A stretch of DNA of 64,000 nt from assembly GCF_011764425.1 (NCBI RefSeq), contig NZ_BLPF01000001.1:434001-498000 (forward strand). Reading direction: 5' to 3'. A program made the translations under genes and the position numbers. The notes under the pieces were generated by a model that made no database searches, was not told where the DNA came from, and saw only the letters and a list, made by a program, of their open reading frames with translations. This DNA comes from Phytohabitans houttuyneae. Lineage in GTDB: Bacteria; Actinomycetota; Actinomycetes; Mycobacteriales; Micromonosporaceae. Positions within the stretch are counted from its first letter, which is position 1, and the number at the start of each line of letters is the position of its first letter. Of the stretch, positions 1-64,000 are shown piece after piece.

Positions 1-1405
1 GGGCGCGCGCCGACGAAGACGAACAGCAGGCGGGCGTCGAGGGAGCGGCGCAAGCCGGTACGCAGGTTTTCGACCACGACCGACTCCAGCCGGCCGTCCG
101 CGCCGGCCAGCTCGCACACCTGGCTCTCGCGGAACACCTCGACGCGGCTGTCCCGCTCGATCTGGTCGACCAGGTACCGGGACATATCCCGGCCCAGGTC
201 TCCGTGGCGGATCACCAGCCGCACCGACCGCGCGTGCTGGACCAGGTACACGACCGCCTGGCCGGCCGAGTTGCCGCCACCGACCACCACGACCGGCCGC
301 TCCGCGCAGAACCTCGCCTCCACGACCGTCGCCGCGTAATAGACGCTGGTGCCCTCGAACTCGGCGAGGCGCGGCACGTCGAGCCGCCGGTAGCGGGCGC
401 CGGTGGCGACCACCACCGTGCGGGCGCGCACCTCGCCGCCGCGGCCGTCGACGCGCACCGCGTGGTACCCGTCCCCCGCGAAAGGCCCGCGACCGCCGCC
501 GGTGCCGCGATCACCGCGCCGAACTTCTCGGCCTGTACCACCGCGCGGTCGGCGAGCTCCGCACCGGTGATGCCGGCCGGAAAGCCCAGGTAGTTCTCGA
601 TCCGCGACGCCGTGCCGGCCTGCCCGCCCGCGCCCACCGCGTCGAGCACCACGGTGGCCAGCCCTTCCGAGGCGCCGTAGACCGCCGCCGCCAGGCCGGC
701 CGGGCCCGCACCGGCGATGACCACATCCACCATCGAGCCGGGCAGCTCGTCGATGGCGCCGGGCCCGATCAGCCCGGCGAGCTCGGCGTTTGTGGGGTTG
801 TGCAGCACCTGGCCGTCCCGCCAGACCACCACCGGCGTCTGGTCCGGACCGACGCTCATCCGGCGCAGCAGCCGTTCGGCGCCGGCGTCCTCCTCCAGGT
901 CGGTCCAGCTGTGCGGGATGCGGTTGCGGGCGGCGAACTCGCGCAGCCGCCGGGTGTCCGGCGAGAAGCGCGACCCGATGAGGCGTATGCCGGCGACGCT
1001 GCCGAGCAGCTGCTCGCGGCGGCACAGGAAGGCGCGCAGGATCGCGTCGCCCAGCCGCGGGTCGCGGGCCACGAAGTCCAGCAGGGCCGCCACAGACACG
1101 GCGAGCACCTCGCCCGGCTCGCGGACGACCGCGGACACGAACGAGGGCTGCCCGGTCAGCAGCCCCACCTCGTCGAGAAACGCGCCCGGACCGTGCACCC
1201 CGACCAGGCGCTCCTCCGCCGTACCCGGCCCTTCGACCATCGCGACCGCGCCGCTGAGCACGACGAACAAGTCCCGCTGCCGCCGGCCCTCCTGGACGAG
1301 CAGCTCGCCGGCCCGGGTGCGCCGCCGCACGCCGTACCCGCTGAGGGCGCCGATCTGGTCCCGGTTGAGCCGGGAGAACGTTCCGGCGGGCTCGCTGCTG
1401 TCCAC
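1..1405 (-). CDS. cNMP-binding domain / thioredoxin-reductase-like FAD oxidoreductase (3' end off window, frameshifted)
   Basis: Flavoprotein of the thioredoxin-reductase fold with a fused sensor domain. The first ~125 residues look like a cyclic-nucleotide-binding/CAP effector domain (LVGVHGPGAFLDEVGLLTG). After a linker domain comes a Rossmann FAD site (VVIAGAGPAGLAAA) and GGQAGTASRIENYLGFP. Where classical thioredoxin reductases carry CxxC, the shifted frame reads EGTSVYYAAT, so the redox cysteine pair is absent; it is therefore probably not a true thioredoxin reductase. The NAD(P) motif VVVGGGNSAGQA follows. The start is GTG 1405, with GAGGAG just upstream. The frame breaks at a run of five C at 473-477, as if one base were missing; downstream reading is good to the window edge. 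DUF6458 lies 16 bp upstream and is probably co-transcribed. Confidence 0.85.
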
Positions 1406-1421
1406 GGCTCTCCTCGCTGGC

Positions 1422-1640
1422 TCAAGGGTCGGGCGGCGGCGCGTCCGGCGGGAACCGCGCCGCGCTCGACCGGCGCCGGCGGTCCTGCCAGTACCAGAGC
1501 GTGACCAGGACGACCGCGCCACCGGCGAGCATCACGATCACTCCGGTCGCCTGGAGGTCGATCCACCAGGGATCGACCTGGATGGCGAACGCCAGTACGG
1601 CGCCGAGCGCGATCAGGAAGATTCCCCCGCCGATGCCCAC
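1422..1640 (-). CDS. DUF6458 small membrane protein
   Basis: 72-residue protein starting at GTG 1640. It begins MGIGGGIFLIALGAVLAFAI, a first membrane helix, then a short loop (VDPWWIDLQATG) and a second helix (VIVMLAGGAVVLVTLWYW) followed by a basic, proline-rich cytoplasmic tail. This two-helix layout and opening match the actinobacterial DUF6458 family, whose function is unknown. It ends 16 bp before the flavoprotein start on the same strand, suggesting one transcript. Confidence 0.8.
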   Translation of the reverse strand: MGIGGGIFLIALGAVLAFAIQVDPWWIDLQATGVIVMLAGGAVVLVTLWYWQDRRRRSSAARFPPDAPPPDP

Positions 1641-1793
1641 TGCTCATGCCCTCCGCCGCTCGGGGACGGGACCGTGCCTCCGCCGCTCGGGGACCGACCA
1701 ACCGAACGTATCTCGGGCCGGGACAGGCGTGTCCGCCCTGGTCACCCGGCCTGGGTGGGGTCACGTCACCCGGCGCCGGCGCAGCCTCGGTGC

Positions 1794-2422
1794 ATGGCCA
1801 AAGACGTCAACATCGCGGTGATCTACTACTCGGCGACCGGAAACGTGCACCGCCTCGCCGAGGCCGTGGCCGAGGGCGCGGCCAAGGTCGGCGCGCAGGT
1901 GCGGGTGCACCGGGTGCCCGAGCTGGCGCCGGACACCGCCATCGACGCCAACCCGGACTGGCGCGCGCACGTCGACGAGACCCATGACGCGGTACCGGAG
2001 GCGAAGCTGGACGACCTTGCCTGGGCGGACGCCTTCGCGTTCGGTTCGCCGACCCGGTTCGGCATGGTCGCCGCGCAGCTCAAGCAGTTTCTCGACCAGG
2101 CCGGCGGGCTGTGGCTCAATGGCGTGCTCACCGACAAGCCGGCCACCGCGTTCACGTCCAGCATCAACCGGCACGGCGGCCAGGAGACGACGCTGGTCTC
2201 GCTGTACAACCTCTTCGCCCACTGGGGCTCGATCATCGTCCCGCCCGGGTACACCGACCCGGTCCTCTACGAGGCGGGCGGCAACCCGTACGGCGTGTCG
2301 TGGCCGACCGGCCAGCCACCGGCGCTGCCCGACGACCGGACCCTGCGGGCGGCGCAGTACCAGGGCAGCGGTTGGCGGACATCGCCCAACGGCTCAACCC
2401 GAAGGAGGAGTCCACGCGCTGA
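1794..2422 (+). CDS. wrbA: NAD(P)H:quinone oxidoreductase, WrbA-type flavodoxin (frameshifted near 3' end)
   Basis: FMN-binding flavodoxin-fold quinone reductase. The N-terminus (VNIAVIYYSATGNVHRLAEA) carries the phosphate-binding T/S-x-T-G-N loop. FGSPTRFGMVAAQLKQFLDQ and the loop through FTSSINRHGGQETTL are typical of WrbA, as is the 200-residue size. The family makes two-electron reductions of quinones and protects against oxidative stress. The start is ATG 1794. Near 2363-2370 the frame changes by one missing base; the other frame then gives the expected family ending RLADIAQRLNPKEESTR and stops at 2422. Without correction the protein would run on in the wrong frame. Confidence 0.88.
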
Positions 2423-2463
2423 CGGCGCCGCCCTCTCCACATCGTCCGGTCACTGTGGAGTCG

Positions 2464-2940
2464 CTACACGGCCTTGCGCATCTGCTGGGTCACCACCGCG
2501 TACCCCGAGGTGGCGTAGAGCGAGATGGCGACCGGGTTGTCGCCGAAGACGTTCAGCTCCAGCGCGGTCCCGCCGTGCTCGCGGACCGCGTCCTCCGCGG
2601 CGGCCAGCAGCGCCCGGCCGTACCCGGCGCCGCGGAACTCCGGCTCCACCTCGATGTCGTAGAGGAACGCGCAGCCGGCCACGCCCTGCGGGTGCTTCAG
2701 CGTGATCCACAGCCGCCCGACCGGCGTACCGTCCGGGCGGATGCCCTTCAGGATCAGGTTGTCCTCAGTGGCGAGACCCTCCGGCAGCAGCGCGGCGTTG
2801 GCCTGCCGTGCCTTGTCGAGCGCCTCGGCCGCGGTCCAGGTGCCGGCGGCGACCTTCGAGTCGGCGAAGCGCCGGGCGAGGGCATCCTGCCACTCGTCGA
2901 ACTCTGGCTGCGTCATGGACCGTACGGACAGCTCCGGCAT
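2464..2940 (-). CDS. GNAT family N-acetyltransferase
   Basis: 158-residue GCN5-related acetyltransferase. The acetyl-CoA-binding motif A is visible as FLYDIEVEPEFRGAGYGRAL (R/Q-x-x-G-x-G/A type), followed by LLAAAEDAVREHGGTALELN, and motif B as FGDNPVAISLYATSGY. The N-terminal part (MTQPEFDEWQDALARRFADS) resembles GNATs annotated as acting on small molecules or peptides. The substrate cannot be told from sequence. ATG 2940 was chosen; an internal Met at codon 9 is possible. It is divergent from the gene that follows. Confidence 0.85.
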   Translation of the reverse strand: MPELSVRSMTQPEFDEWQDALARRFADSKVAAGTWTAAEALDKARQANAALLPEGLATEDNLILKGIRPDGTPVGRLWITLKHPQGVAGCAFLYDIEVEPEFRGAGYGRALLAAAEDAVREHGGTALELNVFGDNPVAISLYATSGYAVVTQQMRKAV

Positions 2941-2949
2941 GGCAAGATC

Positions 2950-4313
2950 GTGGCACATGTCTCCGCCGAACGCGCCGCCAATACCCCGGACCCGCACCGC
3001 GAGCGCCGGCGGGCGATGCTGGCCGGGGTGGCCGGGCGGCTGCGCGAGGTCGGCATCGGGACCGCGTTCGGGCCGCTGGAGAGCTACCGCGACTTCTACG
3101 GCACGCTCCCCGCCGGTACCGCCGGCCTCGTGTGCGAGCAGCCGCCGACGACCGCGCGCCTGCAGGTCACCGCGATCCTGGTGCGCCGCACGCTGCCGCC
3201 CGGCGAGGGTGGCCTCTCCCCCGACCGGCGCTCGTGGGTGCGCGACGCCGACGTCTCGTACGACCTGGACGGATACGGCGAGCCGGCCTTCGAGGTCACG
3301 ATCCTGGAGGACCCGGACGACGGGCTGGGGCACAGCCGGGACACGTCCGCGCAGCGCACGGTCACCGCCGACGAGCAGGCCGTCGTGGACGCGGCCCGGC
3401 TCTGGTACGGGTACCGGCACACCTTGCGCGCCACCCCACCCAAGGCCGACCCCCGCCGCGAGCGGACCCGGCTGCGGCGCGAGGTGGAAAAGCGTGACGC
3501 GGCCGCGGCGGCGCCGGACCTGCGCACGGAGGTGGCCGGCGAGATCGTGCCGGCCCGCGACGCGCTCGCCGCCGACCTGGACCGCGTGGAGGCCGGGCTG
3601 CTGTGCTGGCACTTCCCGCGAGAGCGCAGCGGCCGCTACGCCCGGCGGGCGGTGGTGGCGCTGGCCCGCTACGGCCCGGACCCGGGAAAGCGCGGCCCCT
3701 GGCTGACCGCCCGCGTGCGCGACGGCGCGCTGGCGCTCGGCGTCGAGCCGCTGATCGGCGTCAACCAGGACCACCGGTGGGACACCACGCCGTGGCTGTG
3801 GAGCGCGGCCGGCCGGGACGCGACCCCCGCCGACCGGTGGCAGGTGGCGAGCCCGAGCAGGCCCGCCCGCTCGCGCGGCTGCTCGACGCGCACGAGGTCG
3901 GTCCCGCGCTGGAGGCCGCCGGGGTGCGCGTCGACGACGACGTGGCGGCGCTGCTCGACGGCTTCCCGACGCGGTACCTGCGCGCCGCGTACACCGACGC
4001 CTGGGTCACCACCCTCTACACCCAGCTCGCCCGGTCCGCGCCGTGGCGCTTCGCCACGGCGTACGAGACGTGGCAGCGCGAGCGTGCCGGCCTGGGGCGG
4101 CCCGCCGCCGGTCCGGTGCCGCTGTGCGGCCTGACCGGGCTCAACCAGCAGCGCCGGCCGATGCTCGCCCTCGACCTGGCCGGCGGCGCGCCGTGGCTGC
4201 GGATGGTGTGGACCGGCAGCAACGCGCGGCTGTCCCGGGCGCTGTGGGAGCGCCCGGCCGACCTGGACGCCGCCCTCGCGGGCCTGGCGACGCCGGTGCC
4301 GACGGCGCGATGA
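2950..4313 (+). CDS. Hypothetical protein (frameshifted)
   Basis: I do not recognise this family. It is a soluble, acidic/arginine-rich protein of about 450 residues without a signal peptide or membrane segment. Notable stretches are SYDLDGYGEPAFEVTILEDP, a charged helical region around RRERTRLRREVEKRDAA, and a Trp-rich stretch HRWDTTPWLWSAAGRD. The frame breaks at about 3844-3850 by one missing base; the second frame continues with EQARPLARLLDAHEVGPALE and ends at 4313. The start is uncertain: GTG 2950 leaves only 9 bp to the divergent acetyltransferase and has no clear ribosome site, and ATG 3016 is an alternative. The 3' end overlaps that of the convergent sigma factor. Confidence 0.6.
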
Positions 4314-5789
4314 GGTCGCCCGGGCCGCCGCGCCGGCAGGGGTTGGACACGCTGCGGTGCGGGCTCTCGGCGGTGGTGCCGTCGGCCGAGGTGCCGCGGA
4401 CCCACCAGACGAGCGTGGTGTAGCGCAGGCCGCCGCGGCGGCCGGTGGCGGCGCCGCGTGCGGTCGGTGTCATGGTGGCGCTCTCGGTGGCCGACCCGGC
4501 GCCCCGCCAGAAGAGCCGGCTCGCGGTCATCGTGCGGTTGGCGGTGGCGTCGGCGGAGAGCGTGTACGTGACGCCGTCCGGGGCGCACCGCACGGCACCG
4601 CTCGCGGCCACGCTGAAGGCCGCTTCCCGCTCCGGCTCGGGCTCCGGGTCGGGCTCCCTTGTGGACGGTGGTGGATCCGCGATGGCGGGTCCGGTCGGCT
4701 CGGTGGCGGCGGGCACCGGCGACCGGGTGGGCGCCGGCGATGCCGCCGTGGCCGGCGGTGCCGCTGACGCCGGCGGGGGCACGGCCGAGGCGACAGGTGG
4801 GATCGGCGGGGGCGGCGTGCCCGGCGTGGCGGCGGGTGGAGCCTGCGGTGACACCGAGCCGCTGGCGAGGTCGGGCGCCGGGGGCGGCTCGCCGGGCCGG
4901 GTCAGCACGACCACGACCAGCACCGCCGCCACGGCCGCGGCGCCGGCCACCGCGAGCGCGCCGCGACGCCTGCGCACCGGAAACCCGTCCCGGTCCAGGC
5001 CCACGTCCGGCGGCCCGCCCGGTCGCCACGAGGCGGCCGGCAGGACGGTGAACGGTACGGCCACATACCCGGTCAGCAGCGCCGCCGGGCTGAGCAGCGC
5101 ACCCCGGCTGGCCAGGCACCGGGCGCACCCGTCGACGTGCCGGCCGAGCCGCTTGCGCAGCAGCGGCGTGAGCCGCCCGTCCCAGGAGTGTCCTCGCTGC
5201 CCGCTTCCGCCGGGAAGCAGCTCGCGCAGCTCGGGGCAGCCGCCGGCCCGCGCCACGAGCAGGACGCCGAGCGCCCGTTCGAGCTGGGCACGGGCGCGGG
5301 ACAGGCGGGCGTGCGCGTGGTTGGCGGAGACGCCGAGCACCGCGCCGACGTCCGCCGCGGACAGCCCGTGCCGCAGGGCCAGCTCGATCACCTCCCGGTC
5401 GCCGTCGCCGAGCCCGGCCGCCGCCGCGTGGACCAGCTCGCGCACCTCGGCCGCCCGGACACCGGCACCGAGGTCGGCGGTGTCCGCGGTGACCTCGTCG
5501 AGGTCGGCCGGCGCCTCCCGCCGCCGCTGCCGCAGCTGGCGCAGGCACTCGTGCCGGGCGATCGCGTACAGCCACGGCAGCAGCCGCTCCGGCTCGCGCA
5601 GCTGCCCGGCACGGCGCCCCGCGATCACGAACGTGTCCTGCACCGCGTCCGCCGCCGCGTCGGCGTCGCGCAGGGTCGCCCGGCAGTACGCGTACAGCCG
5701 GGGTGCGTAGCGGCGGTAGGCGCCGTCGAGGCCCGCGGGTCGCCGGCGGCCATCGCCGCCACGAGCGCGCGGTCGTCCATCTCCGGCAC
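4141..5789 (-). CDS. ECF sigma factor with transmembrane and Pro-rich extracytoplasmic extension (frameshifted near start)
   Basis: RNA polymerase sigma factor. Region 2 (DADAAADAVQDTFVIAGRR, then ERLLPWLYAIARHECLRQLR) and region 4 (GDGDREVIELALRHGLSAAD, VLGVSANHAHARLSRARAQL) are clear. A CxxC-containing segment (HVDGCARCLAS) resembles a zinc-finger anti-sigma remnant. One membrane helix (ALAVAGAAAVAAVLVVVVLT) and a long Pro/Ala-rich outer region with an Ig-like end follow. The start is GTG 5789, preceded by GGGGAG. A one-base loss at 5729-5734 separates MPEMDDRALVAAMAAGDPR from the rest. The C-terminus overlaps the convergent gene by ~170 bp, so the true stop may lie earlier if another indel exists. 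Confidence 0.8.
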
Positions 5790-5823
5790 GGTAGCTCCCC
5801 TTCGCACCCCGGCTCGCCGGCTG

Positions 5824-7854
5824 TCAGGTCAGCAGGTCGCCGACGTACCAGGCGATGGCGGACGCGTGGTCGGCCGGGTCACTCAGCTCCTCCCGGTTGA
5901 TCATGACGGCGATCGAGATGCCGTCGTCCGGGAACACCAGCAGGTGCGCGTCCGAGCCGAGCTGCCCGCCGGACTTGCTCGCGTACCGGTGGCCGTTCTT
6001 GCTGCCGACGCCCCAGCCGTACGCGTAGTCCCAGCCGTTCGCCGTGCCGTCCCAGATGTGGTCGGTGTCGGTGACGATCTCGCCGGAGATCATCGCGTCG
6101 CCGAAGCGGGCCATGTCCCGCACGTTCGACTCCAGGCCGCCGCCGAGCGTCTTCCAGCTGATCTGGTCCGGCGCCACCTCGGTGTTGGCCGCGCCCTTGT
6201 AGATCTTCGCCCGCCGCACGCCGGTGTCGTCCGGGTCCTCCTGGCGCAGCGTGGTCATCCCGAACGGGTAGCTGATCTCCTGCCACACGAGGTCCTTGAC
6301 CGGCACCCCGGTCGCCCCTTCGAGCCCCGCGCCGAGCACCGTGTACCCGTGCGTGCTGTACAGCTCGGACGCACCCTGCGTGCAGCTCGTCGAGACACCG
6401 CCGACCTCGGTCCAGGAGCGCAGCGGGTCGCTGTCGAACTCCGCGACCGCCGTGCGCGCGTCCGGGTACCCGGTCTCCGTCAGGTGGTCGTCGGTCGCCA
6501 CCTCCACGTCGTACTGCTCCGGGTCGAGCGTCTCCAGCGTCGACTCCTCGTCGCCGGCGTAGTGGCGCACACAGCCGCGGTTGCTGGCCAGCTGCTCCAG
6601 CGTCGCGTCGTGCTGGTCGTCGAGCGGGGCGTAGTAGTGCTCCGCCGTCTCGTCCCGGTCCACCTGGTCGCCGGGCTTCTCGTCCAGCCGCATGACGAGC
6701 GCGCCGCCGACCGCCTTGGCGACCGAGGCCCAGCGCAGGACGTGGCCGGAGTCCATCGAGATGTCACCGGCGATGTCGGCCTTGCCGAAGCCGCGGGTGT
6801 ACTGGAACACCCCGTTCTCCATCACCGCGACGGCGACGCCGGGCACGCCGTCCTCGTCCATCTCCATGTCGATGAACCTGTCCACGTCCGGCCGCTCCGG
6901 CCAATATGGACGGTCGCTGTTCTGCCGCCAGATCGACGCGTACTTGAAGCCGCTCGCGGTCTGGTACCGGCCGACGAAGATCTGCCGGTACCCCTCGTCG
7001 GCGTCCAGGTGCCAGTTGTTGCCGTACTGGTGCGCGCTCATCTTCCAGCGCCCGCGCCACCCCCGGCCGTTGGCGTTCTCGACGAATATGCCGCCGAAGA
7101 CCTGCGAACCCGCGTAGGCGGAGTCGAAGGAGAGCGACCGGAAGCCGGTGCCCGCGTACATGGTGAATGCGGCCGTGTACTGCGCCTCGGTGAAGTCGCC
7201 GTGCAGATGCCAGTCGAGCCCTTCCGGGTTGTCGAGAAACACGATGCCGTACCGGATCCCGTCCGAGGTGCGGTACATGTCGAAGTCGATCGGCATCCGG
7301 CCGGCCCGCCGCTGCTCCTGCTCGCGGGCGGTGAGCTGGGCGAGCGTGAGCCCGTACCAGGTGGTCCAGCCGAGCCCTTCGACGTTCTCCACCCACACGG
7401 CGGCGAAGTGCCAGGCACCGTCCACGATGTACATCTCGCGGTCGACAAGCCGCAGCCCGTCGCCGCTCGCCTCGGCGGCCACCGCGGTGTACTCCGCCTT
7501 GGTCATCCCGGCCTCGGCCCGCCACTGCCGCCCGTCGAGGTTGCGCTGCACGGCGCTGGCAAACCACGGCTTGCCGCCGAACCCGTCGGCCTCGACGTCG
7601 ACGGGTATGTAGTCGTTCTCATCCCAGCGCGCCATGTCCTGCTCGAACTCGTCCTCCGTGCGCTCGCGTAACTCGTACCAGCTGGTCTCGTTCGGGTCGA
7701 AGACGGCCGACGGCTGTCCCGGGTGCGCGCTGGCCTCCGGGCCACCGGTGACGAGCGCGGCGCAGATGCCGGCCAGCGCGAGGCCGGCGACCCCGAAGCG
7801 GGCGCGGCGCCGCAGCCGGCGAGCCCTCCGCCATGCCTGTGAGACGTGGAGCAT
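5824..7854 (-). CDS. Secreted serine hydrolase (beta-lactamase fold) with bacterial tandem repeat domains
   Basis: 676-residue exported protein. A signal peptide (basic MLHVSQAWRRARRLRRRARF, then GVAGLALAGICAALVTGGPEASA) is followed by about four ~50-residue repeats of the BTRD1/polyglycine-hydrolase type, with recurrent Y-x-x-x-F/W-V/E-N motifs (AAVWVENVEGLGW, GIVFLDNPEGLDW, GGIFVENANGRGW, YASIWRQN). The C-terminal half is a class C/serine beta-lactamase-like domain with the nucleophile motif SVAK in LRWASVAKAVGG and a later Tyr in LYSTHGYTVLG. Such proteins hydrolyse peptides or esters rather than beta-lactams. AGGAGG sits 4 nt before ATG 7854. Confidence 0.85.
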   Translation of the reverse strand: MLHVSQAWRRARRLRRRARFGVAGLALAGICAALVTGGPEASAHPGQPSAVFDPNETSWYELRERTEDEFEQDMARWDENDYIPVDVEADGFGGKPWFASAVQRNLDGRQWRAEAGMTKAEYTAVAAEASGDGLRLVDREMYIVDGAWHFAAVWVENVEGLGWTTWYGLTLAQLTAREQEQRRAGRMPIDFDMYRTSDGIRYGIVFLDNPEGLDWHLHGDFTEAQYTAAFTMYAGTGFRSLSFDSAYAGSQVFGGIFVENANGRGWRGRWKMSAHQYGNNWHLDADEGYRQIFVGRYQTASGFKYASIWRQNSDRPYWPERPDVDRFIDMEMDEDGVPGVAVAVMENGVFQYTRGFGKADIAGDISMDSGHVLRWASVAKAVGGALVMRLDEKPGDQVDRDETAEHYYAPLDDQHDATLEQLASNRGCVRHYAGDEESTLETLDPEQYDVEVATDDHLTETGYPDARTAVAEFDSDPLRSWTEVGGVSTSCTQGASELYSTHGYTVLGAGLEGATGVPVKDLVWQEISYPFGMTTLRQEDPDDTGVRRAKIYKGAANTEVAPDQISWKTLGGGLESNVRDMARFGDAMISGEIVTDTDHIWDGTANGWDYAYGWGVGSKNGHRYASKSGGQLGSDAHLLVFPDDGISIAVMINREELSDPADHASAIAWYVGDLLT

Positions 7855-8122
7855 GATCCCTCCTGGTGTCGTGGGTTGACACCGGAACGAGAGCCGCGCC
7901 CGGCGGACGCCAACACCTTTCTCCTGTCGCCTGCGCGACAGGCCGTCGAGCTTTCCGTGGACGCCCGCGACGAGGTGCGCTTCGCCCGCTTCACCGAGGC
8001 GTCGCTGGGACTGCCGGACGGCGCGGCCGGCCCGACGACGCCCGACGCCGCGGTGCTGCGGCTGCCGTTCTGACCTGCGCGGGGCCGCGGCGCTGGCGGG
8101 TCTGTGGCAGACTCGCGCACTT

Positions 8123-8704
8123 ATGAGCACCCAACAACTCCAGAGCTTGCAAACCCTGATCGTGCGGCAGCGCATCCGCATGATGGTGAACCAGTACGAG
8201 GTGCACGCGGCCGGGCCCGACGGGTCCGAGGCCGGAATGATCGCTTTCGCGCAGCAGAAGCGGATGGCCTTCAAGGAGCAGGTCACCCTCTACACCGACG
8301 ACACCAAGCAGCAGCCGGTGCTCGGGTTCAAGGCCCGCAAGGTGATGGACCTCGGCTCGGCGTACGACGTGACCGACCCCTCCGGCGCCGCGATCGGCGT
8401 GTTCCGCAAGGACTTCAAGCGGTCGCTGCTGCGCTCGACGTGGATCGTCGAGCAGCCGGGCCTGCCGGCCGCGACGGGCCAGGAGCGCAGCCAGCTCGTG
8501 GCGATCCTGCGCCGTTTCATGGAGTCGATGTCGTGGCTGCCGTACCACTTCGACTTCGTCTTCGAGGGTGAGCAGCCCGCGTTCTCGGTCGTGAAGAAGT
8601 GGGGCCTGCGCGACAAGTACGTCGTGACGATCCACGACCCGCGCCTCGACCGGCGCATGGTCATCGCGATGGCCGTGGGGCTGGACGCGCTGCAGGCTCG
8701 CTGA
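8123..8704 (+). CDS. LURP-one-related / scramblase-like family protein
   Basis: 193-residue protein of the tubby-like LURP-one-related fold. It shows the usual alternating beta-strand pattern: LIVRQRIRMMVNQYEVHA, KVMDLGSAYDVTDPSGAAIG, FRKDFKRSLLRSTWIVEQ, then FSVVKKWGLRDKYVVTIHDP and a hydrophobic final helix RRMVIAMAVGLDAL. Family members are thought to bind lipids or act at membranes; biochemical function in bacteria is unknown. ATG 8123. A strong hairpin region follows the stop. Confidence 0.85.
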   Translation: MSTQQLQSLQTLIVRQRIRMMVNQYEVHAAGPDGSEAGMIAFAQQKRMAFKEQVTLYTDDTKQQPVLGFKARKVMDLGSAYDVTDPSGAAIGVFRKDFKRSLLRSTWIVEQPGLPAATGQERSQLVAILRRFMESMSWLPYHFDFVFEGEQPAFSVVKKWGLRDKYVVTIHDPRLDRRMVIAMAVGLDALQAR

Positions 8705-8767
8705 AACTCCGTTGCCACAACGGATCGGGCGGTTTACGTTCAATGTCACCAGCTTGTGGCTAGCTGA

Positions 8768-8833
8768 GGCCGGCGCCCTGTCGCGGGTGCCGGCCCCACG
8801 CGGCCGGCGGACACCTCTCTCGCCCGCCGGCCG
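8768..8833. terminator. Double hairpin between convergent genes
   Basis: Two GC-rich stems lie between the LURP-like gene (stop 8704) and the convergent anti-sigma-like gene (stop 8876). The first pairs 8768-8777 with 8786-8795 (one wobble), the second pairs 8801-8810 perfectly with 8824-8833. No clear U-tract is present, as is usual in actinomycetes. They could end transcription from both sides. Confidence 0.6.
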
Positions 8834-8875
8834 TCGTGGGCTCGTCCACTGTGGACTCACCTCGCCGTCCGTCGC

Positions 8876-9970
8876 TCAGCCGGTGACCGCAAACCAGCTG
8901 CCCTTGTCCGCCACGGTGGCAAACCGCAAGCCGTCGGCGATCGCCCGCACCTGCGCGTCCGACAGCGTGCCGGACTGGTCGTGCACCTCGGCGTAGTAGC
9001 GGGCGTCGATCTTCACGTCGCAGAAGTGCTGGCCCGCGGGGCACGGCGGGTCGAACGGGTGTGGGTACGGGCCCTCCGTCTCGACCGGCGCCACCGTGAT
9101 CCGGATCGCCGCCGGGTTCGCGTCCAGGTCGAGCGGGCCGGTCAGGCCGCCGAAGTCCGTGGCCGCCGGCACGAAGCGCAGCAGCGCCACTGACGTGTCA
9201 CCGGCAACCAGGCTGCCGGCTCCCGCGCTGCCGAGCCGCCAGCCGTCAGGCAGGTGGGTCACCCGGACGGGCACCTTCGCGGCCACTGGGACGCGGGTGG
9301 TGAACCGTTCGGCGAGCTGCCGCTGCACGCCGGCCGTCATCGTGCGCTCCGCCAGGTAGCTGGCCTCGATGGTCGCCCACGCGCCGCCGGCGTACTGCCA
9401 CGCCAGCGCCGGCACGTCGACCACCCGCTCGGTCGGGTTCAGCCGGGACGAGCGCTCCGGCCCGGCCACCAGCACCCGCTTGGCGATGACGGCCGCACGG
9501 CCTTCCCGGCCCCGCACGGTCACCGGCTTGCCGTCGCGCAGGAAGGTGTCCGGCTGGAAGGCGCCGGGCCGGTAGACGGTGAGCGTGCCGGCGGAGAGCG
9601 CGACCGGCGGCCCGTCGCCGACGTCCACGTTTGACTGCGTGATGTCCGCCCGCTGGTAGCCGGGCGTGACCTCCAGCGGGTCCCCGACGCGGTAGTCGCC
9701 CACGGCGTACCCGCTGAAGGTGAAGGCGAACAGCGGCGCCGGCGCCACCGCCACGGACCCGACCGGTCCGGACTCCGCCGGATGGTCCGCGGGCAGCACG
9801 CTCGCCGCGGCCAGCACCACCGCCGCCACCCCGCAGGCAACCCCGGCCGCCCGCGCGTACCAGCGGTGCCGCACCCGCCGCTGGCCCGCCCGCACGATGT
9901 CGTCGACGCTCACGCGTACCGGTGGCGCGTCCGCCTTGGCCACTTCCAAGAGTTGACGCATGTCGTTCAT
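8876..9970 (-). CDS. Membrane-anchored protein paired with SigE-family sigma factor (putative anti-sigma or sensor)
   Basis: 364 residues. A ~38-residue cytoplasmic part (MNDMRQLLEVAKADAPP, VSVDDIVRAGQRRVRHRW) is followed by one membrane helix (AAGVACGVAAVVLAAASVL) and a ~290-residue outer domain rich in beta-strands, with two cysteines near the end (DPPCPAGQHFCDVK). It starts 15 bp after the sigma factor gene on the same strand. By analogy with the same arrangement at 27562-29321 it may transmit an outside signal to the sigma factor, but it has no recognised anti-sigma motif. Confidence 0.75.
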   Translation of the reverse strand: MNDMRQLLEVAKADAPPVRVSVDDIVRAGQRRVRHRWYARAAGVACGVAAVVLAAASVLPADHPAESGPVGSVAVAPAPLFAFTFSGYAVGDYRVGDPLEVTPGYQRADITQSNVDVGDGPPVALSAGTLTVYRPGAFQPDTFLRDGKPVTVRGREGRAAVIAKRVLVAGPERSSRLNPTERVVDVPALAWQYAGGAWATIEASYLAERTMTAGVQRQLAERFTTRVPVAAKVPVRVTHLPDGWRLGSAGAGSLVAGDTSVALLRFVPAATDFGGLTGPLDLDANPAAIRITVAPVETEGPYPHPFDPPCPAGQHFCDVKIDARYYAEVHDQSGTLSDAQVRAIADGLRFATVADKGSWFAVTG

Positions 9971-9985
9971 GACTCTCCTCGTTCG

Positions 9986-10489
9986 CTATCCGATGGCCGC
10001 GTGAAAGTCGTGGCTGCCGAGCGCGGCCCGCAGCGCCTCCAGTCCCTTGGCGGTCTGGCTTTTGACGGTGCCGGTGCTCCGGCCGAGCACCCTGGCTGTC
10101 TCCTCGACGCTGAGCTCCTCGTAGAACCGCAGGACCAGCACGGCGCGCTGCCCCCGCGGCACGCGCAGCAGCGCCTCGCGCACGTGCGCGTGGTCGTCGC
10201 CCGCGTCGATGCGGCCGGGTGCCGGCCGGTCGAGCAGGTCGGGGCTGGTGGACCGCTCGCGCCGCCACGGCCGCCGCGTCTCGTCGATCGCGGCGTGCAC
10301 GACGGACCGGCGCACGTAGTTGTAGGGCGCGCTCACCCGGCTCCAGTGGACGTACAGCTTGCTGAGGGCGGTCGAGACGGCGTCCTCGGCCGCCTGCCAG
10401 TCACCGCAGGTGAGGTACGCCAGCCCGCGCAACGACTCCATCCGGCCGGCGACGAACTCGCGGAACTCCTCCTCGTCGCGCTGGTTCAC
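9986..10489 (-). CDS. SigE-family ECF RNA polymerase sigma factor
   Basis: 167-residue ECF sigma of the actinobacterial SigE family. Region 2 spans EEEFREFVAGRMESLRGLAY to NYVRRSVVHAAIDETRRPWR; region 4 is RVPRGQRAVLVLRFYEELSV, VEETARVLGRSTGTVKSQTA, KGLEALRAAL. The start is GTG 10489 with AAGGAG upstream. It directs RNA polymerase to its own small regulon; targets are unknown. The next gene, 15 bp downstream, encodes its membrane partner. Confidence 0.92.
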   Translation of the reverse strand: MNQRDEEEFREFVAGRMESLRGLAYLTCGDWQAAEDAVSTALSKLYVHWSRVSAPYNYVRRSVVHAAIDETRRPWRRERSTSPDLLDRPAPGRIDAGDDHAHVREALLRVPRGQRAVLVLRFYEELSVEETARVLGRSTGTVKSQTAKGLEALRAALGSHDFHAAIG

Positions 10490-10516
10490 TCGCGTTGGCT
10501 CCTTCCGTCGGGATCC

Positions 10517-10545
10517 AGACGGAAGTCGCGGCGCGTGAGGTTGCC
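10517..10545 (-). promoter_or_regulatory. Possible ECF-type autoregulatory promoter of the sigma gene
   Basis: Read on the minus strand, GGCAACC (10545-10539) is separated from CGTCT (10521-10517) by about 17 nt, 28 bp before the GTG 10489 start. An AAC-containing -35 with a CGTC -10 is the general pattern of ECF promoters, so the sigma factor may drive its own gene. This is pattern reading only. Confidence 0.35.
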
Positions 10546-10586
10546 CGGCGGCGGAACTTTCTGGAGCGCGGTCCGGCCGATTCGGT

Positions 10587-10617
10587 TGATCAGGGACTTG
10601 GTGTGGGTCCCTGATCA
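10587..10617 (-). terminator. Hairpin downstream of methyltransferase
   Basis: A perfect 11-bp stem (10587-10597 with 10607-10617, TGATCAGGGAC arm) and a 9-nt loop begins 6 bp beyond the methyltransferase stop at 10623. It separates that gene from the sigma factor gene further along the same strand. Confidence 0.65.
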
Positions 10618-10622
10618 GCGGC

Positions 10623-11162
10623 TCAGTGGGGTGGGTTGGCCTGGACGGCGGCGCGGGTGGCGGCGACGGTCGTGGCGATGTGCTGGAACGCGGCCTCGCG
10701 GAGCCCGGCGGCGACGTGGGCGGCGATCGCCTCGACGGCCGTGCGGGTGGGGCGCTCGGCGAAGACGTGCAGCGTGCCGCCGGTGGTGAGCAGCCGCCCC
10801 AGGCGGTCGAGCAGGCCGGGCGGGGTGGCCAGCCAGAAGAGGCTCACGTTCACCGCGAAGATCGTGTCGAACGACCTGTCCGGCAGCTCAGCCGCCGTGA
10901 TGTCGAGCTGCCGCACCTCCACGCTGCCGGACCGGATGCCGTCCGCGTTGCGCTCGCGCGCCTGGCGTACCGCGCTGGCCGCCCGGTCCACGGCCAGGAC
11001 GCGGCCCTCGCGGAGGCGCTCGGCGACCAGCGCCGTGGCCGTGCCGGCGCCGCAGCCGATTTCGAGCACGCGGCCCGCCGGACTCACGTCGAGCGTCTCG
11101 ACCACCCAGCGCTGCCGGTCCGCCGGAGTCAGCGTGGGTCGACCCGCACCGTCACCCGCCAT
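10623..11162 (-). CDS. Class I SAM-dependent methyltransferase
   Basis: 179-residue methyltransferase. Motif I for S-adenosylmethionine binding is VLEIGCGAGTATALVAERL; motif II acidic residue is in VLAVDRAASAVRQA; SFDTIFAVNVSLFWLATPP and GLLDRLGRLLTTGGTLHVF correspond to motifs post-II/III. It is shorter than many relatives (~200-270 aa) and ends soon after the core fold, so the substrate-recognition part is minimal. Substrate unknown. ATG 11162. Confidence 0.85.
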   Translation of the reverse strand: MAGDGAGRPTLTPADRQRWVVETLDVSPAGRVLEIGCGAGTATALVAERLREGRVLAVDRAASAVRQARERNADGIRSGSVEVRQLDITAAELPDRSFDTIFAVNVSLFWLATPPGLLDRLGRLLTTGGTLHVFAERPTRTAVEAIAAHVAAGLREAAFQHIATTVAATRAAVQANPPH

Positions 11163-11180
11163 GGTGAGAGAGCCTACGGC

Positions 11181-11573
11181 TCAGCCGGTGTTGAAGTTGT
11201 CGTCCACATCGCTGCACAGGTGGCTCATCGTCTCGTCGAGTACCTCGCGCACACTCTGCGGGTCGAGGTCGACGCCCTCCGCGCTGACCACGATGTGCAC
11301 CTCGCTGCCGCCCGCCGGGTCGTCCGTGACGTAGGCCGTGCCCTGCACGCGCGGCGCATGGAGGGAGCGCAGTGTGAGCCGCATGTCCTCGGCGGCCGCG
11401 TCGACCTCGCACTCCGCCACGCCGAGCGGTGCGATGAGGCGTACCCGGTCGGAGCCGCACCGCTGCATGTTCACCCCGGACGGCAGCCACCGGTGCGCCC
11501 GGTCCGGGTCGGTGAGGTTGTTGAACACGACCTCGGACGGCGCGTGGAACCCGTACCTGCCACTGATCTCCAT
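11181..11573 (-). CDS. SRPBCC-family protein (polyketide cyclase/START-like)
   Basis: 130-residue single-domain protein with the START/Bet v 1-like pattern: N-terminal strand and helix MEISGRYGFHAPSEVVFNNL, DPDRAHRWLPSGVNM, then consecutive strands ending SEVHIVVSAEGVDL and a C-terminal helix. Such proteins bind hydrophobic ligands or act as small cyclases. It sits 18 bp upstream of the methyltransferase on the same strand, so the two may be co-expressed. ATG 11573. Confidence 0.75.
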   Translation of the reverse strand: MEISGRYGFHAPSEVVFNNLTDPDRAHRWLPSGVNMQRCGSDRVRLIAPLGVAECEVDAAAEDMRLTLRSLHAPRVQGTAYVTDDPAGGSEVHIVVSAEGVDLDPQSVREVLDETMSHLCSDVDDNFNTG

Positions 11574-11633
11574 GCAGGTCTCATACCCAGCGCGGCCGCG
11601 GTTACCGGGCACCGCGGCGGGTATGGCGTACAG

Positions 11634-11897
11634 ATGTCTGACAGCACAGAGAAGCTTGACGAGCAGACCCTGCGCGACGGTGGCCCCACGCGCGGCCACG
11701 GCGCGGTGACCACCACGGGCGGTACCGCCGGTCCGGCCAGCGTGCGCCGCCGGACAAACCGGGACACCGGTGACGGCAAGGTAGCTCCCACCACCACCGG
11801 CGACGCGACCAGCGGTGGGATGAGCACGCCCGCCGGCGGCGCCACCAGCGACGGGACGACCGGCGGAGCCGCCGCCGGCAACTTCACCGAACGCTGA
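11634..11897 (+). CDS. Low-complexity hypothetical protein
   Basis: 87 residues, ATG 11634. After MSDSTEKLDEQTLRDGGP the protein is almost entirely Gly, Thr, Ala and Ser (GAVTTTGGTAGPASV, GDATSGGMSTPAGG), predicted to be disordered. No signal peptide. I do not recognise it. It is divergent from the SRPBCC gene with a ~60-bp shared promoter region. Composition alone could be chance in such DNA, hence moderate confidence. Confidence 0.5.
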   Translation: MSDSTEKLDEQTLRDGGPTRGHGAVTTTGGTAGPASVRRRTNRDTGDGKVAPTTTGDATSGGMSTPAGGATSDGTTGGAAAGNFTER

Positions 11898-12000
11898 GCC
11901 GCCGCTCGCCAAACTCTCGCCGGCAACCGATGAGTTCGCCGCGGCTCACAAGTCTGACCGGGCAAAGATACGACGGGTCACGACACGAGGAGCGGCAACC

Positions 12001-12825
12001 ATGAGCGACACCACCGCCGGCCGGTACGCAGAGGTCAACGGCATCAACCTGTACTACGAGACGCACGGCTCCGGCCGGCCGATGATGCTGCTGCACGGCG
12101 GCCTCGGCTCGGGCGACATGTTCGCGCCGATCCTGCCGACGCTCGCCGCGCGCCGCCAGGTGATCCTCGTGGACCTGCAGGGGCACGGCCGCACCGCGGA
12201 CATCGACCGCCCCATCGACATCGCGCTGATGGCCGACGACATCGCGGCGCTCATCGACCACCTGGGCCTCGACCGCCCCGACGTCGTGGGCTACTCGCTC
12301 GGCGGCGGGGTGGCGCTGCAGACCGCGGTGCGGCACCCGGAGAAGGTCGGCCGGCTGGTGAGCGCGTCCGCGCACGTACGCACCGACGCGATCCCCGCCG
12401 AGATGCGCGAGCAGCAGGGCCAGGTGAGCGCGGCGGCGGCGGAGTTCATGAAGGACACGCCGATGTACCAGACGTACGTGAAGGTCGCGCCGCGCCCCGA
12501 GGACTTCCCGCGCCTGCTCGACAAGATCGGCGAGTCGATGGCGCACGACTTCGACCTGACCGAGGAGGTGCGCGGCCTCCAGGTGCCCACACTCATCGTG
12601 GCCGGCGACGCGGACATGGCGCCCCCGAGCCACTACGTGGAGGTCTTCAAGCTGCTCGACGGCGGCCTGCGGGACGGCGGCTGGATGGGCGAGGGCCGGC
12701 CGAAGGGTGGGCACGCGCTCGCGATCCTGCCCGGGCTCACGCACTACAACCTCTTCGCGTCGCCCTTGTTCGCGGCGGTGACGCTGGCGTTCGTGGATCC
12801 CGAGGAGACCAGTTGGGAGAGCTGA
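12001..12825 (+). CDS. Alpha/beta hydrolase
   Basis: 274-residue alpha/beta-hydrolase fold enzyme. Oxyanion region MLLHGGLGSGDMF, second motif VDLQGHGRTADIDRPID, nucleophile elbow VGYSLGGGVALQTA (Ser), acidic residue near LIVAGDADMAPPSH and likely catalytic His in LPGLTHYNLF. The cap region (SAAAAEFMKDTPMYQTYVKV) is short. Substrate is not evident; esterase, peroxidase or lactonase are all possible. AGGAG lies ~9 nt before ATG 12001. A terminator hairpin follows. Confidence 0.88.
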   Translation: MSDTTAGRYAEVNGINLYYETHGSGRPMMLLHGGLGSGDMFAPILPTLAARRQVILVDLQGHGRTADIDRPIDIALMADDIAALIDHLGLDRPDVVGYSLGGGVALQTAVRHPEKVGRLVSASAHVRTDAIPAEMREQQGQVSAAAAEFMKDTPMYQTYVKVAPRPEDFPRLLDKIGESMAHDFDLTEEVRGLQVPTLIVAGDADMAPPSHYVEVFKLLDGGLRDGGWMGEGRPKGGHALAILPGLTHYNLFASPLFAAVTLAFVDPEETSWES

Positions 12826-12839
12826 TCGCGGCTGACTTT

Positions 12840-12877
12840 GCGAGGCCGCCCCTCGACGGGGCGGCCTCGCCGCTTTT
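12840..12877 (+). terminator. Rho-independent-type terminator
   Basis: A perfect 13-bp GC-rich stem (12840-12852 with 12858-12870) and 5-nt loop, followed by cgctttt, 14 bp after the hydrolase stop. This is the clearest intrinsic terminator in the window. Confidence 0.8.
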
Positions 12878-12891
12878 GGCGGTCGCTGCTT

Positions 12892-12967
12892 GCGGGGGCG
12901 GTCGGCGCTCGCGGGGGCGGTCGGCGCTCGCGGGGGCGGTCGGCGCTCGCGGGGGCGGTCGGCGCTT
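12892..12967. repeat. Four tandem 19-bp repeats
   Basis: Four nearly perfect head-to-tail copies of a 19-bp unit (GCGGGGGCGGTCGGCGCTC) between the terminator and the next promoter. Translation in any frame gives only Arg/Gly/Ala repeats, so this is judged non-coding. Confidence 0.9.
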
Positions 12968-12995
12968 TCCGGGCATGAAGAGCCCATCCCCTGGG

Positions 12996-13001
12996 TACGG
13001 T
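12996..13001 (+). promoter_or_regulatory. -10 box of a leaderless promoter
   Basis: TACGGT fits the actinobacterial TANNNT -10 box and lies exactly 6 nt before GTG 13008, so transcription would start at or next to the start codon. The same TACGGT-6nt-GTG arrangement occurs at 33060. Confidence 0.55.
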
Positions 13002-13007
13002 CAGGGC

Positions 13008-13349
13008 GTGGAAGCACTTGGCGAACCTGTCGCGTACACCGCCCTGCCCGACGGCGCACCGGTGTACGACAGCAACCATGTCCTGACCGGCGAAGTGGAG
13101 CACGTGCTTGCCGACGAAGGGTCGGACATCTTCCACGGTCTTGTGGTCAAGACCCCGAACGGGCACCGCTTCGCCGACCGCGACGAGGTCGCCGAGCTGC
13201 ACCGTGACGGCGTCCTGCTAACTGTTCCCGGCGCGGAGCTGCGCGAGCCGAGCGCCGACCCGGTCGCCGCGGATGCCGACCGACCGGTCGGCGAGCAGGT
13301 CCAGGAGGGTCTGCGCCGCGCCTGGGACTGGCTGAGCCAGCCCCGCTGA
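13008..13349 (+). CDS. PRC-barrel-like hypothetical protein
   Basis: 113 residues. The core (GEPVAYTALPDGAPVYDSNH, VLTGEVEHVLADEGSDIFHG, LVVKTPNGHRFADRDEVAEL) has the six-strand pattern of a PRC-barrel/DUF2171-like domain, followed by VGEQVQEGLRRAWDWLSQPR, an amphipathic end helix. These domains act as small adaptor or metabolite-sensing modules. GTG 13008 is preferred because a -10 box sits 6 nt before it; an in-frame ATG exists at 12975. Confidence 0.65.
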   Translation: MEALGEPVAYTALPDGAPVYDSNHVLTGEVEHVLADEGSDIFHGLVVKTPNGHRFADRDEVAELHRDGVLLTVPGAELREPSADPVAADADRPVGEQVQEGLRRAWDWLSQPR

Positions 13350-13360
13350 CCCGAGCCCGC

Positions 13361-13438
13361 TGTTCTGAGTCGCGTCTGTTTCTGAGTCCCGCTGTTCTGA
13401 GCCCCGCTGTTCCGAGTCGCGTCTGTTCTGAGTCCGCG
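13361..13438. repeat. Five degenerate ~16-bp tandem repeats
   Basis: Five copies of a unit close to CTGTTCTGAGTCGCGT follow each other directly downstream of the PRC-barrel-like gene. The rest of 13439-13624 shows no convincing gene or motif. Confidence 0.75.
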
Positions 13439-13624
13439 CCGCCGGGCTGGGGCAGCCCCACCGCCCTGATCTCGCGCCGCCTGCTGTGGCGGCCGCTGCC
13501 CGAGCGCTGCGCCGATGCGGCTCAATCTGCACGCCGCCTACCCGAGCCTCAGGCCCGTGACTTGAGTTGCCGCGTTGACCGAGGCCGCGCGCGGCGCGAG
13601 TTCGTTGGGTGAGCACTCCCACTC

Positions 13625-13653
13625 TTGAACTAGTTCAAATCCAGGGCTAGCGT
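13625..13653 (+). promoter_or_regulatory. Promoter of the tetR-yndJ operon with upstream operator
   Basis: -35 TTGAAC (13625-13630) and -10 TAGCGT (13648-13653) are separated by exactly 17 nt. The -35 box is embedded in the palindrome TTGAACTAGTTCAA (13625-13638), so a bound repressor would block RNA polymerase. Confidence 0.75.
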
Positions 13654-13661
13654 GAGCGGTG

Positions 13662-13679
13662 ATTTGAACAAGTTCAAAT
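13662..13679. promoter_or_regulatory. Second TetR operator
   Basis: ATTTGAACAAGTTCAAAT, an 18-bp inverted repeat sharing half-site TTGAAC/GTTCAA with the upstream operator, located just after the predicted transcription start and before the ribosome site GGAGG (13682-13686). Confidence 0.8.
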
Positions 13680-13695
13680 CCGGAGGTGCCGTGGG

Positions 13696-14373
13696 ATGAC
13701 CAGACCGGCCGGTGCGGCAGCGGCCGCGCACGGAGAGCGCACGCGCGAGCTGATCCTGCAGACCGCGCTGCGGCTGTTCGCCGAGCGGGGCTACGAGCGC
13801 ACGACGATGCGGGCCATCGCGGATGCGGCCGGCCTCTCGGCGAGCAACGCGTACTACTACTTCCGCTCCAAGGACCATCTCGTCCAGCAGTTCTACACGG
13901 AGATCCAGCGCCGCCACCGCGAGGAGTCCGCTGAGGCACTGTCCCGCACCGGCCTCGTCGACCGGCTGCGGGGCGTGCTGCACGCGGGTGTGACGGTGAT
14001 GGCGCCGTACCACGAGTTCGCCGGCTCCTTCGTCGGCGTGGCTATCAACCCGAAGTCGCCGTCGAGCCCGTTCAGCGACGAGTCGACCGCGGCGCGGGAG
14101 GCGGCGATCGGCCTGTTCCGCGAGGTGGTCGAGGGCTCGAAGCCCGCCGTCGACCGGCAGGTGCGCGCCGACCTGCCCGAGCTGCTGTGGCTGGGCTACC
14201 TCGCGCTGACGCTGCACTGGGTGCACGACATGTCGTACGAGCAGGACCGCACGCGCCGCCTGATCGACCTGGCAACGCCGTTCGTGGGGCGGCTGATCCG
14301 CCTCACCCGGCTGCCCGGCATGCGCCCGATCACCAACGACCTGCTGTGGCTCGTGCGGAAGCTGCGCTCATGA
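13696..14373 (+). CDS. TetR family transcriptional regulator
   Basis: 225 residues. The N-terminal helix-turn-helix is classic: ERTRELILQTALRLFAERGY, TTMRAIADAAGLSASNAYYY, YFRSKDHLVQQFY. The C-terminal ligand/dimer domain is helical, with no ligand clue. GGAGG is 9 nt before ATG 13696. Two TTGAAC palindromes upstream suggest autorepression, and the next gene overlaps its stop (ATGA), so the regulator controls its own operon with YndJ and DUF1990. Confidence 0.93.
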   Translation: MTRPAGAAAAAHGERTRELILQTALRLFAERGYERTTMRAIADAAGLSASNAYYYFRSKDHLVQQFYTEIQRRHREESAEALSRTGLVDRLRGVLHAGVTVMAPYHEFAGSFVGVAINPKSPSSPFSDESTAAREAAIGLFREVVEGSKPAVDRQVRADLPELLWLGYLALTLHWVHDMSYEQDRTRRLIDLATPFVGRLIRLTRLPGMRPITNDLLWLVRKLRS

Positions 14374-15731
14374 GCACCTGGAGCCACGGCCTGCTCAACC
14401 TCCTGATCTGCGTCGGGCTGCTGGCCGTGATGCCGCTCGGGCTGCGGCTGGTGGCGGTGCCGGGCGCGGCGCGCGTTCACCGGCTGTGGTTTCTCGCCGC
14501 GACGCCGGCCGCAATCTCGGTGTGGCTGCCCCGCGGCTGGCTCGCGGCGGTGCTCGCCGCCGCGTATCTGCCGGCAACCACCGCGCTGCTGGTGAGCGCG
14601 CCCCGCCTGGTCCTCGCCCACCGTCGACCGATGCCGGCCACCAGCGAGGCCAGCGGCGACCGCGACAGCCATCTGCGACCCGGCAGCGACGACCACGCCG
14701 GACGCCACAGCGACCCGGGACCCGACAGCGACCCGGGACCCGACAGCGACCCGGGACCTGACAGCGACCGCGACGCCCCGAGACCCAACAGGTACCGCAA
14801 CGACCTGGACCCGGGCAGCGACCGCCACGACCTCGCACCCGGGAGGGAACGCGACGCAGGCGCGAGCCAGCACGGGCCCGACAGCGCCCACAGCGGCGCG
14901 AGCGCACGCCAGCCCGGGCATGGCGTCACGCTGCGGGTTGTCGCCGTCGCCACCGCGTTGGCCGCGCCGACCGTTGCGGCTTGCGCGTTGGTGGCCGAGC
15001 GGGCGGGCTACCGGCTGTTCGGGTTCGAGCTCGACGTGCTCGCTTTGACCGTCGCGCACTTCCACTACGCCGGCTTCGCCGCCGCGCTGATCGCCGGGCT
15101 GGTGTGCGAAGTGGACAGTGGCCGGCCCACGGGGCGCCTCGCCGCGATGTCCGTGCCGGCTGGCATCGCGGTCGTGTTCGCCGGCTTCTTCACCAGCGAA
15201 TGGGTCGAGCTGGCCGGCGCCGCCGTGCTCACCGCGGGCATGTGGCTGGTCGGCTGGCTCACCTGGCGGCGGGTCCGCGCCAGCGGGGCTGTGCGCGGGC
15301 TGCTGCTCGTATCGGCGGCCACGCTGGTCGTCACGATGCTGCTGGCCCTCGACTGGGCGCTCGGTGAGGCCACGGGTCTCCCCCACCTGCCGCTGTCCTG
15401 GATGGTGGCGACGCATGGGCTGGCCAACGCGGTCGGCTTCGCGCTCTGTGGGCTGGTCGCCTGGCAGATCCTCGCCGCCGACCGCGGCATCCCGACCACC
15501 ACCGCCCAGGGGCTGATCGCCGGCCAGCGAATAGAAGCCCACCAGGAGATGCACGCCATCCAGCAGGCAGGCGCCACCCAACAAGTGGAGACGAGCCAAG
15601 AAGCGGACGCCAGGGCGGATGCCGGGCAGGTGACGGGCACGACCCAGACGACGGGCGCGAGGCAGAAGACCAAAGCCAGCCAGGAAACGGGCGCCCTGCG
15701 ACGGATGAAAGCGGGTTCCGAATGGCACTGA
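14370..15731 (+). CDS. YndJ-like multipass membrane protein with repeat insert
   Basis: 453 residues, with ATG 14370 overlapping the TetR stop by 4 nt. Membrane helices at the start (LLNLLICVGLLAVMPLGLRL, LAAVLAAAYLPATTALLVS) are followed by a ~100-residue hydrophilic insert with three exact DPGPDS repeats, then about six more helices. AHFHYAGFAAALIAGLV and LPLSWMVATHGLANAVGFAL contain the conserved His residues of the YndJ family. The tail is a Gln/Thr-rich stretch (AGATQQVETSQEADAR). YndJ's role is unknown. The insert and tail are unusual. Confidence 0.8.
   Translation: MSTWSHGLLNLLICVGLLAVMPLGLRLVAVPGAARVHRLWFLAATPAAISVWLPRGWLAAVLAAAYLPATTALLVSAPRLVLAHRRPMPATSEASGDRDSHLRPGSDDHAGRHSDPGPDSDPGPDSDPGPDSDRDAPRPNRYRNDLDPGSDRHDLAPGRERDAGASQHGPDSAHSGASARQPGHGVTLRVVAVATALAAPTVAACALVAERAGYRLFGFELDVLALTVAHFHYAGFAAALIAGLVCEVDSGRPTGRLAAMSVPAGIAVVFAGFFTSEWVELAGAAVLTAGMWLVGWLTWRRVRASGAVRGLLLVSAATLVVTMLLALDWALGEATGLPHLPLSWMVATHGLANAVGFALCGLVAWQILAADRGIPTTTAQGLIAGQRIEAHQEMHAIQQAGATQQVETSQEADARADAGQVTGTTQTTGARQKTKASQETGALRRMKAGSEWH
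14712..14765 (+). repeat. Three 18-bp in-frame repeats inside the yndJ-like gene
   Basis: Three head-to-tail copies of an 18-bp unit encode DPGPDS each. Being a multiple of three, copy-number change would keep the reading frame. They lie in a predicted disordered loop. Confidence 0.85.
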
Positions 15732-16234
15732 CCACCTACCCGGAGGCCGGCGCCACGCAGCGCGGTCCGCTCCCGGCTGGCTACCGCCACCTGCGGCGAC
15801 GGATGCGGGTGGGCGCGGGCGACGCAGCGTTCACGGGCGCGGCGGAGGCGGTGCTGACGTGGCGGATGCACGAGGCTATGGGCGTGCCCGTCAAGTCGGG
15901 CGCGCCGCGGGCCGCGCCGGGCGTCGCGGTGGCCACGCGCCCTGGGCTCGGGCCGCTCCGCATCTGTGCGCCGTGTGTGGTGGTGTGGGCCGAGGAGGGT
16001 GAGCGCCGGGCCGGCTTCGGATACGGGACGGTGGCGGGGCACCCGCTGCGCGGCGAGGAGGCGTTCGTGGTGACGCGGGACGACGAGGGCGGGGTGTGGC
16101 TGGAGGTGGTCGCCTTCAGCCGTCCGGTGCGCTGGTGGGTGCGGCTGGCCGGGCCGGTGCTGCCGGTCTTCCAGCGCTTCTACGCCTATCGCTGCGGCGC
16201 CGCCCTACGCCGGCTCGTCCGGACTCGCGGCTGA
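15722..16234 (+). CDS. DUF1990 family protein
   Basis: 170 residues, overlapping the YndJ-like stop by 10 nt. It has the DUF1990 hallmarks: YRHLRRRMRVGAGDAAFTGA, AEAVLTWRMHEAMGV, RRAGFGYGTVAGHPLRGEEA and VWLEVVAFSRPVRWWVRLAG. DUF1990 proteins are small START-like proteins often found beside YndJ in actinobacteria and bacilli, suggesting a shared, still unknown, job. Translation is probably coupled. Confidence 0.85.
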   Translation: MALTTYPEAGATQRGPLPAGYRHLRRRMRVGAGDAAFTGAAEAVLTWRMHEAMGVPVKSGAPRAAPGVAVATRPGLGPLRICAPCVVVWAEEGERRAGFGYGTVAGHPLRGEEAFVVTRDDEGGVWLEVVAFSRPVRWWVRLAGPVLPVFQRFYAYRCGAALRRLVRTRG

Positions 16235-16357
16235 CGGCGCCACGGTCACGCCACTGGCCGGACGGCACGCATTTTCTCCGAGCTAGGCAACGCGGCTACC
16301 CATGCCGACCACGCCAAGGGACGCCATACCGAAGCCGAAACCACAGACCTCGAAGCG

Positions 16358-16561
16358 TCAGACGTAGCGGAAGTTCCACACGCCGGTCGGATCGGCGACC
16401 GGCTCGGGAACGTCGCGCTTCGGGTCCACCTCGACGAGCTCGACCCGGTCCGAGGGGAGCACGCGGGCGGGCAGCTCGCCGAAGCGCAGGTAGCGGAACA
16501 GCGCGGCCTCGTCGTCGGTCATCGGACCGATGCGGTCGGACTCGATGCTCATGGCGTCCAT
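16358..16561 (-). CDS. Small hypothetical protein
   Basis: 67 residues (MDAMSIESDRIGPMTDDEAA, LFRYLRFGELPARVLPSDRV, ELVEVDPKRDVPEPVADPTG). Acidic, soluble, with WNFRYV at the very end. The even codon quality and position directly downstream of the DUF2267 fusion gene (24 bp) favour a real gene. The start is uncertain (ATG 16561 or 16552); neither has a good ribosome site. Function unknown. Confidence 0.6.
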   Translation of the reverse strand: MDAMSIESDRIGPMTDDEAALFRYLRFGELPARVLPSDRVELVEVDPKRDVPEPVADPTGVWNFRYV

Positions 16562-16584
16562 CGTGGCGCACGCGGCCCCGCCTG

Positions 16585-17286
16585 TCACGGGCCGGATATG
16601 CCGGCGCCGGCCGCGGTGATGGCGTCGTCGACGCGGTGGGCGAGGTCCACGTCGAGGTGGGTTACCGCGTCGACGGAGTTGGTGTACACGGTCAGGGTGG
16701 CCGTGTCGCCGTCCCGGTCGATGTCCGGCAGGCGGCCGGTTTCGTCCCGCAGCCGCTCGATGCGCGCCAGCACGCGGCTCAGGTTGCTGTCCGGCAGCTC
16801 GATGGTCCGCCGGATGGCGCGGTGGCCGCCGGTCCAGTGGGGCAGGTTGGCCAGCGCCGCGGCGAGTTCGTCGTCGGTCAGTGGCGGGGTGCCGCCGTGC
16901 GGTCCGGTGATGCCGCCGCCCGGCGCCGGGTCGCTGACGAGGTCGCGGATGTCGCCCGGCAGGTCCAGCTCTCCCACGAGGTCCGGCTCGCGGCGCGACA
17001 GGATGTAGAGGACCGCCTGCGCCCGTTCGCGGGCCTCCTCCGGCGTGGTGCCGGTCAGCCAGGACACCTCGGCGACGAAGTCGTCGCCGTCCCACGCCGG
17101 CCCGGGCGCGGCGTCGACCTCGCTGGCGAGCAGTGCGGGTACGGCGTCCAGGACCTGCCGCCGCTGCGGCTCGTCCACCGTGCGTACCAGCGTGGCGACT
17201 GTCGCTTCCGCCGCTCGCCGCGCCTCCTCGACGGAGACGCCGATGTGGTCCGCCACGGTCGTGACCAGGTCTCGATGCTGCACCAT
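16585..17286 (-). CDS. DUF2267 / pterin-4a-carbinolamine dehydratase fusion
   Basis: 233 residues. The N-terminal ~110 (HRDLVTTVADHIGVSVEEAR, repeated as FVAEVSWLTGTTPEEARERA) form a DUF2267 tandem. The C-terminal ~95 (LTDDELAAALANLPHWTGGH, RAIRRTIELPDSN, TLTVYTNSVDAVTHLDVDLA) resemble 4a-hydroxytetrahydrobiopterin dehydratase, though the catalytic HHP-like signature is altered (the family pattern [E]HHP.. is not seen; here THLDVDLAHRV). The fold is therefore likely, activity uncertain. ATG 17286. Confidence 0.75.
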   Translation of the reverse strand: MVQHRDLVTTVADHIGVSVEEARRAAEATVATLVRTVDEPQRRQVLDAVPALLASEVDAAPGPAWDGDDFVAEVSWLTGTTPEEARERAQAVLYILSRREPDLVGELDLPGDIRDLVSDPAPGGGITGPHGGTPPLTDDELAAALANLPHWTGGHRAIRRTIELPDSNLSRVLARIERLRDETGRLPDIDRDGDTATLTVYTNSVDAVTHLDVDLAHRVDDAITAAGAGISGP

Positions 17287-17327
17287 GTCAGGAACTCCCC
17301 CTCGGGCCCGCCTCGCAAGGCCCTTCG

Positions 17328-17516
17328 CTAGTCGGCTCGCGAGTCGCCCGTCACTTCCGGTGCCAGGTCGGGCACGGGCGCTTCGTCATCGACCGCGGCC
17401 GCGGTACGCTCCGACTCCTCGATCGGGCGCACCACTGGCTCGCCGGGCGGCTTGGCGCCCAGCTCGCGGGCCGCTTTCTCGACGTCCTCGTAGTCGCGGC
17501 TGCCGGCCTCCGTCAC
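17328..17516 (-). CDS. Small acidic hypothetical protein
   Basis: 62 residues, GTG 17516 with GAGGGG upstream. The sequence MTEAGSRDYEDVEKAARELG, then EPVVRPIEESERTAAAVDDE is highly charged and probably disordered. Its start overlaps the stop of the upstream proline-rich ORF by 4 nt (GTGA), a strong sign that both are translated. Function unknown. Confidence 0.65.
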   Translation of the reverse strand: MTEAGSRDYEDVEKAARELGAKPPGEPVVRPIEESERTAAAVDDEAPVPDLAPEVTGDSRAD

Positions 17517-17716
17517 GCCGGTCCCCTCACCGGTTCCGCGCGGGACTGCTGGCGCACGGGGCCGGTCGGATCGGTGGGCGACGGTCCGGGCGTTGGCGGC
17601 ACCGGGGACGGGTCGGGTGCGGGGCCTGGCGGCGGCTCGACGGGTGACGGCGGCCGTGGTGGTGGACCCGGCTGCGGTGGCGCGGGCGGTACCGGTGGCT
17701 CGGTCACTGTGCTCAT
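17513..17716 (-). CDS. Small proline-rich hypothetical protein
   Basis: 67 residues, ATG 17716. Nearly half is proline (EPPVPPAPPQPGPPPRPPSP), with no signal peptide. It overlaps the next gene through GTGA, so they probably form a two-gene unit. Such short Pro-rich proteins may be linkers or surface-exposed; nothing more can be said. Confidence 0.5.
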   Translation of the reverse strand: MSTVTEPPVPPAPPQPGPPPRPPSPVEPPPGPAPDPSPVPPTPGPSPTDPTGPVRQQSRAEPVRGPA

Positions 17717-17855
17717 GACCACCGGGTACCCAGCCGGCGCGACCCGAACCCAGCGGCCACGCCACCAAAGCCAACCCGCCGCGCCGCGACGGCAAAACAG
17801 CGCCGGGACGGGCAAAGCCACTATGCGAAAAGCGCGGCACCCGAAAACCCCAGGG

Positions 17856-18194
17856 CTAAGAGCGCCACGGGTCGTGGCCGACCGCCATCAGGCTGTGCCG
17901 CCACGGCTCCTGGTCGATCTCGTCCGCCGGGCGCTGGTCGAGCCTGCGGTTGATCAGTTCGGTCACGTCGCGCATCACGGTGACGTCGTCGCCGGTCAAA
18001 TCGCCGCGGCGCTTGCCCAGGATGCGCAGCACCCGGTTGCCGAGGTCGATGACGTCCACGCCGGGTTCGGGCGGGTACGTGTCGTTCAGTGACGTCTGCG
18101 CGAACAGCCAGTCCCGCAGCTGTGGCGAGGTCATGTTGACCGCCCCGTGAAACTCCTGCCACACCCGTTCCAGCTCCGGATCGGCACCAGTCAT
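17856..18194 (-). CDS. DUF3140 family protein
   Basis: 112 residues matching DUF3140: VWQEFHGAVNMTSPQLRDWL, VDVIDLGNRVLRILGKRRGD, LTGDDVTVMRDVTELINRRL and a final EPWRHSLMAVGHDPWR. The family is often annotated as DNA-binding on weak grounds. It is divergent from the AEC permease gene, with 69 bp between starts. Confidence 0.85.
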   Translation of the reverse strand: MTGADPELERVWQEFHGAVNMTSPQLRDWLFAQTSLNDTYPPEPGVDVIDLGNRVLRILGKRRGDLTGDDVTVMRDVTELINRRLDQRPADEIDQEPWRHSLMAVGHDPWRS

Positions 18195-18263
18195 GTGTGG
18201 TCACCCCCTCAACTCCCCGCCTACCCAGTTGGGGGCGCCGCAACCGCCCGCCATGCTTACCCG

Positions 18264-19199
18264 GTGCGTGGCGTGCTGGCCGGGTTCGCGGCCATCTGGG
18301 TGGTCACCCTGGTCGGGTACCTCATCGGGCGGTACGAGCTGCTCGGCCCCTCCGGCCCCACCGTGCTCGCCCGCCTCGTGTTCTTCGTGGCCGCGCCCGC
18401 GCTGCTCGTCACCACGCTGGTCCGCTCCTCCCCCGGCGACGTGTTCACGGGTGCGCTCGCCGCGTTCGTGCTGAGCACGGTGCTCGCGGCGGGCGCCTTC
18501 CTCGCGATCACGCTGCTGGTGCGCCGCGGGCGGGAACGCCCCGATGCCGGAACGCTGACCGTCGGCACACTCGCCGCCTCCTACGTGAACGCGGGCAATC
18601 TCGGCATCCCCGTCGCCGCCTACGTGCTGGGCGACGTCTCGTTCATCGCGCCGGTGCTGCTCTTCCAGACCATGGTGGCGGCGCCGATCGGGCTCGCCGT
18701 GCTCGACGTCACCACCGGCGGCCGCCGGCCGTCCGCGCGGGCCCTCGCCATGCTGCCGCTGCGCAGCCCACTCACGCTCGCCTCGGGGGTGGGCATCGCG
18801 ATCGCGGTGATCGGGTGGCGGCCGCCGGACGAGGTGCTGCGGCCCTTCGACCTCGTGGCCTCCGCCGCGGTGCCGCTGGCGCTGCTCGCGCTGGGGATGT
18901 CGCTGCCCGGCAGCCGGCCGTTCACGGCGGGGCCGGATGGCCGCGACCGGTACGTGGCGGTGGCGCTCAAGGCGCTCGGCCAGCCGCTGCTCGCCTACGT
19001 CATCGGCCGCTTCGCGCTGGGCCTCTCGGGTGCGGCACTGCTCGCCGCGGTCGTGACGGCCGCCCTCCCCACCGCGCAGAACGTCTTCGTCTTCGCCAGC
19101 CGCTACGACCGCGCGGTCGCCCTGGCCCGCGACGCGATCGTGCTGACCACGCTGGCCGCCGCGGCGACGCTCGTGCTCATCGCCGCCTGGCTCGGATAG
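18264..19199 (+). CDS. AEC family permease (auxin efflux carrier-like)
   Basis: 311 residues with about ten membrane helices in two halves, the AEC/BASS-like layout. The signature crossover region is visible as YVNAGNLGIPVAAYVLGDVS and, in the second half, VTAALPTAQNVFVFASRYDR. VPLALLALGMSLPGSRPF marks the second-half repeat. Members export organic acids or auxin-like anions; the substrate here is unknown. GTG 18264 chosen, with GTG 18273 possible. Confidence 0.85.
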   Translation: MRGVLAGFAAIWVVTLVGYLIGRYELLGPSGPTVLARLVFFVAAPALLVTTLVRSSPGDVFTGALAAFVLSTVLAAGAFLAITLLVRRGRERPDAGTLTVGTLAASYVNAGNLGIPVAAYVLGDVSFIAPVLLFQTMVAAPIGLAVLDVTTGGRRPSARALAMLPLRSPLTLASGVGIAIAVIGWRPPDEVLRPFDLVASAAVPLALLALGMSLPGSRPFTAGPDGRDRYVAVALKALGQPLLAYVIGRFALGLSGAALLAAVVTAALPTAQNVFVFASRYDRAVALARDAIVLTTLAAAATLVLIAAWLG

Positions 19200-19391
19200 A
19201 CAACCTATCTTCCCGCGTCCGCGTCAGCTGCGGACCACATGCGCGGGCCCCCGGGGAAACGTGGAGCACAGCGGAGCGTTTTCTTTGGGTGCTTTCCCGC
19301 GGGCACCGCTGCGGTCGGCGGCTCGCCAGGGCTCGCCGACTGCCCCGACCTCCGCTGCAAGGTCCGCGGGCCAAGCCCAACCCCCGCGGAC

Positions 19392-19440
19392 GGTGAGGCC
19401 GCGGGAGCAACGGTCCGGACCACGACGGACGTCGCGGTAG
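19392..19440 (-). repeat. 49-bp dispersed repeat, copy 1
   Basis: The reverse complement of 19392-19440 is identical to 31765-31813. It lies in the geneless 266 bp between the AEC permease and a convergent TetR gene. Short open frames over both copies translate alike but lack ribosome sites. Confidence 0.85.
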
Positions 19441-19465
19441 CTCACATCCTCTAAAGGATCCGGGG

Positions 19466-20071
19466 TTAGGCGAAGGGCTCCGCGGTCGTGGCCAGCGCCT
19501 GGCGGACGAGGTCGATCAGCGGCTCCTCGGGGCGCTCGAGCCACATCTGGTTGGCCACGCGGACGGCCGCGAGGAAGTGCGCGGCCAGCAGCCGGGAGCG
19601 CAGCGGGACGTCGGGCGTCGCGGGGAGGCGGCCGGCGATCACGCCGGAGAGCTCGCGCTCGGCCACCGCGTAGGAGCTGACCAGCTCGCCGGCGAGTGCC
19701 GGGTCGCGGCGCAGCTTGCGGTAGCGGGCCTTCCACTCCGGGTCCTCGTCGGCGTTTTCGGCGACCGACGCCTCGATCGCACGGCTCAGCGCGGTCCACG
19801 CCGCCTCGCCGGAGGGGCGGTCGCGCACCAGCTCGACGAGGCGCGTGAGGCGCACGTAGTCGGTGTGCAGGAGCGCCTGATCCTTGCCGTTGAAGTAGTT
19901 GGAGAAGGTGCGGCGCGACACGTTCGCCGCGTCGGCGATGGCTTCCACGGTGACGTTTTCCACGCCGTGCTCGGCCGCGAGGCGGACGGCGGCCTCGTGC
20001 AGGGCCTGCCGCGTCGCGGCCTTCTTGCGCTCACGCAGGCCCGGTGCCGGCGGGTTGGTTGTCACGGTCAT
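19466..20071 (-). CDS. TetR family repressor, probably of the adjacent MFS pump
   Basis: 201 residues. HTH region: RERKKAATRQALHEAAVRLA, NVTVEAIADAANVSRRTFSN, YFNGKDQALLHTDY. The C-terminal domain carries a Trp-containing helix pattern seen in repressors of DHA2 pumps (AAHFLAAVRVANQMWLERPE). ATG 20071 was chosen because it begins the conserved part; the longer reading back to 20164 would run through the putative operator. Divergent from the MFS transporter with 116 bp between. Confidence 0.92.
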   Translation of the reverse strand: MTVTTNPPAPGLRERKKAATRQALHEAAVRLAAEHGVENVTVEAIADAANVSRRTFSNYFNGKDQALLHTDYVRLTRLVELVRDRPSGEAAWTALSRAIEASVAENADEDPEWKARYRKLRRDPALAGELVSSYAVAERELSGVIAGRLPATPDVPLRSRLLAAHFLAAVRVANQMWLERPEEPLIDLVRQALATTAEPFA

Positions 20072-20118
20072 CACACGCAGCGTACCGCTGGAGTGACGTG
20101 CTTCCCAGTGAGAAAACT

Positions 20119-20131
20119 TGCGCACTGCGCA
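20119..20131. promoter_or_regulatory. Candidate TetR operator in divergent promoter region
   Basis: TGCGCACTGCGCA is a 13-bp perfect palindrome around a central base, midway between the divergent TetR (20071) and MFS (20188) starts. This is the expected place and shape for the repressor site. Confidence 0.55.
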
Positions 20132-20187
20132 TGTTCGCGAGATGCTCGAAGTGAACCAATCCACCCGCTCCCTGGAGGCCGCGTCGC

Positions 20188-21756
20188 ATGACCGCGCCCG
20201 CTTCGTCCCCCGAGGTGATGACCCACCGGCAGCGACTGGAGAGCCTGAGTGGCCTGCTGCTCGTGCTCTTCGTCGCGCTGCTCAGCTCCACCGTCGTCTC
20301 CACCGCGCTCCCCAAGATCATTGGTGCGCTCAACGGCAGTCAGACCCAGTACACGTGGGTCGTCACCGCCACCCTGCTCACCGCCACCGCGTCCACGCCG
20401 ATCTGGGGCAAGCTCGCCGACCTGCTCAACAAGAAGCTGCTGGTCCAGATCGCGATCGGCATCTTCGTCGTCGGCTCGATCCTGGCCGGGTTCGCGCAGA
20501 ACGCGAGCGAGCTCATCGCCGCGCGCGCCTTCCAGGGCATCGGCGTCGGCGGCCTGCAGGCGCTGGTCCAGGTCGTGATCGCGGCGATCATCCCGCCGCG
20601 CGAGCGGGGCCGCTACAACGGGTACCTGGGCGGCACCATGGCCCTCGCCACGGTCGGTGGCCCGCTGCTCGGCGGCCTGATCGCGGACACGTCATGGCTC
20701 GGCTGGCGCTGGTGCTTCTTCGTCGGCGTGCCGGTCGCGATCGTCGCCCTGCTCCTGCTGCAGGCCACGCTGCACGTGCCCACGATCCGCCGCAAGGTGA
20801 GCATCGACTACCTCGGCGCCACGCTCATCTCCGCGGGCGTGAGCGTGCTGCTGATTTGGATCACGTTCGTCGACAGCTCGTTCGGCTGGCTCTCGTGGCA
20901 GACCTTCGCGATGGTGGGCGGCGCGGTCGTGCTGCTCGTCGCCGCGATCGGGGTCGAGGCGCGCGCCGCCGAGCCGGTCATCCCGCTGCGCATCGTGCGG
21001 GAACGGACCACCGCCCTCGCGATCGTGGCCAGTCTCGCGGTCGGCACGGCGATGTTCGGCGGCGCGGTCTTCCTCGGCCAGTACTTCCAGATCGGCCGAG
21101 GCTACAGCCCCACCGAGGCCGGCCTGCTCACGATCCCGATGATGGCCGGCGTGCTGCTCACCTCGATCGTCGCCGGGCGGCTGATCAGCGCCTCCGGCCG
21201 CGTCAAGCCGTACATCCTGGCCGGCACCATCCTCCTCGTCGCCGGGTTCGCCCTGCTGTCGACCATCGACCACGAGACCTCGCTGGTCGTCGTGGGCGCG
21301 GCGATGTTCCTGGTCGGCGCCGGCGTGGGCATGTCGATGCAAAACCTGATCCTCGCCGTCCAGAACACCGTCCCCCTGCGCGACGTCGGCGCGGCGAGCG
21401 CGTCGGTGACGTTCTTCCGCTCGCTGGGCGGCACGATCGGCGTCTCGGTGCTCGGCGCCGTGCTCGCCAACCGCGTCACCGACAGCATCACCCACGACCT
21501 GGCCGCGGCCGGGCTCCCCGCCTCCGGCAGCGGCGGCACCAGCACGCTGAACCTCAACGCGCTCCCCGACACGGTGCAGCACATCGTGCGGGCCGCGTAC
21601 GGCGACGCGACCGGCCACATCTTCCTCATCTCGGCCGCGATCGGCATCCTCGGCGTCATCGCGGCGGCGCTGCTCAAGCCCGCGCCGCTGCGCACAAGCC
21701 TCGACCATCCGGCGCCCGCTCCCGAGGCCGAGCCGGTCTCCACACCAGCGCGGTAA
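20188..21756 (+). CDS. DHA2 family MFS drug:proton antiporter (14 helices)
   Basis: 522 residues of the EmrB/QacA type. Motif A is WGKLADLLNKKLLVQIAIG (G-x-x-x-D-x-x-x-K), motif C-like LGGTMALATVGGPLLGGLIA is the antiporter signature, and LLLVLFVALLSSTVVSTALP is the typical first helix. A 14-helix pattern runs to about residue 500, with a Pro-rich tail. It should expel hydrophobic or cationic drugs, and is likely controlled by the divergent TetR. GGAGG precedes ATG 20188. Confidence 0.93.
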   Translation: MTAPASSPEVMTHRQRLESLSGLLLVLFVALLSSTVVSTALPKIIGALNGSQTQYTWVVTATLLTATASTPIWGKLADLLNKKLLVQIAIGIFVVGSILAGFAQNASELIAARAFQGIGVGGLQALVQVVIAAIIPPRERGRYNGYLGGTMALATVGGPLLGGLIADTSWLGWRWCFFVGVPVAIVALLLLQATLHVPTIRRKVSIDYLGATLISAGVSVLLIWITFVDSSFGWLSWQTFAMVGGAVVLLVAAIGVEARAAEPVIPLRIVRERTTALAIVASLAVGTAMFGGAVFLGQYFQIGRGYSPTEAGLLTIPMMAGVLLTSIVAGRLISASGRVKPYILAGTILLVAGFALLSTIDHETSLVVVGAAMFLVGAGVGMSMQNLILAVQNTVPLRDVGAASASVTFFRSLGGTIGVSVLGAVLANRVTDSITHDLAAAGLPASGSGGTSTLNLNALPDTVQHIVRAAYGDATGHIFLISAAIGILGVIAAALLKPAPLRTSLDHPAPAPEAEPVSTPAR

Positions 21757-21761
21757 GCACT

Positions 21762-22242
21762 ATGACCGCGGTCGCGGAGTACGGCCCCGAGGTGGGCCCC
21801 ACCACCGTTCGAGCGGGGCACCGACGGCCCACGCGTGATCCTCGTCGGCGTGGACGGTTCGGACACGTCGATGCGCGCCGCCGCGTACGCCTGCGGCCTT
21901 GCCCGGCGGCAACGGTGCCGCCTCGTCGTGACGTACGCGGCGCCCGTGCTGACCTGGGCCTGGGCCATCCCCGGCGCGACCTCGATGTTGCTGGCCGCGC
22001 ACCAGGAGCTGGAGACCGAACTGCGCGCCGAGGTCCAGCGGGCCGCCGAGGAGATGCGGATCCCGGTCTGCTTCGTGTCCCGGCGCGGCGACGCCTACGG
22101 ATGCCTGCGCGAGGTCGCCGCCGAGGTGAAGGCGGACATCGTGGTGGTCGGCGCATCGACGCAGGCTCATCATGTGCTCGGCGGCTCGGTGGCGAGCCGG
22201 CTGGTCCGCCTGGGCCGCTGGCCGATCACGGTGGTGCCCTGA
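21762..22242 (+). CDS. Universal stress protein (UspA-like), possible frameshift near start
   Basis: Single UspA domain: VILVGVDGSDTSMRAAAYAC at the start, VVVGASTQAHHVLGGSVASR in place of the ATP-binding G-2x-G-9x-G-S/T motif, and SRLVRLGRWPITVVP at the end. ATG 21762 opens a stretch (MTAVAEYGPEVGPTT) that leads into the domain only if the frame shifts at 21800-21808; FERGTDGPR then joins to VILVGVDG. Otherwise translation would begin at GTG 21835 without a clear ribosome site. Here the shift needs one base removed or two added, unlike the other breaks. Confidence 0.75.
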
Positions 22243-22264
22243 TCCGTGCGGTGCCGGCTGGTCA

Positions 22265-22720
22265 TCGCGGGCCTGGCGTCGATCCGCGGCCTGGTTCTTG
22301 TTGATCCGCGACCTGGGCCTTGTCGATCTGTGGCCTGGCCCTTGTCGGTCCGCGGCCTGGCGCGACGTCGGTCCGTGGCCTTGCTTTGTCGATCTACGGC
22401 CTAGCGCTTGTCGGTCCGCGGCGTGGCGCGACGTCGGTCCGCGGCCTGACGCGACGTCGGTCCGCGGCGTGGCGCGACGTCGGTCCGCGGCCTGGCGCGA
22501 CGTCGGTCCGCGGCGTGTGGCGCGGTGTCGAGCCGCGACCTGGCTCTGTTGATCCGCGGCCTGGCGCGACGTCGGTCCGCGGCCTGGCGCGACGTCGGTC
22601 CGCGGCCTGGCGCGACGTCGGTCCGCGGCCTGGCGCGACGTCGGTCCGCGGCGTGGCGCGGTGTCGAGCCGCGACCTGGCTCTGTTGATCCGCGGCCTGG
22701 CGCGCGGTCGGTGTCACACT
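22265..22720. repeat. Tandem-repeat block, 23-bp period
   Basis: This is the geneless stretch between the convergent universal stress protein and DUF3072 genes. A 23-bp unit (core GTCGGTCCGCGGCCTGGC plus GCGAC) recurs about 15 times, some copies replaced by variants with CTTGTCGATC or TGTTGATC. A larger block of ~135 bp is duplicated (around 22500-22566 and 22635-22702). Open frames across it simply translate the repeat. 22721-22786 has two further copies of a CCGCGGCGCAGCTGCG unit. Confidence 0.85.
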
Positions 22721-22786
22721 CGGCGGCCGGCCGGACCGCGGCGCAGCTGCGTTCCGGCGGCGAGCCGGGCCGCGGCGCAGCTGCGG

Positions 22787-23029
22787 TCAGGTCCGCTGGT
22801 CCGTGGACGGGCCGCGGCCGGTCCGTTCCTGGAGTTCCTCGATCAGCTTGGCCGCCTCCGCTTTGGTGAGGCTCTCCGGCGCGTCCTGGCCGGCCTCGCG
22901 GGACAGTGTCTCCAGATAGGACCGCTGCGGCGCGGTCCACGGCTCGTCGCCGGTCACCCAGTCATCGGGATCCTTGATCGCCGCCTGGGGATCCGGCTCA
23001 GTGATGTCGCGACGTGTCCGCCCACTCAT
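22787..23029 (-). CDS. DUF3072 family protein
   Basis: 80 residues, ATG 23029. The family core is plain: DDWVTGDEPWTAPQRSYLET, LSREAGQDAPESLTKAEAAK, LIEELQERTGRG. DUF3072 proteins are short, helical, SAP-like in their second half and of unknown function; they are common in actinobacteria and proteobacteria. The gene ends exactly where the tandem-repeat block begins. Confidence 0.88.
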   Translation of the reverse strand: MSGRTRRDITEPDPQAAIKDPDDWVTGDEPWTAPQRSYLETLSREAGQDAPESLTKAEAAKLIEELQERTGRGPSTDQRT

Positions 23030-24006
23030 GATCCACCTCCTCGAACAGGCGTACCATTACCCCCGAATCACGTCCACAAACGAATGCCTCTTCGGGTGCA
23101 GTGCGGGTGGTGCGGGCGCAGCCCGGATGGTGCGGGCGCAGCCCGGATAGTGCGGATGGTGCGGGCGCAGCCCGGGCGGCGCGGGCACAGCCCCTTGGAC
23201 GAGCCCAGACCGGGGCACGAGCCCAGCCCGGGGGCGCGGAGCCGGCTGGGTGATCGTGGTACGGACACGGCTCCCATGAGGGCCGATGCGTACCACGATC
23301 TATTCCTGGCGGCACCAGTCCGATCTTCGACGCGGGTTGCGAGCGCACGGGCGGGTCAGACCGCACCGCAATGTCCGTAGCGACCCAGACGTGCGCTCGC
23401 GCCCCACGGCCGCCCTCGGCAGATCTTGGCAAGTTGGCGCCGCTCGACTTTCGGAGTACGGACTGCTTGCCGTGCGAGAGCCTGCGGTGTCCTCCCAGCT
23501 CACGATGCCCGCGCCGGGCAGTGGCCAGCTTTACGGGGTAAGGCATTGACCAGGCAAGATGCAAGGTCCGCCTGTCCCATCTTCCCCGCCGTGCTTCTGC
23601 AGATCTTTCGAGGCGGGAGTGCGCGAATCCGCCCCCAGTTCGGCACCGTCGTCGCGGCCGGTGACTGTCGATCAGGTGCAGGCGGTGTGAGCTTCGCAAT
23701 CTTGGTGAGTTGGCGCGCCATTTCGACGCCAACTTGCCAAGATCTGCCAGAGCGGGCTCCTGGGTTGAGCTGGCGACCACGGAGGGTGAGGCGGTGACCG
23801 CGAAAGGACTCCAGACGACGAAACTGCTTGCCGTGCGACAGCCTCCGGTGACCTCCCAGCTCACGGCAGCCGCGCCGCGCGGATTGAGCACCGCCCGACC
23901 TCTTGGGTGACCGCAACCAAGCGCGAAGGGTGATACGCAGCCCGCACCCGTCCTTCCAGAACGCTCACCCCACCGCGGACATCTCCTGACGGGACGCGGG
24001 AGCGAA
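23030..24006. other. 977-bp geneless region with several repeat types
   Basis: No convincing gene. 23108-23190 holds four to five degenerate 20-bp tandem repeats (TGCGGGCGCAGCCCGGATGG). 23417-23439 and 23727-23749 are an inverted pair of a 22-bp element. 23462-23504 and 23823-23865 are a direct repeat of 43 bp with three differences. Part of this is also present at 31.96-32.05 kb. It may be a decayed small mobile or palindromic element. Confidence 0.75.
23699..23790 (+). repeat. Palindromic intergenic element, copy 1
   Basis: A 17-bp stem pairs 23699-23715 with 23727-23743 (two positions are G-U wobbles in RNA) around an 11-nt loop, followed by a tail to 23790 that matches 31989-32052 with only a few differences. 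A third half-copy lies inverted at 23417-23439. Confidence 0.8.
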
Positions 24007-25973
24007 TCAGGTCCGCGGGCGCAGGGCGGCGCGGGCGCGGCCGATGTCCAAAACCAGCACCGCCAGGTTGGCGGCCAGCACCGCACCGAGGATCGCGGTC
24101 AGCGCGCCCGCCAGGCCCGCGACCGCGTGCCCGCCCAGCCAGGCGCCGGCCAACCCCAGGCCACCGCCGCGGCGAGGGCGCCGTAGCGCAGTCCCGGGCC
24201 GATTCCCCGGCGCAACCAGGCCAGGTACACGCAGAGGCCGACCGCGATGCCCGCCGCCACCACCGCGAGCCCGCCGCTGGCGAACAGCCCCGGCCACACG
24301 CTCGCCACCACGAGGATCGCCAGGAACCACCCGCCGAGCCCCACCACCGCCGCGGCCAGGCTGCGCAGCAGTGCGCTCGCCACCACGCCGAAGCCGCCGC
24401 GCCGCCACACCCACAGCGCCATCGCGCCGAGCAGTACGACCGCGAGGAGCGCGCCGCCGGCCAGCATCAAGAGGATCACCCGTGCGATCGCCGGCATCGT
24501 CATCCCCACCTCGAAGTCGACCGGCTGCGTCGTGTACCCCGAGCGGTCCACCACGCCACGGTCGTAGAACGTGTTCAACAGCCGCTTGCCGGCTGCCGGC
24601 TGGTTGTGCCAGAAGTCCGTCGTGTGCCCGAGCTCGGCGAGCACGACCTGGTGACCGTTGCGCAGCGCGGGCATCAGCTCGTCGGCCGCCACCCGCGGCG
24701 GTGCGGTGAAGTCGACCGAACCGCTCACCACCAGCGTCTCCACATCGGACGGTCGGACCCGCTGGTACTCGGCGTGGTCGGGGCTGGTCGGCCACGCGTC
24801 GGCGAGCCGCCCCCTGGCCCACACGAAGTCGGTCGCCGCGTTGCCCAGGATCGTGCCGGGGTCGCCGCCACCCGCGTAGTACGCCTTGACCGCGGGCGAG
24901 TCGATGCTTGCCGTCGCGGCGGACTCGCCCCACACGAACGACCCCGGAAAGATCAGGTCGGCCATCGTCGCGAGTGCCCACAGCCCGCTCGGGTCGCCCT
25001 CGGCCGCGCTCAGCCAGGCGTCGAACGTGGTCGGCGCGTTCAGCGGCGCCGCGGCGGCGGTCGCCTCGTGCAGGCCCCACAGCGTCGCCGTGCGGGCGGT
25101 GCCCTTCTTGAGCGGCAGCGGGCCCCACCGGTCTGGAGCGTCCGCGACGGTGGCGCGCAGGGAGGCGGCGAGATCGCCGGTACGGGCCGCGCAGCCCTCG
25201 TCCGCCGCGCACAGTTCGGCGTAGTGGCGCAGCTGCTCGTCGGTGATCTCCGGGTCCCACATGAAGTGGCCGGGCGGGTTCGCGCCGATCATCACGGAGC
25301 GGTGCAGCGACGCCGGGTAACGCCACGCGTAGATCATCGCCGTGCGCGTGCCGGCACTCTGGCTGAGCAGGTCGATCCGGCCGTACCCCAGCGCGCGGCG
25401 AGCCGCCTCCAGATCGTCGACGCGCTGCGGCAGCGAGTACCCGTCGAGGTCGGCGCCCGCGTCCGCGAGCCGGCGGCGGCAGTCGCGCAGCGCGCCGGCG
25501 AAGCGCTCCGCCGTCCGCTCGGACGCGAGGTCGGCCGAGCGCCGCAGCGCGGCGGTCACCTCCGGGCAGTCCAGGCGTACCGACCCGTCGACACCCCGGT
25601 AGCCCACCAGCACGACATCGCGGTTGCCCGACAGCCAGCCAGCGGTCGGGAAGTCCAGGTTGCTCTGCCCCGGCCCGCCCTCCAGCCGGAAGACCGGCTC
25701 CGCCGCCGGGGTGGCGGTCGCGCGGACGCGTACCACCGGCAGGGCGATGAGGCGGGAGCCGGCGTCGCGCCGGTTTTCGGGGACGACGAGCGTGCCGCAG
25801 TCGGCCGCGCGGTCACCGTCCCCGGTCGGGTACGTGCACGGCTCCAGCGTCAGGTCGCCGGAGCGCGCGCCGTCCGGCACCGACGGCCGGGATCGACCCG
25901 ACCATCCGGTGTAGACAAGCCCGAGCGACAGCAACCCGATCACCCCGAGGGCCACGGCCCTTCTCCCCACCAT
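24007..25973 (-). CDS. TAP-like alpha/beta hydrolase with C-terminal membrane domain (frameshifted near 3' end)
   Basis: About 655 residues. N-terminal anchor (RRAVALGVIGLLSLGLVYT), then a tripeptidyl aminopeptidase-like hydrolase: LEGGPGQSNLDF oxyanion loop, VLVGYRGVDGSVRLDCPEV, nucleophile in LLSQSAGTRTAMIYAWRYP, Asp in LVVSGSVDFTAPPRV, His in LAELGHTTDFWH. The usual GGSYG elbow is changed to SQSAG. Four or five membrane helices follow from about residue 485, absent from typical members. The frame breaks at 24157-24164 (one base lost); the other frame completes the last helix and stops at 24007. ATG 25973. Confidence 0.82.
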
Positions 25974-26130
25974 GACCTCTGAGTCTGGAGTGGATGGGCG
26001 CCCGGTTCGATGGTGCCTGCCGCCGTATCCGGGGTAAGGACAACCCCACCCCCGGTCAGCAAAATCCGTACGAGGGACCGCAAGAATTCGACCAAGAAGC
26101 GTATATCGACGCGCATGAGGTCGCACCAGC

Positions 26131-27450
26131 ATGGGCGGGGTGACGGTGATCGCGGTCCCGTTCGCCGGGGAGGGCGCCGGCGAGGACGAGCTGAGCTGGG
26201 GCCAACAGGACATCTGGGGCAGCATGCGGCGGGACCGCTCGTGGCTGCCGATCGGATTCGCGCGACCTGTGCCGCCCGGCACGACCGTCGAGGACATCGT
26301 GGACGAGCTGCGCTGGTGCGTGAGCCGGTACCCGTCGCTGCGCACGCGGCTGCGCTTCACCGGCGGCGACCGACCGCGCCAGGTGGTGTACGCGAGCGGC
26401 GAGGTCGAGCTGGAGGTCGTGGACGCGCCGCCGGACGCCGACCCGGCCGCCGTGGCCAAGGGCGTGCAGGACCGATACCAGGGCACCGACCACGACCACG
26501 CGGCCGAGTGGCCGGTGCGGATGGCGGTGGTCCGTCATCTCGGCGCACCCGCGTACCAGGTCATGGTCGTCTGCCACCTGGTGGTGGACGGCTTCGGCGC
26601 CCTCGTGATGCAGGACGGCATGCGGGACCGCCCGTCCGGACCCGGCGCCGCATTGGAGCCGCTGGAACAGGCGCGGGAGCAGCGGACGCCGGCGGCGGTA
26701 CGGCGCAGCGAGGCGGCCCTGCGGCACTGGGAGCACCTGCTTCGCACCACCGCGGCGGACCGCTACCCCGGCTCGGCCGACCCGCGCACCCCGCGCTACT
26801 GGGAGGTCGTCCGCACCTCGCCCGCCCTGCACCTGGCGGTGGAACGGGTCGCCGCGCGGGCCCGGGTGGAGTCCTCGACGGTGCTGCTCGCCGCGTACGC
26901 GATGGCGATGTCGGCGGTGACCGGGATCGCCCCGCTGCTGACCCAGCTGGTGGTCGGCAACCGCTTCCGGCCGGGCCTCGCCACGACGGTCAGCCCGGTG
27001 AGCCAGACCGCGCTGTGCCGGCTCGACGTCGCCGGCCGCGAATTCGACGACGCGCTCGCGGTCACGTGGCGGGCGGCGCTGGCCGGCTACAAGCACTCCT
27101 ACTACGACCCGGCCGCACTCGACGCACTGCTGCGGCGGGTGGCCGCCGAACGGCCGGACCCGGCGGTCATGCGCTGCGGCTTCAACGACCGGCGCGGGCT
27201 GCTGCGCGACCTGCCACCGGCGGACCCGGCCGCGGACCCGCGGGCCGCGCTCGCCCACACGACCACGCGCGTGGAACGCCGCCAGGACAAGCCCTTCGAC
27301 CCGTGCTACCTGCACGTCCTCCAGGAGCCGGGCGCGGTCGTGCTGGTGCTCTGCGCCGACACGCACTTCCTCGGGCCGGACCAGCAGGAGGACGTCCTGC
27401 GCCGCATCGAGGAAACCGTCGTGGACGCCGCCTCGCGCGGTGGCCACTAA
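26131..27450 (+). CDS. Stand-alone condensation-domain protein
   Basis: 439 residues with the chloramphenicol-acetyltransferase-like fold of NRPS condensation domains. The active-site motif HHxxxDG appears as CHLVVDG (residues ~147-153), keeping the second, catalytic His and the DG. LSWGQQDIWGSMRRDRSW resembles the N-terminal C1 motif, SSTVLLAAYAMAMSAVTGI and VGNRFRPGLATTVSPVSQTA correspond to C4/C5. No adenylation or carrier domain is nearby, so it could act in trans, be an acyltransferase such as the PapA type, or have another role. ATG 26131; GTG 26140 possible. Confidence 0.8.
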   Translation: MGGVTVIAVPFAGEGAGEDELSWGQQDIWGSMRRDRSWLPIGFARPVPPGTTVEDIVDELRWCVSRYPSLRTRLRFTGGDRPRQVVYASGEVELEVVDAPPDADPAAVAKGVQDRYQGTDHDHAAEWPVRMAVVRHLGAPAYQVMVVCHLVVDGFGALVMQDGMRDRPSGPGAALEPLEQAREQRTPAAVRRSEAALRHWEHLLRTTAADRYPGSADPRTPRYWEVVRTSPALHLAVERVAARARVESSTVLLAAYAMAMSAVTGIAPLLTQLVVGNRFRPGLATTVSPVSQTALCRLDVAGREFDDALAVTWRAALAGYKHSYYDPAALDALLRRVAAERPDPAVMRCGFNDRRGLLRDLPPADPAADPRAALAHTTTRVERRQDKPFDPCYLHVLQEPGAVVLVLCADTHFLGPDQQEDVLRRIEETVVDAASRGGH

Positions 27451-27451
27451 C

Positions 27452-27490
27452 GTTTCCGGATCCGCCCGCTGCGCGGGCGGACCCGGAAAC
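27452..27490. terminator. Strong hairpin after condensation-domain gene
   Basis: An 18-bp stem with one mismatch (27452-27469 with 27473-27490) and a 3-nt loop begins one base after the stop at 27450. No U-tract follows. Confidence 0.75.
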
Positions 27491-27509
27491 TCTGCGCCCG
27501 GCAGGGCCG

Positions 27510-27534
27510 GGTTCGCCGGGGAACCCGGCGAACC
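27510..27534. terminator. Second hairpin in the convergent intergenic region
   Basis: A perfect 10-bp stem (27510-27519 with 27525-27534, arm GGTTCGCCGG) lies 27 bp from the stop of the opposing gene at 27562. With the preceding hairpin it forms a bidirectional termination zone. Confidence 0.65.
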
Positions 27535-27561
27535 GTAGTGGTCACCGCACCAGCGCCTGCC

Positions 27562-28815
27562 TCAGGTGATGGCGGCGAGGTCGAGGACGTACCTGGCGCC
27601 GTTCCCCTCCTCCCACTGCACGACGGTGAGCGGCGTCCGGGCCGTGGTGGACAGGTCCGCCTGGGGCACGGTGGCCGCCGCGCCGGTCCTGCGGTCCCAG
27701 ATCCAGGTCCGCCCGCCCGACTCGGCGAACGAGCCGAGCCCGAACCGCCCCGCCAGCGCCGACTTCTCGTACGGCACGGTCCGCTGGCTGAACGGGACCT
27801 CCCGGAAACCGGTGCCGTCCAGGCGCTGCACCGTCGCCCGCCCGCCGGCGTCGAGGCCGAGGCAGAGGGTCGGGTTGCAGTCGATGGACGCGGCGCCGTC
27901 GTTGGCGGTCCAGCCGCGCCGCTCCCCGGTCAGCACGTTGAGCAGGGAACCGGTCCGCTGCTCGCTACCGCCGGCGGCCTCCTCGGCGTCCACATCGGAC
28001 TGGCGGCGGGTGGTCACCCAGGGGAAGGCCCCGAAGTCCTGGTACCCCTCGGTGCCGTCAACCTTTTGCGGCACCAGGTTGCCCAGGCGCATGCGGTAGA
28101 TGGCGCTCGCGGCGCCGTCCCCGTCGTACCGCCAGTAGACGACGCCGAAGTCCACCCCGATCGGGTACGCCTGCCCGGCCAGCGGCCACGTGGTGAGCAG
28201 GCGGGCGGGGGCCGAGCCGTCCACCGGCGCGATCCACAGCTCGTACGGCGCGGTGTCGCGGCGCAGCCCCCACAGCACGTCGCCGCCGTCGACGAAGACC
28301 TCCGCCAGCCCGGCGTCGAGGCGTTCCACCGCCGGCCCGTTGAGCGAGCGTGCCGTGCCGGCCGCGGCGTCGAGGAGCACCGGCCACACGGTCAGGTCGT
28401 TCGAGGTCGTCGCGGTCGGCAGGAAGTCCGACCGCACCACGTACTTGCCGGCGCCGATGACCGCGGAGACCGTGTACCGGCCGCCGCCCGGGAGGGTGGC
28501 CGGGATCCGGTGCACGGCGGCGGGCCACACCTCCTGCGGCGTGGGGAGATCACCGAAGTCCGGCACCGTGCCTGACCAGGCCGCCGCTTGCGCCGCCGGC
28601 GGCTGTGCCGCGCCGAGGTGCACGGCGAGGGGTACCGCCGCGACCACGAGTCCCAGCACGCACGCCGCGGCGACCATCAGCGCGGCGCGCGAGCGCCGCC
28701 GGGGCTGCGCCGCCGCGGGCCGCGGCAGCTTGGCCAGGATCCGCTCGGGCGGCACGGCGCGCCCGGCCTGGCGCTGCTGGGCGTCGCGGATCAGGTCCTC
28801 GAGGTACGTGTTCAT
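27562..28815 (-). CDS. Membrane-anchored beta-propeller-like partner of SigE-type sigma factor
   Basis: 417 residues. The cytoplasmic part MNTYLEDLIRDAQQRQAGRA, then a basic stretch, one membrane helix (AALMVAAACVLGLVVAAVPL) and an outer ~340-residue region with repeating W/Y-strand motifs such as GGDVLWGLRRDTAPYELWIA, PVDGSAPARLLTTWP and GRTWIWDRRTGAAATVPQ, resembling a TolB/YncE-like propeller. Its ATG overlaps the sigma stop by 4 nt, so translation is coupled. It probably senses an outside condition for the sigma factor, but no anti-sigma domain is recognisable. Confidence 0.78.
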   Translation of the reverse strand: MNTYLEDLIRDAQQRQAGRAVPPERILAKLPRPAAAQPRRRSRAALMVAAACVLGLVVAAVPLAVHLGAAQPPAAQAAAWSGTVPDFGDLPTPQEVWPAAVHRIPATLPGGGRYTVSAVIGAGKYVVRSDFLPTATTSNDLTVWPVLLDAAAGTARSLNGPAVERLDAGLAEVFVDGGDVLWGLRRDTAPYELWIAPVDGSAPARLLTTWPLAGQAYPIGVDFGVVYWRYDGDGAASAIYRMRLGNLVPQKVDGTEGYQDFGAFPWVTTRRQSDVDAEEAAGGSEQRTGSLLNVLTGERRGWTANDGAASIDCNPTLCLGLDAGGRATVQRLDGTGFREVPFSQRTVPYEKSALAGRFGLGSFAESGGRTWIWDRRTGAAATVPQADLSTTARTPLTVVQWEEGNGARYVLDLAAIT

Positions 28816-29321
28816 GACGGGACCTCCTCGATCAGGGACGACCGGGCGGGAAGTGCGGCCCGCAACGTCGCGAGGGCCCGGAAGATCTGGGTACGGACCG
28901 TGACCGGACGGCAGCCGAGCAAATCGGCTATCTGCTCGTCGGGAAGGTCCTCGTAGTAACGCAAAGCCAGCGCCGCACGCTGTTTCGGTGGGAGGGTGGC
29001 GATCAGGCGGAGCACGAGGTCGCGATCCTCCGCGGCCACGGCGTTGTCCTCGACCGGCGGGGCGATCGACTCGAGTGCCTCCGGCGAGATCGTCACGAGC
29101 CGTGCCGCCCGCCGCCGCCGCCAGGAGAGGAACTCGTTGAGGATCATGCGCTTCACGTACTGCTCCGGCGCGTCGAGCCCACCGATCCGCCCCCAGCGCG
29201 CCTGCGCCCGCACCAACACGTCCTGCGTGATGTCCTCGGCAAGGTACGGGTCCCAGGTCACCACCGTCGCGTACCGGACCAGTGGACCTAACCGGGCCGC
29301 CACGAACTCCTCGAAGGTCAC
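28812..29321 (-). CDS. SigE-family ECF RNA polymerase sigma factor
   Basis: 169 residues. FEEFVAARLGPLVRYATVVT, DITQDVLVRAQARWGRIGGL and YVKRMILNEFLSWRRRRAAR form region 2; LPPKQRAALALRYYEDLPDE and QIADLLGCRPVTVRTQIFRA form region 4. It is paralogous to the sigma at 9986-10489 and has the same type of downstream membrane partner. Start GTG 29321 with GGGAGGG upstream. Confidence 0.92.
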   Translation of the reverse strand: MTFEEFVAARLGPLVRYATVVTWDPYLAEDITQDVLVRAQARWGRIGGLDAPEQYVKRMILNEFLSWRRRRAARLVTISPEALESIAPPVEDNAVAAEDRDLVLRLIATLPPKQRAALALRYYEDLPDEQIADLLGCRPVTVRTQIFRALATLRAALPARSSLIEEVPS

Positions 29322-29539
29322 GCGCCGCCGCCCTCCCGTGCCGGCATTCTCCGACCTCGAAACTCCCGAGCGGGCCTGCGATGTTGCACGCGGGACGAAA
29401 GTTCCCTACCGTGGCGCGGGTTTAGCACTGTGCACCCATATTTGTGCGTGTTTGGGGGTACACAGACAGTGAGAGTGTGATCCAGAATACATCTCTGCGA
29501 CCTGGCCGGGCCGCGGAGGCGGCCACACCGGAGGCGGAC

Positions 29540-31693
29540 GTGGGGGTCGAGGTGGACATACGGCGGGTTATGCGCTGGGCGATAGTCGCCGGCGCGGTTT
29601 GGCTGGTGTTGTACGCGGTGCTCACGGGCCTGAGCCAGGGCTCGGAGGCGATGGCCCGGTTCGTCGGCAACGTGGTTTATGTCGTTCCGCTCGTGCTTCT
29701 CGCGCCGCTGTCCGTGATGGCCGCCCGCCGCTCGCGGGGACGGCTGCGCACCGCCTGGTGGCTGCTGGCCGTCTCCAACCTGCTGTGGCTCGTGGGGGAG
29801 CTGATCTGGAGCGCGTACGCCTTCACCCGGCCGGGCGGCGCACCCTCACCCTCGATCGCCGACATCGCCTACATCGGCTCGTACGCCGTCGCCCTGCCCG
29901 GCATCGTGATCGGCTTCGGCGGCACCTGGGCCGAGCGGCAGGTGCGCTGCATGGTCGACTCCGCCCTGGTGACGCTCGGCATCGGCGCGGTCGGCTGGGC
30001 GCTGGTGGTCGGCCCGCTCATGCCCGGCACGACGACGGCCGGCGCGATCGTCACGTTCGCGCAGCCGCTGTTCGCCATCACGATCGTCACGGCACTCGTC
30101 GCGGTGGGGCTCTGCGGCCACCGCACGATCCCACCGTCGTTCCTGCTGGCCGGCGCGGGCTTCGCGGTGGCCGGCATCACCGACGCCGTGTACGCGTACC
30201 TGTTCATGGTCCACTCGTACGACGACGCGAGCTGGCTCAACCTCGGCTGGCAGGTCGAGGCCGTGCTCCTGTGCCTGGCGGCGGCCGCCGCCGCGCTGCG
30301 CACCGAGCCCGAGCCCGAGGTGCGCAGCCTCGACCGCGACGTGGCCGTGCTGCCGGCCGCCGTGGCCGTGCTCTCGATCGTCGGCATCGCCATCGCCGAC
30401 CGGCTCACCGAGGGCCACCTCGCCCGCTCCACGCTGGTCATCGCGGTGCTGCTCGCGTCCGGCCTGCTGCTGCGCCAGGTGCTCGTCACCCGCGACCGCA
30501 CGCGGCTCGCCGAGGCGCTGGCCACCGCGCTGCGCGAGCAGGAGCGGCTGGCCGTCACCGACGGGCTGACCGGCCTGTACAACCGCCGCTTCTTCCAGGA
30601 GATGCTGCGGCTCGACGCGGAGCGCGCGGAGCAGAACAGCGCGCCGATCAGCATCGTCATCATCGACCTGGACCGCTTCAAGAAGATCAACGACAGCTGC
30701 GGCCATCCCACCGGCGACCGGGTGCTTGTCGAGGCCGCCGACCGGATCCGCCGCGCGGTACGCCCCGCCGACCTTGTCGCCCGCTACGGCGGCGAGGAGT
30801 TCGTCTGCCTGCTCCCCGGCGCCGGCGAGGACACCGCGATGGAGGTGGCCGAGCGGGTACGCCGCGCGCTGTCCCGCACTCCCCTGGTGGTGCCTAGCGG
30901 CCGCGAGGTGCGCCTCACCGCCTCGCTCGGCGTGGCCAGCGCCGGTACCCGCGGCGGCCGGCCGCACGGCGACCTTGAAGGCCTGATCCAGGACGCGGAC
31001 GGCGCCCTCTACCGCGCCAAGGCCCGCGGGCGCGACCAGGTCGTCGCCGCCGGGCGGCTGGCCGACCTCGCGCTCGACACCGACCCGGACCTGCCGTCCG
31101 CGCTGGTGTGGCTGGCCGACCAGATCGACGCCAAGCTCGGCAACCACGAGCACAGCACCGCCGTCTCGCGGTGGGCGCTGCTCACCGGCGCGCGGCTCGG
31201 CCTGCACCAGGCCGAACTGCGCCGCACCGCCGCGGCCGCCCGGCTGCACGACATCGGCAAGATCAACGTCGACGACGCGATCCTCACCAAGCCGGGCCGC
31301 CTCAGCCAGGAGGAGTGGGACGTGCTGCGCCGCCACCCGCAGGAGGGCGCCCGCCTGCTGACCGAGCTCAGCGACCGCGCCGACCTCGCCCCGCTGGTCG
31401 GCGCGCACCACGAGCGGTACGACGGCGCCGGCTACCCCACGGGCCTGCGCGGCGACGGCATCCCCATCGAGGCCCGGATCATCGCGGTGTGCGACTCGTG
31501 GGCCGCGATGCGCGCCGACCGCGCGTACGCCTCGGCGCTGAGCGAGGCTGAAGCGAGGCACCAGATCGAGCGCGGCCGGGGCAGCCAGTTCGACCCCGCG
31601 GTGGCGGACGCCTTCCTGGCCCTGCTCGACGAGGGCGCCATCGACGAGCTGGCCCCGCTGCGCCACACCGACGCCGCCACCACGCCGCGCTGA
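29540..31693 (+). CDS. Membrane c-di-GMP turnover protein: GGDEF plus HD-GYP
   Basis: 717 residues. About eight or nine N-terminal membrane helices form a sensory region. The diguanylate cyclase domain has LYNRRFFQEMLRLD and the active-site loop RYGGEEFVCLLPG. The C-terminal phosphodiesterase has HDIGK and HHERYDGAGYPTGLRGDG, the HD and GYP motifs. Both domains look catalytically complete, so it could both make and break c-di-GMP, balanced by its membrane sensor. I chose GTG 29540 because GGAGG lies 5 nt before it; the frame is open to GTG 29444. Confidence 0.9.
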   Translation: MGVEVDIRRVMRWAIVAGAVWLVLYAVLTGLSQGSEAMARFVGNVVYVVPLVLLAPLSVMAARRSRGRLRTAWWLLAVSNLLWLVGELIWSAYAFTRPGGAPSPSIADIAYIGSYAVALPGIVIGFGGTWAERQVRCMVDSALVTLGIGAVGWALVVGPLMPGTTTAGAIVTFAQPLFAITIVTALVAVGLCGHRTIPPSFLLAGAGFAVAGITDAVYAYLFMVHSYDDASWLNLGWQVEAVLLCLAAAAAALRTEPEPEVRSLDRDVAVLPAAVAVLSIVGIAIADRLTEGHLARSTLVIAVLLASGLLLRQVLVTRDRTRLAEALATALREQERLAVTDGLTGLYNRRFFQEMLRLDAERAEQNSAPISIVIIDLDRFKKINDSCGHPTGDRVLVEAADRIRRAVRPADLVARYGGEEFVCLLPGAGEDTAMEVAERVRRALSRTPLVVPSGREVRLTASLGVASAGTRGGRPHGDLEGLIQDADGALYRAKARGRDQVVAAGRLADLALDTDPDLPSALVWLADQIDAKLGNHEHSTAVSRWALLTGARLGLHQAELRRTAAAARLHDIGKINVDDAILTKPGRLSQEEWDVLRRHPQEGARLLTELSDRADLAPLVGAHHERYDGAGYPTGLRGDGIPIEARIIAVCDSWAAMRADRAYASALSEAEARHQIERGRGSQFDPAVADAFLALLDEGAIDELAPLRHTDAATTPR

Positions 31694-31764
31694 GCGACCG
31701 GCCACGCCGGGCGGCCGCGCCCCAGACATCCGTTTCAGAAGATCCAACCCGAAACAGATCCGGG

Positions 31765-31813
31765 CTACCGCGACGTCCGTCGTGGTCCGGACCGTTGCTC
31801 CCGCGGCCTCACC
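31765..31813 (+). repeat. 49-bp dispersed repeat, copy 2
   Basis: Identical to the reverse complement of 19392-19440. Matching falls off on both sides after a few bases, with patchy similarity downstream (TCCGCGG, then CCCAAG). Confidence 0.85.
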
Positions 31814-31961
31814 CTCCGCGGTCGCCAGGCTCAGCCCAAGGGCCTTGCCCTTGATCGACAGTCACGCACCGCGGGGCGAGTCCGCCCACGATGCGGCACC
31901 GTCGCGGAGGTCTCTCCTACGGTCAGTGACCATCCGTTGGACCCAAGCGGCGCCGCAGTCG

Positions 31962-32052
31962 AGATCTTGGTGAGTAAGCGCGTTATTGGCCAACTTGCCA
32001 AGATCTGCCGGAGCGGGCTCCCGGGTTGAGCTCGGCGACCGCGGAGGGTGAG
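31962..32052 (+). repeat. Palindromic intergenic element, copy 2
   Basis: Left arm 31962-31975 pairs with 31993-32006 (AGATCTTGG core, same two wobble positions as copy 1), followed by a 46-nt tail almost identical to that of copy 1. Confidence 0.8.
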
Positions 32053-32124
32053 CGGCAACCGCGGGCGCGGCGGCAGCTCACATCCAACTCGGGGGGACTT
32101 CAAGAGGACTCACCCCGAAGCTCC

Positions 32125-33003
32125 TTAGCGGGACAGCAGGGCGCGCAGCGCCTTGACCACCTCGGCCGGCGCCTCCTCGGCCATGAAGTGTCCACAGGAG
32201 ACAGTCTCGTGGTGCAGGTCGGGCGCCCAGGCCCGCCAGATGGCCGCCGCGTCGAAGCCGAGCGCCGCGCCCCAGTCCTGCTGGAGCACCGTGACCGGCA
32301 TGCGGAGCGTGTTGCCGGCCTCCCGGTCGGCCCGGTCGTGTTCCACGTCGATGCCGGCCGAGGCGCGGTAGTCGGCGACGATCGACGGCACGGCCGCCCG
32401 GGACGCCGCCAGGTACTCCCGCCGCACCTCCGGCGGGATGGCCTCCGGGTCCCTGGTCCAGATGTCGAGGAAGTGGCCGAAGAACGCGTCCGCGCTCGCG
32501 CCGATCAGCCGCTCGGGCAGGCCGGGCGGCTGCGCCATCAGGTACAGGTGGAAGCCGACCGCCGCGGTGGTGCCGTGCATCACGTCCCACATGTCGAGGG
32601 TGGGCAGCACGTCGAGCGAGGCCAGGTGGGTCACCCGGTCCGGGTGGTCGAGGCCGGCCCGGATGGCGACCAGCGCGCCGCGGTCGTGCCCGGCCAGCGC
32701 GAAGCGCTCGTGGCCCAGCGCGGCGGCCAGCGCCACGACGTCGGCGGCCATCGTCCGCTTGCCGTACCCGGTGCCGTCCGGGTCGGCGGGCTTGTCACTC
32801 GCGCCGTAGCCGCGCAGGTCGGGCGCGATGACCGTGTGGTCGGCGGCGAGGTCGGCGGCGACGTGCCGCCACATCAGGTGGGTCTGCGGAAAGCCGTGCA
32901 GCAGGACGACCGGGCTGCCCGCTCCCCCGACGGCGACGTTCAGCGCGACGCCGTCGGCGACCGGCACCCTCCGGTACTCGAATCCGGTGATCTGAGGTGT
33001 CAT
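32125..33003 (-). CDS. Alpha/beta hydrolase, haloacetate dehalogenase / epoxide hydrolase type
   Basis: 292 residues. The motifs are those of fluoroacetate dehalogenase-like enzymes: VVLLHGFPQTHLMWRHV, APDLRGYGASDKP, nucleophile Asp in ALAGHDRGALVAIRAGLDHP, and catalytic His in SCGHFMAEEAPAEV. FFGHFLDIWTRDPEAI is in the cap. An Asp nucleophile separates it from esterases; it could cleave a haloacid or epoxide. ATG 33003, divergent from the SARP gene. Confidence 0.88.
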   Translation of the reverse strand: MTPQITGFEYRRVPVADGVALNVAVGGAGSPVVLLHGFPQTHLMWRHVAADLAADHTVIAPDLRGYGASDKPADPDGTGYGKRTMAADVVALAAALGHERFALAGHDRGALVAIRAGLDHPDRVTHLASLDVLPTLDMWDVMHGTTAAVGFHLYLMAQPPGLPERLIGASADAFFGHFLDIWTRDPEAIPPEVRREYLAASRAAVPSIVADYRASAGIDVEHDRADREAGNTLRMPVTVLQQDWGAALGFDAAAIWRAWAPDLHHETVSCGHFMAEEAPAEVVKALRALLSR

Positions 33004-33059
33004 GCGGCAAGCCTGCGCGGCGGCGATCAGCAATCACTGAGCAACGGATCAGTACCGGC

Positions 33060-33065
33060 TACGGT
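33060..33065 (+). promoter_or_regulatory. -10 box of a leaderless promoter
   Basis: TACGGT exactly 6 nt before GTG 33072, identical in box and spacing to that at 12996. The start codon would be at the 5' end of the transcript. Confidence 0.6.
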
Positions 33066-33071
33066 GGGGCC

Positions 33072-36000
33072 GTGACCAGGGCCGGCGTGACGTTCACGGT
33101 GCTCGGGCCACTCGCGGCGGCGCACCGCGGCGACCCGGACCGGCCGCTGCCGCTCAAGGGCGGCCGGCAGCGCGCTGTCCTCGCCCGCCTGCTCATCGCG
33201 CGCGGCCGCGTCGTACCCGTCGACCGGCTCGCCGGCGACCTGTGGACCGAGCCGCCGGACGGCGCGGTCGGGGCGATCCGCACGTTCGTGGCCGACCTGC
33301 GCCGCGCGCTGGAGCCCGACCGGCCGCCCCGGCAGCCGGCCCGCCTGCTGGTGACCGCCCCGCCCGGGTACGCGCTGCGCGCCGCCGCCGAAGACGTCGA
33401 CGCCGGCCGCTTCGAGGCGTGGGTGGCCGAGTCCGGGACGCTGCTCGCGGCCGGGGACGGCGCGGGCGCGCTGGCCCGGGCCGGGGAGGCGCTGGGGCTG
33501 TGGCGCGGGCCGGCGTACGCGGAGTTCGCCGCCGAGCCGTGGGCCCGCGCCGAGATCGACCGCCTCGACGAGCTGCGCGCGCTGGCCGTCGAGCGGCGGG
33601 CGGAGGCGATGCTCGCGCTCGGCCGGGCCGCCGAGGCCGCCTCCGACCTGGGTGCCCACGCGGCCGCACACCCGCTGCGCGAGGAGGCGTGGCGGCTGCT
33701 GGCCATCGCGCTGTACCGGGCCGGCCGCCAGGCGGACGCGCTCGCCGCCCTGCGCCGGGCCCGCGAGACGCTCGCCGACCGGCTCGGCCTCGACCCCGGG
33801 CCGGCCCTGCGACGGCTCGAAGCCGACATCCTGGCCCAGTCGCCCGCCCTCAGCCCGCCGGTGCCCGACGAACCAGCCCCCGCCGCCCACGACGCACCGC
33901 CCCCAGCGCGAAGCGCGCTGGCGGGCACGGCCGGCGGCTTCTTCGGCCGGGCCGGTGAGCTGGACGCGCTCGCCCGCGCGGCCGGGCGCGTGTCCGGCCG
34001 CGGGGAGCCCGGCCTCGCGCTCATCTCCGGCGAGGCCGGCGCCGGCAAGACCGCCCTCGCCGGGGAGTTCGCCCGCCGCCTCTCCGGCGCCGGCTGGTCG
34101 GTGGCGTGGGGCCGCAGCCCGGAGTACGAAGGCGCGCCCGCCGCCTGGCCCTGGCAACAGGTCACCGGCACGCCTGGACCCGACCGGCCGGCCGCCGACC
34201 CCGCCGCGGCCCGCTTCCGCCTGCACCGGGAGACCGCGGCGTGGCTGTCGGACACCGCGGGCCGGCGCGGGCCGCTGCTCGTCGTCCTCGACGACCTGCA
34301 CCAGGCCGACGAGGGCACGCTCGACGTGCTGGCCGCCGTGCTCGCCGGCCCGGAGCCGGCCAGCGGTCCGCTGCTGGTCGCCGGCACGTACCGCGCCACG
34401 GCCATCCCGGCCACCCTGACCGCCGCGCTGGCCCGCCTCGCCCGGGTCGAACCGGTCCGGGTGTACCTCGGCGGCCTCACGGTGACCGAGACCGGCGAGC
34501 TGGCCCGCGCGGCGGCCGGGCGCGAGCTCGACCCGGCCGCGGTGCGCCTCATCCACCACCGCAGCGGCGGCAACCCGTTCTTCGTCCGCGAGCTGGCCCG
34601 GCTGCTCGGCGCCGAGCCCGGCGCGGTACCCGCCGGCGTGCGCGACGTCATCCGCCACCGCCTCGCCACGCTGCCCGAGCCGGCGCGCGCGGTGCTGCGG
34701 CAGGCGGCGGTGCTCGGCCGGGACGTCGACCCGGAGGTGCTGGCGGCGCTCACCGGCGACGAGCCGTCCACACTGGACGCCCTGGACCGGGCCGTGGAGG
34801 CCGGCTTCCTCAGCGCGGACGGCGGCCTGCGGTTCACCCACATCCTGGTACGGGACACGCTGTACGGCGACATCCCCGCACACCGCCGGGCGCAGTGGCA
34901 CGCCGCCGCCGGCGAGGCGCTCGAACGGCTGCGCCCCGGTGACGTCGCCGCCCTCGCCCACCACTTCGGGCTCGCCGCGAGCCGGGCCACCGCGCCGCGC
35001 GCGGCCGCCTACGCGCGGGCCGCCGCCGAGGACGCCGAACGCCGCGCCGACCCGCACGCCGCCGTCCGGCTGTGGCGCCGGGCGGTGGACGGGTACGACC
35101 GGGCCGGCGCGCAGGACCGGCGCGGCCGCTTGGAGGCGGTGATGGGGCTGGGCCGGGCGCTCGCCGTGAGCGGCCACCTCGACGAGGCCCGCCGGCTCCG
35201 CGCCGAGGCCGTCGCCTCCGTGGCCACAGTGGACGATCCGGAGCTGGCGGCGGACGTGCTCGCCGCTTTCGTGGTACCGGCGATCTGGACCGCCAACGAC
35301 GACGAGGAGCTGTCCGGCCGCATCGCCGCCGCGGCCGAGCGCGTGCTGCCGGCGCAGCGGGGCGAGCGGCGGGCGCGCCTGCTCGGTACCCTCGCGCTGG
35401 AGCTGCGCGGCACCACCACGGACCGCGGCGCGGCGGCGGCGCGCGAGGCGGAGTCCCTCGCCCGCGCGGCGGGTGACCCCACGCTGCTGGCCTTCGCGCT
35501 CAACGCCCGGTTCATGCACGCGTTCGGCCGCGCCGGGATGGCCGCCGAGCGGGCCCGCATCGGCGCCGAGATGGTGGAGGTGGCCGCCGGGCACGACCTT
35601 GTCACGTTCGAGGTGCTCGGTCACCTGATCGCGATGCAGGCGCACGCCGGGCTCGCCGACCTCGCCGCCGCGGACGCCCACGCGGCGGCCGCCGACGCCC
35701 TCGCCGGACGGTACGAGCTGCCGCTGGTGGGCGTCTTCACGGCCTGGTACGCGGGGCTGCGCCTGGCCGTCGAGGGGCGGACCGGCGAGGCGGAGGAGGC
35801 GTACCGCGCGGCGCGCGCGAAGCTCGACGGCGCCGGTATGCCCGGCATGGCGCGCGGCCTGTACCCGCTGGCCCTCCTCACGCTGCGGCCACCCACCACA
35901 GTGGAGTGGTCTACATCGGACTGGGGCCCGTACGAGCCGTGGGTCCGCCCGCTCGCGCTGCTCGCGCAGGACCGGCCGGAGGCGGCCGCCGGGGCGCTGC

Positions 36001-36203
36001 GGGCGCAGCCGGAGCCGCCGCACGACCTGCTCCGCGAGGCGCGGTTGTGGCTCACCGGGCGGGCCGCCATCACGCTCGGTGACCACGCCACGGCCCGCCG
36101 CGTGTACGACGCGCTGCTGCCGGCCGCCGGCGAGCTGGCGGGTGCGGGCAGCGGAGTGCTCACGTTCGGCGCGGTGGCGGACCTCCTGGAGGAGCTGCGC
36201 TGA
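33072..36203 (+). CDS. AfsR/SARP-like regulator: DNA-binding, BTAD, AAA ATPase, TPR-like region
   Basis: 1043 residues. N-terminal winged-helix (VLGPLAAAHRGDPDRPLPLK, RAVLARLLIARGRVVPVDRL), then the bacterial transcriptional activation domain (EALGLWRGPAYAEFAAEPWA, LREEAWRLLAIALYRAGRQA). An AAA/STAND ATPase follows with Walker A SGEAGAGKTAL near residue 325 and Walker B LLVVLDDLHQADEG. The rest is helical and TPR-like. Such proteins switch on secondary-metabolite or developmental genes; no biosynthetic cluster is visible here, so its target is unknown. GTG 33072 is set by the leaderless promoter. Confidence 0.92.
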   Translation: MTRAGVTFTVLGPLAAAHRGDPDRPLPLKGGRQRAVLARLLIARGRVVPVDRLAGDLWTEPPDGAVGAIRTFVADLRRALEPDRPPRQPARLLVTAPPGYALRAAAEDVDAGRFEAWVAESGTLLAAGDGAGALARAGEALGLWRGPAYAEFAAEPWARAEIDRLDELRALAVERRAEAMLALGRAAEAASDLGAHAAAHPLREEAWRLLAIALYRAGRQADALAALRRARETLADRLGLDPGPALRRLEADILAQSPALSPPVPDEPAPAAHDAPPPARSALAGTAGGFFGRAGELDALARAAGRVSGRGEPGLALISGEAGAGKTALAGEFARRLSGAGWSVAWGRSPEYEGAPAAWPWQQVTGTPGPDRPAADPAAARFRLHRETAAWLSDTAGRRGPLLVVLDDLHQADEGTLDVLAAVLAGPEPASGPLLVAGTYRATAIPATLTAALARLARVEPVRVYLGGLTVTETGELARAAAGRELDPAAVRLIHHRSGGNPFFVRELARLLGAEPGAVPAGVRDVIRHRLATLPEPARAVLRQAAVLGRDVDPEVLAALTGDEPSTLDALDRAVEAGFLSADGGLRFTHILVRDTLYGDIPAHRRAQWHAAAGEALERLRPGDVAALAHHFGLAASRATAPRAAAYARAAAEDAERRADPHAAVRLWRRAVDGYDRAGAQDRRGRLEAVMGLGRALAVSGHLDEARRLRAEAVASVATVDDPELAADVLAAFVVPAIWTANDDEELSGRIAAAAERVLPAQRGERRARLLGTLALELRGTTTDRGAAAAREAESLARAAGDPTLLAFALNARFMHAFGRAGMAAERARIGAEMVEVAAGHDLVTFEVLGHLIAMQAHAGLADLAAADAHAAAADALAGRYELPLVGVFTAWYAGLRLAVEGRTGEAEEAYRAARAKLDGAGMPGMARGLYPLALLTLRPPTTVEWSTSDWGPYEPWVRPLALLAQDRPEAAAGALRAQPEPPHDLLREARLWLTGRAAITLGDHATARRVYDALLPAAGELAGAGSGVLTFGAVADLLEELR

Positions 36204-36210
36204 GCGGACC

Positions 36211-36246
36211 TTGACGACCGAAGCTAACTGCATTAGCTTGTTAGCT
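36211..36246 (+). promoter_or_regulatory. Leaderless promoter with overlapping inverted repeat
   Basis: -35 TTGACG (36211-36216), 17-nt spacer, -10 TAGCTT (36234-36239), then 7 nt to ATG 36247. AGCTAAC (36222-36228) and GTTAGCT (36240-36246) form an inverted repeat around the -10 box, a likely repressor site. Confidence 0.65.
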
Positions 36247-36918
36247 ATGACTCGTAGCAACAAGCTCGGTGCCGCCGCGCTCGCCGCGGCCGGCGTCCTG
36301 TTCCTCCTCTATCCCGCGGTCCGCCCGTGGCACGACGAGGCCACGGTGGACGGCGCCGTCGCGTCGATGGCCTCCGGCGCGTGGGTCGCGTCACACGCGT
36401 TCGCGATGCTGGGTTTCGTGCTGGCCGCCCTCGGCCTGCTCGCCCTCCGCGACACCGTGCCCGGGCCCCTCACGACCGCGGCCGTCGTCACCACCTGGAT
36501 CGGCGCGGGCCTCGTCCTGCCCTACTACGGCGCCGAGGACTTCGGGCTGCACTCGCTGGCCCGGCGCTACGCGGACGGCGAGAGCTTCGACCTGCTCGCG
36601 ACGGTGGACGCGGTCCGCAACCAGCCCGTGGCGATCACGATGTTCGGCGTCGGCCTGCTGGTCCTGGCGCTGGGTGGGGTGCTGGCCGCGCTGGCGGTGC
36701 GCCGGTCGGGCGTGCTCCCCCGGTCCAGCGGCGTGCTCTTCGGCCTCGGCCTGGTGCTGTTCCTCCCGCAGTTCTTCACGCCGGCCCCGATCCGCATCGC
36801 GCACGGCGTCCTGCTGGCGGCCGGCTGCGGGTGGCTGGCGTTCGCGCTGTGGCGGGCCCGGACCGCGTCACCCGTTCGGGTTACCGAGCGTGCGGCGCCG
36901 CTTCCCCGCGATCGCTAG
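36247..36918 (+). CDS. Multipass membrane protein of unknown function
   Basis: 223 residues with about six helices: LGAAALAAAGVLFLLYPAVR, AFAMLGFVLAALGLLALRDT, LTTAAVVTTWIGAGLVLPYY, ITMFGVGLLVLALGGVLAAL, VLFGLGLVLFLPQFF and a last one to ALW. YYGAEDFGLHSLARRYADGE, in an outer loop, carries His and acidic residues. I do not recognise the family by name. Its strong, operator-overlapped promoter suggests inducible expression; the XRE gene 10 bp downstream could be co-regulated but has its own -10 box. Confidence 0.8.
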   Translation: MTRSNKLGAAALAAAGVLFLLYPAVRPWHDEATVDGAVASMASGAWVASHAFAMLGFVLAALGLLALRDTVPGPLTTAAVVTTWIGAGLVLPYYGAEDFGLHSLARRYADGESFDLLATVDAVRNQPVAITMFGVGLLVLALGGVLAALAVRRSGVLPRSSGVLFGLGLVLFLPQFFTPAPIRIAHGVLLAAGCGWLAFALWRARTASPVRVTERAAPLPRDR

Positions 36919-36921
36919 CCT
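36916..36921 (+). promoter_or_regulatory. -10 box of XRE regulator gene
   Basis: TAGCCT 7 nt before ATG 36929, compatible with leaderless transcription. It overlaps the last codons of the preceding gene. Confidence 0.45.
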
Positions 36922-36928
36922 GGCGGGC

Positions 36929-38224
36929 ATGCAGAGGCCACGGACGACGTTCGGGGTGGAGCTGCGGCGACGCCGGCTCGCCGCCGGCCTGTCGCTGTCC
37001 GACCTCGCCGCCCTGGTGCACTACAGCCGCAGCCACCTCAGCCGGGTGGAGACCAGCGGCAAGCCACCGAGCCTCAGCCTCGCCCGGCGCTGCGACACCG
37101 AGCTGGGGGCCGACGGCGCGCTGACGAGGCTCGTCGAGCGCCCCACCGCCGGCCCGCCGAAGAGCACCGAGGTGTCCCCGGTGGACCGCTGGTGGATGGG
37201 GCTGTCGGCCAACGGCGGCGGCACGCTGATCGTCACCCATCCGGGCGAGCCGTGGGAGGGCGGCGAGGCGCTCGTCGCCAACTGGGCGCTCAGCGCGCAG
37301 GCCGCCACGGACGCGTCGGCGGACCGCGTGCTGGCCGGCTTCGAGGAGATGTTCCGCCAGATCAGGTCGGTCGGGCAGACGGTGCCGCCGGTCACGCTGC
37401 TGCCCCTGGTCATCGCGCACGCCCACGCGCTGCGGGTCCTGGCCAGCACCGCCGGCTCGGCGCAGCGCGGGCCGGTGCTGCTGCTGGCCGCACGGTTCGG
37501 GGAGTACGCGGGCTGGATGCACCAGGAGGCCGGCGACGACCGCGCGGCGGCCTGGTGGACCGACTGGGCGGTGGGCCTCGCCCGCGAGGTCGGTGACCGC
37601 GACATGACGCCGTACGCACTGGTCCGCCGCGCCCTCATCGCGCTCTACCAGGGCGACTCGGCCACGACGGTCGCGCTGGCCCAGCAGGCGCAGGCCGCCG
37701 ACTGTTCGGCCCGGGTGCGCGGGCTCGCCGCCCTGCGGGAGGCGCAGGGGCGGGCGATCAGCGCCGACTACGACGGCTGCATGTTCGCGCTGGAGCGGGC
37801 CGCCGCCCTGCTGGAGCCCAGCAACGGCCAGGAGCAGGTGCTCGGCTCGTGGACGGTGCCCGACCAGGTGGCCCTCGCCTCCGGCTGGTGCCTCTACGAC
37901 CTCGGCCGCCCGGTGGAGTCCGCCGAGATCCTGTCCCGGCAGCTGGCCGCGATCCCCGCGCACGCCGTCCGGGCCCGCGCCCGCTACGGCGCCCGGCTCG
38001 CGCTGGCCCACGCCGGCGGCAACGACGTCGAGCAGGCGTGCACGGTCGCAGCCGGCGTCCTCGACGCGATGCCCATGGTGCAGTCGGCCACCGTGCGCGC
38101 GGACGTCCGCGACCTCAGCCGGATGCTGGGCCGCTGGCGCGCAAACCCGACCGTGCGGGACCTGCTGCCCCGCTTCGCCGCGGCGCTCGCGCTGCCGGCG
38201 CCCGCCGCTACCCGAACGGGGTAG
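36929..38224 (+). CDS. XRE family regulator with helical C-terminal domain
   Basis: 431 residues. The HTH is at residues 8-60 (FGVELRRRRLAAGLSLSDLA, LVHYSRSHLSRVETSGKPPS). The rest is helical and TPR-like (ARFGEYAGWMHQEAGDDRAA, AWWTDWAVGLAREVGDRDM), the design of many actinomycete XRE regulators that respond to peptides or small molecules. It lies just before the TIR-containing operon and might control it, but the 164-bp gap with no shared signal makes this guesswork. Confidence 0.88.
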   Translation: MQRPRTTFGVELRRRRLAAGLSLSDLAALVHYSRSHLSRVETSGKPPSLSLARRCDTELGADGALTRLVERPTAGPPKSTEVSPVDRWWMGLSANGGGTLIVTHPGEPWEGGEALVANWALSAQAATDASADRVLAGFEEMFRQIRSVGQTVPPVTLLPLVIAHAHALRVLASTAGSAQRGPVLLLAARFGEYAGWMHQEAGDDRAAAWWTDWAVGLAREVGDRDMTPYALVRRALIALYQGDSATTVALAQQAQAADCSARVRGLAALREAQGRAISADYDGCMFALERAAALLEPSNGQEQVLGSWTVPDQVALASGWCLYDLGRPVESAEILSRQLAAIPAHAVRARARYGARLALAHAGGNDVEQACTVAAGVLDAMPMVQSATVRADVRDLSRMLGRWRANPTVRDLLPRFAAALALPAPAATRTG

Positions 38225-38388
38225 GCCGTACGACCCAGGCGGCTCCCGATCATCCGGTACACCGCGACGAACCGACCGTCCACCCTGTCTGTTGTCCATC
38301 CCAGGGGATACTGACAACGGCTTGTCCGCTCCCGCCCGCCATCGCAAGCTGTACGGCGACACGGCATCCCAGGGAGACGCGCTCGCGC

Positions 38389-39021
38389 ATGACGAAGATA
38401 TTCATCAGCTTCCGCAACGGTGACGAGAGCTTCGCCGCGGTGACCCTGGACGACCGGCTCTCGGCGCGTTTCGGCCCCGAAAGCGTCTTCCGCAGCAGCC
38501 GCTCCATCCCGGCGGGCACCGACTTCGAGCCGGTGCTGTGGCGCAGCCTCGGGCTCTGCTCGGTGGTGCTGGTCGTGATCGGTCCACATTGGCTCACCGG
38601 CCGGGCGGGCAACAACCGCCTGTGGGACCACGAAGACTTCGTCCGCCGGGAGGTGGCGCTCGCCCTGCGCCTGGGGCTGACGACGATTCCCGTCCTGGTC
38701 GGCGGGGCGCACATGCCCGGGCTGGGCGAGCTTCCGGCGGAGCTGGCCCCGCTCACCAGCCGGCAGTACCGGCGGATCGACGCGCGCAGCGCCGACGCGG
38801 ACGTGCGGGCCCTCGTCGAGGAGGTGGCGCGGGTGGTCGGCGACACCGGGCCGGCGGCGGCCGGCGCGTCCACAGTAGAGCCCGAAGCCCGGCCGCAGGG
38901 CAACAACCAGCGCTTCCGTACGGGCAACGCGGTCCAGGCCCGCGACGTGCACGGCGACCTGGTGATGGGCGACAAAGTGGACGGTCCGAAGATCGTCTTC
39001 GGGCCCGGAGGGCGGGCGTGA
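38389..39021 (+). CDS. TIR domain protein with C-terminal VHGD/GDKV tag
   Basis: 210 residues. The TIR domain covers ~1-135: KIFISFRNGDESFAAVTLDD, VVIGPHWLTG, and the helix HEDFVRREVALALRLG, where Glu88 occupies the place of the catalytic glutamate in NAD-cleaving TIRs. IPVLVGGAHMP is the following strand. The tail (GNNQRFRTGNAVQ, RDVHGDLVMGDKVDGPKI, 171-202) shares VHGD-x3-GDKV with the N-terminus of the next protein. First gene of the plus operon; its stop overlaps the next start (GTGA). A NAD-depleting effector or signal producer is likely by analogy. Confidence 0.9.
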   Translation: MTKIFISFRNGDESFAAVTLDDRLSARFGPESVFRSSRSIPAGTDFEPVLWRSLGLCSVVLVVIGPHWLTGRAGNNRLWDHEDFVRREVALALRLGLTTIPVLVGGAHMPGLGELPAELAPLTSRQYRRIDARSADADVRALVEEVARVVGDTGPAAAGASTVEPEARPQGNNQRFRTGNAVQARDVHGDLVMGDKVDGPKIVFGPGGRA

Positions 39022-41324
39022 CGGCACCGGCTCCCCCACCGGCGCCCACCGCGACCGCACCCGCCCCGAGCGCGCCCGCCGGCACCCCTCCGGCCGGAGC
39101 CGCCGCATCGCCCCCGGGCGGCGGCTCCGGCCCCGCCGACACCAAGCCCGCCGGCGCGCGGCCCGCGGCAGCCGCACCCGGCGAGGCGGTCGACGGGGTC
39201 GACGGCGGGTCCTGGGCCGAGCCGGGGCAGGCGACCTCCAGGCCGGGCGAGGGCACCGCGCGCAACGAGCACTGGCGCGCGGCGCGCACCGTCCACGGTG
39301 ACCAGATCGGCGGCGACAAGGTCGCCGGGCACAAGTTCGAGCTGCGGTTCGGCGACCGGACCGTGCCGGTGCGGGAGCTCTCCATCGACCTTGTCGAGCC
39401 GGTCCGGTACGCGTTCGTCGACCCGGACAACTGGTCGCAGCTCCTGCAGCGGTTTCGCCGCCAGCGCTCCGCCGTGATCCGGGGCCGCCCCGGCCACGGC
39501 AAGGACGCCGCCGCGATCCGGCTGCTCATCGGCGAGGTCGAGCGGGTGTACCACCTGGACCCGACGGTCGACGTCGCCCACCTCGCCGACTCGATCGCAG
39601 AGCAGGCCGAAAGCGTGGGCGGAGCGCGGGGTGGCATCGGCTTCCTGCTCTGCCAGCCGGACGGGGCCACCAAGCTGCGCGGCTTCACGTTCCACGCGCT
39701 GGAGATGGCGCTGGCCAAGGCGAACGCCCGCCTCGTGATCACCATCTCGCCCGGCCAGCTGGCGGCTGACCAGGACGTCGAGCCGTACGTGCTCGACCTG
39801 CCCGACCAGCAGGTCGACCGGCAGAAGGTCTTCGCCGGCCACCTGGCCTGGCGGTGCGGCGACGGGCTGGCCGACCGCCTGCTCGCCAGCGAGACAGTGA
39901 AAAGCCTCCTCGGCGAGCTCGACGAGGGCGAGGCGAGCTGCCACTCGGCCGCCGAGCTCGCGGCGGTGATCAGCTCGGAGTGCGACGACAGCGGCACCGT
40001 CGACGGTTTCCGGGTGCGCGAGCGCCGCCGGCGCCAGCACGACCAGGCGTTCGACCTGTGGTTCGACAGCCTGCGCGACGCCGAGGAGCGCAGCTTCGCG
40101 GTCGCGCTCGCGGTCCTCGACGGCCTGCCCTACGAGGACGTCACAGCCGCGTCCCGCCGCCTGCGCCGCAAGCTGGAGGTCACCCAGCACCTCGTCGTCT
40201 CGGGCGGCAAGCCCGAGCTGCGGATCGCCCGCAACGAGGCGCTGCGCACGCCGACCAACCGCCTGCTGGAAAGGCTGCGCGCGGTCGAGGTCGAGCAGCA
40301 GGTGCGGTACGCGTACGGCATGGTCCCGGTCCGCACCGTGCGGTACAAGGACCCCAGCTACCCCATCAAGGTGATCGAGCGCGTGTGGTGCCGGTACCAG
40401 ATCCAGCCCACCCTGCTGGAATGGCTCGGCGAGCTGATCGTGGAGCGTTCCGAGCCGGTGCGCATCTTCGCCGCCAGCACCCTCGGCGTGCTGTCCCGGT
40501 ACTCCTTCGACTACCTGTGGACGTACGCGCTCAACGGCTGGGCGAACAGCAAGGACTACCGGCTGCGCGAGGCGGTGGCGTACGCGCTGCGCGAGCCGTC
40601 CGGCGACAAGCAGCTCGCCGCCAGCGTCGGCACCATCGTCGGCGTGTGGTACGCCAACCGCGAGCAGCCCCGCGCCCAGGCGACCGCCGCCCGTGCCTAC
40701 GGCGCCGGCGCTGGCGGCCTCGACACCGCGACCGCGGTCGACCGCCTCGGGCGTCTGGCCACAGTGGACGACTACGCGGTGGCTGTGGCGATCGGAGACG
40801 CGCTGGCCGACCTCATCGTGGAGGACCCGGACCGCGTGGCGCCGATCGCCTGTGCCGGCCTGCTCTCCTGGTTTACCGACCGGCTCCGCTCCCGCCCGGC
40901 GCAGCTCGCCTTCCTGATCCTGGCCGACAGCCTGGTCACCTGGGAGCCGGACGGCGGCGGTGGCGAGACCCGCTGGCCGACGCTCCTGCACCTGGCCAGG
41001 ACCGCCGAGGCGCTGCGCGCCCCGCTGTTCGGCCTGTGGCGGCGGGCGCTCAGCGAAAACGTCCTGCACGACCAGGCCCGCGGGGTGCTCACCGGCTGGG
41101 CCGGGCTCGCCGAAGCCGACCCCGCGCAGCTCGACGTCCTGCTCCGCCTCTTCCGCGCGGTCGTGACGGTGCCGCGGGTGGAGCCGCGACTGCTCCGCAT
41201 CCTTTCCGCACTGGCCGCCGAGTGGGTGCGGCCGGACAACCTGACACCGCTGCCCCGCGCGCACCGGGCGGTCGACGCCCTGCTGACCCAGATCAGGCAC
41301 GACGCGGGGCACAACGGGGAGTAG
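39018..41324 (+). CDS. P-loop NTPase (STAND/AAA-like) with Pro-rich N-terminus and helical C-terminus
   Basis: 768 residues. Residues 1-80 are Pro/Ala-rich and probably disordered. Residues 91-103 (TVHGDQIGGDKVA) repeat the tag at the end of the TIR protein. The P-loop is GRPGHGKD at 156-163, with Asp in place of Ser/Thr after the lysine, which would weaken Mg coordination. LVITISPGQLAADQDVEPYV fits a sensor-1/post-Walker-B region. A winged-helix-like part follows (VALAVLDGLPYEDVTAASRR), then ~400 helical HEAT-like residues. It probably recognises a trigger and engages the TIR protein. Confidence 0.8.
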   Translation: MTAPAPPPAPTATAPAPSAPAGTPPAGAAASPPGGGSGPADTKPAGARPAAAAPGEAVDGVDGGSWAEPGQATSRPGEGTARNEHWRAARTVHGDQIGGDKVAGHKFELRFGDRTVPVRELSIDLVEPVRYAFVDPDNWSQLLQRFRRQRSAVIRGRPGHGKDAAAIRLLIGEVERVYHLDPTVDVAHLADSIAEQAESVGGARGGIGFLLCQPDGATKLRGFTFHALEMALAKANARLVITISPGQLAADQDVEPYVLDLPDQQVDRQKVFAGHLAWRCGDGLADRLLASETVKSLLGELDEGEASCHSAAELAAVISSECDDSGTVDGFRVRERRRRQHDQAFDLWFDSLRDAEERSFAVALAVLDGLPYEDVTAASRRLRRKLEVTQHLVVSGGKPELRIARNEALRTPTNRLLERLRAVEVEQQVRYAYGMVPVRTVRYKDPSYPIKVIERVWCRYQIQPTLLEWLGELIVERSEPVRIFAASTLGVLSRYSFDYLWTYALNGWANSKDYRLREAVAYALREPSGDKQLAASVGTIVGVWYANREQPRAQATAARAYGAGAGGLDTATAVDRLGRLATVDDYAVAVAIGDALADLIVEDPDRVAPIACAGLLSWFTDRLRSRPAQLAFLILADSLVTWEPDGGGGETRWPTLLHLARTAEALRAPLFGLWRRALSENVLHDQARGVLTGWAGLAEADPAQLDVLLRLFRAVVTVPRVEPRLLRILSALAAEWVRPDNLTPLPRAHRAVDALLTQIRHDAGHNGE

Positions 41325-41326
41325 CC

Positions 41327-43042
41327 ATGACCGAGACGATCTCGCTGTTGTTGAAGCAGGAGCCGGTGAAGCGGGTGACGCTGGCGCCCAGCCCGGCACG
41401 CGCGCCGTCCGTCGCCGTCGTGTACGCGCGGCGCGACGGCGACCTGGAGGTGCTCGACGGCGGCAAGCCGATGCGCTGGTCGGACCAGATGTTCACGAAG
41501 TACAGCACCCGGTACGAGGTGGACATCAGCGACCACCACGTCGACCTCAAGTTCGAGGGCGACACGGCGCTGCCCACCGAAGGCGACGTGTACCAGTTCC
41601 ACGCCACGTGCAGCGCCAACTTCCGGGTCACCGACCCGGCCGAAGTGGTCCGGCGCAACGTCCGCGACGGCGCGCCGCTGGTGCACGGGTACCTGCTGCG
41701 CATGTTCCGGGCGATCACCCGCCAGTACTCCATCGAGGAGGCGGAGGAGGCCGAGGCGGCGATCCACGCGCAGCTGCGCCGGGACACGCTGCTGCACGGC
41801 GGGATCACGCTGTACGCGGTGGCCGTCCGCCTGTCGCTGGACGAAGCGGGACGCAAGTACCTGCAGGACGTCGAGCAGGCCCGCCGCGACGAGAAGATCA
41901 AGGCGGCCCAGCACCACACGAACGTCAACGACGTCGCGCGGCAGAGCCAGCTCGACCTGCTCCAGCAGACCGGACAGCACCTGCTGCAGGACCGGGAGCG
42001 GGCGCTCCTTTCGGGCCAGTCGATGGACGCGGAGTCCCTGATCCGCCTGCACCTGCAGCGCAACCCCGGCGACACCGCCGGCGCGATGAAGATGCTTGCC
42101 GAGGTCGAGGACGCCAGGGAGGCCCAGCGGGTACGCGAGAACGAGCGCTGGGAGGGCCTGCTGGAGAAGCTGGCCAACAGCGGGATCGCGCAGCCGTCCG
42201 ACCTCACGCCGCTGCTGGACGCCGCGGTCCGCCACGTGGAGGGCTCGGGTCCGCCGATCCGGGCCACCGCCACCGTCCACTCACCGCAGCAGCCGCCGGA
42301 GCCCGCGGCGATCGGTTGGGACGCGCCGCTGGCGGGCGTACCGGCGCCGGAGGTCAGCATGGTCCCGCCGGCAGTGAACGCCAACGCGCTGGCCGCGCCG
42401 CCGAACCTCTGCCCGGTGTACGTGGTCGTCGACGAGTCCGAGGCCGCGTCGCCCTGGCTGGACCGGCTCAACGAGGCCGTCGGCGACCTCTACCGCGCGC
42501 TCGCCGGGCAGCCCCGCGACGCGGCTCCGCTGCGGCTCGCCGTGTGCGGGTTCGCCGAGGACGTCGCCGTGCGGGCCAAGCTGGCGGCGGTGGAGGCCGA
42601 TCCCCGGGTGCCGCGGCTCACCGGGCGGGGCCCGGCCAGCTACACCGCGCTGTTCGAGTGGCTCCGCGACCACGTCGCGGCCGACGCCGAGGCGCTGCGG
42701 GCCGAGCACCCCTCGGTCCGCCGGCCCCTGGTCGTGCTGCTCAGCGCCGGCACGCCGGCCGGCGTCGACGACTGGGCGCCCGCACACCGGCAACTGCTCG
42801 GCCAGCTCCGCCGGCCCGACATCGTCGCCTTCGGGTTCGGTGGCGCCGGCGAGGCCGCCGCGTCGTTCGCGCTGTTCCCGGAGTACGCGTTCACCGCCGA
42901 GGACGCTCCGGAAACCGCCGCCGACCGCTTCGCCACGTTTCTGCGCGGCTACCTGCTCGCCTGCGGGCAGGCCGCGCTCGCCGGCACGGAGAGCCCGCTG
43001 CCGGCGCCGGTGGGTTTCCGCCCGGCCGGCGGCCCGGCCTGA
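41327..43042 (+). CDS. SPFH-like / von Willebrand factor A fusion protein
   Basis: 571 residues. The first ~190 (YQFHATCSANFRVTDPAEVV, DGAPLVHGYLLRMFRAITRQ, LLHGGITLYAVAVRLSLDEA) resemble an SPFH/band-7 core without a membrane helix, followed by a charged coiled-coil (RKYLQDVEQARRDEKIKAAQ) and a C-terminal vWA domain. Its metal-site motif is DESEA in VYVVVDESEAASPWLDRL, near the DxSxS consensus. The vWA Thr and Asp sites are less clear (GRGPASYTALFEWL). Third gene of the plus operon, 2 bp after the NTPase stop, ending 7 bp from the convergent operon. Confidence 0.78.
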   Translation: MTETISLLLKQEPVKRVTLAPSPARAPSVAVVYARRDGDLEVLDGGKPMRWSDQMFTKYSTRYEVDISDHHVDLKFEGDTALPTEGDVYQFHATCSANFRVTDPAEVVRRNVRDGAPLVHGYLLRMFRAITRQYSIEEAEEAEAAIHAQLRRDTLLHGGITLYAVAVRLSLDEAGRKYLQDVEQARRDEKIKAAQHHTNVNDVARQSQLDLLQQTGQHLLQDRERALLSGQSMDAESLIRLHLQRNPGDTAGAMKMLAEVEDAREAQRVRENERWEGLLEKLANSGIAQPSDLTPLLDAAVRHVEGSGPPIRATATVHSPQQPPEPAAIGWDAPLAGVPAPEVSMVPPAVNANALAAPPNLCPVYVVVDESEAASPWLDRLNEAVGDLYRALAGQPRDAAPLRLAVCGFAEDVAVRAKLAAVEADPRVPRLTGRGPASYTALFEWLRDHVAADAEALRAEHPSVRRPLVVLLSAGTPAGVDDWAPAHRQLLGQLRRPDIVAFGFGGAGEAAASFALFPEYAFTAEDAPETAADRFATFLRGYLLACGQAALAGTESPLPAPVGFRPAGGPA

Positions 43043-43049
43043 CGCGGAG

Positions 43050-45083
43050 TCACGGCTGGAGCCGGGCCTCCAGCACCGCGGCCGCCAGCCGGCCGGCGCC
43101 GAGCGCGAGCACGACCGGCCCGAGCAGCGCCGGCACCCAGCCGAGCGCGAAGAGCACCCAGAGCAGCGCCCCAAGCGCCGGCACCGCGGCCGCGCCCACG
43201 ACGGCGGCGGCGAACAGCGTGCGCGTCGCCGCGGTGGCGAGCGCGCCCGCGCACAGCGACAGCACCATGACCAGCCAGAGCAGCAGCCAGGCCGAGACCC
43301 ACGACGGCGGTCCGGGCACCCGCGGCAGTGCCCCGGCGGTCGCCACGCCGGCGGGGACGGCGAGCACCGCGCACACCGCGCCGAAGACCACCAGCTTGGC
43401 GGCCACGAGCGCACCCGCGCCGAACCCGGCCCGGCGGTCGCGGGCCAGCGCCGCGCGCTCGGTCACCAGGTCGGCGCGGCCGACGCTCAGGCCGGTGAGG
43501 ACCGCGACCGCGAGCGGCCCGGCCGGACCGTCGAGCAGCAGGGCGGCGAGGATCGCGCCGACCACCGGCAGCAGCGGCAACGCGGCGAGCGCACCGGGCC
43601 CACGGCGCCAGAAGAGCAGCCACTGCCGCGCCACCGCTGCGGGCATGCCGGCGAGCGCGCCGTCGGGCTGGATCACGGTTTCGCACGCGGGAGGGGACGA
43701 CGGCGGCAGCGGCCGCACCCCGCCGCCGGGGTCGCCGCCGGAGAGGTCCAGGGTGGCGACCCACTCGCCCCAGGTGAGGTCCGGCTGGTTCGCCAGCGGC
43801 TGGCCGGGCGGGCCGGCGAACCGCGTCCGGCCCTGTGCGTCGAGTACGACGACGAGGTCCGCGCCGTCCAGGCCGCCGACCGACCCGGTGGCCACGACGA
43901 CGGTGCAGTTGGTGTCGCGGCTCACGGTCCGCAGCCGCGACAGGAGGTCGCTGTCCCGGCCGATGTCGTGCGATGTCCGCGACTGCGGTACGAGCAGCAG
44001 GCCGGGGCGCTGCACCACCTCGGCCGCGACCGACAGGCGCTTGCGCTGCGGCTCGCTGAGCGTGCGCACCCACTTGTCGGCCTCGGCCTCCAGCCCCAGC
44101 CAGGACAGCGCCTCCTCGACAAGCGCCGCCACGCGCGCCGCCTCGCCCGCGCCGGAGCGCAGCGCCGCGGCGTAGCCGAGCACCTCCCGCACGGTCAGCG
44201 TGCCGTGCAGGTCGTCGGTGGCCGGTACGCAGCGCACGGCGGGATCGCCGCGACGGCTGGACCCGCCGACCCGGACGGTGCCGCTGTCCGGACGGTGCGC
44301 GCCCGCGACGAGGCCGAGCAGCATCTGCGGGCTCGCCTCGTTCTGGCCGACGACGGCGACGAAGTCACCGGCGGGCACCGACAGCGTCACGTTGTCCAGC
44401 AGCGCCCGGCCGCCGCGGCGCACGGTGACGCCGGCCAGCTCCACACCGAGCGCCCGGCCGCCGCGGCGCCCGCCCCGCCCGGGCACCGTCACCGTCCGGC
44501 GCCCGACCATGAAGCGGCTGCCGGGCTCGCGCACCGTCCAGTCGACGGGCTCGCCGTCCACGTACACCTTGCCGTTGTGCGCGGTCACCCACCACGCACC
44601 GCGGGCGTCCACCTCGACCCGGGCGTGGTCCGGCCGTACCGAGGGGTCGTCGATGACGAGGTCGGCGTCGGTGCCGGGCGGGCCGATGACCCGCTGGCGG
44701 GTGGCGGTGCCCGGCCCGGCGCCGCCGCCCCCGTGCGCGGGCCGGCTGTAGTCCTTTGTGGACCGTGGGGCCGGTCGCTCCTGACGGGGCGCCGGCTCGC
44801 TGTACGGCTCGCCGGCCAGGCGCACCTCGGCCCGGTCCCCCGGCAGCGCCACGTCCCGCTCGGTGACCGGGCGGCCGTTGATCCGCAGCTCGCGCGGGCA
44901 CTCCGAGGGTCCGGCGTAGAACGACCACGGACCGAACTCGCACACGAAGTGCCCGACGCACACCTCGATGCTCGGCGGGTTGGCCGATACCCGCAGGCGG
45001 TTTGCGTCCATCCAGAGGTAGTGCACGTCCTGCTCGGGCAGGCGCCGCTCGGCACCTCCCAGGATCAGCAGCAGCGAGCCCAC
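43050..45083 (-). CDS. FHA domain fused to an ABC transporter with degenerate ATPase motifs
   Basis: 677 residues, GTG 45083 with AAGGAG upstream. An FHA-like domain lies at ~131-200 (RVIGPPGTDADLVIDDPSVR, HARVEVDARGAWWVTAHNGK, DGEPV), able to bind phosphothreonine. An ABCG-type nucleotide domain follows (~215-400), but Walker A reads GQNEASPQ without lysine, the signature reads LSEPQRKRLS and Walker B LLLVPQ lacks Asp-Glu. A six-helix membrane domain closes the protein. It is likely a phospho-dependent membrane scaffold rather than a pump. Last gene of the minus operon. Confidence 0.82.
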   Translation of the reverse strand: MGSLLLILGGAERRLPEQDVHYLWMDANRLRVSANPPSIEVCVGHFVCEFGPWSFYAGPSECPRELRINGRPVTERDVALPGDRAEVRLAGEPYSEPAPRQERPAPRSTKDYSRPAHGGGGAGPGTATRQRVIGPPGTDADLVIDDPSVRPDHARVEVDARGAWWVTAHNGKVYVDGEPVDWTVREPGSRFMVGRRTVTVPGRGGRRGGRALGVELAGVTVRRGGRALLDNVTLSVPAGDFVAVVGQNEASPQMLLGLVAGAHRPDSGTVRVGGSSRRGDPAVRCVPATDDLHGTLTVREVLGYAAALRSGAGEAARVAALVEEALSWLGLEAEADKWVRTLSEPQRKRLSVAAEVVQRPGLLLVPQSRTSHDIGRDSDLLSRLRTVSRDTNCTVVVATGSVGGLDGADLVVVLDAQGRTRFAGPPGQPLANQPDLTWGEWVATLDLSGGDPGGGVRPLPPSSPPACETVIQPDGALAGMPAAVARQWLLFWRRGPGALAALPLLPVVGAILAALLLDGPAGPLAVAVLTGLSVGRADLVTERAALARDRRAGFGAGALVAAKLVVFGAVCAVLAVPAGVATAGALPRVPGPPSWVSAWLLLWLVMVLSLCAGALATAATRTLFAAAVVGAAAVPALGALLWVLFALGWVPALLGPVVLALGAGRLAAAVLEARLQP

Positions 45084-45108
45084 CGCGCTCCTTCCGGCCC
45101 CGACCTGG

Positions 45109-46253
45109 TCAGGGCGCACCTCCTTGGACCAGCAACGACAGGACCGCGCAGGTGGCCAGGACCGCGACCGCGACGAACGCGATGAGCCGCAGCGGCGGCT
45201 CGCGGCGCCGGGCGTCCTGCGCCGGCCCGCGTCCGGTGTCGCCCAGCGGCGGCGCGGGTGCGGGCGGGAGCGCCGGTTGCCGGTACTGCGCGGGCAACCA
45301 TCCACGCGTCTGTGTGGACATGACGACCTGCCGCCGGCGCTCGGGCATCGGCAGGGTCTGCGGGAGGGTCGGCTGGGGGCCCGCTGCATGACCGGCGCCG
45401 TGCCGGTCCAGGTCCGCACCCAGCGGTCGGCCAGCCGGCGCCACTCCGCCACCTCGAACGGGTCGAGCTTGCTCGTGCGGCGCAGCAGGTCCGCGGGGCC
45501 GTCGGCGACCAGGCGCCTGAGCTTGTCCATCGGCGGATCCATCAGGCCGAACTGGTCGAGCAGCAGCCAGATCGCCAGCCACGCCAGGCGGCACAGGTCG
45601 GTGCGGCGGTCCGCCCTGTCACTGCGCGGCAGGAGGGACATGAGGTAGCCCGGAGCGGCCGCCGGGCTTACCTCACCCCACGGTCCCATCATCGCGTCGC
45701 AGTCCACGTAGTACACGCGCTGGCCGTCCAGTGTGGACAGGATGTTGAGCTCGCGGAGGTCGTTGACGACCACGTTGTGGTCGTGAAACCACAGCAGGGC
45801 CTCGGCGGCGTGGCCGAGCGCCAGGCACTTCACCTGGAGCGAGGCTCCGGTCCGGACCTGCCGGTCCGCCTTGTAGTGCTGGAGGTGGGCGATCGTCCGG
45901 GGCGTCTCGGCGCCGTCGATGCGGTCGAGCTGGAAGAACTCGCGCGCCGCGAAGGGCAGCAGCACGCCCTCCAGGATGCCGCGCTGGCGCACGCGGTACC
46001 GGGGCCACGCCGCGATCGCGTCGAGGTGGTCGCGATCGTGCCGGGCCAGCCCGTCACGCCACGCGATGAGCCCGCCGAGAGCGTGCTGCTGCGCTCCGGT
46101 GCGGAACTCGACCGAGTACTGCTTGAACACGTACTCCACGCCGCGCAGCCGGCACCGCCACAGCGTGGAGTTGCCGGCGTCGGCCCATGCCAGCCGTTCG
46201 AGCCCGCTCAGCTCGGCGAGCTCCACCCAGTGGTCGTCGACTATCTGATCCAC
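45109..46253 (-). CDS. Protein kinase-like protein with C-terminal membrane anchor (frameshifted)
   Basis: About 380 residues. Kinase hallmarks: Lys44 in VEYVFKQY, catalytic loop VVNDLRELN with Asp165 and Asn170, and VDCD (184-187) in place of DFG. DPFEVAEWRRLADRWVRTWT ends the kinase domain. A one-base loss at the run 45375-45383 throws the frame into the next gene, giving a false 1067-residue fusion. In the correct frame the protein continues through a Pro-rich linker (GWLPAQYRQPALPPAPAPPL) to one membrane helix (LRLIAFVAVAVLATCAVLSL) and stops at 45109. GTG 46253 overlaps the phosphatase gene. Confidence 0.78.
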
Positions 46254-47347
46254 ACCGCCACAACCGCCCTGTCGTCAGTCCAGTAGTCGTCGACGAAGTC
46301 GACCTGAGCCAGGTACTCCACCGGGGACGGCGGCGCCTTCCACCGCCCGGCCAGCTCCCGCGCCAGCGGCGAGCCGTCGCCGCCGAGCGCGCCGGCGAAC
46401 CCGTCGCTGGCCAGCACGAGCACCGCGCCGGCCGGCAGCCGCTGCGGGCGGCCGCGCTTGAGCCGGTGCCGGGGCAGCTGCCGGGTGACGTTTTCCGCGT
46501 CGCCGCGGCGCTCGTGATGCAGCGCGTGCCAGCCGCCGCCGTGCAGCACCCACGCCTCGGAGTCGCCGACCCCCCAGGTCGTCACCACCGCGCCGCCCGC
46601 CGCCGGGCGTACCTCGGCCAGCACCAGGGTTGTCGCGCCGTCGACGTCCTGCGCGACCATGTGGTCCGCGAGCTGGCCGGTGACCCGGTCGAGCATGTGC
46701 TCGACGTCGTCGCCGGGATCGAGCCGCTCGCCCTGGTCCATCGCGTGCCCCACCACCCAGCGGGCGACGTAGCCGGAGTCGACCATCGAGCCGAGCCCGT
46801 CGGCGACGGCGACGAGCAGGGACTCGCGCCGCTGGTTCCAGACGACGCCGGCGGCGTCGTCGCCCGGTACCCCGTCGAAGGCGTGGCTCGCCCCGCGCAT
46901 CGCGGCGGCCCGCACCACGAAGCGGCCGCCGCGGGCCTCGCAGGCGCCGTGGTCGACCGCGCGCCCCCAGACGCCGGCGGTCAGGACCGGTGCGACGAGC
47001 TTCGGCTCGACCGGCCCGCGGCTCCGCTCGGAGAGCACCATCGGGCGGACATCGCCCTCGGAGGCCGGGGTTGCAGCCGCTCCGGAACGCCACGGCAGGC
47101 GGGCCCATCGCGGGAGCCGGGGCCGCCGGGGAGCCCGGACCGGCTCGTCCCGGAGGCGCTCACCCCCGCCGGCCGGCCGCCGGGCGCGACCGGTGGCCGT
47201 GACCTCCTCGCCGACCTTGAGGTGCTGGACGTTCGCGCTCCTGGTCCGTGCCTTCGCCAGGGCCGCGAACGCGAGGAGGATGCAGGTCGCGGCGACCACG
47301 ATGACGGTCACCGTGGCGGTGGACGCGCCCTGCGCGGCCTCAGCCAT
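46241..47347 (-). CDS. PP2C-type protein phosphatase with N-terminal membrane helix
   Basis: 368 residues. A membrane helix (ATVTVIVVAATCILLAFAAL) precedes a basic linker and the phosphatase domain. Metal-binding aspartates are seen in GDDAAGVVW, LLVAVADGLGSMVDSGYVAR, LVLASDGFAGALGGDG and DDYWTDDRAVVAVW. It should reverse phosphorylation by the kinase encoded next. It overlaps the kinase gene by 13 bp and the vWA gene by 8 bp, so the three are made together. Confidence 0.9.
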   Translation of the reverse strand: MAEAAQGASTATVTVIVVAATCILLAFAALAKARTRSANVQHLKVGEEVTATGRARRPAGGGERLRDEPVRAPRRPRLPRWARLPWRSGAAATPASEGDVRPMVLSERSRGPVEPKLVAPVLTAGVWGRAVDHGACEARGGRFVVRAAAMRGASHAFDGVPGDDAAGVVWNQRRESLLVAVADGLGSMVDSGYVARWVVGHAMDQGERLDPGDDVEHMLDRVTGQLADHMVAQDVDGATTLVLAEVRPAAGGAVVTTWGVGDSEAWVLHGGGWHALHHERRGDAENVTRQLPRHRLKRGRPQRLPAGAVLVLASDGFAGALGGDGSPLARELAGRWKAPPSPVEYLAQVDFVDDYWTDDRAVVAVWIR

Positions 47348-48110
47348 GGCGCGGCCCCTCGATGCGCCGCATCCCGACCGGCGTCCGGATGGTCAGCAGG
47401 CCGGTGCTCGCGGACGTGGAGATGCTGCTCTTGATCGCGTCGACCACGCTCTCGGACAGCTCCTTCGGGTTGGTCCGCCGGTCCGCGATGAACGCGTTGC
47501 GGCGCCCGTCCTCGCTGCCGGTGGCCAGGTGCCACAGGATGTCCCGCTCGGCTCCCGGCAGCCCGATCGCCGCCAGCCGCGCCCCGACCGGCTCGTCGGT
47601 GAGCCGCCGGCGGTGCCCCATCCACTCGTCCATGCTCTGGTTGCGCTCCCGCGCGAACGGCCGCCCGTCGGTGACGAAGAAGATCCACGGGCGGGCGACG
47701 TCCACCGTGTACCCGTCGCGCATCCGGCTCTGCTGCACCGCCCGCACGTCCTTGCGGTGCTGGTCGGCCAGGAAGCGCAGGACCCGGGCGTAGTCGGTGC
47801 CGTAGCCGAGCCGCGGCGGCCGAATCGCCGCCGGCTGGTCCAGCGACGTCATCGGCCGCAGGATCTCCGGCTCGTCGTTGAAGGCGAGCACGCTCACCGA
47901 GGCGAGCTTGTTGGTGACCGGATGGTCGGCCAGCTCGCGCAGCATGCGCGGGATGAGCCGCACGAAGTGCGCCTGCGAGCCGCCGTCCTGCGGCGCCTCG
48001 GGCCAGGGGCGGCGCATGGACTCCGAGGTGTCCAGGACCACGTAGATCAGGTACGTGCGGACCTTCGCGGTCCGCGCGCCGTCGGACGGCGCCGCCGACT
48101 GGTACGTCAC
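47340..48110 (-). CDS. von Willebrand factor A domain protein (TerY-like)
   Basis: 256 residues, essentially one vWA domain. The MIDAS motif DxSxS is perfect: YVVLDTSESMRRPW. The Thr and Asp sites fit LGYGTDYARVL and WIFFVTDGRPFARER. Its size and position before a PP2C phosphatase and a kinase match TerY of the TerY-P triad, where it is thought to assemble substrates. It overlaps DUF4407 by 4 nt and the phosphatase by 8 nt. Confidence 0.9.
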   Translation of the reverse strand: MTYQSAAPSDGARTAKVRTYLIYVVLDTSESMRRPWPEAPQDGGSQAHFVRLIPRMLRELADHPVTNKLASVSVLAFNDEPEILRPMTSLDQPAAIRPPRLGYGTDYARVLRFLADQHRKDVRAVQQSRMRDGYTVDVARPWIFFVTDGRPFARERNQSMDEWMGHRRRLTDEPVGARLAAIGLPGAERDILWHLATGSEDGRRNAFIADRRTNPKELSESVVDAIKSSISTSASTGLLTIRTPVGMRRIEGPRHG

Positions 48111-49576
48111 CAGCGGCCTCCCGGCATGTCACGGTGGGAGATCTCCTGGGTGGGCAGGTCGGCCACGTCGGCCATGTCCACCACGCGGTGGTCGTGCGCG
48201 TGCGGGTCCCAGCTCGGGCTCGCCGGCCCGGTCGCGGTGTTCAGCAGGTGTTCCTCCAAGGCGTCTATCAGCTCGCTGCGCCGCTCGTCGTGGTTGGCGA
48301 GCTGGATGCGGCTCGCCTCGTTTATGCGTTCGAGCTCGGTCCGGTACTGCCGGTCGGTGCGGCGCCGCACGAGGTCGCCGTACCGCGACTGCCGGTCGAG
48401 GTCCTCGCTGGAGCGCAGCTGCCGCACGCGCTCCTGGTGGCGCAGCTCGTCCTCGAGGATCCGGTCGTACGACGTAGTGCCGCTGAGCACCTTGAGGATC
48501 ACCGGCAGCGCGTCGATGAGGATGAAGAAGATCCGGATCGCCCACTGGGTGATCTTGACGAACCCGTTGCTGTCGACAAGCTCGTCCAGCGCCCGGAAGC
48601 GCTCCAGGATGCCCACCGGCCCCTGCCGGCCGCGTACCTCGGCGAGCTCCTCCTGGATGACCTCGTTGATCAGGACGCCGTAGTTGTTGCGGGCCTTGCC
48701 GATGCGCTCGTCGAGGGCGGCGAGCTGCGTGTTCAGGTCGGCGAGCTTCTTGCCGTTGTCACCAATCTTGTGGTCGTTGCGGAACCGGTCGGCCTCGGTG
48801 CGCAGCCGCTTGCAGTTCGGGCCCTCGCCCCGCCGGCCGGTCAGGCCCGGTCCGGGCGTGCCGTTGCACTCGCGGCGTGCCTTCTCCTCCAGCGCCGCGT
48901 ACGCCTCGGCGTCGTCGCCCACCACCGCTTTGAGGTCGGTCACCTGCTTCTGCACCGCGTCGCGCTGGGCCTGCAGCGCCTGCGGCGACTCCCCGCCGAG
49001 CGAGCGGCGGAAGGGCTCGCAGCCCGGCTCGTTGACCTTCGGACTGGACGCCTCGGGAGTGCCCGGGATGGGGTTGCAGGTGCGCAGCGCGCCCTCCCGG
49101 TCACTCACCTCCTGCTGCCGGTCCTTGGCCACCTTTTCGGTGATCGCGGTGTTGTAGATGCCCAGCAGCAGCGGCTCGGCCACGATCACACCGAGCGCGA
49201 TGGAGAGCAGCACGCGCGGCAGGATCTTGCGGGCCGCCCGCCCCACCTGCCCGACCGAGGTGGACGACATCAGCCAGCGGTCGATGCTGAGGATGAACAG
49301 GCCCCAGATCGGCACGGCGAACACGATGAACGGCTGGAAGCCGTCGAAGACGAAGTAGAGCGCGGCCGCCATCGAGAGCATGGCCATGACGGCGGTGCCG
49401 ACCACCACGCCGCCCATCGACGTGTACCGCGCCCGCTCGCTGGGCACGTGCGCGAGCACGTCCTCCCGTACGCCGGTGGCCAGGCGGAGCACCCGGCCCA
49501 GTCCCCAGCGCGCCGGCCTCGCCGGTGGCGGCTCGAGTGACCCGATCGCGCCCGGGTCGATGCCTTGCGCTGTCAT
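48107..49576 (-). CDS. DUF4407 membrane protein with coiled-coil
   Basis: 489 residues. Three membrane helices at the start (MGGVVVGTAVMAMLSMAAAL, FIVFAVPIWGLFILSIDRWL, VLLSIALGVIVAEPLLLGIY) precede a long charged, coiled-coil-prone segment with six or seven Cys (RTCNPIPG, PGCEPFRRS, RRECNG, GPNCKRL), then a fourth helix (AIRIFFILIDALPVILKVLS) and a cytoplasmic helical tail. The SIDRWLMSS motif and overall layout match DUF4407. The function is unknown; it would give the phospho-signalling proteins a membrane platform. ATG 49576 overlaps the gene before it by 4 nt. Confidence 0.85.
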   Translation of the reverse strand: MTAQGIDPGAIGSLEPPPARPARWGLGRVLRLATGVREDVLAHVPSERARYTSMGGVVVGTAVMAMLSMAAALYFVFDGFQPFIVFAVPIWGLFILSIDRWLMSSTSVGQVGRAARKILPRVLLSIALGVIVAEPLLLGIYNTAITEKVAKDRQQEVSDREGALRTCNPIPGTPEASSPKVNEPGCEPFRRSLGGESPQALQAQRDAVQKQVTDLKAVVGDDAEAYAALEEKARRECNGTPGPGLTGRRGEGPNCKRLRTEADRFRNDHKIGDNGKKLADLNTQLAALDERIGKARNNYGVLINEVIQEELAEVRGRQGPVGILERFRALDELVDSNGFVKITQWAIRIFFILIDALPVILKVLSGTTSYDRILEDELRHQERVRQLRSSEDLDRQSRYGDLVRRRTDRQYRTELERINEASRIQLANHDERRSELIDALEEHLLNTATGPASPSWDPHAHDHRVVDMADVADLPTQEISHRDMPGGRW

Positions 49577-50313
49577 TCCCGCTCGTCTCCGTCCGGTGAA
49601 TAGGTGCCGTACCCGTCGCGCGGCCGGCCGTTGCCGTGTCCGTCGCCGAACAGGTCGCGCGTGCCGGGGTCGTACGGCTCGCTCTGCTCGGCCGACTGCG
49701 GCTGCCCGACCGTCCACCCGCCGTCGTGGTGGATCGCGAGCGTGACGTCGACGAGCCGCACGCGCATGCCGGGGATGTCGGGCGGCTCCAGCTCGTTGCG
49801 CGCGATGGTGCGGGCCAGGATCCGCTGCGAGACCTCGGGGTTGCGGACCACGTCGTCGCGGGCGCCGAGCATGCGCAGCTTGGGGTCTCCGAGCAGGTAC
49901 TCCAGCAGCTCCGGGCGCACGTCCCAGCAGCCGGCCGTGAGCACCTGCACCGGGTTGTGGACCTTGCAGTTGTAGCTGGCGCGCAGGGCGAGCCGGTACT
50001 CCGGGTTGATCGACGGCAGGATCGCCACCGCGGGCACCACCTGTGCCCGGGTCAGCACCACCGCGACCATGGTCGCCTTGACCACGACCTCCGACATCAG
50101 CATCTTGGGACCGGACGGCGCGACGGCGAACTGCTCGTTCGTCTGAAACACGTGCACCGATCCGCCGACCAGCTCGGGCAGGTCGTCGGAGCGGCGACGG
50201 GGCGTCCGGAAGAGCCGGCCCGGCACCGGGGTCAACGACGCCGACTCGACCACCGGAAACCGCACATCCGTCTGCATGAGGTCGAAACCGGAGGAGTCCT
50301 CCAGGAACGACAC
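49573..50313 (-). CDS. SPFH-like domain protein
   Basis: 246 residues, GTG 50313; ATG 50278 is possible. The core (YRLALRASYNCKVHNPVQVL, TAGCWDVRPELLEYLLGDPK, IPGMRVRLVDVTLAIHHDGG) follows the same strand/helix order as the SPFH-like part of the 41327-43042 protein, suggesting common descent. It has no membrane helix and ends in a Gly/Asp-rich tail (DLFGDGHGNGRPRDGYGTYS). First gene of the minus operon. SPFH proteins usually form oligomeric rings at membranes. Confidence 0.65.
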   Translation of the reverse strand: MSFLEDSSGFDLMQTDVRFPVVESASLTPVPGRLFRTPRRRSDDLPELVGGSVHVFQTNEQFAVAPSGPKMLMSEVVVKATMVAVVLTRAQVVPAVAILPSINPEYRLALRASYNCKVHNPVQVLTAGCWDVRPELLEYLLGDPKLRMLGARDDVVRNPEVSQRILARTIARNELEPPDIPGMRVRLVDVTLAIHHDGGWTVGQPQSAEQSEPYDPGTRDLFGDGHGNGRPRDGYGTYSPDGDERE

Positions 50314-50637
50314 AGCCAAACCCCTATCTCTCCACAAGAGACGTCGTTGGAATATGTGCGCGAAGCCACGTCACTGTGTGCCTTCGGTAGGCAGGGCAGG
50401 GCGCGGTCATGCGGGCGCCGACCCTCCGTACGCCCTCAAGCTAGCCAGCTGCCGAAGCGCCAACCAGCGGTTGTCCGTACGGTCGCCACATGGACAACAG
50501 GCACGGACGGCTGGCCGCAGCAGGCGATCGCGCTCCCGACAGTCCAAATCGGATCGCCGATCATCCATCAGATTCCGCGTATCGAGGTCACCCGCGCGAG
50601 TGCTTCTCACGTTGCGGGAGCGGGCGGCGCCGGCTTG
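50314..50637. other. 324-bp geneless region upstream of the minus operon
   Basis: It lies between the GntR stop and the first gene of the DUF4407/kinase operon and must hold that operon's promoter. I see no convincing -35/-10 pair, repeat or small gene. Confidence 0.5.
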
Positions 50638-51315
50638 TCAGTCCACTGTGGTCGGAAAGTCGACAGTCAGCGCGCGCTGGAGGTCCTTGCGCGTGCTGGC
50701 CACGTGGGTCCGGCCCAGCCGCTCGGCTTCGGCGGCGTCCCGGCGGCGCAGCGCGTCGACGATCGCGCGGTGGTCGGACAGCGACGCCGCGCGGCGGGTG
50801 GGTGCGACCGCGGAGAAGTAGAACCGCGCGCGCAGGCTCAGCGAGCGCACGAAGCCGGCCATGAGGTCGTTCTGCGAGCAGGCCGCGACCGCGATGTGAA
50901 ACTCCGCGTTGAGCGCGGCGAGCACCACCGGCTCCGCGGCGGCGGCCTGGCGGGCCAGGATCTCGTCGAGCGTGGCCAGCTGCTCGGCGGTGCGGCGCTC
51001 GGCCGCCATCGCGGTCGTGCGCCCCTCCAGCTCCAGCCGCGCCTCGAAGAGGTCGGCCAGCTCCCGCTCCGAGCGCTCCCGCACAAAGGCGCCCAGGTGC
51101 GGGCGGTAGTCGATCCAGCCGTCGGCGCCGAGCGAGCGCAGCGCCTCGCGGACCGGGATGTGGCTGACGCCGAGCTGCTTGGCGAGCGCGTCCGCGTTGA
51201 GATGGGTGCCGGGTGGGAGGGTGCCGGCCAGGATCGCCTCGACCAGGGTGTCGCGGACGCGGTCGCCGGTGTTGCCCGGGGCACGCTCGACCGTGGGCAG
51301 CTTGGTCAGGCTCAC
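50638..51315 (-). CDS. GntR family regulator, FCD type
   Basis: 225 residues. Winged-helix domain: RVRDTLVEAILAGTLPPGTH, LNADALAKQLGVSHIPVREA, LRSLGADGWIDYRPHLGAFV. The C-terminal FCD domain has the usual metal-ligand pattern (ARLELEGRTTAMAAERRTAE, NAEFHIAVAACSQNDLMAGF, SDHRAIVDALRRRDAAEAER). It is divergent from the BMP-type transporter operon, with two CCTATAGG palindromes in the 77-bp gap, so it most likely controls that operon in response to the transported compound or its product. Confidence 0.93.
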   Translation of the reverse strand: MSLTKLPTVERAPGNTGDRVRDTLVEAILAGTLPPGTHLNADALAKQLGVSHIPVREALRSLGADGWIDYRPHLGAFVRERSERELADLFEARLELEGRTTAMAAERRTAEQLATLDEILARQAAAAEPVVLAALNAEFHIAVAACSQNDLMAGFVRSLSLRARFYFSAVAPTRRAASLSDHRAIVDALRRRDAAEAERLGRTHVASTRKDLQRALTVDFPTTVD

Positions 51316-51323
51316 GCCGACAT

Positions 51324-51331
51324 CCTATAGG
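51324..51331. promoter_or_regulatory. GntR operator candidate, site 1
   Basis: CCTATAGG, 9 bp upstream of the GntR start. The same palindrome recurs beside the transporter start. Confidence 0.6.
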
Positions 51332-51378
51332 GCACTGAGAGCTTTACGGCCGCGATACAGGGCTGTAACGAACCAGCC

Positions 51379-51390
51379 GTCCTATAGGAC
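51379..51390. promoter_or_regulatory. GntR operator candidate, site 2
   Basis: GTCCTATAGGAC, a perfect 12-bp palindrome ending 2 bp before ATG 51393. It would cover the transcription start or ribosome site of the transporter operon. Confidence 0.65.
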
Positions 51391-51392
51391 GC

Positions 51393-52865
51393 ATGCAGTC
51401 AACAGCGGTAGCCGCGGCGACGCCCCTGCTCGCCGTACGGGGGCTCACGTGCCGGTTCGGCGACGTGGTCGCGAACGACGCCGTGGACTTCGAGGTGGCA
51501 CCGGGCGAGGTGCACGCCGTCCTCGGCGAGAACGGCGCCGGCAAGAGCACGCTGATGAAGCTGATCTACGGCGTCTACCGGCCGGACGCCGGTGAGGTGC
51601 GGGTCGACGGCGTACCCACGCCGCTCGGCTCGCCGGCCGCCGCCCGCGCGGCCGGCATCGGAATGGTCTTCCAGGACATGCGGCTGATCCCGGCCCTGAG
51701 CGTGGCGGAGAACATCGCGCTGGCGCTCCCGCGGCGGCGGGGGATCGCCCGCGCGGTCGCCGAGGCGAGCCGGCGGTACGGGCTGGCCGTGCGCCCGGCG
51801 GCACTGGTCCGCGACCTCTCCATCGGCGAACGGCAGCGGGTGGAGATCCTCAAGGTGCTGATGAGCGGGGCGCGCCTGCTCATCCTCGACGAGCCGACCA
51901 GCGTCCTCGCGCCACAGGAGGTGGACGCGCTCTTCGCCGCGATGCGGTCGCTGCGGGCGGCCGGGCTCTCGCTCGTGATCATCACGCACAAGCTCGGCGA
52001 GGCGCGGGCCATCGCCGACCGCGTGACGGTGCTGCGCGGCGGCCGCGTGGTGCTGCGCAACGCCGACCCGTCCGCCCACACGGACGCGGACCTCGTCGAG
52101 GCGATGGTGGGGCGCGCGGTACCGGCCCTGCCCCGTGAGCGGACCCGGCACACCGCGCGGGAGTCCATCGTGGAGCTGCGCGGGGTGGGCGCGGGACGTG
52201 CCCTGCGCGGAGTCGACCTCGACCTGCACCCGGGCGAGCTTGTCGGTGTCGCGGGCGTGGCGGGCAGCGGCCAGCGGGAGCTGTGCGAGGTGATCCTGGG
52301 GCTGCGCAAGGCGAGCACCGGCGCGGTACGGCTCGGCGGCAGGCCGCTGCACGGGCCTCGGCAGGCGCTTGCGGCCGGCGCCGTCGGCGTGCCCGAGGAC
52401 CCGATCAGCGACGCCGTGGTGCCCGGCCTCACCGTGCTGGAACACTTCGCGCTGAGCGCGCGCCGGCTCGACTGGCGGGCCGTGGGCGCCGAAGCCGACC
52501 ACCGGGACGCCAAGGCGCGGCTGCGGATGGCGGCCCACCAGCGCGTGCTGGGCGAGCTGTCCGGCGGCAACGTCCAGCGGGTCGTGCTCACCCGGGCACT
52601 GGGCGCGCCGGCGGCGGTGGTCGTCGCCGCGTACCCGAGCCGGGGCCTCGACATCGCCACCACCCGGCGCACCCAGCAGCTCCTGCTCGAACAGCGTGAC
52701 GCGGGCGCGGCCGTGCTCGTCGTGTCCGAGGACCTGGACGAGCTGCTGTCCATCTCGGACCGCATCGCCGTGCTGCACGACGGCCACCTCGCCGGAATCG
52801 TGCGGCCGGGCGAGACCGACCGGTACGCGATCGGCCGGCTGATGCTGGGAGGCGACCCGCAATGA
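51393..52865 (+). CDS. ABC importer ATPase, BMP/nucleoside type (two ATPase domains)
   Basis: 490 residues with two nucleotide-binding domains. The first is canonical: Walker [11 protein letters not shown], signature [15 protein letters not shown], Walker [12 protein letters not shown]. The second has the altered Walker [13 protein letters not shown] and signature [16 protein letters not shown], as is normal for the sugar/nucleoside (CUT2-like) class. It energises the two permeases that follow, overlapping the first by 4 nt. Confidence 0.93.
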
Positions 52866-53926
52866 CCGACACCGCCGTGCGACCTGCCGACCTTCACCCT
52901 GAAATTGTCGACAATCGACAAAGAAGCTGGCCGAGGTGGGTTGTCGCGATACTCGCGGGCCCATTGATCTTCGGGGCGTTCGCCGCGGTCAAGGGCGTCG
53001 ACCCGCTCGCCATGTACACGGACATGCTCGCCTCCCTCGCCAACCCGGACCAGGCGCAGACCGTCCTGGTACGCGCGGCGGTCCTGCTCCTCGCCGGACT
53101 GGCGGTGGCCGTGCCTGCCCGCGCGGGCCTGCTCAACGTCGGCGGCGAGGGCCAGATCGTGATCGGCGCGGTCGCGGCGGCCGGCGTCGGCCTCGTGGCC
53201 GACCAGCGCCTGCCGGGCGTCCTGACCCTGGTCCTGATGATCGTCGCGGCGATGGCGGCCGGCGCCGCGTGGGCCGGGATCGCCGCCGGGCTCCGGCTCA
53301 CCGTCAACGTGAACGAGGCGATCAGCACGCTGCTGCTCAACTTCGTCGCCATCGACATCATGCTCGGCCTGATCTACGACCCGTGGAAGGACGCCTCCGG
53401 CTTCGGCCAGCCCTCGTCCCGCCCGCTCGAGGAGACCGCCCGCCTGCCGCTGTTCACCGCCGGAGGCACCGCCAACGCCGGCATCCTGCTGGCCCTGCTC
53501 GCGCTCGCCGGCGTGTGGTTCGCGCTGCGCCGCACCGCGTGGGGCTTCCGGCTGCGGGTGGTCGGCGGGAACCCGGAGGCGGCGCGGCGAGCCGGCATGC
53601 GCGTCGGGTGGCTGCTGCTGTCCGCGATGCTCGCCGGCGGAGCGCTGGCCGGCCTCGCGGGGCTGGTGCACTTCGCCGGCACCGAGTTCAAGCTGCGTCC
53701 GGGCATGACCACCGGGTTCGGGTACGTGGGCTTCCTCGCCAGCTGGCTCGCCCTGCACCGGCCGCTGCGGGTCGGGCTCGCCGCGCTGCTGCTGGCCGCG
53801 ATCGCGATGGGCGGCGACAGCCTCCAGATCGACTCGGGCCTGCCCGCGGCCTCGCTCAACGTGCTGATGGCGCTCGTGCTCCTGGCCGTGCTCGGCATCC
53901 GTCGCAACACCGGGAGGACCCCATGA
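52862..53926 (+). CDS. ABC importer permease 1 (BMP/nucleoside type)
   Basis: 354 residues, eight to ten membrane helices. Family marks are [60 protein letters not shown] (coupling region to the ATPase) and [20 protein letters not shown]. It forms the channel with permease 2. Translation is coupled to both neighbours by ATGA overlaps. Confidence 0.92.
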
Positions 53927-54833
53927 TCGTCGACGTACTCGCCGGCGGGGTGCGCGGCGGCACCGCGATCCTGTACGCCGCGCTCGGCGAGACCCTCGCC
54001 GAACGGGCGGGTGTCATCAACCTCGGCACCGAGGGCTCGATGCTGACCGGCGCGCTCGCCGCGTACGCGGTCACGGCCGGCACCGGCGACCCGTGGGCCG
54101 GCGTGCTGGCCGGTGCCTTCGCCGGGGCGCTGCTGGCGGCGGTGCACGCGTTCACGGTGCTCGCGCGGGGCGCCAACCAGCTCGCGACCGGGCTCGTGGT
54201 GCTCTTCCTCGGCGCGGGGCTCACCTCGATGTTCGGCGCCGCCTACGTGGGGCGCGCGATCAGCCCCTTCCGCCCGTACCCGATCCCGGGTCTCGCGGAG
54301 ATCCCGTGGGTCGGTCCGATCCTCTTCGACCACGACCCGCTGGTCTACGCCTCCTACCTGCTCGCACCCGCGCTCTGGCTGCTGCTGTTCCGCAGCCGGT
54401 GGGGGCTCGTGCTGCGCAGCGCGGGCGAGCGGCCGGCGGTGCTCGCCACCTACGGCCGCTCGCCGCTGACGGTCCGCTTCCTGGCGGTGGTCGGCGGCGG
54501 CCTGCTCGCCGGGATCGGCGGCGCGCACCTGTCCACCGCCTACGCGAACGCCTGGTTCGAGAACATGACCGCCGGCCGCGGCTTCATCGCCGTCGCGCTG
54601 GTCATCTTCGCCGCGTGGCACCCGCTGCGCGCGGTCGGCGGCGCGTACCTGTTCGGCGCCGCGCTCGCCCTCTCCCCGCGCTGCAGGCGCGCGGGTACGG
54701 CTTCAACCAGTTCGCGCTCGACGCCCTCCCCTACCTCGTCACGATCGCCGCGCTCGTCGTGCTCGGCCGCCGCCGCACGAACGCGGCACCCGAAGACCTG
54801 TCCCGCGTTTTCCAGCTGACCCCGACCCGATAA
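53923..54833 (+). CDS. ABC importer permease 2 (frameshifted near 3' end)
   Basis: About 303 residues. ALGETLAERAGVINLGTEGS and ANQLATGLVVLFLGAGLTSM are standard for the second permease of this class, as are LLFRSRWGLVLRSAGERPAV and FENMTAGRGFIAVALVIFAA. The frame breaks at CCCC 54674-54677 (one base lost); the other frame gives the expected end LQARGYGFNQFALDALPYLV to LSRVFQLTPTR, stop 54833. If the loss were real, the last membrane helix would be destroyed. Confidence 0.88.
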
Positions 54834-54845
54834 GAGGTGCCGATC

Positions 54846-55976
54846 GTGAAAAGACTCGTCGCGGTCGCGGCATGCGCCGTGCTCCTGACCGCCTGCGCCA
54901 CAAACACCACGTCGTCGAGCAAGACCTCCGCGACCGCGCCCGGCACCGGCGGCACGAAGATCGGCTTCATCTTCGTCGGGCCCAAGGACGACTACGGGTA
55001 CAACCAGGCGGCGTACGAGGGCAGCCAGGAGGTGGCCAAGGCGTTTCCGGACCTGGAGGTGCTGACCGCCGAGAACGTGCCCGAGGACGACAACGCCGCC
55101 CGCGTGATGGAGGGCATGATCCGCAAGGGCGCGAAGATCATATTCGCCACCTCGTACGGCCACCGCGACCCCGCGCTCAAGGTCGCCGCCGCCAATCCCG
55201 ACGTGGTCGTGCTCCAGCAGGGGAACATCGTGGACGGCGCGATGCCACCCAACTTCGGGACGTACTTCGGCACCGTCTACGAGCCGGTCTATCTGGCCGG
55301 GATCGTCGCGGGCAAGGCCACCAAGAGCAATAAGCTCGGGTACGTGTACGCGTTCCCGATCTCGCAGACGCTGGACAACATCAACGCGTTCCAGCTCGGG
55401 GCCGCGTCGGTCAACCCGGCCGCGAAGACCTACGTCGTGAACACCTCCAACTGGTGCGACCCGGCCAAGCAGGCCGAGGCGGCCAAGAGCCTGCTCTCCC
55501 AGGGCGTCGACGTGATCAGCCAGCACCAGGACTGCACGGCCACCGTCATCCGGGCCACCGAGGCGGCCGGCGCGTACACGGTCGGATACCACGCGGACGC
55601 CAGCGCGCTCGCCCCGAAGGGGTGGCTGACCGGCTCGCAGTGGGACTGGGGCCCGCTCTACACGAAGATGGTCCAGACGGCGGTGGCCGGGTCGTTCACC
55701 GGCTCGCCGTACAACGCGAACTTCCGGGTCGGCCTCAAGACCGGCGACAACCCGTTCGTCCAGTCGCCGTACGGCCCGGCGGTCACCGGCGATGCCAAGG
55801 CGCTCGTGGACGAGGCGAAGGCGAGGATCAGCAAGGACGGGTCGCCCTTCCTGGGACCGGTGGTGGACCAGGAGGGCACGGTGCGGGTGCCCGAAGGCAC
55901 GGTCCCGGACTACAAGACGATCGAGTCGATCGACTACTTCGTCGGCGGTGTCGTCGGCAAGATCCCGGCCTCATGA
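54846..55976 (+). CDS. BMP family substrate-binding lipoprotein
   Basis: 376 residues. Signal peptide MKRLVAVAACAVLLTAC with lipobox LTAC (Cys17). The mature protein has IGFIFVGPKDDYGYNQAAYE, IRKGAKIIFATSYGHRDPAL, YFGTVYEPVYLAGIVAGKAT and VDVISQHQDCTATVIRATEA, as in PnrA/BMP nucleoside-binding proteins. The start GTG 54846 has AGAGG 8 nt upstream and gives a proper signal peptide. It delivers the ligand to the two permeases and overlaps the hydrolase gene by ATGA. Confidence 0.92.
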   Translation: MKRLVAVAACAVLLTACATNTTSSSKTSATAPGTGGTKIGFIFVGPKDDYGYNQAAYEGSQEVAKAFPDLEVLTAENVPEDDNAARVMEGMIRKGAKIIFATSYGHRDPALKVAAANPDVVVLQQGNIVDGAMPPNFGTYFGTVYEPVYLAGIVAGKATKSNKLGYVYAFPISQTLDNINAFQLGAASVNPAAKTYVVNTSNWCDPAKQAEAAKSLLSQGVDVISQHQDCTATVIRATEAAGAYTVGYHADASALAPKGWLTGSQWDWGPLYTKMVQTAVAGSFTGSPYNANFRVGLKTGDNPFVQSPYGPAVTGDAKALVDEAKARISKDGSPFLGPVVDQEGTVRVPEGTVPDYKTIESIDYFVGGVVGKIPAS

Positions 55977-57613
55977 CCGGTCAGCCACTGTGGACACTCA
56001 AGCTTGACCGATCCGAAGTGGACGAGCTGGCCGGCCGGGCCGATCCCGAGGCGCCGCTCGCCGGCGTGCGCTTCGCCATCAAGGACAACATCGACCTCGC
56101 CGGCCACCCAACCACCGCCGCCTGCCCCGCCCTCGCCGCCAAGCCGGCCGGTGCCTCGGCGACCGCGGTGCGGCTGCTGCTCGAAGCCGGCGCCGTACCG
56201 GTGGGCAAGACAAACCTGGACCAGTTCGCGACCGGGCTGGTGGGCACGCGCAGCCCGTACGGCGCGTGCCACAGCGTCGCCAGCCCCGCCCACGTCAGCG
56301 GCGGCAGCAGCTCGGGCAGCGCGGTCGCGGTGGCGAGCGGTGCGGTGCCGCTCGCGCTGGCCACGGACACGGCGGGGTCGGGGCGGGTACCGGCCGCGTT
56401 CAACGGCATCGTGGGCGTCAAGCCGACCAGAGGGTTGGTGTCCAACGCCGGCGTGCTGCCCGCGGTCGCCGACCTCGACTGCGTCACCACGCTGACCCGC
56501 ACGGTCGCGGCGGCCCGCACCGCGTTCGCCGCGCTCGTCCGGACGGACCCGCAGGACCCACGGTCGCGCCCGACGCCACCCCGCCCCCCGGCCGGCGTCG
56601 CCGCACGGATGCGCGTGGTGGCGGTACCGGATGGGGATCTCGACCTGGACCCACCGCACGAGGAGGCCTGGCGGGCGGCGCTGGACCGGCTCCGCGGCGT
56701 CGCCGCGCACGTCGTGACCGTCGACATCGGACCGTTCCTGGACGCGGGCCGCCTGCTGTACGAAGGCCCGTGGCTGGCCGCCCGCTACGCCGCGATCGGC
56801 CGCTACCTGGAGCCCGACGGCCCGCACCTCGACCCCACCGTGCGCCGCATCGTCATGCGGGGCCGCGACATCACCGGCCCGGACGTCTTCGCCGGCTTCG
56901 AGCGCCTCGCGGTGCTGCGCGCGCAGACCGAGCCGGTGTGGGCCGACGTCGACGCGCTGATGCTCCCCACCACGCCCGGCCACCCCCGCCTCGCCGACGT
57001 GGCGGCCGACCCGGTCGGGGTGAACGCGCGGGTGGGCACGTTCACCACGTTCGCCAACCTGCTCGACCTGTGCGCGGTCGCGGTGCCGGCCGGCGAGCGG
57101 GCGGACGGGCTGCCGTTCGGCGTGCAGTTCGTGGCGCCCGCCTTCGCGGACGCCCCGCTGCTGGACCTGGCCGCGTCCTGGTGCGGCGAGCCCGCCGCGC
57201 CGCCGCCGAACCCGCCCGGGACGGCGCTGCTGGCGGTGGCCGGCGCCCACCTCTCCGGCCTGCCGCTCAACCACGAGCTGGTCTCCGCCGGCGGGCGGCT
57301 GGCGTTCCGGGCCCGGACCGCGCCGGGGTACCGGCTGTACCGGCTGAGCGGTCCCGGCGTGCCGAGGCCGGGCCTGGTGCGCACCGGCGACGGGCCTGCG
57401 GAAGGGATCGCTGTCGAGGTGTGGCAGGTTCCCCACCAAGCGGTCGGCGGGCTGCTGGACACGGTGCCGGCGCCGCTGGGGCTGGGCCGGATCGAGCTGG
57501 ACGACGGTACGCCGGTGACCGGCTTCCTGGCCGCCGAACACGGCGTCCGCGACGCGACCGACGTCACCTCCGCCGGCGGCTGGCGTGCCGCCCTCAACCA
57601 ACCGCCGGGGTGA
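55973..57613 (+). CDS. atzF: Allophanate hydrolase
   Basis: 546 residues. Amidase-signature domain with Lys in RFAIKDNIDLAG, cis-Ser in SGGSSSGSAVAVASG and nucleophile Ser in TDTAGSGRVPAAFNGIVG, the AtzF version of the motif. The C-terminal ~120 residues (LPLNHELVSAGGRLAFRART to GFLAAEHGVRDATDVTSAGG) match the C-terminal domain unique to allophanate hydrolases. It breaks allophanate into ammonia and CO2. No urea carboxylase is in the window, so allophanate must come from elsewhere or the substrate differs. Coupled to the transporter operon. Confidence 0.9.
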   Translation: MTGQPLWTLKLDRSEVDELAGRADPEAPLAGVRFAIKDNIDLAGHPTTAACPALAAKPAGASATAVRLLLEAGAVPVGKTNLDQFATGLVGTRSPYGACHSVASPAHVSGGSSSGSAVAVASGAVPLALATDTAGSGRVPAAFNGIVGVKPTRGLVSNAGVLPAVADLDCVTTLTRTVAAARTAFAALVRTDPQDPRSRPTPPRPPAGVAARMRVVAVPDGDLDLDPPHEEAWRAALDRLRGVAAHVVTVDIGPFLDAGRLLYEGPWLAARYAAIGRYLEPDGPHLDPTVRRIVMRGRDITGPDVFAGFERLAVLRAQTEPVWADVDALMLPTTPGHPRLADVAADPVGVNARVGTFTTFANLLDLCAVAVPAGERADGLPFGVQFVAPAFADAPLLDLAASWCGEPAAPPPNPPGTALLAVAGAHLSGLPLNHELVSAGGRLAFRARTAPGYRLYRLSGPGVPRPGLVRTGDGPAEGIAVEVWQVPHQAVGGLLDTVPAPLGLGRIELDDGTPVTGFLAAEHGVRDATDVTSAGGWRAALNQPPG

Positions 57614-57632
57614 GCGCCGCGGCGCCGGCGGC

Positions 57633-58163
57633 TCAGCGCTCCGCCGCGCCGCCGAAGAGGTCGGCCTGCTCGCCGGTCGTGGGCGGCGCTTCGGTGTGCG
57701 CGGGTGCGGGCCGCTCGCGGACCGGCTGCCGGCTGTACCGGAGGGCGCCGCCACGCCGTGCCGTGACGGCAACAGTCACCATCCGCACGGGCTCCGGCGG
57801 CTCGGCGAACGGGCCGGTCCCCCACCGGAGCCAGATCGCCACCCGGCCGGCCTCCGCCTCGGCCAGAAGCTTGTCGACGGTGCGCCGGCGGTCGCTGCGG
57901 TCCAGCTCGACGGCGATGGGCGCGCCGGCCGGGCGGGCGCACCCGACGTCGATCCAGGAGTGCCGGTGCTCGTACGGCGGCGGCAGCGGGAGCACGCTGG
58001 GCGCCCGCCGGTACGCCCGCCAGCCCTGCCCCCGCGCCCACGCCACGACGGCGGACGCGAGCAGGTCGGTGACCTCGTCCGCGCCCAGGTCGGCGAATGT
58101 CACCCCAGCCAGCCACTGCGCCAGCGACGCGGCCACCCGCTCGCCGTCCGACAGACCCTCCAT
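57633..58163 (-). CDS. Hypothetical protein, possible nuclease-like fold
   Basis: 176 residues, ATG 58163. The central part (HSWIDVGCARPAGAPIAVEL, DRSDRRRTVDKLLAEAEAGR, VAIWLRWG) has D, E-x-D and K placed somewhat like a PD-(D/E)xK nuclease core, but this is only a pattern resemblance. The N-terminal region is helical and the tail is polar. I do not recognise a family. It is convergent with the allophanate hydrolase gene. Confidence 0.65.
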   Translation of the reverse strand: MEGLSDGERVAASLAQWLAGVTFADLGADEVTDLLASAVVAWARGQGWRAYRRAPSVLPLPPPYEHRHSWIDVGCARPAGAPIAVELDRSDRRRTVDKLLAEAEAGRVAIWLRWGTGPFAEPPEPVRMVTVAVTARRGGALRYSRQPVRERPAPAHTEAPPTTGEQADLFGGAAER

Positions 58164-58174
58164 GCGGCCGAACG

Positions 58175-58741
58175 CTACTCGCCGACCTCGCTGACCTGGG
58201 CGACCGGCTTGCCCTGCCAGACGGCGTGGATCACGAAGTAGTGGTTGGGCTCGGTGAACTGGACGGCCAGGTTGCCCGGCTCGTTCTGCACCGTGTCCGC
58301 GGTGAAGCCGGGGTTGGGCGTGGCCGTGACGAGGTGGACGCGGCCCGGGGTCATCCGGATCACGGCCGTGCCGCCGCCGACGCGGAACGAGCGCGTGTAC
58401 GTGGTCTGGCCGTCCGCCCCGGTCGTCACCGTCCACCCGTCGACGACCGTCGCGGGGCTGGGCGGCGGTGTCGTGGCGGCGGGCGGCGGCGACGGTGGGC
58501 GGGAGCGGGACGCCGTCGGGGACGGTGACGGCGAGGGACGCGGCGACGGCGTGGGGGCGGGTGCCGAGGTGACTGGCGGCGGGGGTGCGGCCACCGCGCG
58601 GTCGATCGGGGCCGAGGCGAGGTCGGGCGTGGCGGTACGCAGCACGGGCTGCAGCGCCACCGTCGCCACGCCGATGCTGGCGAGCGTGGCCGCACACCAC
58701 CCCAGCACCGGGACGAAACCGCGCAGCCGCATGTGGGTCAT
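58175..58741 (-). CDS. Exported Pro/Ser-rich hypothetical protein
   Basis: 188 residues. One N-terminal helix (VPVLGWCAATLASIGVATVA) serves as anchor or signal, then a ~60-residue Pro/Ser/Thr linker (PTPSPRPSPSPSPTASRSRP) and a ~85-residue globular domain (VVDGWTVTTGADGQTTYTRS, GPGRVHLVTATPNP-like strands). Function unknown. ATG 58741 or 58732. It is divergent from the response regulator gene, with its start just 28 bp away. Confidence 0.7.
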   Translation of the reverse strand: MTHMRLRGFVPVLGWCAATLASIGVATVALQPVLRTATPDLASAPIDRAVAAPPPPVTSAPAPTPSPRPSPSPSPTASRSRPPSPPPAATTPPPSPATVVDGWTVTTGADGQTTYTRSFRVGGGTAVIRMTPGRVHLVTATPNPGFTADTVQNEPGNLAVQFTEPNHYFVIHAVWQGKPVAQVSEVGE

Positions 58742-58756
58742 TCAACCATCGACCCA

Positions 58757-58762
58757 TATGGT
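58757..58762 (+). promoter_or_regulatory. -10 box, two-component operon
   Basis: TATGGT 7 nt before ATG 58770. This matches the leaderless pattern seen at 12996 and 33060 and is the main reason for choosing ATG 58770 over the in-frame ATG 58758. Confidence 0.45.
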
Positions 58763-58769
58763 GAACCGC

Positions 58770-59453
58770 ATGGCCATGATCCTGCTGGTCGAGGACGACC
58801 GCATCGTCGCGGCGGCGCTCACCCGCGCGCTTGTCGACGCCGGCCACGTCGTGCGCGGCGCCACCCAGGCGGTGGACGCCCTGCGCATCGTCGCCGACGA
58901 CCGGCCCGACCTGGTGATCCTCGACCTTGGGCTGCCGGACATCGACGGCGCCGACGCGCTGCGGATGATGCGGAGCGTGTCGGACGTACCGGTGATCGTG
59001 GCCACCGCCCGCCGCTCCGAGGTCGACATCATCAACCTGCTGAACGCGGGCGCCGACGACTACGTGACCAAGCCCTTCTCCGGCGGACACCTGCTGGCCC
59101 GGATCGCGGCGGTACAGCGGCGAGGCCGCCCGGTGCCCGCGGAAACGCCGAGCATCACCGTCGGTTCGCTCGTCATCGACCCACAGCAACGGGAGGTGCG
59201 GCTCGACGGCGCGCCGATCAAGCTGACCCGGCGGGAGTTCGACGTGCTCGCGTACCTGGCGGGTCGGGTCGGCCGCGTCGTGAGCCGGCGGGAGCTGCTC
59301 ACCCAGGTGTGGCAGCAGGACCGCATCGGCGAGGAGCAGACCATCGACGTGCACATCTCGTGGCTGCGCCGCAAGCTCGGCGAGACGGCCGCGCACCCCC
59401 GCTTCCTGCACACGGTGCGCGGCGTCGGCGTGAAGCTGGTCGAGCCGCGATGA
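58770..59453 (+). CDS. OmpR-family response regulator
   Basis: 227 residues. Receiver domain: acidic pocket VEDD, phospho-acceptor Asp in LVILDLGLPDIDGADALRMM, Thr in VIVATARRSEVDI and Lys in DDYVTKPFSGGHLLARI. The winged-helix output domain contains IKLTRREFDVLAYLAGRVGR and TIDVHISWLRRKLGE. It pairs with the histidine kinase overlapping by ATGA. Tandem direct repeats upstream of the monooxygenase gene suggest that as a target. Confidence 0.93.
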   Translation: MAMILLVEDDRIVAAALTRALVDAGHVVRGATQAVDALRIVADDRPDLVILDLGLPDIDGADALRMMRSVSDVPVIVATARRSEVDIINLLNAGADDYVTKPFSGGHLLARIAAVQRRGRPVPAETPSITVGSLVIDPQQREVRLDGAPIKLTRREFDVLAYLAGRVGRVVSRRELLTQVWQQDRIGEEQTIDVHISWLRRKLGETAAHPRFLHTVRGVGVKLVEPR

Positions 59454-60733
59454 GGCTCACCCTCACCCGGCTCGCGCTGGCGATCACGTCGATGGTGGCG
59501 CTGGCGTTCCTCGTGCCGCTGGCGATCCTGACCCGCCAGATCGCGCACGACCGCGCCGTCGGCGACGCGCGGCAGCAGGCGACCGCGATCGTGGTCGCGC
59601 TCGCCGTCGACACCGACCCCGCGCTGCTCGACCAGGCGGTGGCGAGCACGGCGGCGGGCAGCGACGGGCGGCTCGCGGTACACCTGCCGGATCTCGACGC
59701 GATCGGGTCGCCGCGCGCCGCGGCCTCCGACGTCGACGCGGCCGCGCGCGACCGGCGGCCATCCATTGTGGAGTACGACGGCGGCCTCGCCTACCTCCAG
59801 CCGAGTGTCCTGGACGGAGGGCGGACGGCGGTCATCGAGGTCTTCGTGCCGGACGACCAGATCAACCGCGGCGTGTGGCCGGCGTGGCTCGCGCTGGCCG
59901 GGCTCGCCGTCGTGCTGGTCGCGGGGTCCACATTGGTCGCGGACCGGCTCGGCGCCCGCCTGGTGCGCGCCACCCGCGAGCTCGCCGCCGGCGCGCGCCG
60001 CCTCGGCGACGGCGACCTCAGCGTGCGGGTGGAGCCGGCCGGGCCGCCGGAGCTGACCGACGCGGCGCGCTCGTTCAACACCATGGCGGACAACATGCGG
60101 CAGCTCATTGACAACGAGCGCGAGCTCGCCGCCGACCTCTCGCACCGGCTGCGCACGCCGCTGACCGCGCTCCGCCTGGACGCGGAGGCGCTGCCGCGTG
60201 GGGCGGTGGCGGACCGGATGGCGCAGGCGTTCGACATGCTCGACGACGAGCTGGAGGCCATCATCACCGGCGCGCGGCTCAGCTCGGGCACGCGGGCCAA
60301 CCACTCCACCGACCTCGTGGAGGTGCTCGCGGACCGGCTGGCGTTCTGGTCGGTGCTGGCCGAGGACCAGGGCCGGCCGACCACAGTGGTCGGTGGTGAG
60401 CGGCCGGTGCCGGTACCGCTGCCGCGCGGCGAGCTGATCCTGGCGATCGACGCGTTGCTGGGCAACGTGTTCGCGCACACGCCGGAAGGGACGGCGTTTC
60501 TTGTCGGCGTCTCGCCCGAGGGCCTGGTGGTGGACGACGCGGGGCCGGGCATCGCCGATCCGGCCGCGGCGGTACGGCGCGGGGTGAGCGGCAGCGGCTC
60601 GACCGGCCTGGGACTCGACATCGCGCAGCGCATCGCCCAGTCCGCGGGCGGCCGCCTGGACATCGGCCGCGGCCGGCTCGGCGGGGCCCGGGTGGCGCTG
60701 CTGCTGCCGCCGGGACCACGATCCGATTTATAA
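59450..60733 (+). CDS. Membrane sensor histidine kinase
   Basis: 427 residues. Two membrane helices (LALAITSMVALAFLVPLAIL and PAWLALAGLAVVLVAGSTLV) flank a ~115-residue outer sensor region. HAMP linker (LGARLVRATRELAAGARRLG), then H-box ELAADLSHRLRTPLTALRLD with the phospho-His, N-box LLGNVFAHTPEG, G1 LVVDDAGPGIAD and G2 GSGSTGLGLDIAQRIA. Signal unknown; linkage to a chitin/cellulose-type monooxygenase suggests a polysaccharide or copper-related cue. Confidence 0.93.
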   Translation: MRLTLTRLALAITSMVALAFLVPLAILTRQIAHDRAVGDARQQATAIVVALAVDTDPALLDQAVASTAAGSDGRLAVHLPDLDAIGSPRAAASDVDAAARDRRPSIVEYDGGLAYLQPSVLDGGRTAVIEVFVPDDQINRGVWPAWLALAGLAVVLVAGSTLVADRLGARLVRATRELAAGARRLGDGDLSVRVEPAGPPELTDAARSFNTMADNMRQLIDNERELAADLSHRLRTPLTALRLDAEALPRGAVADRMAQAFDMLDDELEAIITGARLSSGTRANHSTDLVEVLADRLAFWSVLAEDQGRPTTVVGGERPVPVPLPRGELILAIDALLGNVFAHTPEGTAFLVGVSPEGLVVDDAGPGIADPAAAVRRGVSGSGSTGLGLDIAQRIAQSAGGRLDIGRGRLGGARVALLLPPGPRSDL

Positions 60734-60735
60734 GA

Positions 60736-60757
60736 CGTTTAAGGTCTGTTTATGGTC
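60736..60757 (+). promoter_or_regulatory. Tandem 11-bp repeats, probable OmpR-type activator site
   Basis: CGTTTAAGGTC and TGTTTATGGTC follow each other directly with 8 of 11 or more positions alike. Two direct repeats with an 11-bp period just upstream of a -10 box are the usual binding arrangement of OmpR/PhoB-family regulators, and such a regulator is encoded next door. Confidence 0.65.
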
Positions 60758-60765
60758 ACCGTCCG

Positions 60766-60771
60766 TAGCGT
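60766..60771 (+). promoter_or_regulatory. -10 box of the monooxygenase gene
   Basis: TAGCGT 8 nt before ATG 60780. No -35 box is present; its place is taken by the direct repeats, as expected for an activator-dependent promoter. Confidence 0.55.
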
Positions 60772-60779
60772 CCCGGGGC

Positions 60780-61553
60780 ATGCGTAAGGTATTCGTCTAT
60801 CCCCTGGTGATCGCCGGCACTGCCGCCGCGGGCCTGGTCGCGACCGGCTCCGCCGCTTCCGCCCACGGGTACGTCTCCGCCCCGCCCAGCCGCCAGGCGC
60901 TCTGCGCGTCACGCGCCGTGCCCGACTGCGGGCCGATCCAGTTCGAGCCGCAGAGCGTGGAGGGCCCCAAGGGGCTGCGCAGCTGCGACGGCGGCCTCTC
61001 CCAGTTTTCCGTGCTGAACGACAACAGCCGCGCATGGCCGGCCCGCACGGTCGGCTCGACGGCGACGTTCACGTGGGTCTTCACGGCCCGCCACCGCACC
61101 TCGAACTGGGAGTACTTCGTCGGTAACACCCGCGTGGCGGTCGTCGACGGCGGCAACGCACAGCCGGACGCGGTCGTGTCCCACCAGGTCGACCTGTCCC
61201 GCTTCCCGGGTCGCCAGACCGTCCTTGCCATCTGGAACATCGGCGACACCCCGATGGCGTTCTACAGCTGCATCGACCTCAACGTCGGCGGCAGCGGCGG
61301 CGGCACCACCCCGCAGAACCCGCCCACCACGACCGCGCCCCCGTCCACCACGCCGACCACCCGCCCGCCGGCCACCACCCCGCCACCGGCGCCCGGCAAC
61401 AACGCGGGCGGCACGTGGGCGACCGGCACCGCGTACAAGATCGGTGACGAGGTCACGTTCCAGGGCAAGCGGTACCGCTGCCGCCAGTCGCACACGTCGC
61501 TGGCCGGCTGGGAGCCGTCGGTGTTCACGCTCGCCCTCTGGCTGCCGGTCTGA
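60780..61553 (+). CDS. AA10 lytic polysaccharide monooxygenase with C-terminal CBM5/12-type module
   Basis: 257 residues. A signal peptide is cut before His29 (SAASA/HGYVSAPPS), leaving the N-terminal copper-binding histidine; the second ligand is His105 in FTARHRTSNWEYF. AFYSCIDLNV fits the end of the catalytic domain. A Thr/Pro linker then leads to a ~45-residue module (WATGTAYKIGDEVTFQGKRY) of the chitin-binding CBM5/12 kind. It should oxidatively cleave chitin or cellulose outside the cell using copper. The activator-type promoter ties it to the two-component system. Confidence 0.93.
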   Translation: MRKVFVYPLVIAGTAAAGLVATGSAASAHGYVSAPPSRQALCASRAVPDCGPIQFEPQSVEGPKGLRSCDGGLSQFSVLNDNSRAWPARTVGSTATFTWVFTARHRTSNWEYFVGNTRVAVVDGGNAQPDAVVSHQVDLSRFPGRQTVLAIWNIGDTPMAFYSCIDLNVGGSGGGTTPQNPPTTTAPPSTTPTTRPPATTPPPAPGNNAGGTWATGTAYKIGDEVTFQGKRYRCRQSHTSLAGWEPSVFTLALWLPV

Positions 61554-61554
61554 C

Positions 61555-62151
61555 ATGCGACGCGCCCTCTTCGCGGCCGCTGCCGCCGCGCTGCTGCTCG
61601 CCGCGGGCTGCTCGACGGAGCCGCCGGCGCCCGCGACGCCGTCCGCCGGCGCCGTGCCGGCGGCCGACACCCTGCCGGCCGCCGACGCGGAGCACAACTC
61701 GGCGGACGTGATGTTCCTGCAGATGATGATCGCGCACGACGGGCAGGGGCTGGAGCTGACCGGCCTGGCCGCCGACCGCACGGTGAGCGAGGAGGTACGC
61801 CTCCTCGCCGCCGCGATCGACACGACACAGCGCGAAGAAGTGAAGATCATGCAGTCGTGGCTGACCGGCTGGAAGGAGGCCACGACGGCGAGCCAGGACA
61901 TGTCCGCGCACGCCAGTCACGGCGGCCTGCCGGCCACCGGCCCGGAGCAGATCGACGCGCTGCGGAACACGTCCGACGCGGACTTCGAGGCCACGTTCCT
62001 CAACCTGCTGACGGGACACCAGAACAGCGCGGTCGAGCTGACCAACCTCGCCGCCGACGGGGTGAACCCGCAGACCAAGGACCTCGCCGAGCGGATCAAG
62101 CAGTCGCGCGCCGACCAGGTGGCGCAGATGCTCCGGATGATCGGAGGTTAG
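61555..62151 (+). CDS. DUF305 lipoprotein
   Basis: 198 residues. Lipoprotein signal with lipobox LAAGC. The mature domain is ferritin-like DUF305: HNSADVMFLQMMIAHDGQGL and, in the second repeat, DFEATFLNLLTGHQNSAVEL. The Met/His-rich motifs are typical, and some members have been linked to copper. It lies 1 bp after the copper-dependent monooxygenase stop, so the two are likely co-expressed and may share copper handling at the cell surface. Confidence 0.88.
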   Translation: MRRALFAAAAAALLLAAGCSTEPPAPATPSAGAVPAADTLPAADAEHNSADVMFLQMMIAHDGQGLELTGLAADRTVSEEVRLLAAAIDTTQREEVKIMQSWLTGWKEATTASQDMSAHASHGGLPATGPEQIDALRNTSDADFEATFLNLLTGHQNSAVELTNLAADGVNPQTKDLAERIKQSRADQVAQMLRMIGG

Positions 62152-62153
62152 GC

Positions 62154-62894
62154 GTGAACACTCCTACGCCGCGGGTGGCCGTCGTGACGGGCGGCTCCCG
62201 CGGCATCGGGCGGCAGGTCGTACGCTGGCTCGCCGCCGAGGGCCACGCCGTGGTCGTGGGCTACGCCGACGACGCGGACCAGGCCGCGCTCGCCGTCAAG
62301 GAGATCGTCGAGGCCGGCCGGAGGGCCATCGCGGTACGGGCCGACGTCTCCGACGAGGCCGCCGTCGCGGCGCTTTTCGACCGGGCGGAACGGGAGTACG
62401 GCGGCGTGGACGTGGTGGTGCACGCCGCCGCCCGTACCGGCAGCGGGTCGATCGCCGAGCTCGATCTGTCCGAACTGGACGATCTGCACCGGGTGAACGT
62501 CCGCGGCACGTTCGTCGTCAACCAGCAGGCGGCCCGGCGGGTACGGCCGGGCGGCGCGATCGTCAACTTCTCCTCCTCCGACGTGGGACTCGCGCCGGAG
62601 GGGCAGGGCGCGTACGTGGCCAGCAAGGCGGCGGTCGAGGCGATCACCCTGATCCTCGCCCGCGAGCTGCGCGGCCGGGACGTGACAGTGAACGCGGTCG
62701 CACCCGGCCCCACCGCCACCGACCTGTTCTTCGACGGCAAGGACGAGGAGACCATCGCGCTGCTCGCCGCACGCCCGCCGCTGCAACGGCTCGGCACGCC
62801 CGAGGACATCGCCGAGATCGTCGCGTTTCTCGCCGGCCCGGCCGCCCGCTGGGTCAACGGCCAGGTGCTGCGGGCGAACGGCGGCATCGTCTGA
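62154..62894 (+). CDS. Short-chain dehydrogenase/reductase
   Basis: 246 residues. NAD(P)-binding motif VVTGGSRGIGRQVVRWLAAE, VVHAAARTG in place of NNAG, catalytic Ser in IVNFSSSDVG, and a Y-x-x-x-K in GAYVASKAAVEAITLILARE. The end (WVNGQVLRANGGIV) is typical of FabG-like enzymes. Substrate unknown. GTG 62154 has GGAGG upstream and lies 2 bp after the DUF305 stop, so it may belong to the same transcript. Confidence 0.92.
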   Translation: MNTPTPRVAVVTGGSRGIGRQVVRWLAAEGHAVVVGYADDADQAALAVKEIVEAGRRAIAVRADVSDEAAVAALFDRAEREYGGVDVVVHAAARTGSGSIAELDLSELDDLHRVNVRGTFVVNQQAARRVRPGGAIVNFSSSDVGLAPEGQGAYVASKAAVEAITLILARELRGRDVTVNAVAPGPTATDLFFDGKDEETIALLAARPPLQRLGTPEDIAEIVAFLAGPAARWVNGQVLRANGGIV

Positions 62895-62902
62895 GCGGTC
62901 AG

Positions 62903-64000
62903 TCAGCAGCGCCACATGCGCGGGCCCAGGCTCTCACCACCGTCCGGCTTGTCCTCCACCGCGTGCCCCACGACGAGGCCCGTGTCGGAGACGTCCCGGG
63001 CGGTGGCGACCTGGCCGGCCGGCACCTCCAGCGTCGGGTCGGCGCCGTCGCGCAGCACCTGCCCGGTCGCGTTCACCACCCAGCCCGCGGCGTTTATCGC
63101 GTCACCCGGTTCGAGCGCGTCCAGGTCCGTCACCGCACCGGTGCGGATGTCCCACACCACCGTCCGGCCGTTGCCGTCCGCCCACACGCCACCCGTCGCC
63201 CGGTCACCCGAGATCGCGTAGGCGGCGGCGCCCTCGGTGCCGGCCGGCCGTGCCAGCTTGCGACCCTTGCCGCGCTGGTCCCAGGCGTAGGCGTCGGTGG
63301 CGCTGCCGTCCGGGTAGAGCGCGCCGACGAGCGTGCCGTCGTCGCTGATCTCGAAGACGTTCGCGCCCTCCGGAAGCGGCAGCTTGGTGGCGGTGGTCGC
63401 GCCCGCCCGCCACAGCAGCACGATGCTGCCCTCGCCGCCCGTGTTGCCGCGCGGCTCGGCGTTGATCACGATGTCACCGGCCGCGTTGATCGCCGGCACG
63501 GGGTAGACGTGCCAGTCGCCGGGCGGCGTGCGGAGCCGGGTGAGCACACCGTCCTGGTAGCGGAAGACGTCATTCTTCGCGTCCTCGCTCACGAGGCCGA
63601 CCACGACGCCGCTGGAGTTGACCGCGGTGGCCTGGACCGAGTCACCCACGACCGGCAGTGCCCGCGGCCGGCCGTCGGTCCACAGCACGGCGCGGAAGTC
63701 CTGACCGACCGTGTCGTTGCCGGCGATGTACCGGCCGCTCGGGTCGACCGCCTCAGGCACGATGCCGTCCATCCCGCCGGTGGCGGGCAGCTCCGCCATC
63801 GCGCACCGGCCGGCCGGGACGGTCTGGCTCGGGCTCGGGGACGATCCGGTCGGGCTCGGCTTCGCCGCCGGTCCGCTGGGTGTCGCGGCCGTCGGTGCGG
63901 GCGTCGGGGCGGCCGGTGTGCCGCTGCCGCCGACCGCCGGCGGTTTCGCGGGGTCCCCCTCGGCCGCGTTCAGGGCCAGGGGGACGGCCAGCAGCACGGC
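62903..64000 (-). CDS. Membrane-anchored protein with repeated beta-propeller-like strands (5' end off window)
   Basis: At least 365 residues; the N-terminus lies beyond the right edge. The visible start is a hydrophobic segment (LLAVPLALNAAEG), then a Pro/Ala/Thr linker and a globular domain with recurring G/D-rich strand motifs of the HAF/kelch-like sort: GIVPEAVDPSGRYIAGNDTV, VQATAVNSSGVVVGLVSE, VYPVPAINAAGDIVINAEPR, VFEISDDGTLVGALYP. The layout recalls the sigma-linked membrane proteins at 8876 and 27562, so a sigma gene may sit just outside. Confidence 0.75.
   Translation of the reverse strand, partial: AVLLAVPLALNAAEGDPAKPPAVGGSGTPAAPTPAPTAATPSGPAAKPSPTGSSPSPSQTVPAGRCAMAELPATGGMDGIVPEAVDPSGRYIAGNDTVGQDFRAVLWTDGRPRALPVVGDSVQATAVNSSGVVVGLVSEDAKNDVFRYQDGVLTRLRTPPGDWHVYPVPAINAAGDIVINAEPRGNTGGEGSIVLLWRAGATTATKLPLPEGANVFEISDDGTLVGALYPDGSATDAYAWDQRGKGRKLARPAGTEGAAAYAISGDRATGGVWADGNGRTVVWDIRTGAVTDLDALEPGDAINAAGWVVNATGQVLRDGADPTLEVPAGQVATARDVSDTGLVVGHAVEDKPDGGESLGPRMWRC

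Follow-up and report, generated by a model that had tools for sequence, protein, structure and literature searches.

Nine genes of Phytohabitans houttuyneae lie in two convergent operons, and the question raised by this locus is whether the two belong to one system and what such a system would do. The window, that is, the whole stretch of DNA analysed, spans 64,000 nucleotides. Open reading frames, codon-usage gene calls and family searches bear out the two tight operons of the first-pass annotation, with their opposed ends 7 bp apart. Overlaps of 4 to 13 bp or gaps of 2 bp are the rule between neighbouring genes, the sole exception being the 25 bp between the kinase tail and the FHA-ABC gene. 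The plus-strand operon encodes a TIR effector of 210 aa (38389..39021), a P-loop NTPase of 768 aa with HEAT-like C-terminal repeats (39018..41324), its start lying 4 bp inside the TIR gene, and a protein with an SPFH-like domain, a coiled coil and a vWA-like domain from residue 363 (41327..43042). The minus-strand operon encodes an SPFH-like protein of 246 aa (49573..50313), a DUF4407 protein of 489 aa (48107..49576; Pfam DUF4407 6.7e-67), a vWA protein, a PP2C phosphatase, a Ser/Thr-type kinase and an FHA-ABC protein. The domains over Pfam cut-offs in the cluster are TIR_2, DUF4407, PP2C_2, FHA and ABC_tran. The kinase, SPFH and NTPase labels are without direct Pfam support and profile or motif evidence was used instead. 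No description of this full gene set was found among the open-access papers searched.

The cluster is more than a chance assembly, since the whole set recurs in Dactylosporangium sucinum, where the same nine genes form the same two operons with 46-68% protein identity over the best segments. In other actinobacteria, on several branches, single operons are found in which effector, NTPase and SPFH genes are followed by DUF4407 or by PP2C, kinase and vWA genes. Among 41 NTPase loci, collected through NTPase searches alone, SPFH lies within 1.5 kb at 34 and DUF4407 within 10 kb at six, with a rough chance of 0.0008 per locus (P about 1e-12). The full triad of vWA, PP2C and kinase is present at four of the 41 by HMM, plus L082 by Pfam, and most of these loci lack both DUF4407 and the triad. 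A scan of genome contigs with the single DUF4407 protein returned one relative only. Of the six closest relatives of DUF4407 from outside the window, five could be judged, and each of these is immediately preceded by NTPase and SPFH. The first-pass annotation had joined both halves into one system and proposed a gene-neighbourhood search. A shared toolkit is upheld by D. sucinum, where the halves stand together, and by the single operons, but an obligate partnership is not, as the minus operon occurs alone in the same-genus genome G204, in which no such NTPase was found. The minus operon is therefore a separable module. A shorter form of it is present in G171, on a 10.4-kb contig.

The main new result of the analysis is a match, at the level of sequence, between the C-terminal tail of the effector and the N-terminal region of its NTPase. 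In the window, the C-terminal tail of TIR (NAVQARDVHGDLVMGDKVDG..., 38926..39018, plus strand) resembles the N-terminal region of the NTPase (z 7.3 against composition shuffles, p 0.001), which carries the tail motif AARTVHGDQIGGDKVAGHKFELRFGD at residues 88-113 (39279..39356, plus strand). Across 33 pairs, effector tails fit the NTPase of their own locus far better than foreign ones (0 of 20,000 permutations), and a control region gave p 0.23. The partner from the same locus ranked first for 18 of the 33 tails, 19 pairs beat composition shuffles at p<=0.01 and nine had no tail match (p>0.1). For the second effector tail of D. sucinum, its own NTPase ranked only ninth of 33. Within the window's own genome, the best other match of the TIR tail is the NTPase, with an E of 0.10 that is non-significant alone.

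The tails are short and G/D/V-rich. Amyloid signalosomes built on BASS motifs of bacterial NLRs were reportedly described by Dyrka et al. in 2020, and the tail arrangement seen here resembles that of such motifs. In PMC7889193, BASS motifs are placed at NLR N-termini and effector C-termini, encoded by adjacent genes and with TIR included. Similarly, the cluster has a short matching motif at the effector C-terminus and the receptor N-terminus, its genes are adjacent or overlapping and its effector is of a type named there. It differs in that the NTPase is without a canonical NACHT or NB-ARC domain by Pfam, in the addition of SPFH, DUF4407 and a phosphorylation triad, and in tails that vary from locus to locus and whose amyloid nature is putative. 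Amyloid-like aggregation is described in PMC8086366 for a peptide of BASS3, for a BASS3-like one from an archaeal NLR and for a fungal sigma peptide; a fourth peptide did not aggregate in this way and all four come from outside this NTPase family. BASS signalosomes are also treated in PMC12261475.

The sole Pfam domain of the TIR protein is TIR_2 (residues 4-141, 1.6e-7). Its E88 lies in the motif DFVRREV and corresponds to the catalytic Glu of TIR NADases. In most relatives TIR is replaced by a class III cyclase-like protein, so that the effector slot at the 41 NTPase loci holds a cyclase-like protein in 29 and TIR in seven; the occupants swap between TIR, cyclase-like and PNP. Therefore NAD depletion, suggested as the response in the first-pass annotation, can be at most one output. 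In the PDB, class III cyclases are matched by the relatives' cyclase-like proteins (E 3.3e-6). The Pycsar membrane effector PycTM is found near 17 of 33 cyclase loci, whereas the TIR loci have it in 0 of 9 cases (Fisher p 0.006). This pairing is shared with Pycsar; unlike Pycsar, the relatives' cyclases carry tails matching an NTPase, and none of 13 matched any of the PADLOC models searched. Pycsar was not adopted for the window, where positions 34001-54000 hold no cyclase-like gene (by family HMM) and no PycTM. TIR-bearing receptors are also found in Pycsar (PMC11224242); against a CNBD-TIR effector in the window stands TIR_2 as the one Pfam domain of its TIR protein. Thoeris, which likewise has a TIR effector, was not adopted either: matches to the ThsB and ThcB4 models are weak and partial (27.6 bits for ThcB4 versus a 220-bit cut-off), and no ThsA-type partner is present among the eight ORFs scanned.

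The window NTPase has a Walker A-like motif, GRPGHGKD, at residue 156 (position 39483). In an alignment of nine family members, the Walker A Lys is retained only in the window and D. sucinum and is Arg in six and Gly in one; with the residue replaced in seven of the nine, ATP switching appears doubtful for the family. The same nine members gave no NACHT or NB-ARC match in Pfam, a weak nSTAND3 match in three (best E 0.0044) and HEAT_2 in four, the window NTPase falling below the HEAT_2 cut-off. A PDB sequence search with the NTPase profile returned nothing significant. AlphaFold2 models from two-row alignments were left out of fold searches because of their poor mean pLDDT (39 for the NTPase and 46 for the SPFH-vWA protein). 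The family is patchily spread, being found in 12 of 200 genomes and in 32 of the 246 genomes of a class sample, with no match in phages and one weak match in plasmids. In a quick tree the window NTPase belongs to a clade of six (SH-aLRT 98); five of these have the triad and the sixth (L117) has a vWA gene shortly before the contig end.

The 246-aa SPFH-like protein is a member of the SPFH family profile. This profile comparison took in 19 of 20 loci, and hhalign of the family against Band_7 (19 genuine sequences) gave an E of 1.9e-6 and a probability of 89.6 over 120 columns, with six control families at E 0.2 or worse. None of 22 family members has a direct Pfam Band_7 match at E<=0.1 and a PDB sequence search with the SPFH profile gave nothing significant. 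The SPFH-vWA protein takes its SPFH label from the same Band_7 match of the family; its vWA-like domain was found by HMM and has a degenerate MIDAS (DESEA).

The vWA/PP2C/kinase triad of the first-pass annotation is real, its genes being contiguous on the minus strand and matched by Pfam and a kinase profile. The vWA protein (47340..48110) has a MIDAS-type DTSES and a VWA_2 match just under the cut-off (8.2e-5). The phosphatase (46241..47347; PP2C_2 1.3e-17) has an N-terminal hydrophobic segment and the PP2C motifs DGLG, GD, SDG and DD. For the kinase (45109..46253, minus strand), a PDB search with an 11-row profile found Ser/Thr kinases (E 1.4e-12). It had been annotated as a kinase-TM gene; both parts are present, but in different frames. 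The kinase domain runs from 46253 to about 45400, the frame switches between about 45400 and 45321, and the linker and TM tail follow in the other frame (MSTQ at 45321, TM from 45189, stop ending at 45109). In D. sucinum the counterpart of kinase and TM tail is one 387-aa gene, relative to which the window is frameshifted, and because of this the window copy of the cluster may be partly broken. A fused kinase-FHA-ABC protein of 1067 aa was rejected because D. sucinum encodes these parts in two genes, with a shift of codon pattern from one to the other. The kinase frameshift, the matched tails and the cyclase/PycTM link are additions to the first reading.

The last minus-strand gene (43050..45083) encodes an FHA domain, a pseudo-ABC ATPase and an ABC2-type membrane region (Pfam FHA 9.1e-5, ABC_tran 5.9e-10 and ABC2_membrane 0.0085, the latter below cut-off). 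The "pseudo-ABC" label is justified, since Walker A and B are degenerate in the alignment (GQNEASPQM and LLLVPQSR). They are lost in D. sucinum too and are intact in G204 and G171 (loci L041 and L061). A comparable protein is the Rv1747-type FHA-ABC exporter, which likewise unites these three regions and is encoded close to a Ser/Thr kinase; the loss of both Walker motifs in the window and D. sucinum is unlike an active exporter of that type.

A TerY-P triad was reportedly described by Gao et al. in 2020. The triad here is alike in that genes for a vWA protein, a PP2C and a Ser/Thr kinase adjoin one another and their products bear hydrophobic or TM segments, and unlike in being attached to effector-NTPase-SPFH and DUF4407/FHA-pseudo-ABC. 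Activity of a TerY-P triad against T7-like phages is reported in PMC7699616. Among the PADLOC matches listed there was no TerY-P for the window ORFs, nor, in the 25 of 30 families listed, for the kinase set. The GAP1-N2 theme and MoxR-vWA ternary systems have a MoxR AAA+ ATPase or a GAP1-N2 GTPase as partner, as outlined in PMC7159879. A MoxR system was not adopted for the window; the cluster's proteins gave no AAA or GTPase match in Pfam.

On balance, we favour the view that the cluster forms one membrane-tethered, NLR-like signalosome that takes interchangeable enzymes acting on NAD or on nucleotides and is controlled by a TerY-P-type triad. Its role is probably abortive defence. In the order of events that we infer, the NTPase with its HEAT-like repeats would be the sensor and switch, held at the membrane by the SPFH proteins and DUF4407. 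Upon activation, its N-terminal motif would assemble and engage, perhaps template, the C-terminal tail of TIR. This would cluster and activate TIR, and the resulting NAD+ consumption or NAD-derived signal would stop growth. The vWA-PP2C-kinase triad would set the trigger through phosphorylation, and the pseudo-ABC membrane protein would read this phosphorylation with its FHA domain. Most relatives have the same NTPase-SPFH chassis with a cyclase-like enzyme that has its own matched tail, often near PycTM, which would give the switch a different output.

Several other explanations bear on parts of this proposal. One system may be present in which the tails form an ordinary beta-clip or beta-solenoid interface of a ready-made effector-NTPase complex, with no amyloid templating. 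The data show only matched tails, and matching cannot separate templating from binding; we nevertheless consider this rather unlikely, as the layout with the C-end of the effector and the N-end of a multi-domain NTPase in adjacent or overlapping genes is the one described for BASS in PMC7889193, and three of the four peptides in PMC8086366 aggregated in an amyloid-like way, none of them from this family. It is unlikely, too, that the cluster serves filamentous actinobacteria as a regulator of membrane stress or development and not as a phage defence. Patchy NTPase spread, the swapping of TIR, cyclase-like and PNP enzymes and the PycTM neighbours are marks of immune systems, and against these stand the lack of phage matches and the single weak plasmid match of the NTPase, SPFH proteins suggestive of membrane upkeep, and a stable place in L121, L123 and L126 between genes that, recognised by eye, are presumably rpoC and rpsL/fusA.

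That two independent operons face each other by accident is very unlikely. The solitary minus operon of G204, its shorter form in G171 and the absence of both DUF4407 and the triad from most NTPase loci would fit, but D. sucinum keeps the two-operon set, the same modules share single operons on several branches, and NTPase and SPFH precede the five judgeable DUF4407 relatives. Hardly credible is a Ter-type stress system of the classical kind, with TerD-like proteins served by the triad, itself of TerY-P composition, and with the TIR operon as a passenger: no TerD-type Pfam match was obtained among the ten window proteins scanned, and the triad's recurrent neighbours here are SPFH, NTPase and DUF4407.

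With the signalosome preferred, amyloid signalling motifs, Pycsar-type cyclase/PycTM, TIR enzymes, the TerY-P triad and SPFH scaffolds would be linked around one NTPase family. The repeated exchange of TIR for a cyclase with PycTM suggests the part of TIR in the logic of the system, and the co-varying tails open effector-receptor specificity to direct testing outside canonical NLRs. A functional context also emerges for DUF4407 and for the NTPase family. More tentatively, this may be a widespread, unnamed actinobacterial immune chassis, in which a TIR, class III cyclase-like or nucleoside phosphorylase enzyme would be plugged into an NTPase and SPFH scaffold by a locus-specific, prion-like templating tail, and which would be armed by a kinase-phosphatase-vWA switch together with a phosphorylation-reading, dead ABC transporter.

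The nine genes of the cluster occupy 38389-50313, as the first-pass annotation had described, in two convergent operons with ends 7 bp apart: TIR, NTPase and SPFH-vWA on the plus strand (the TIR half), and SPFH, DUF4407, vWA, PP2C, kinase and FHA-ABC on the minus strand. This gene set was confirmed by ORFs, gene calls and family searches (source genome, 11.3 Mb in five contigs). Direct Pfam support was obtained for TIR, DUF4407, PP2C, FHA and ABC, with vWA marginally under the cut-off. The PP2C protein has the motifs of PP2C metal sites, and a MIDAS is found in the small vWA protein; that of the vWA part of SPFH-vWA is degenerate. The SPFH label follows from a profile-profile comparison in which the 44-member family matched 19 bona fide Band_7 sequences at E 1.9e-6, against E 0.2 or worse for each of six control families, and a direct Pfam Band_7 match at E<=0.1 was given by none of 22 family members.

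The C-terminal tail of the TIR protein reads ...NAVQARDVHGDLVMGDKVDG... The NTPase gene, which shares 4 bp with the TIR gene, encodes AARTVHGDQIGGDKVAGHKFELRFGD at residues 88-113, N-terminal of the P-loop. When the last 53 residues of TIR were searched against the window's genome, the best non-self match was the N-terminal region of the NTPase, at an E-value (0.10) that is weak alone. Across the family, the final 60 residues encoded by the gene immediately upstream of NTPase were compared with the NTPase N-terminal region at 40 loci (L079, L080, L143 and L040-L045 excluded), and removal of seven without a called upstream gene left 33 pairs. The own-pair score averaged 21.0 (row/column-centred; permutation sd 1.48), which none of 20,000 permutations reached, and 18 of 33 tails ranked their own partner first; the control, an internal segment taken from these effectors, gave p 0.23. 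With 45-residue tails, the own partner came first in 20/33 and 19/33 pairs exceeded their own shuffles at p<=0.01. The match was missing (p>0.1 versus own shuffles) in 9/33 pairs, including L124, where the upstream gene is a methyltransferase and thus probably not an effector gene. Dactylosporangium sucinum has two tailed effectors, and the tail of the second places its own NTPase ninth of 33. It is highly probable that TIR and NTPase pair through their tails. Their layout is the one described for bacterial amyloid signalling (BASS) motifs in PMC7889193; an amyloid state of the tails here is putative, and pairing by amyloid templating is a possibility placed just short of even.

NTPase matches occur in 12/200 genomes of the order (two weak and partial) and 32/246 of the class, the window's own genome counted in each. 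Forty-one loci (9 + 32) were fetched at length, omitting two weak order and three weak class matches; some share a genome (three in G347, two each in G299 and G363). SPFH lies within 1.5 kb of NTPase in 34 of the 41, DUF4407 is present at six, and the full vWA, PP2C and kinase triad is present at four by HMM, plus L082, where PP2C and vWA were identified by Pfam. The effector slot, directly upstream of NTPase, holds a cyclase-like protein in 29, TIR in seven and neither in five, one being a nucleoside phosphorylase (L077:8362-9276; PNP_UDP_1, 4e-19) that likewise carries a matched tail. At L121, L123 and L126 the cyclase-NTPase-SPFH operon is flanked by what are presumably rpoC (1299 aa) and rpsL/rpsG/fusA.

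The cyclase-like proteins gave no Pfam match (0/4 scanned). Their family profile matches class III cyclases in PDB (Ma1120, E 3.3e-6) and two Asp-containing motifs are retained. As 0/13 matched a PADLOC model, they are called only Pycsar-like. The Pycsar membrane effector, PycTM, scored over cut-off in 6/17 neighbouring proteins scanned, and a profile made from those six was run on the fetched regions. It found PycTM in 17/33 cyclase loci, no more than 5.1 kb from NTPase (nine on the same strand, eight on the opposite), in 0/9 TIR loci (among them D. sucinum, whose locus encodes a cyclase-like effector as well) and in 0/6 other loci; cyclase and TIR loci differ at Fisher p 0.006, the loci being related by descent and not independent. 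This distribution fits a logic in which the cyclase needs a membrane responder and TIR is an output on its own. At L057:13932-15483 a cyclase-like gene and a PycTM gene stand side by side as a simple Pycsar-like pair; neither NTPase nor SPFH was detected there. A further variety is seen at L125 and L129, where the operon extends to genes for PycTM and for a tubulin-like protein (PF13809); a large vWA protein, scanned in L125 only, was also recognised there. D. sucinum encodes a second TIR protein (873 aa; L085:7723-11573), and the gene immediately before it is similar at its start to the one for the helix-turn-helix protein of the window (HTH_31; 36956-38224, about 160 bp upstream of TIR).

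The proposal that both halves are conserved together was borne out in part. All nine genes recur in the same two convergent operons in D. sucinum, the one relative found when genome contigs were scanned with the DUF4407 protein, with an additional cyclase-like effector gene ahead of TIR. In contrast, G204 (same genus; one contig, estimated 93% complete) has SPFH-DUF4407-vWA-PP2C-kinase-FHA-ABC and no match to the NTPase profile in its genome, which speaks against obligate linkage of the halves. That the cluster is one system is very probable.

A DUF4407 protein search matched 35 of the 200 order genomes, the window's own included. Six loci besides the window reached E<1e-60; NTPase and SPFH lie directly upstream of DUF4407 in five (L040, L042-L045), four of which have a cyclase-like gene ahead of NTPase. 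At the sixth, L041 in G171, the contig starts 1.1 kb before SPFH, placing upstream genes beyond view, and neither PP2C nor kinase was detected on it. Among 14 weaker loci fetched at length (L046-L059), only L048 has NTPase. A DUF4407 profile run on the 246 class genomes gave six matches at E<1e-140, the window and five loci 1.3-1.4 kb from NTPase, and 0/23 matches at E 1e-73 to 1e-59 lay near a same-contig NTPase match (several genomes are drafts); the profile includes those five NTPase-linked rows, so the E-value gap is partly by construction. PP2C and kinase genes lie near a more distant DUF4407 branch in L052, L053 and L054, with vWA also recognised in the latter two and no NTPase detected. 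Family f16 (22 genomes with a DUF4407 match, order-wide) contains L047 and L058, each with a pair of distant DUF4407 genes that start 6-9 kb from one another; neither NTPase nor SPFH nor triad was detected in their vicinity.

Forty-four NTPases, not counting L043, L143 and a duplicate, L039, were placed on a quick maximum-likelihood tree, on which the window is joined first by D. sucinum, next by L117 and after that by L118-L120 (SH-aLRT 98). In L118-L120, SPFH is followed by PP2C, kinase and vWA within one operon, and L117 has vWA ahead of its contig end. DUF4407 changes four times on the tree, the triad twice (L082 not scored as triad) and effector type five times. From this grouping and these changes, the window's arrangement appears to combine two toolkit varieties, the convergent operon holding both the triad and DUF4407. 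The Walker A Lys is kept only in the window and D. sucinum among nine aligned NTPases, which disfavours a simple ATP switch.

Within the minus operon, the identification of the kinase held: its 11-row profile matches Ser/Thr kinases in PDB (E 1.4e-12), with D165, N170 and D184 invariant and K44 nearly so. The picture of an intact kinase-TM gene did not, since at 45109-46253 (-) the kinase domain is encoded in one frame and the TM tail in another, while D. sucinum has a single 387-aa gene for both; the frameshift could be genuine or could have arisen in the assembly. The kinase frame itself stays open, continuing into FHA-ABC. In FHA-ABC, Walker A and B are lost in the window and D. sucinum and intact in G204 and G171, so that intact motifs coincide with a TIR half absent or unseen (two versus two, not independent). 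This suggests that FHA-ABC abandoned transport on joining the larger system; in the window it would be a phosphopeptide-reading membrane anchor. The FHA-ABC gene of G204, with its intact Walker motifs, spans two frames (L061:8549-10851).

In the open-access literature searched, no paper describing the full nine-gene set was found; the nearest published theme, in PMC7159879, is kinase-PP2C-vWA linked to GAP1-N2 GTPases.

The TIR fold and E88 tilt the balance towards an output that would consume NAD. The triad is somewhat favoured as the control of the trigger, and a role of the cluster in immunity is reasonably probable.
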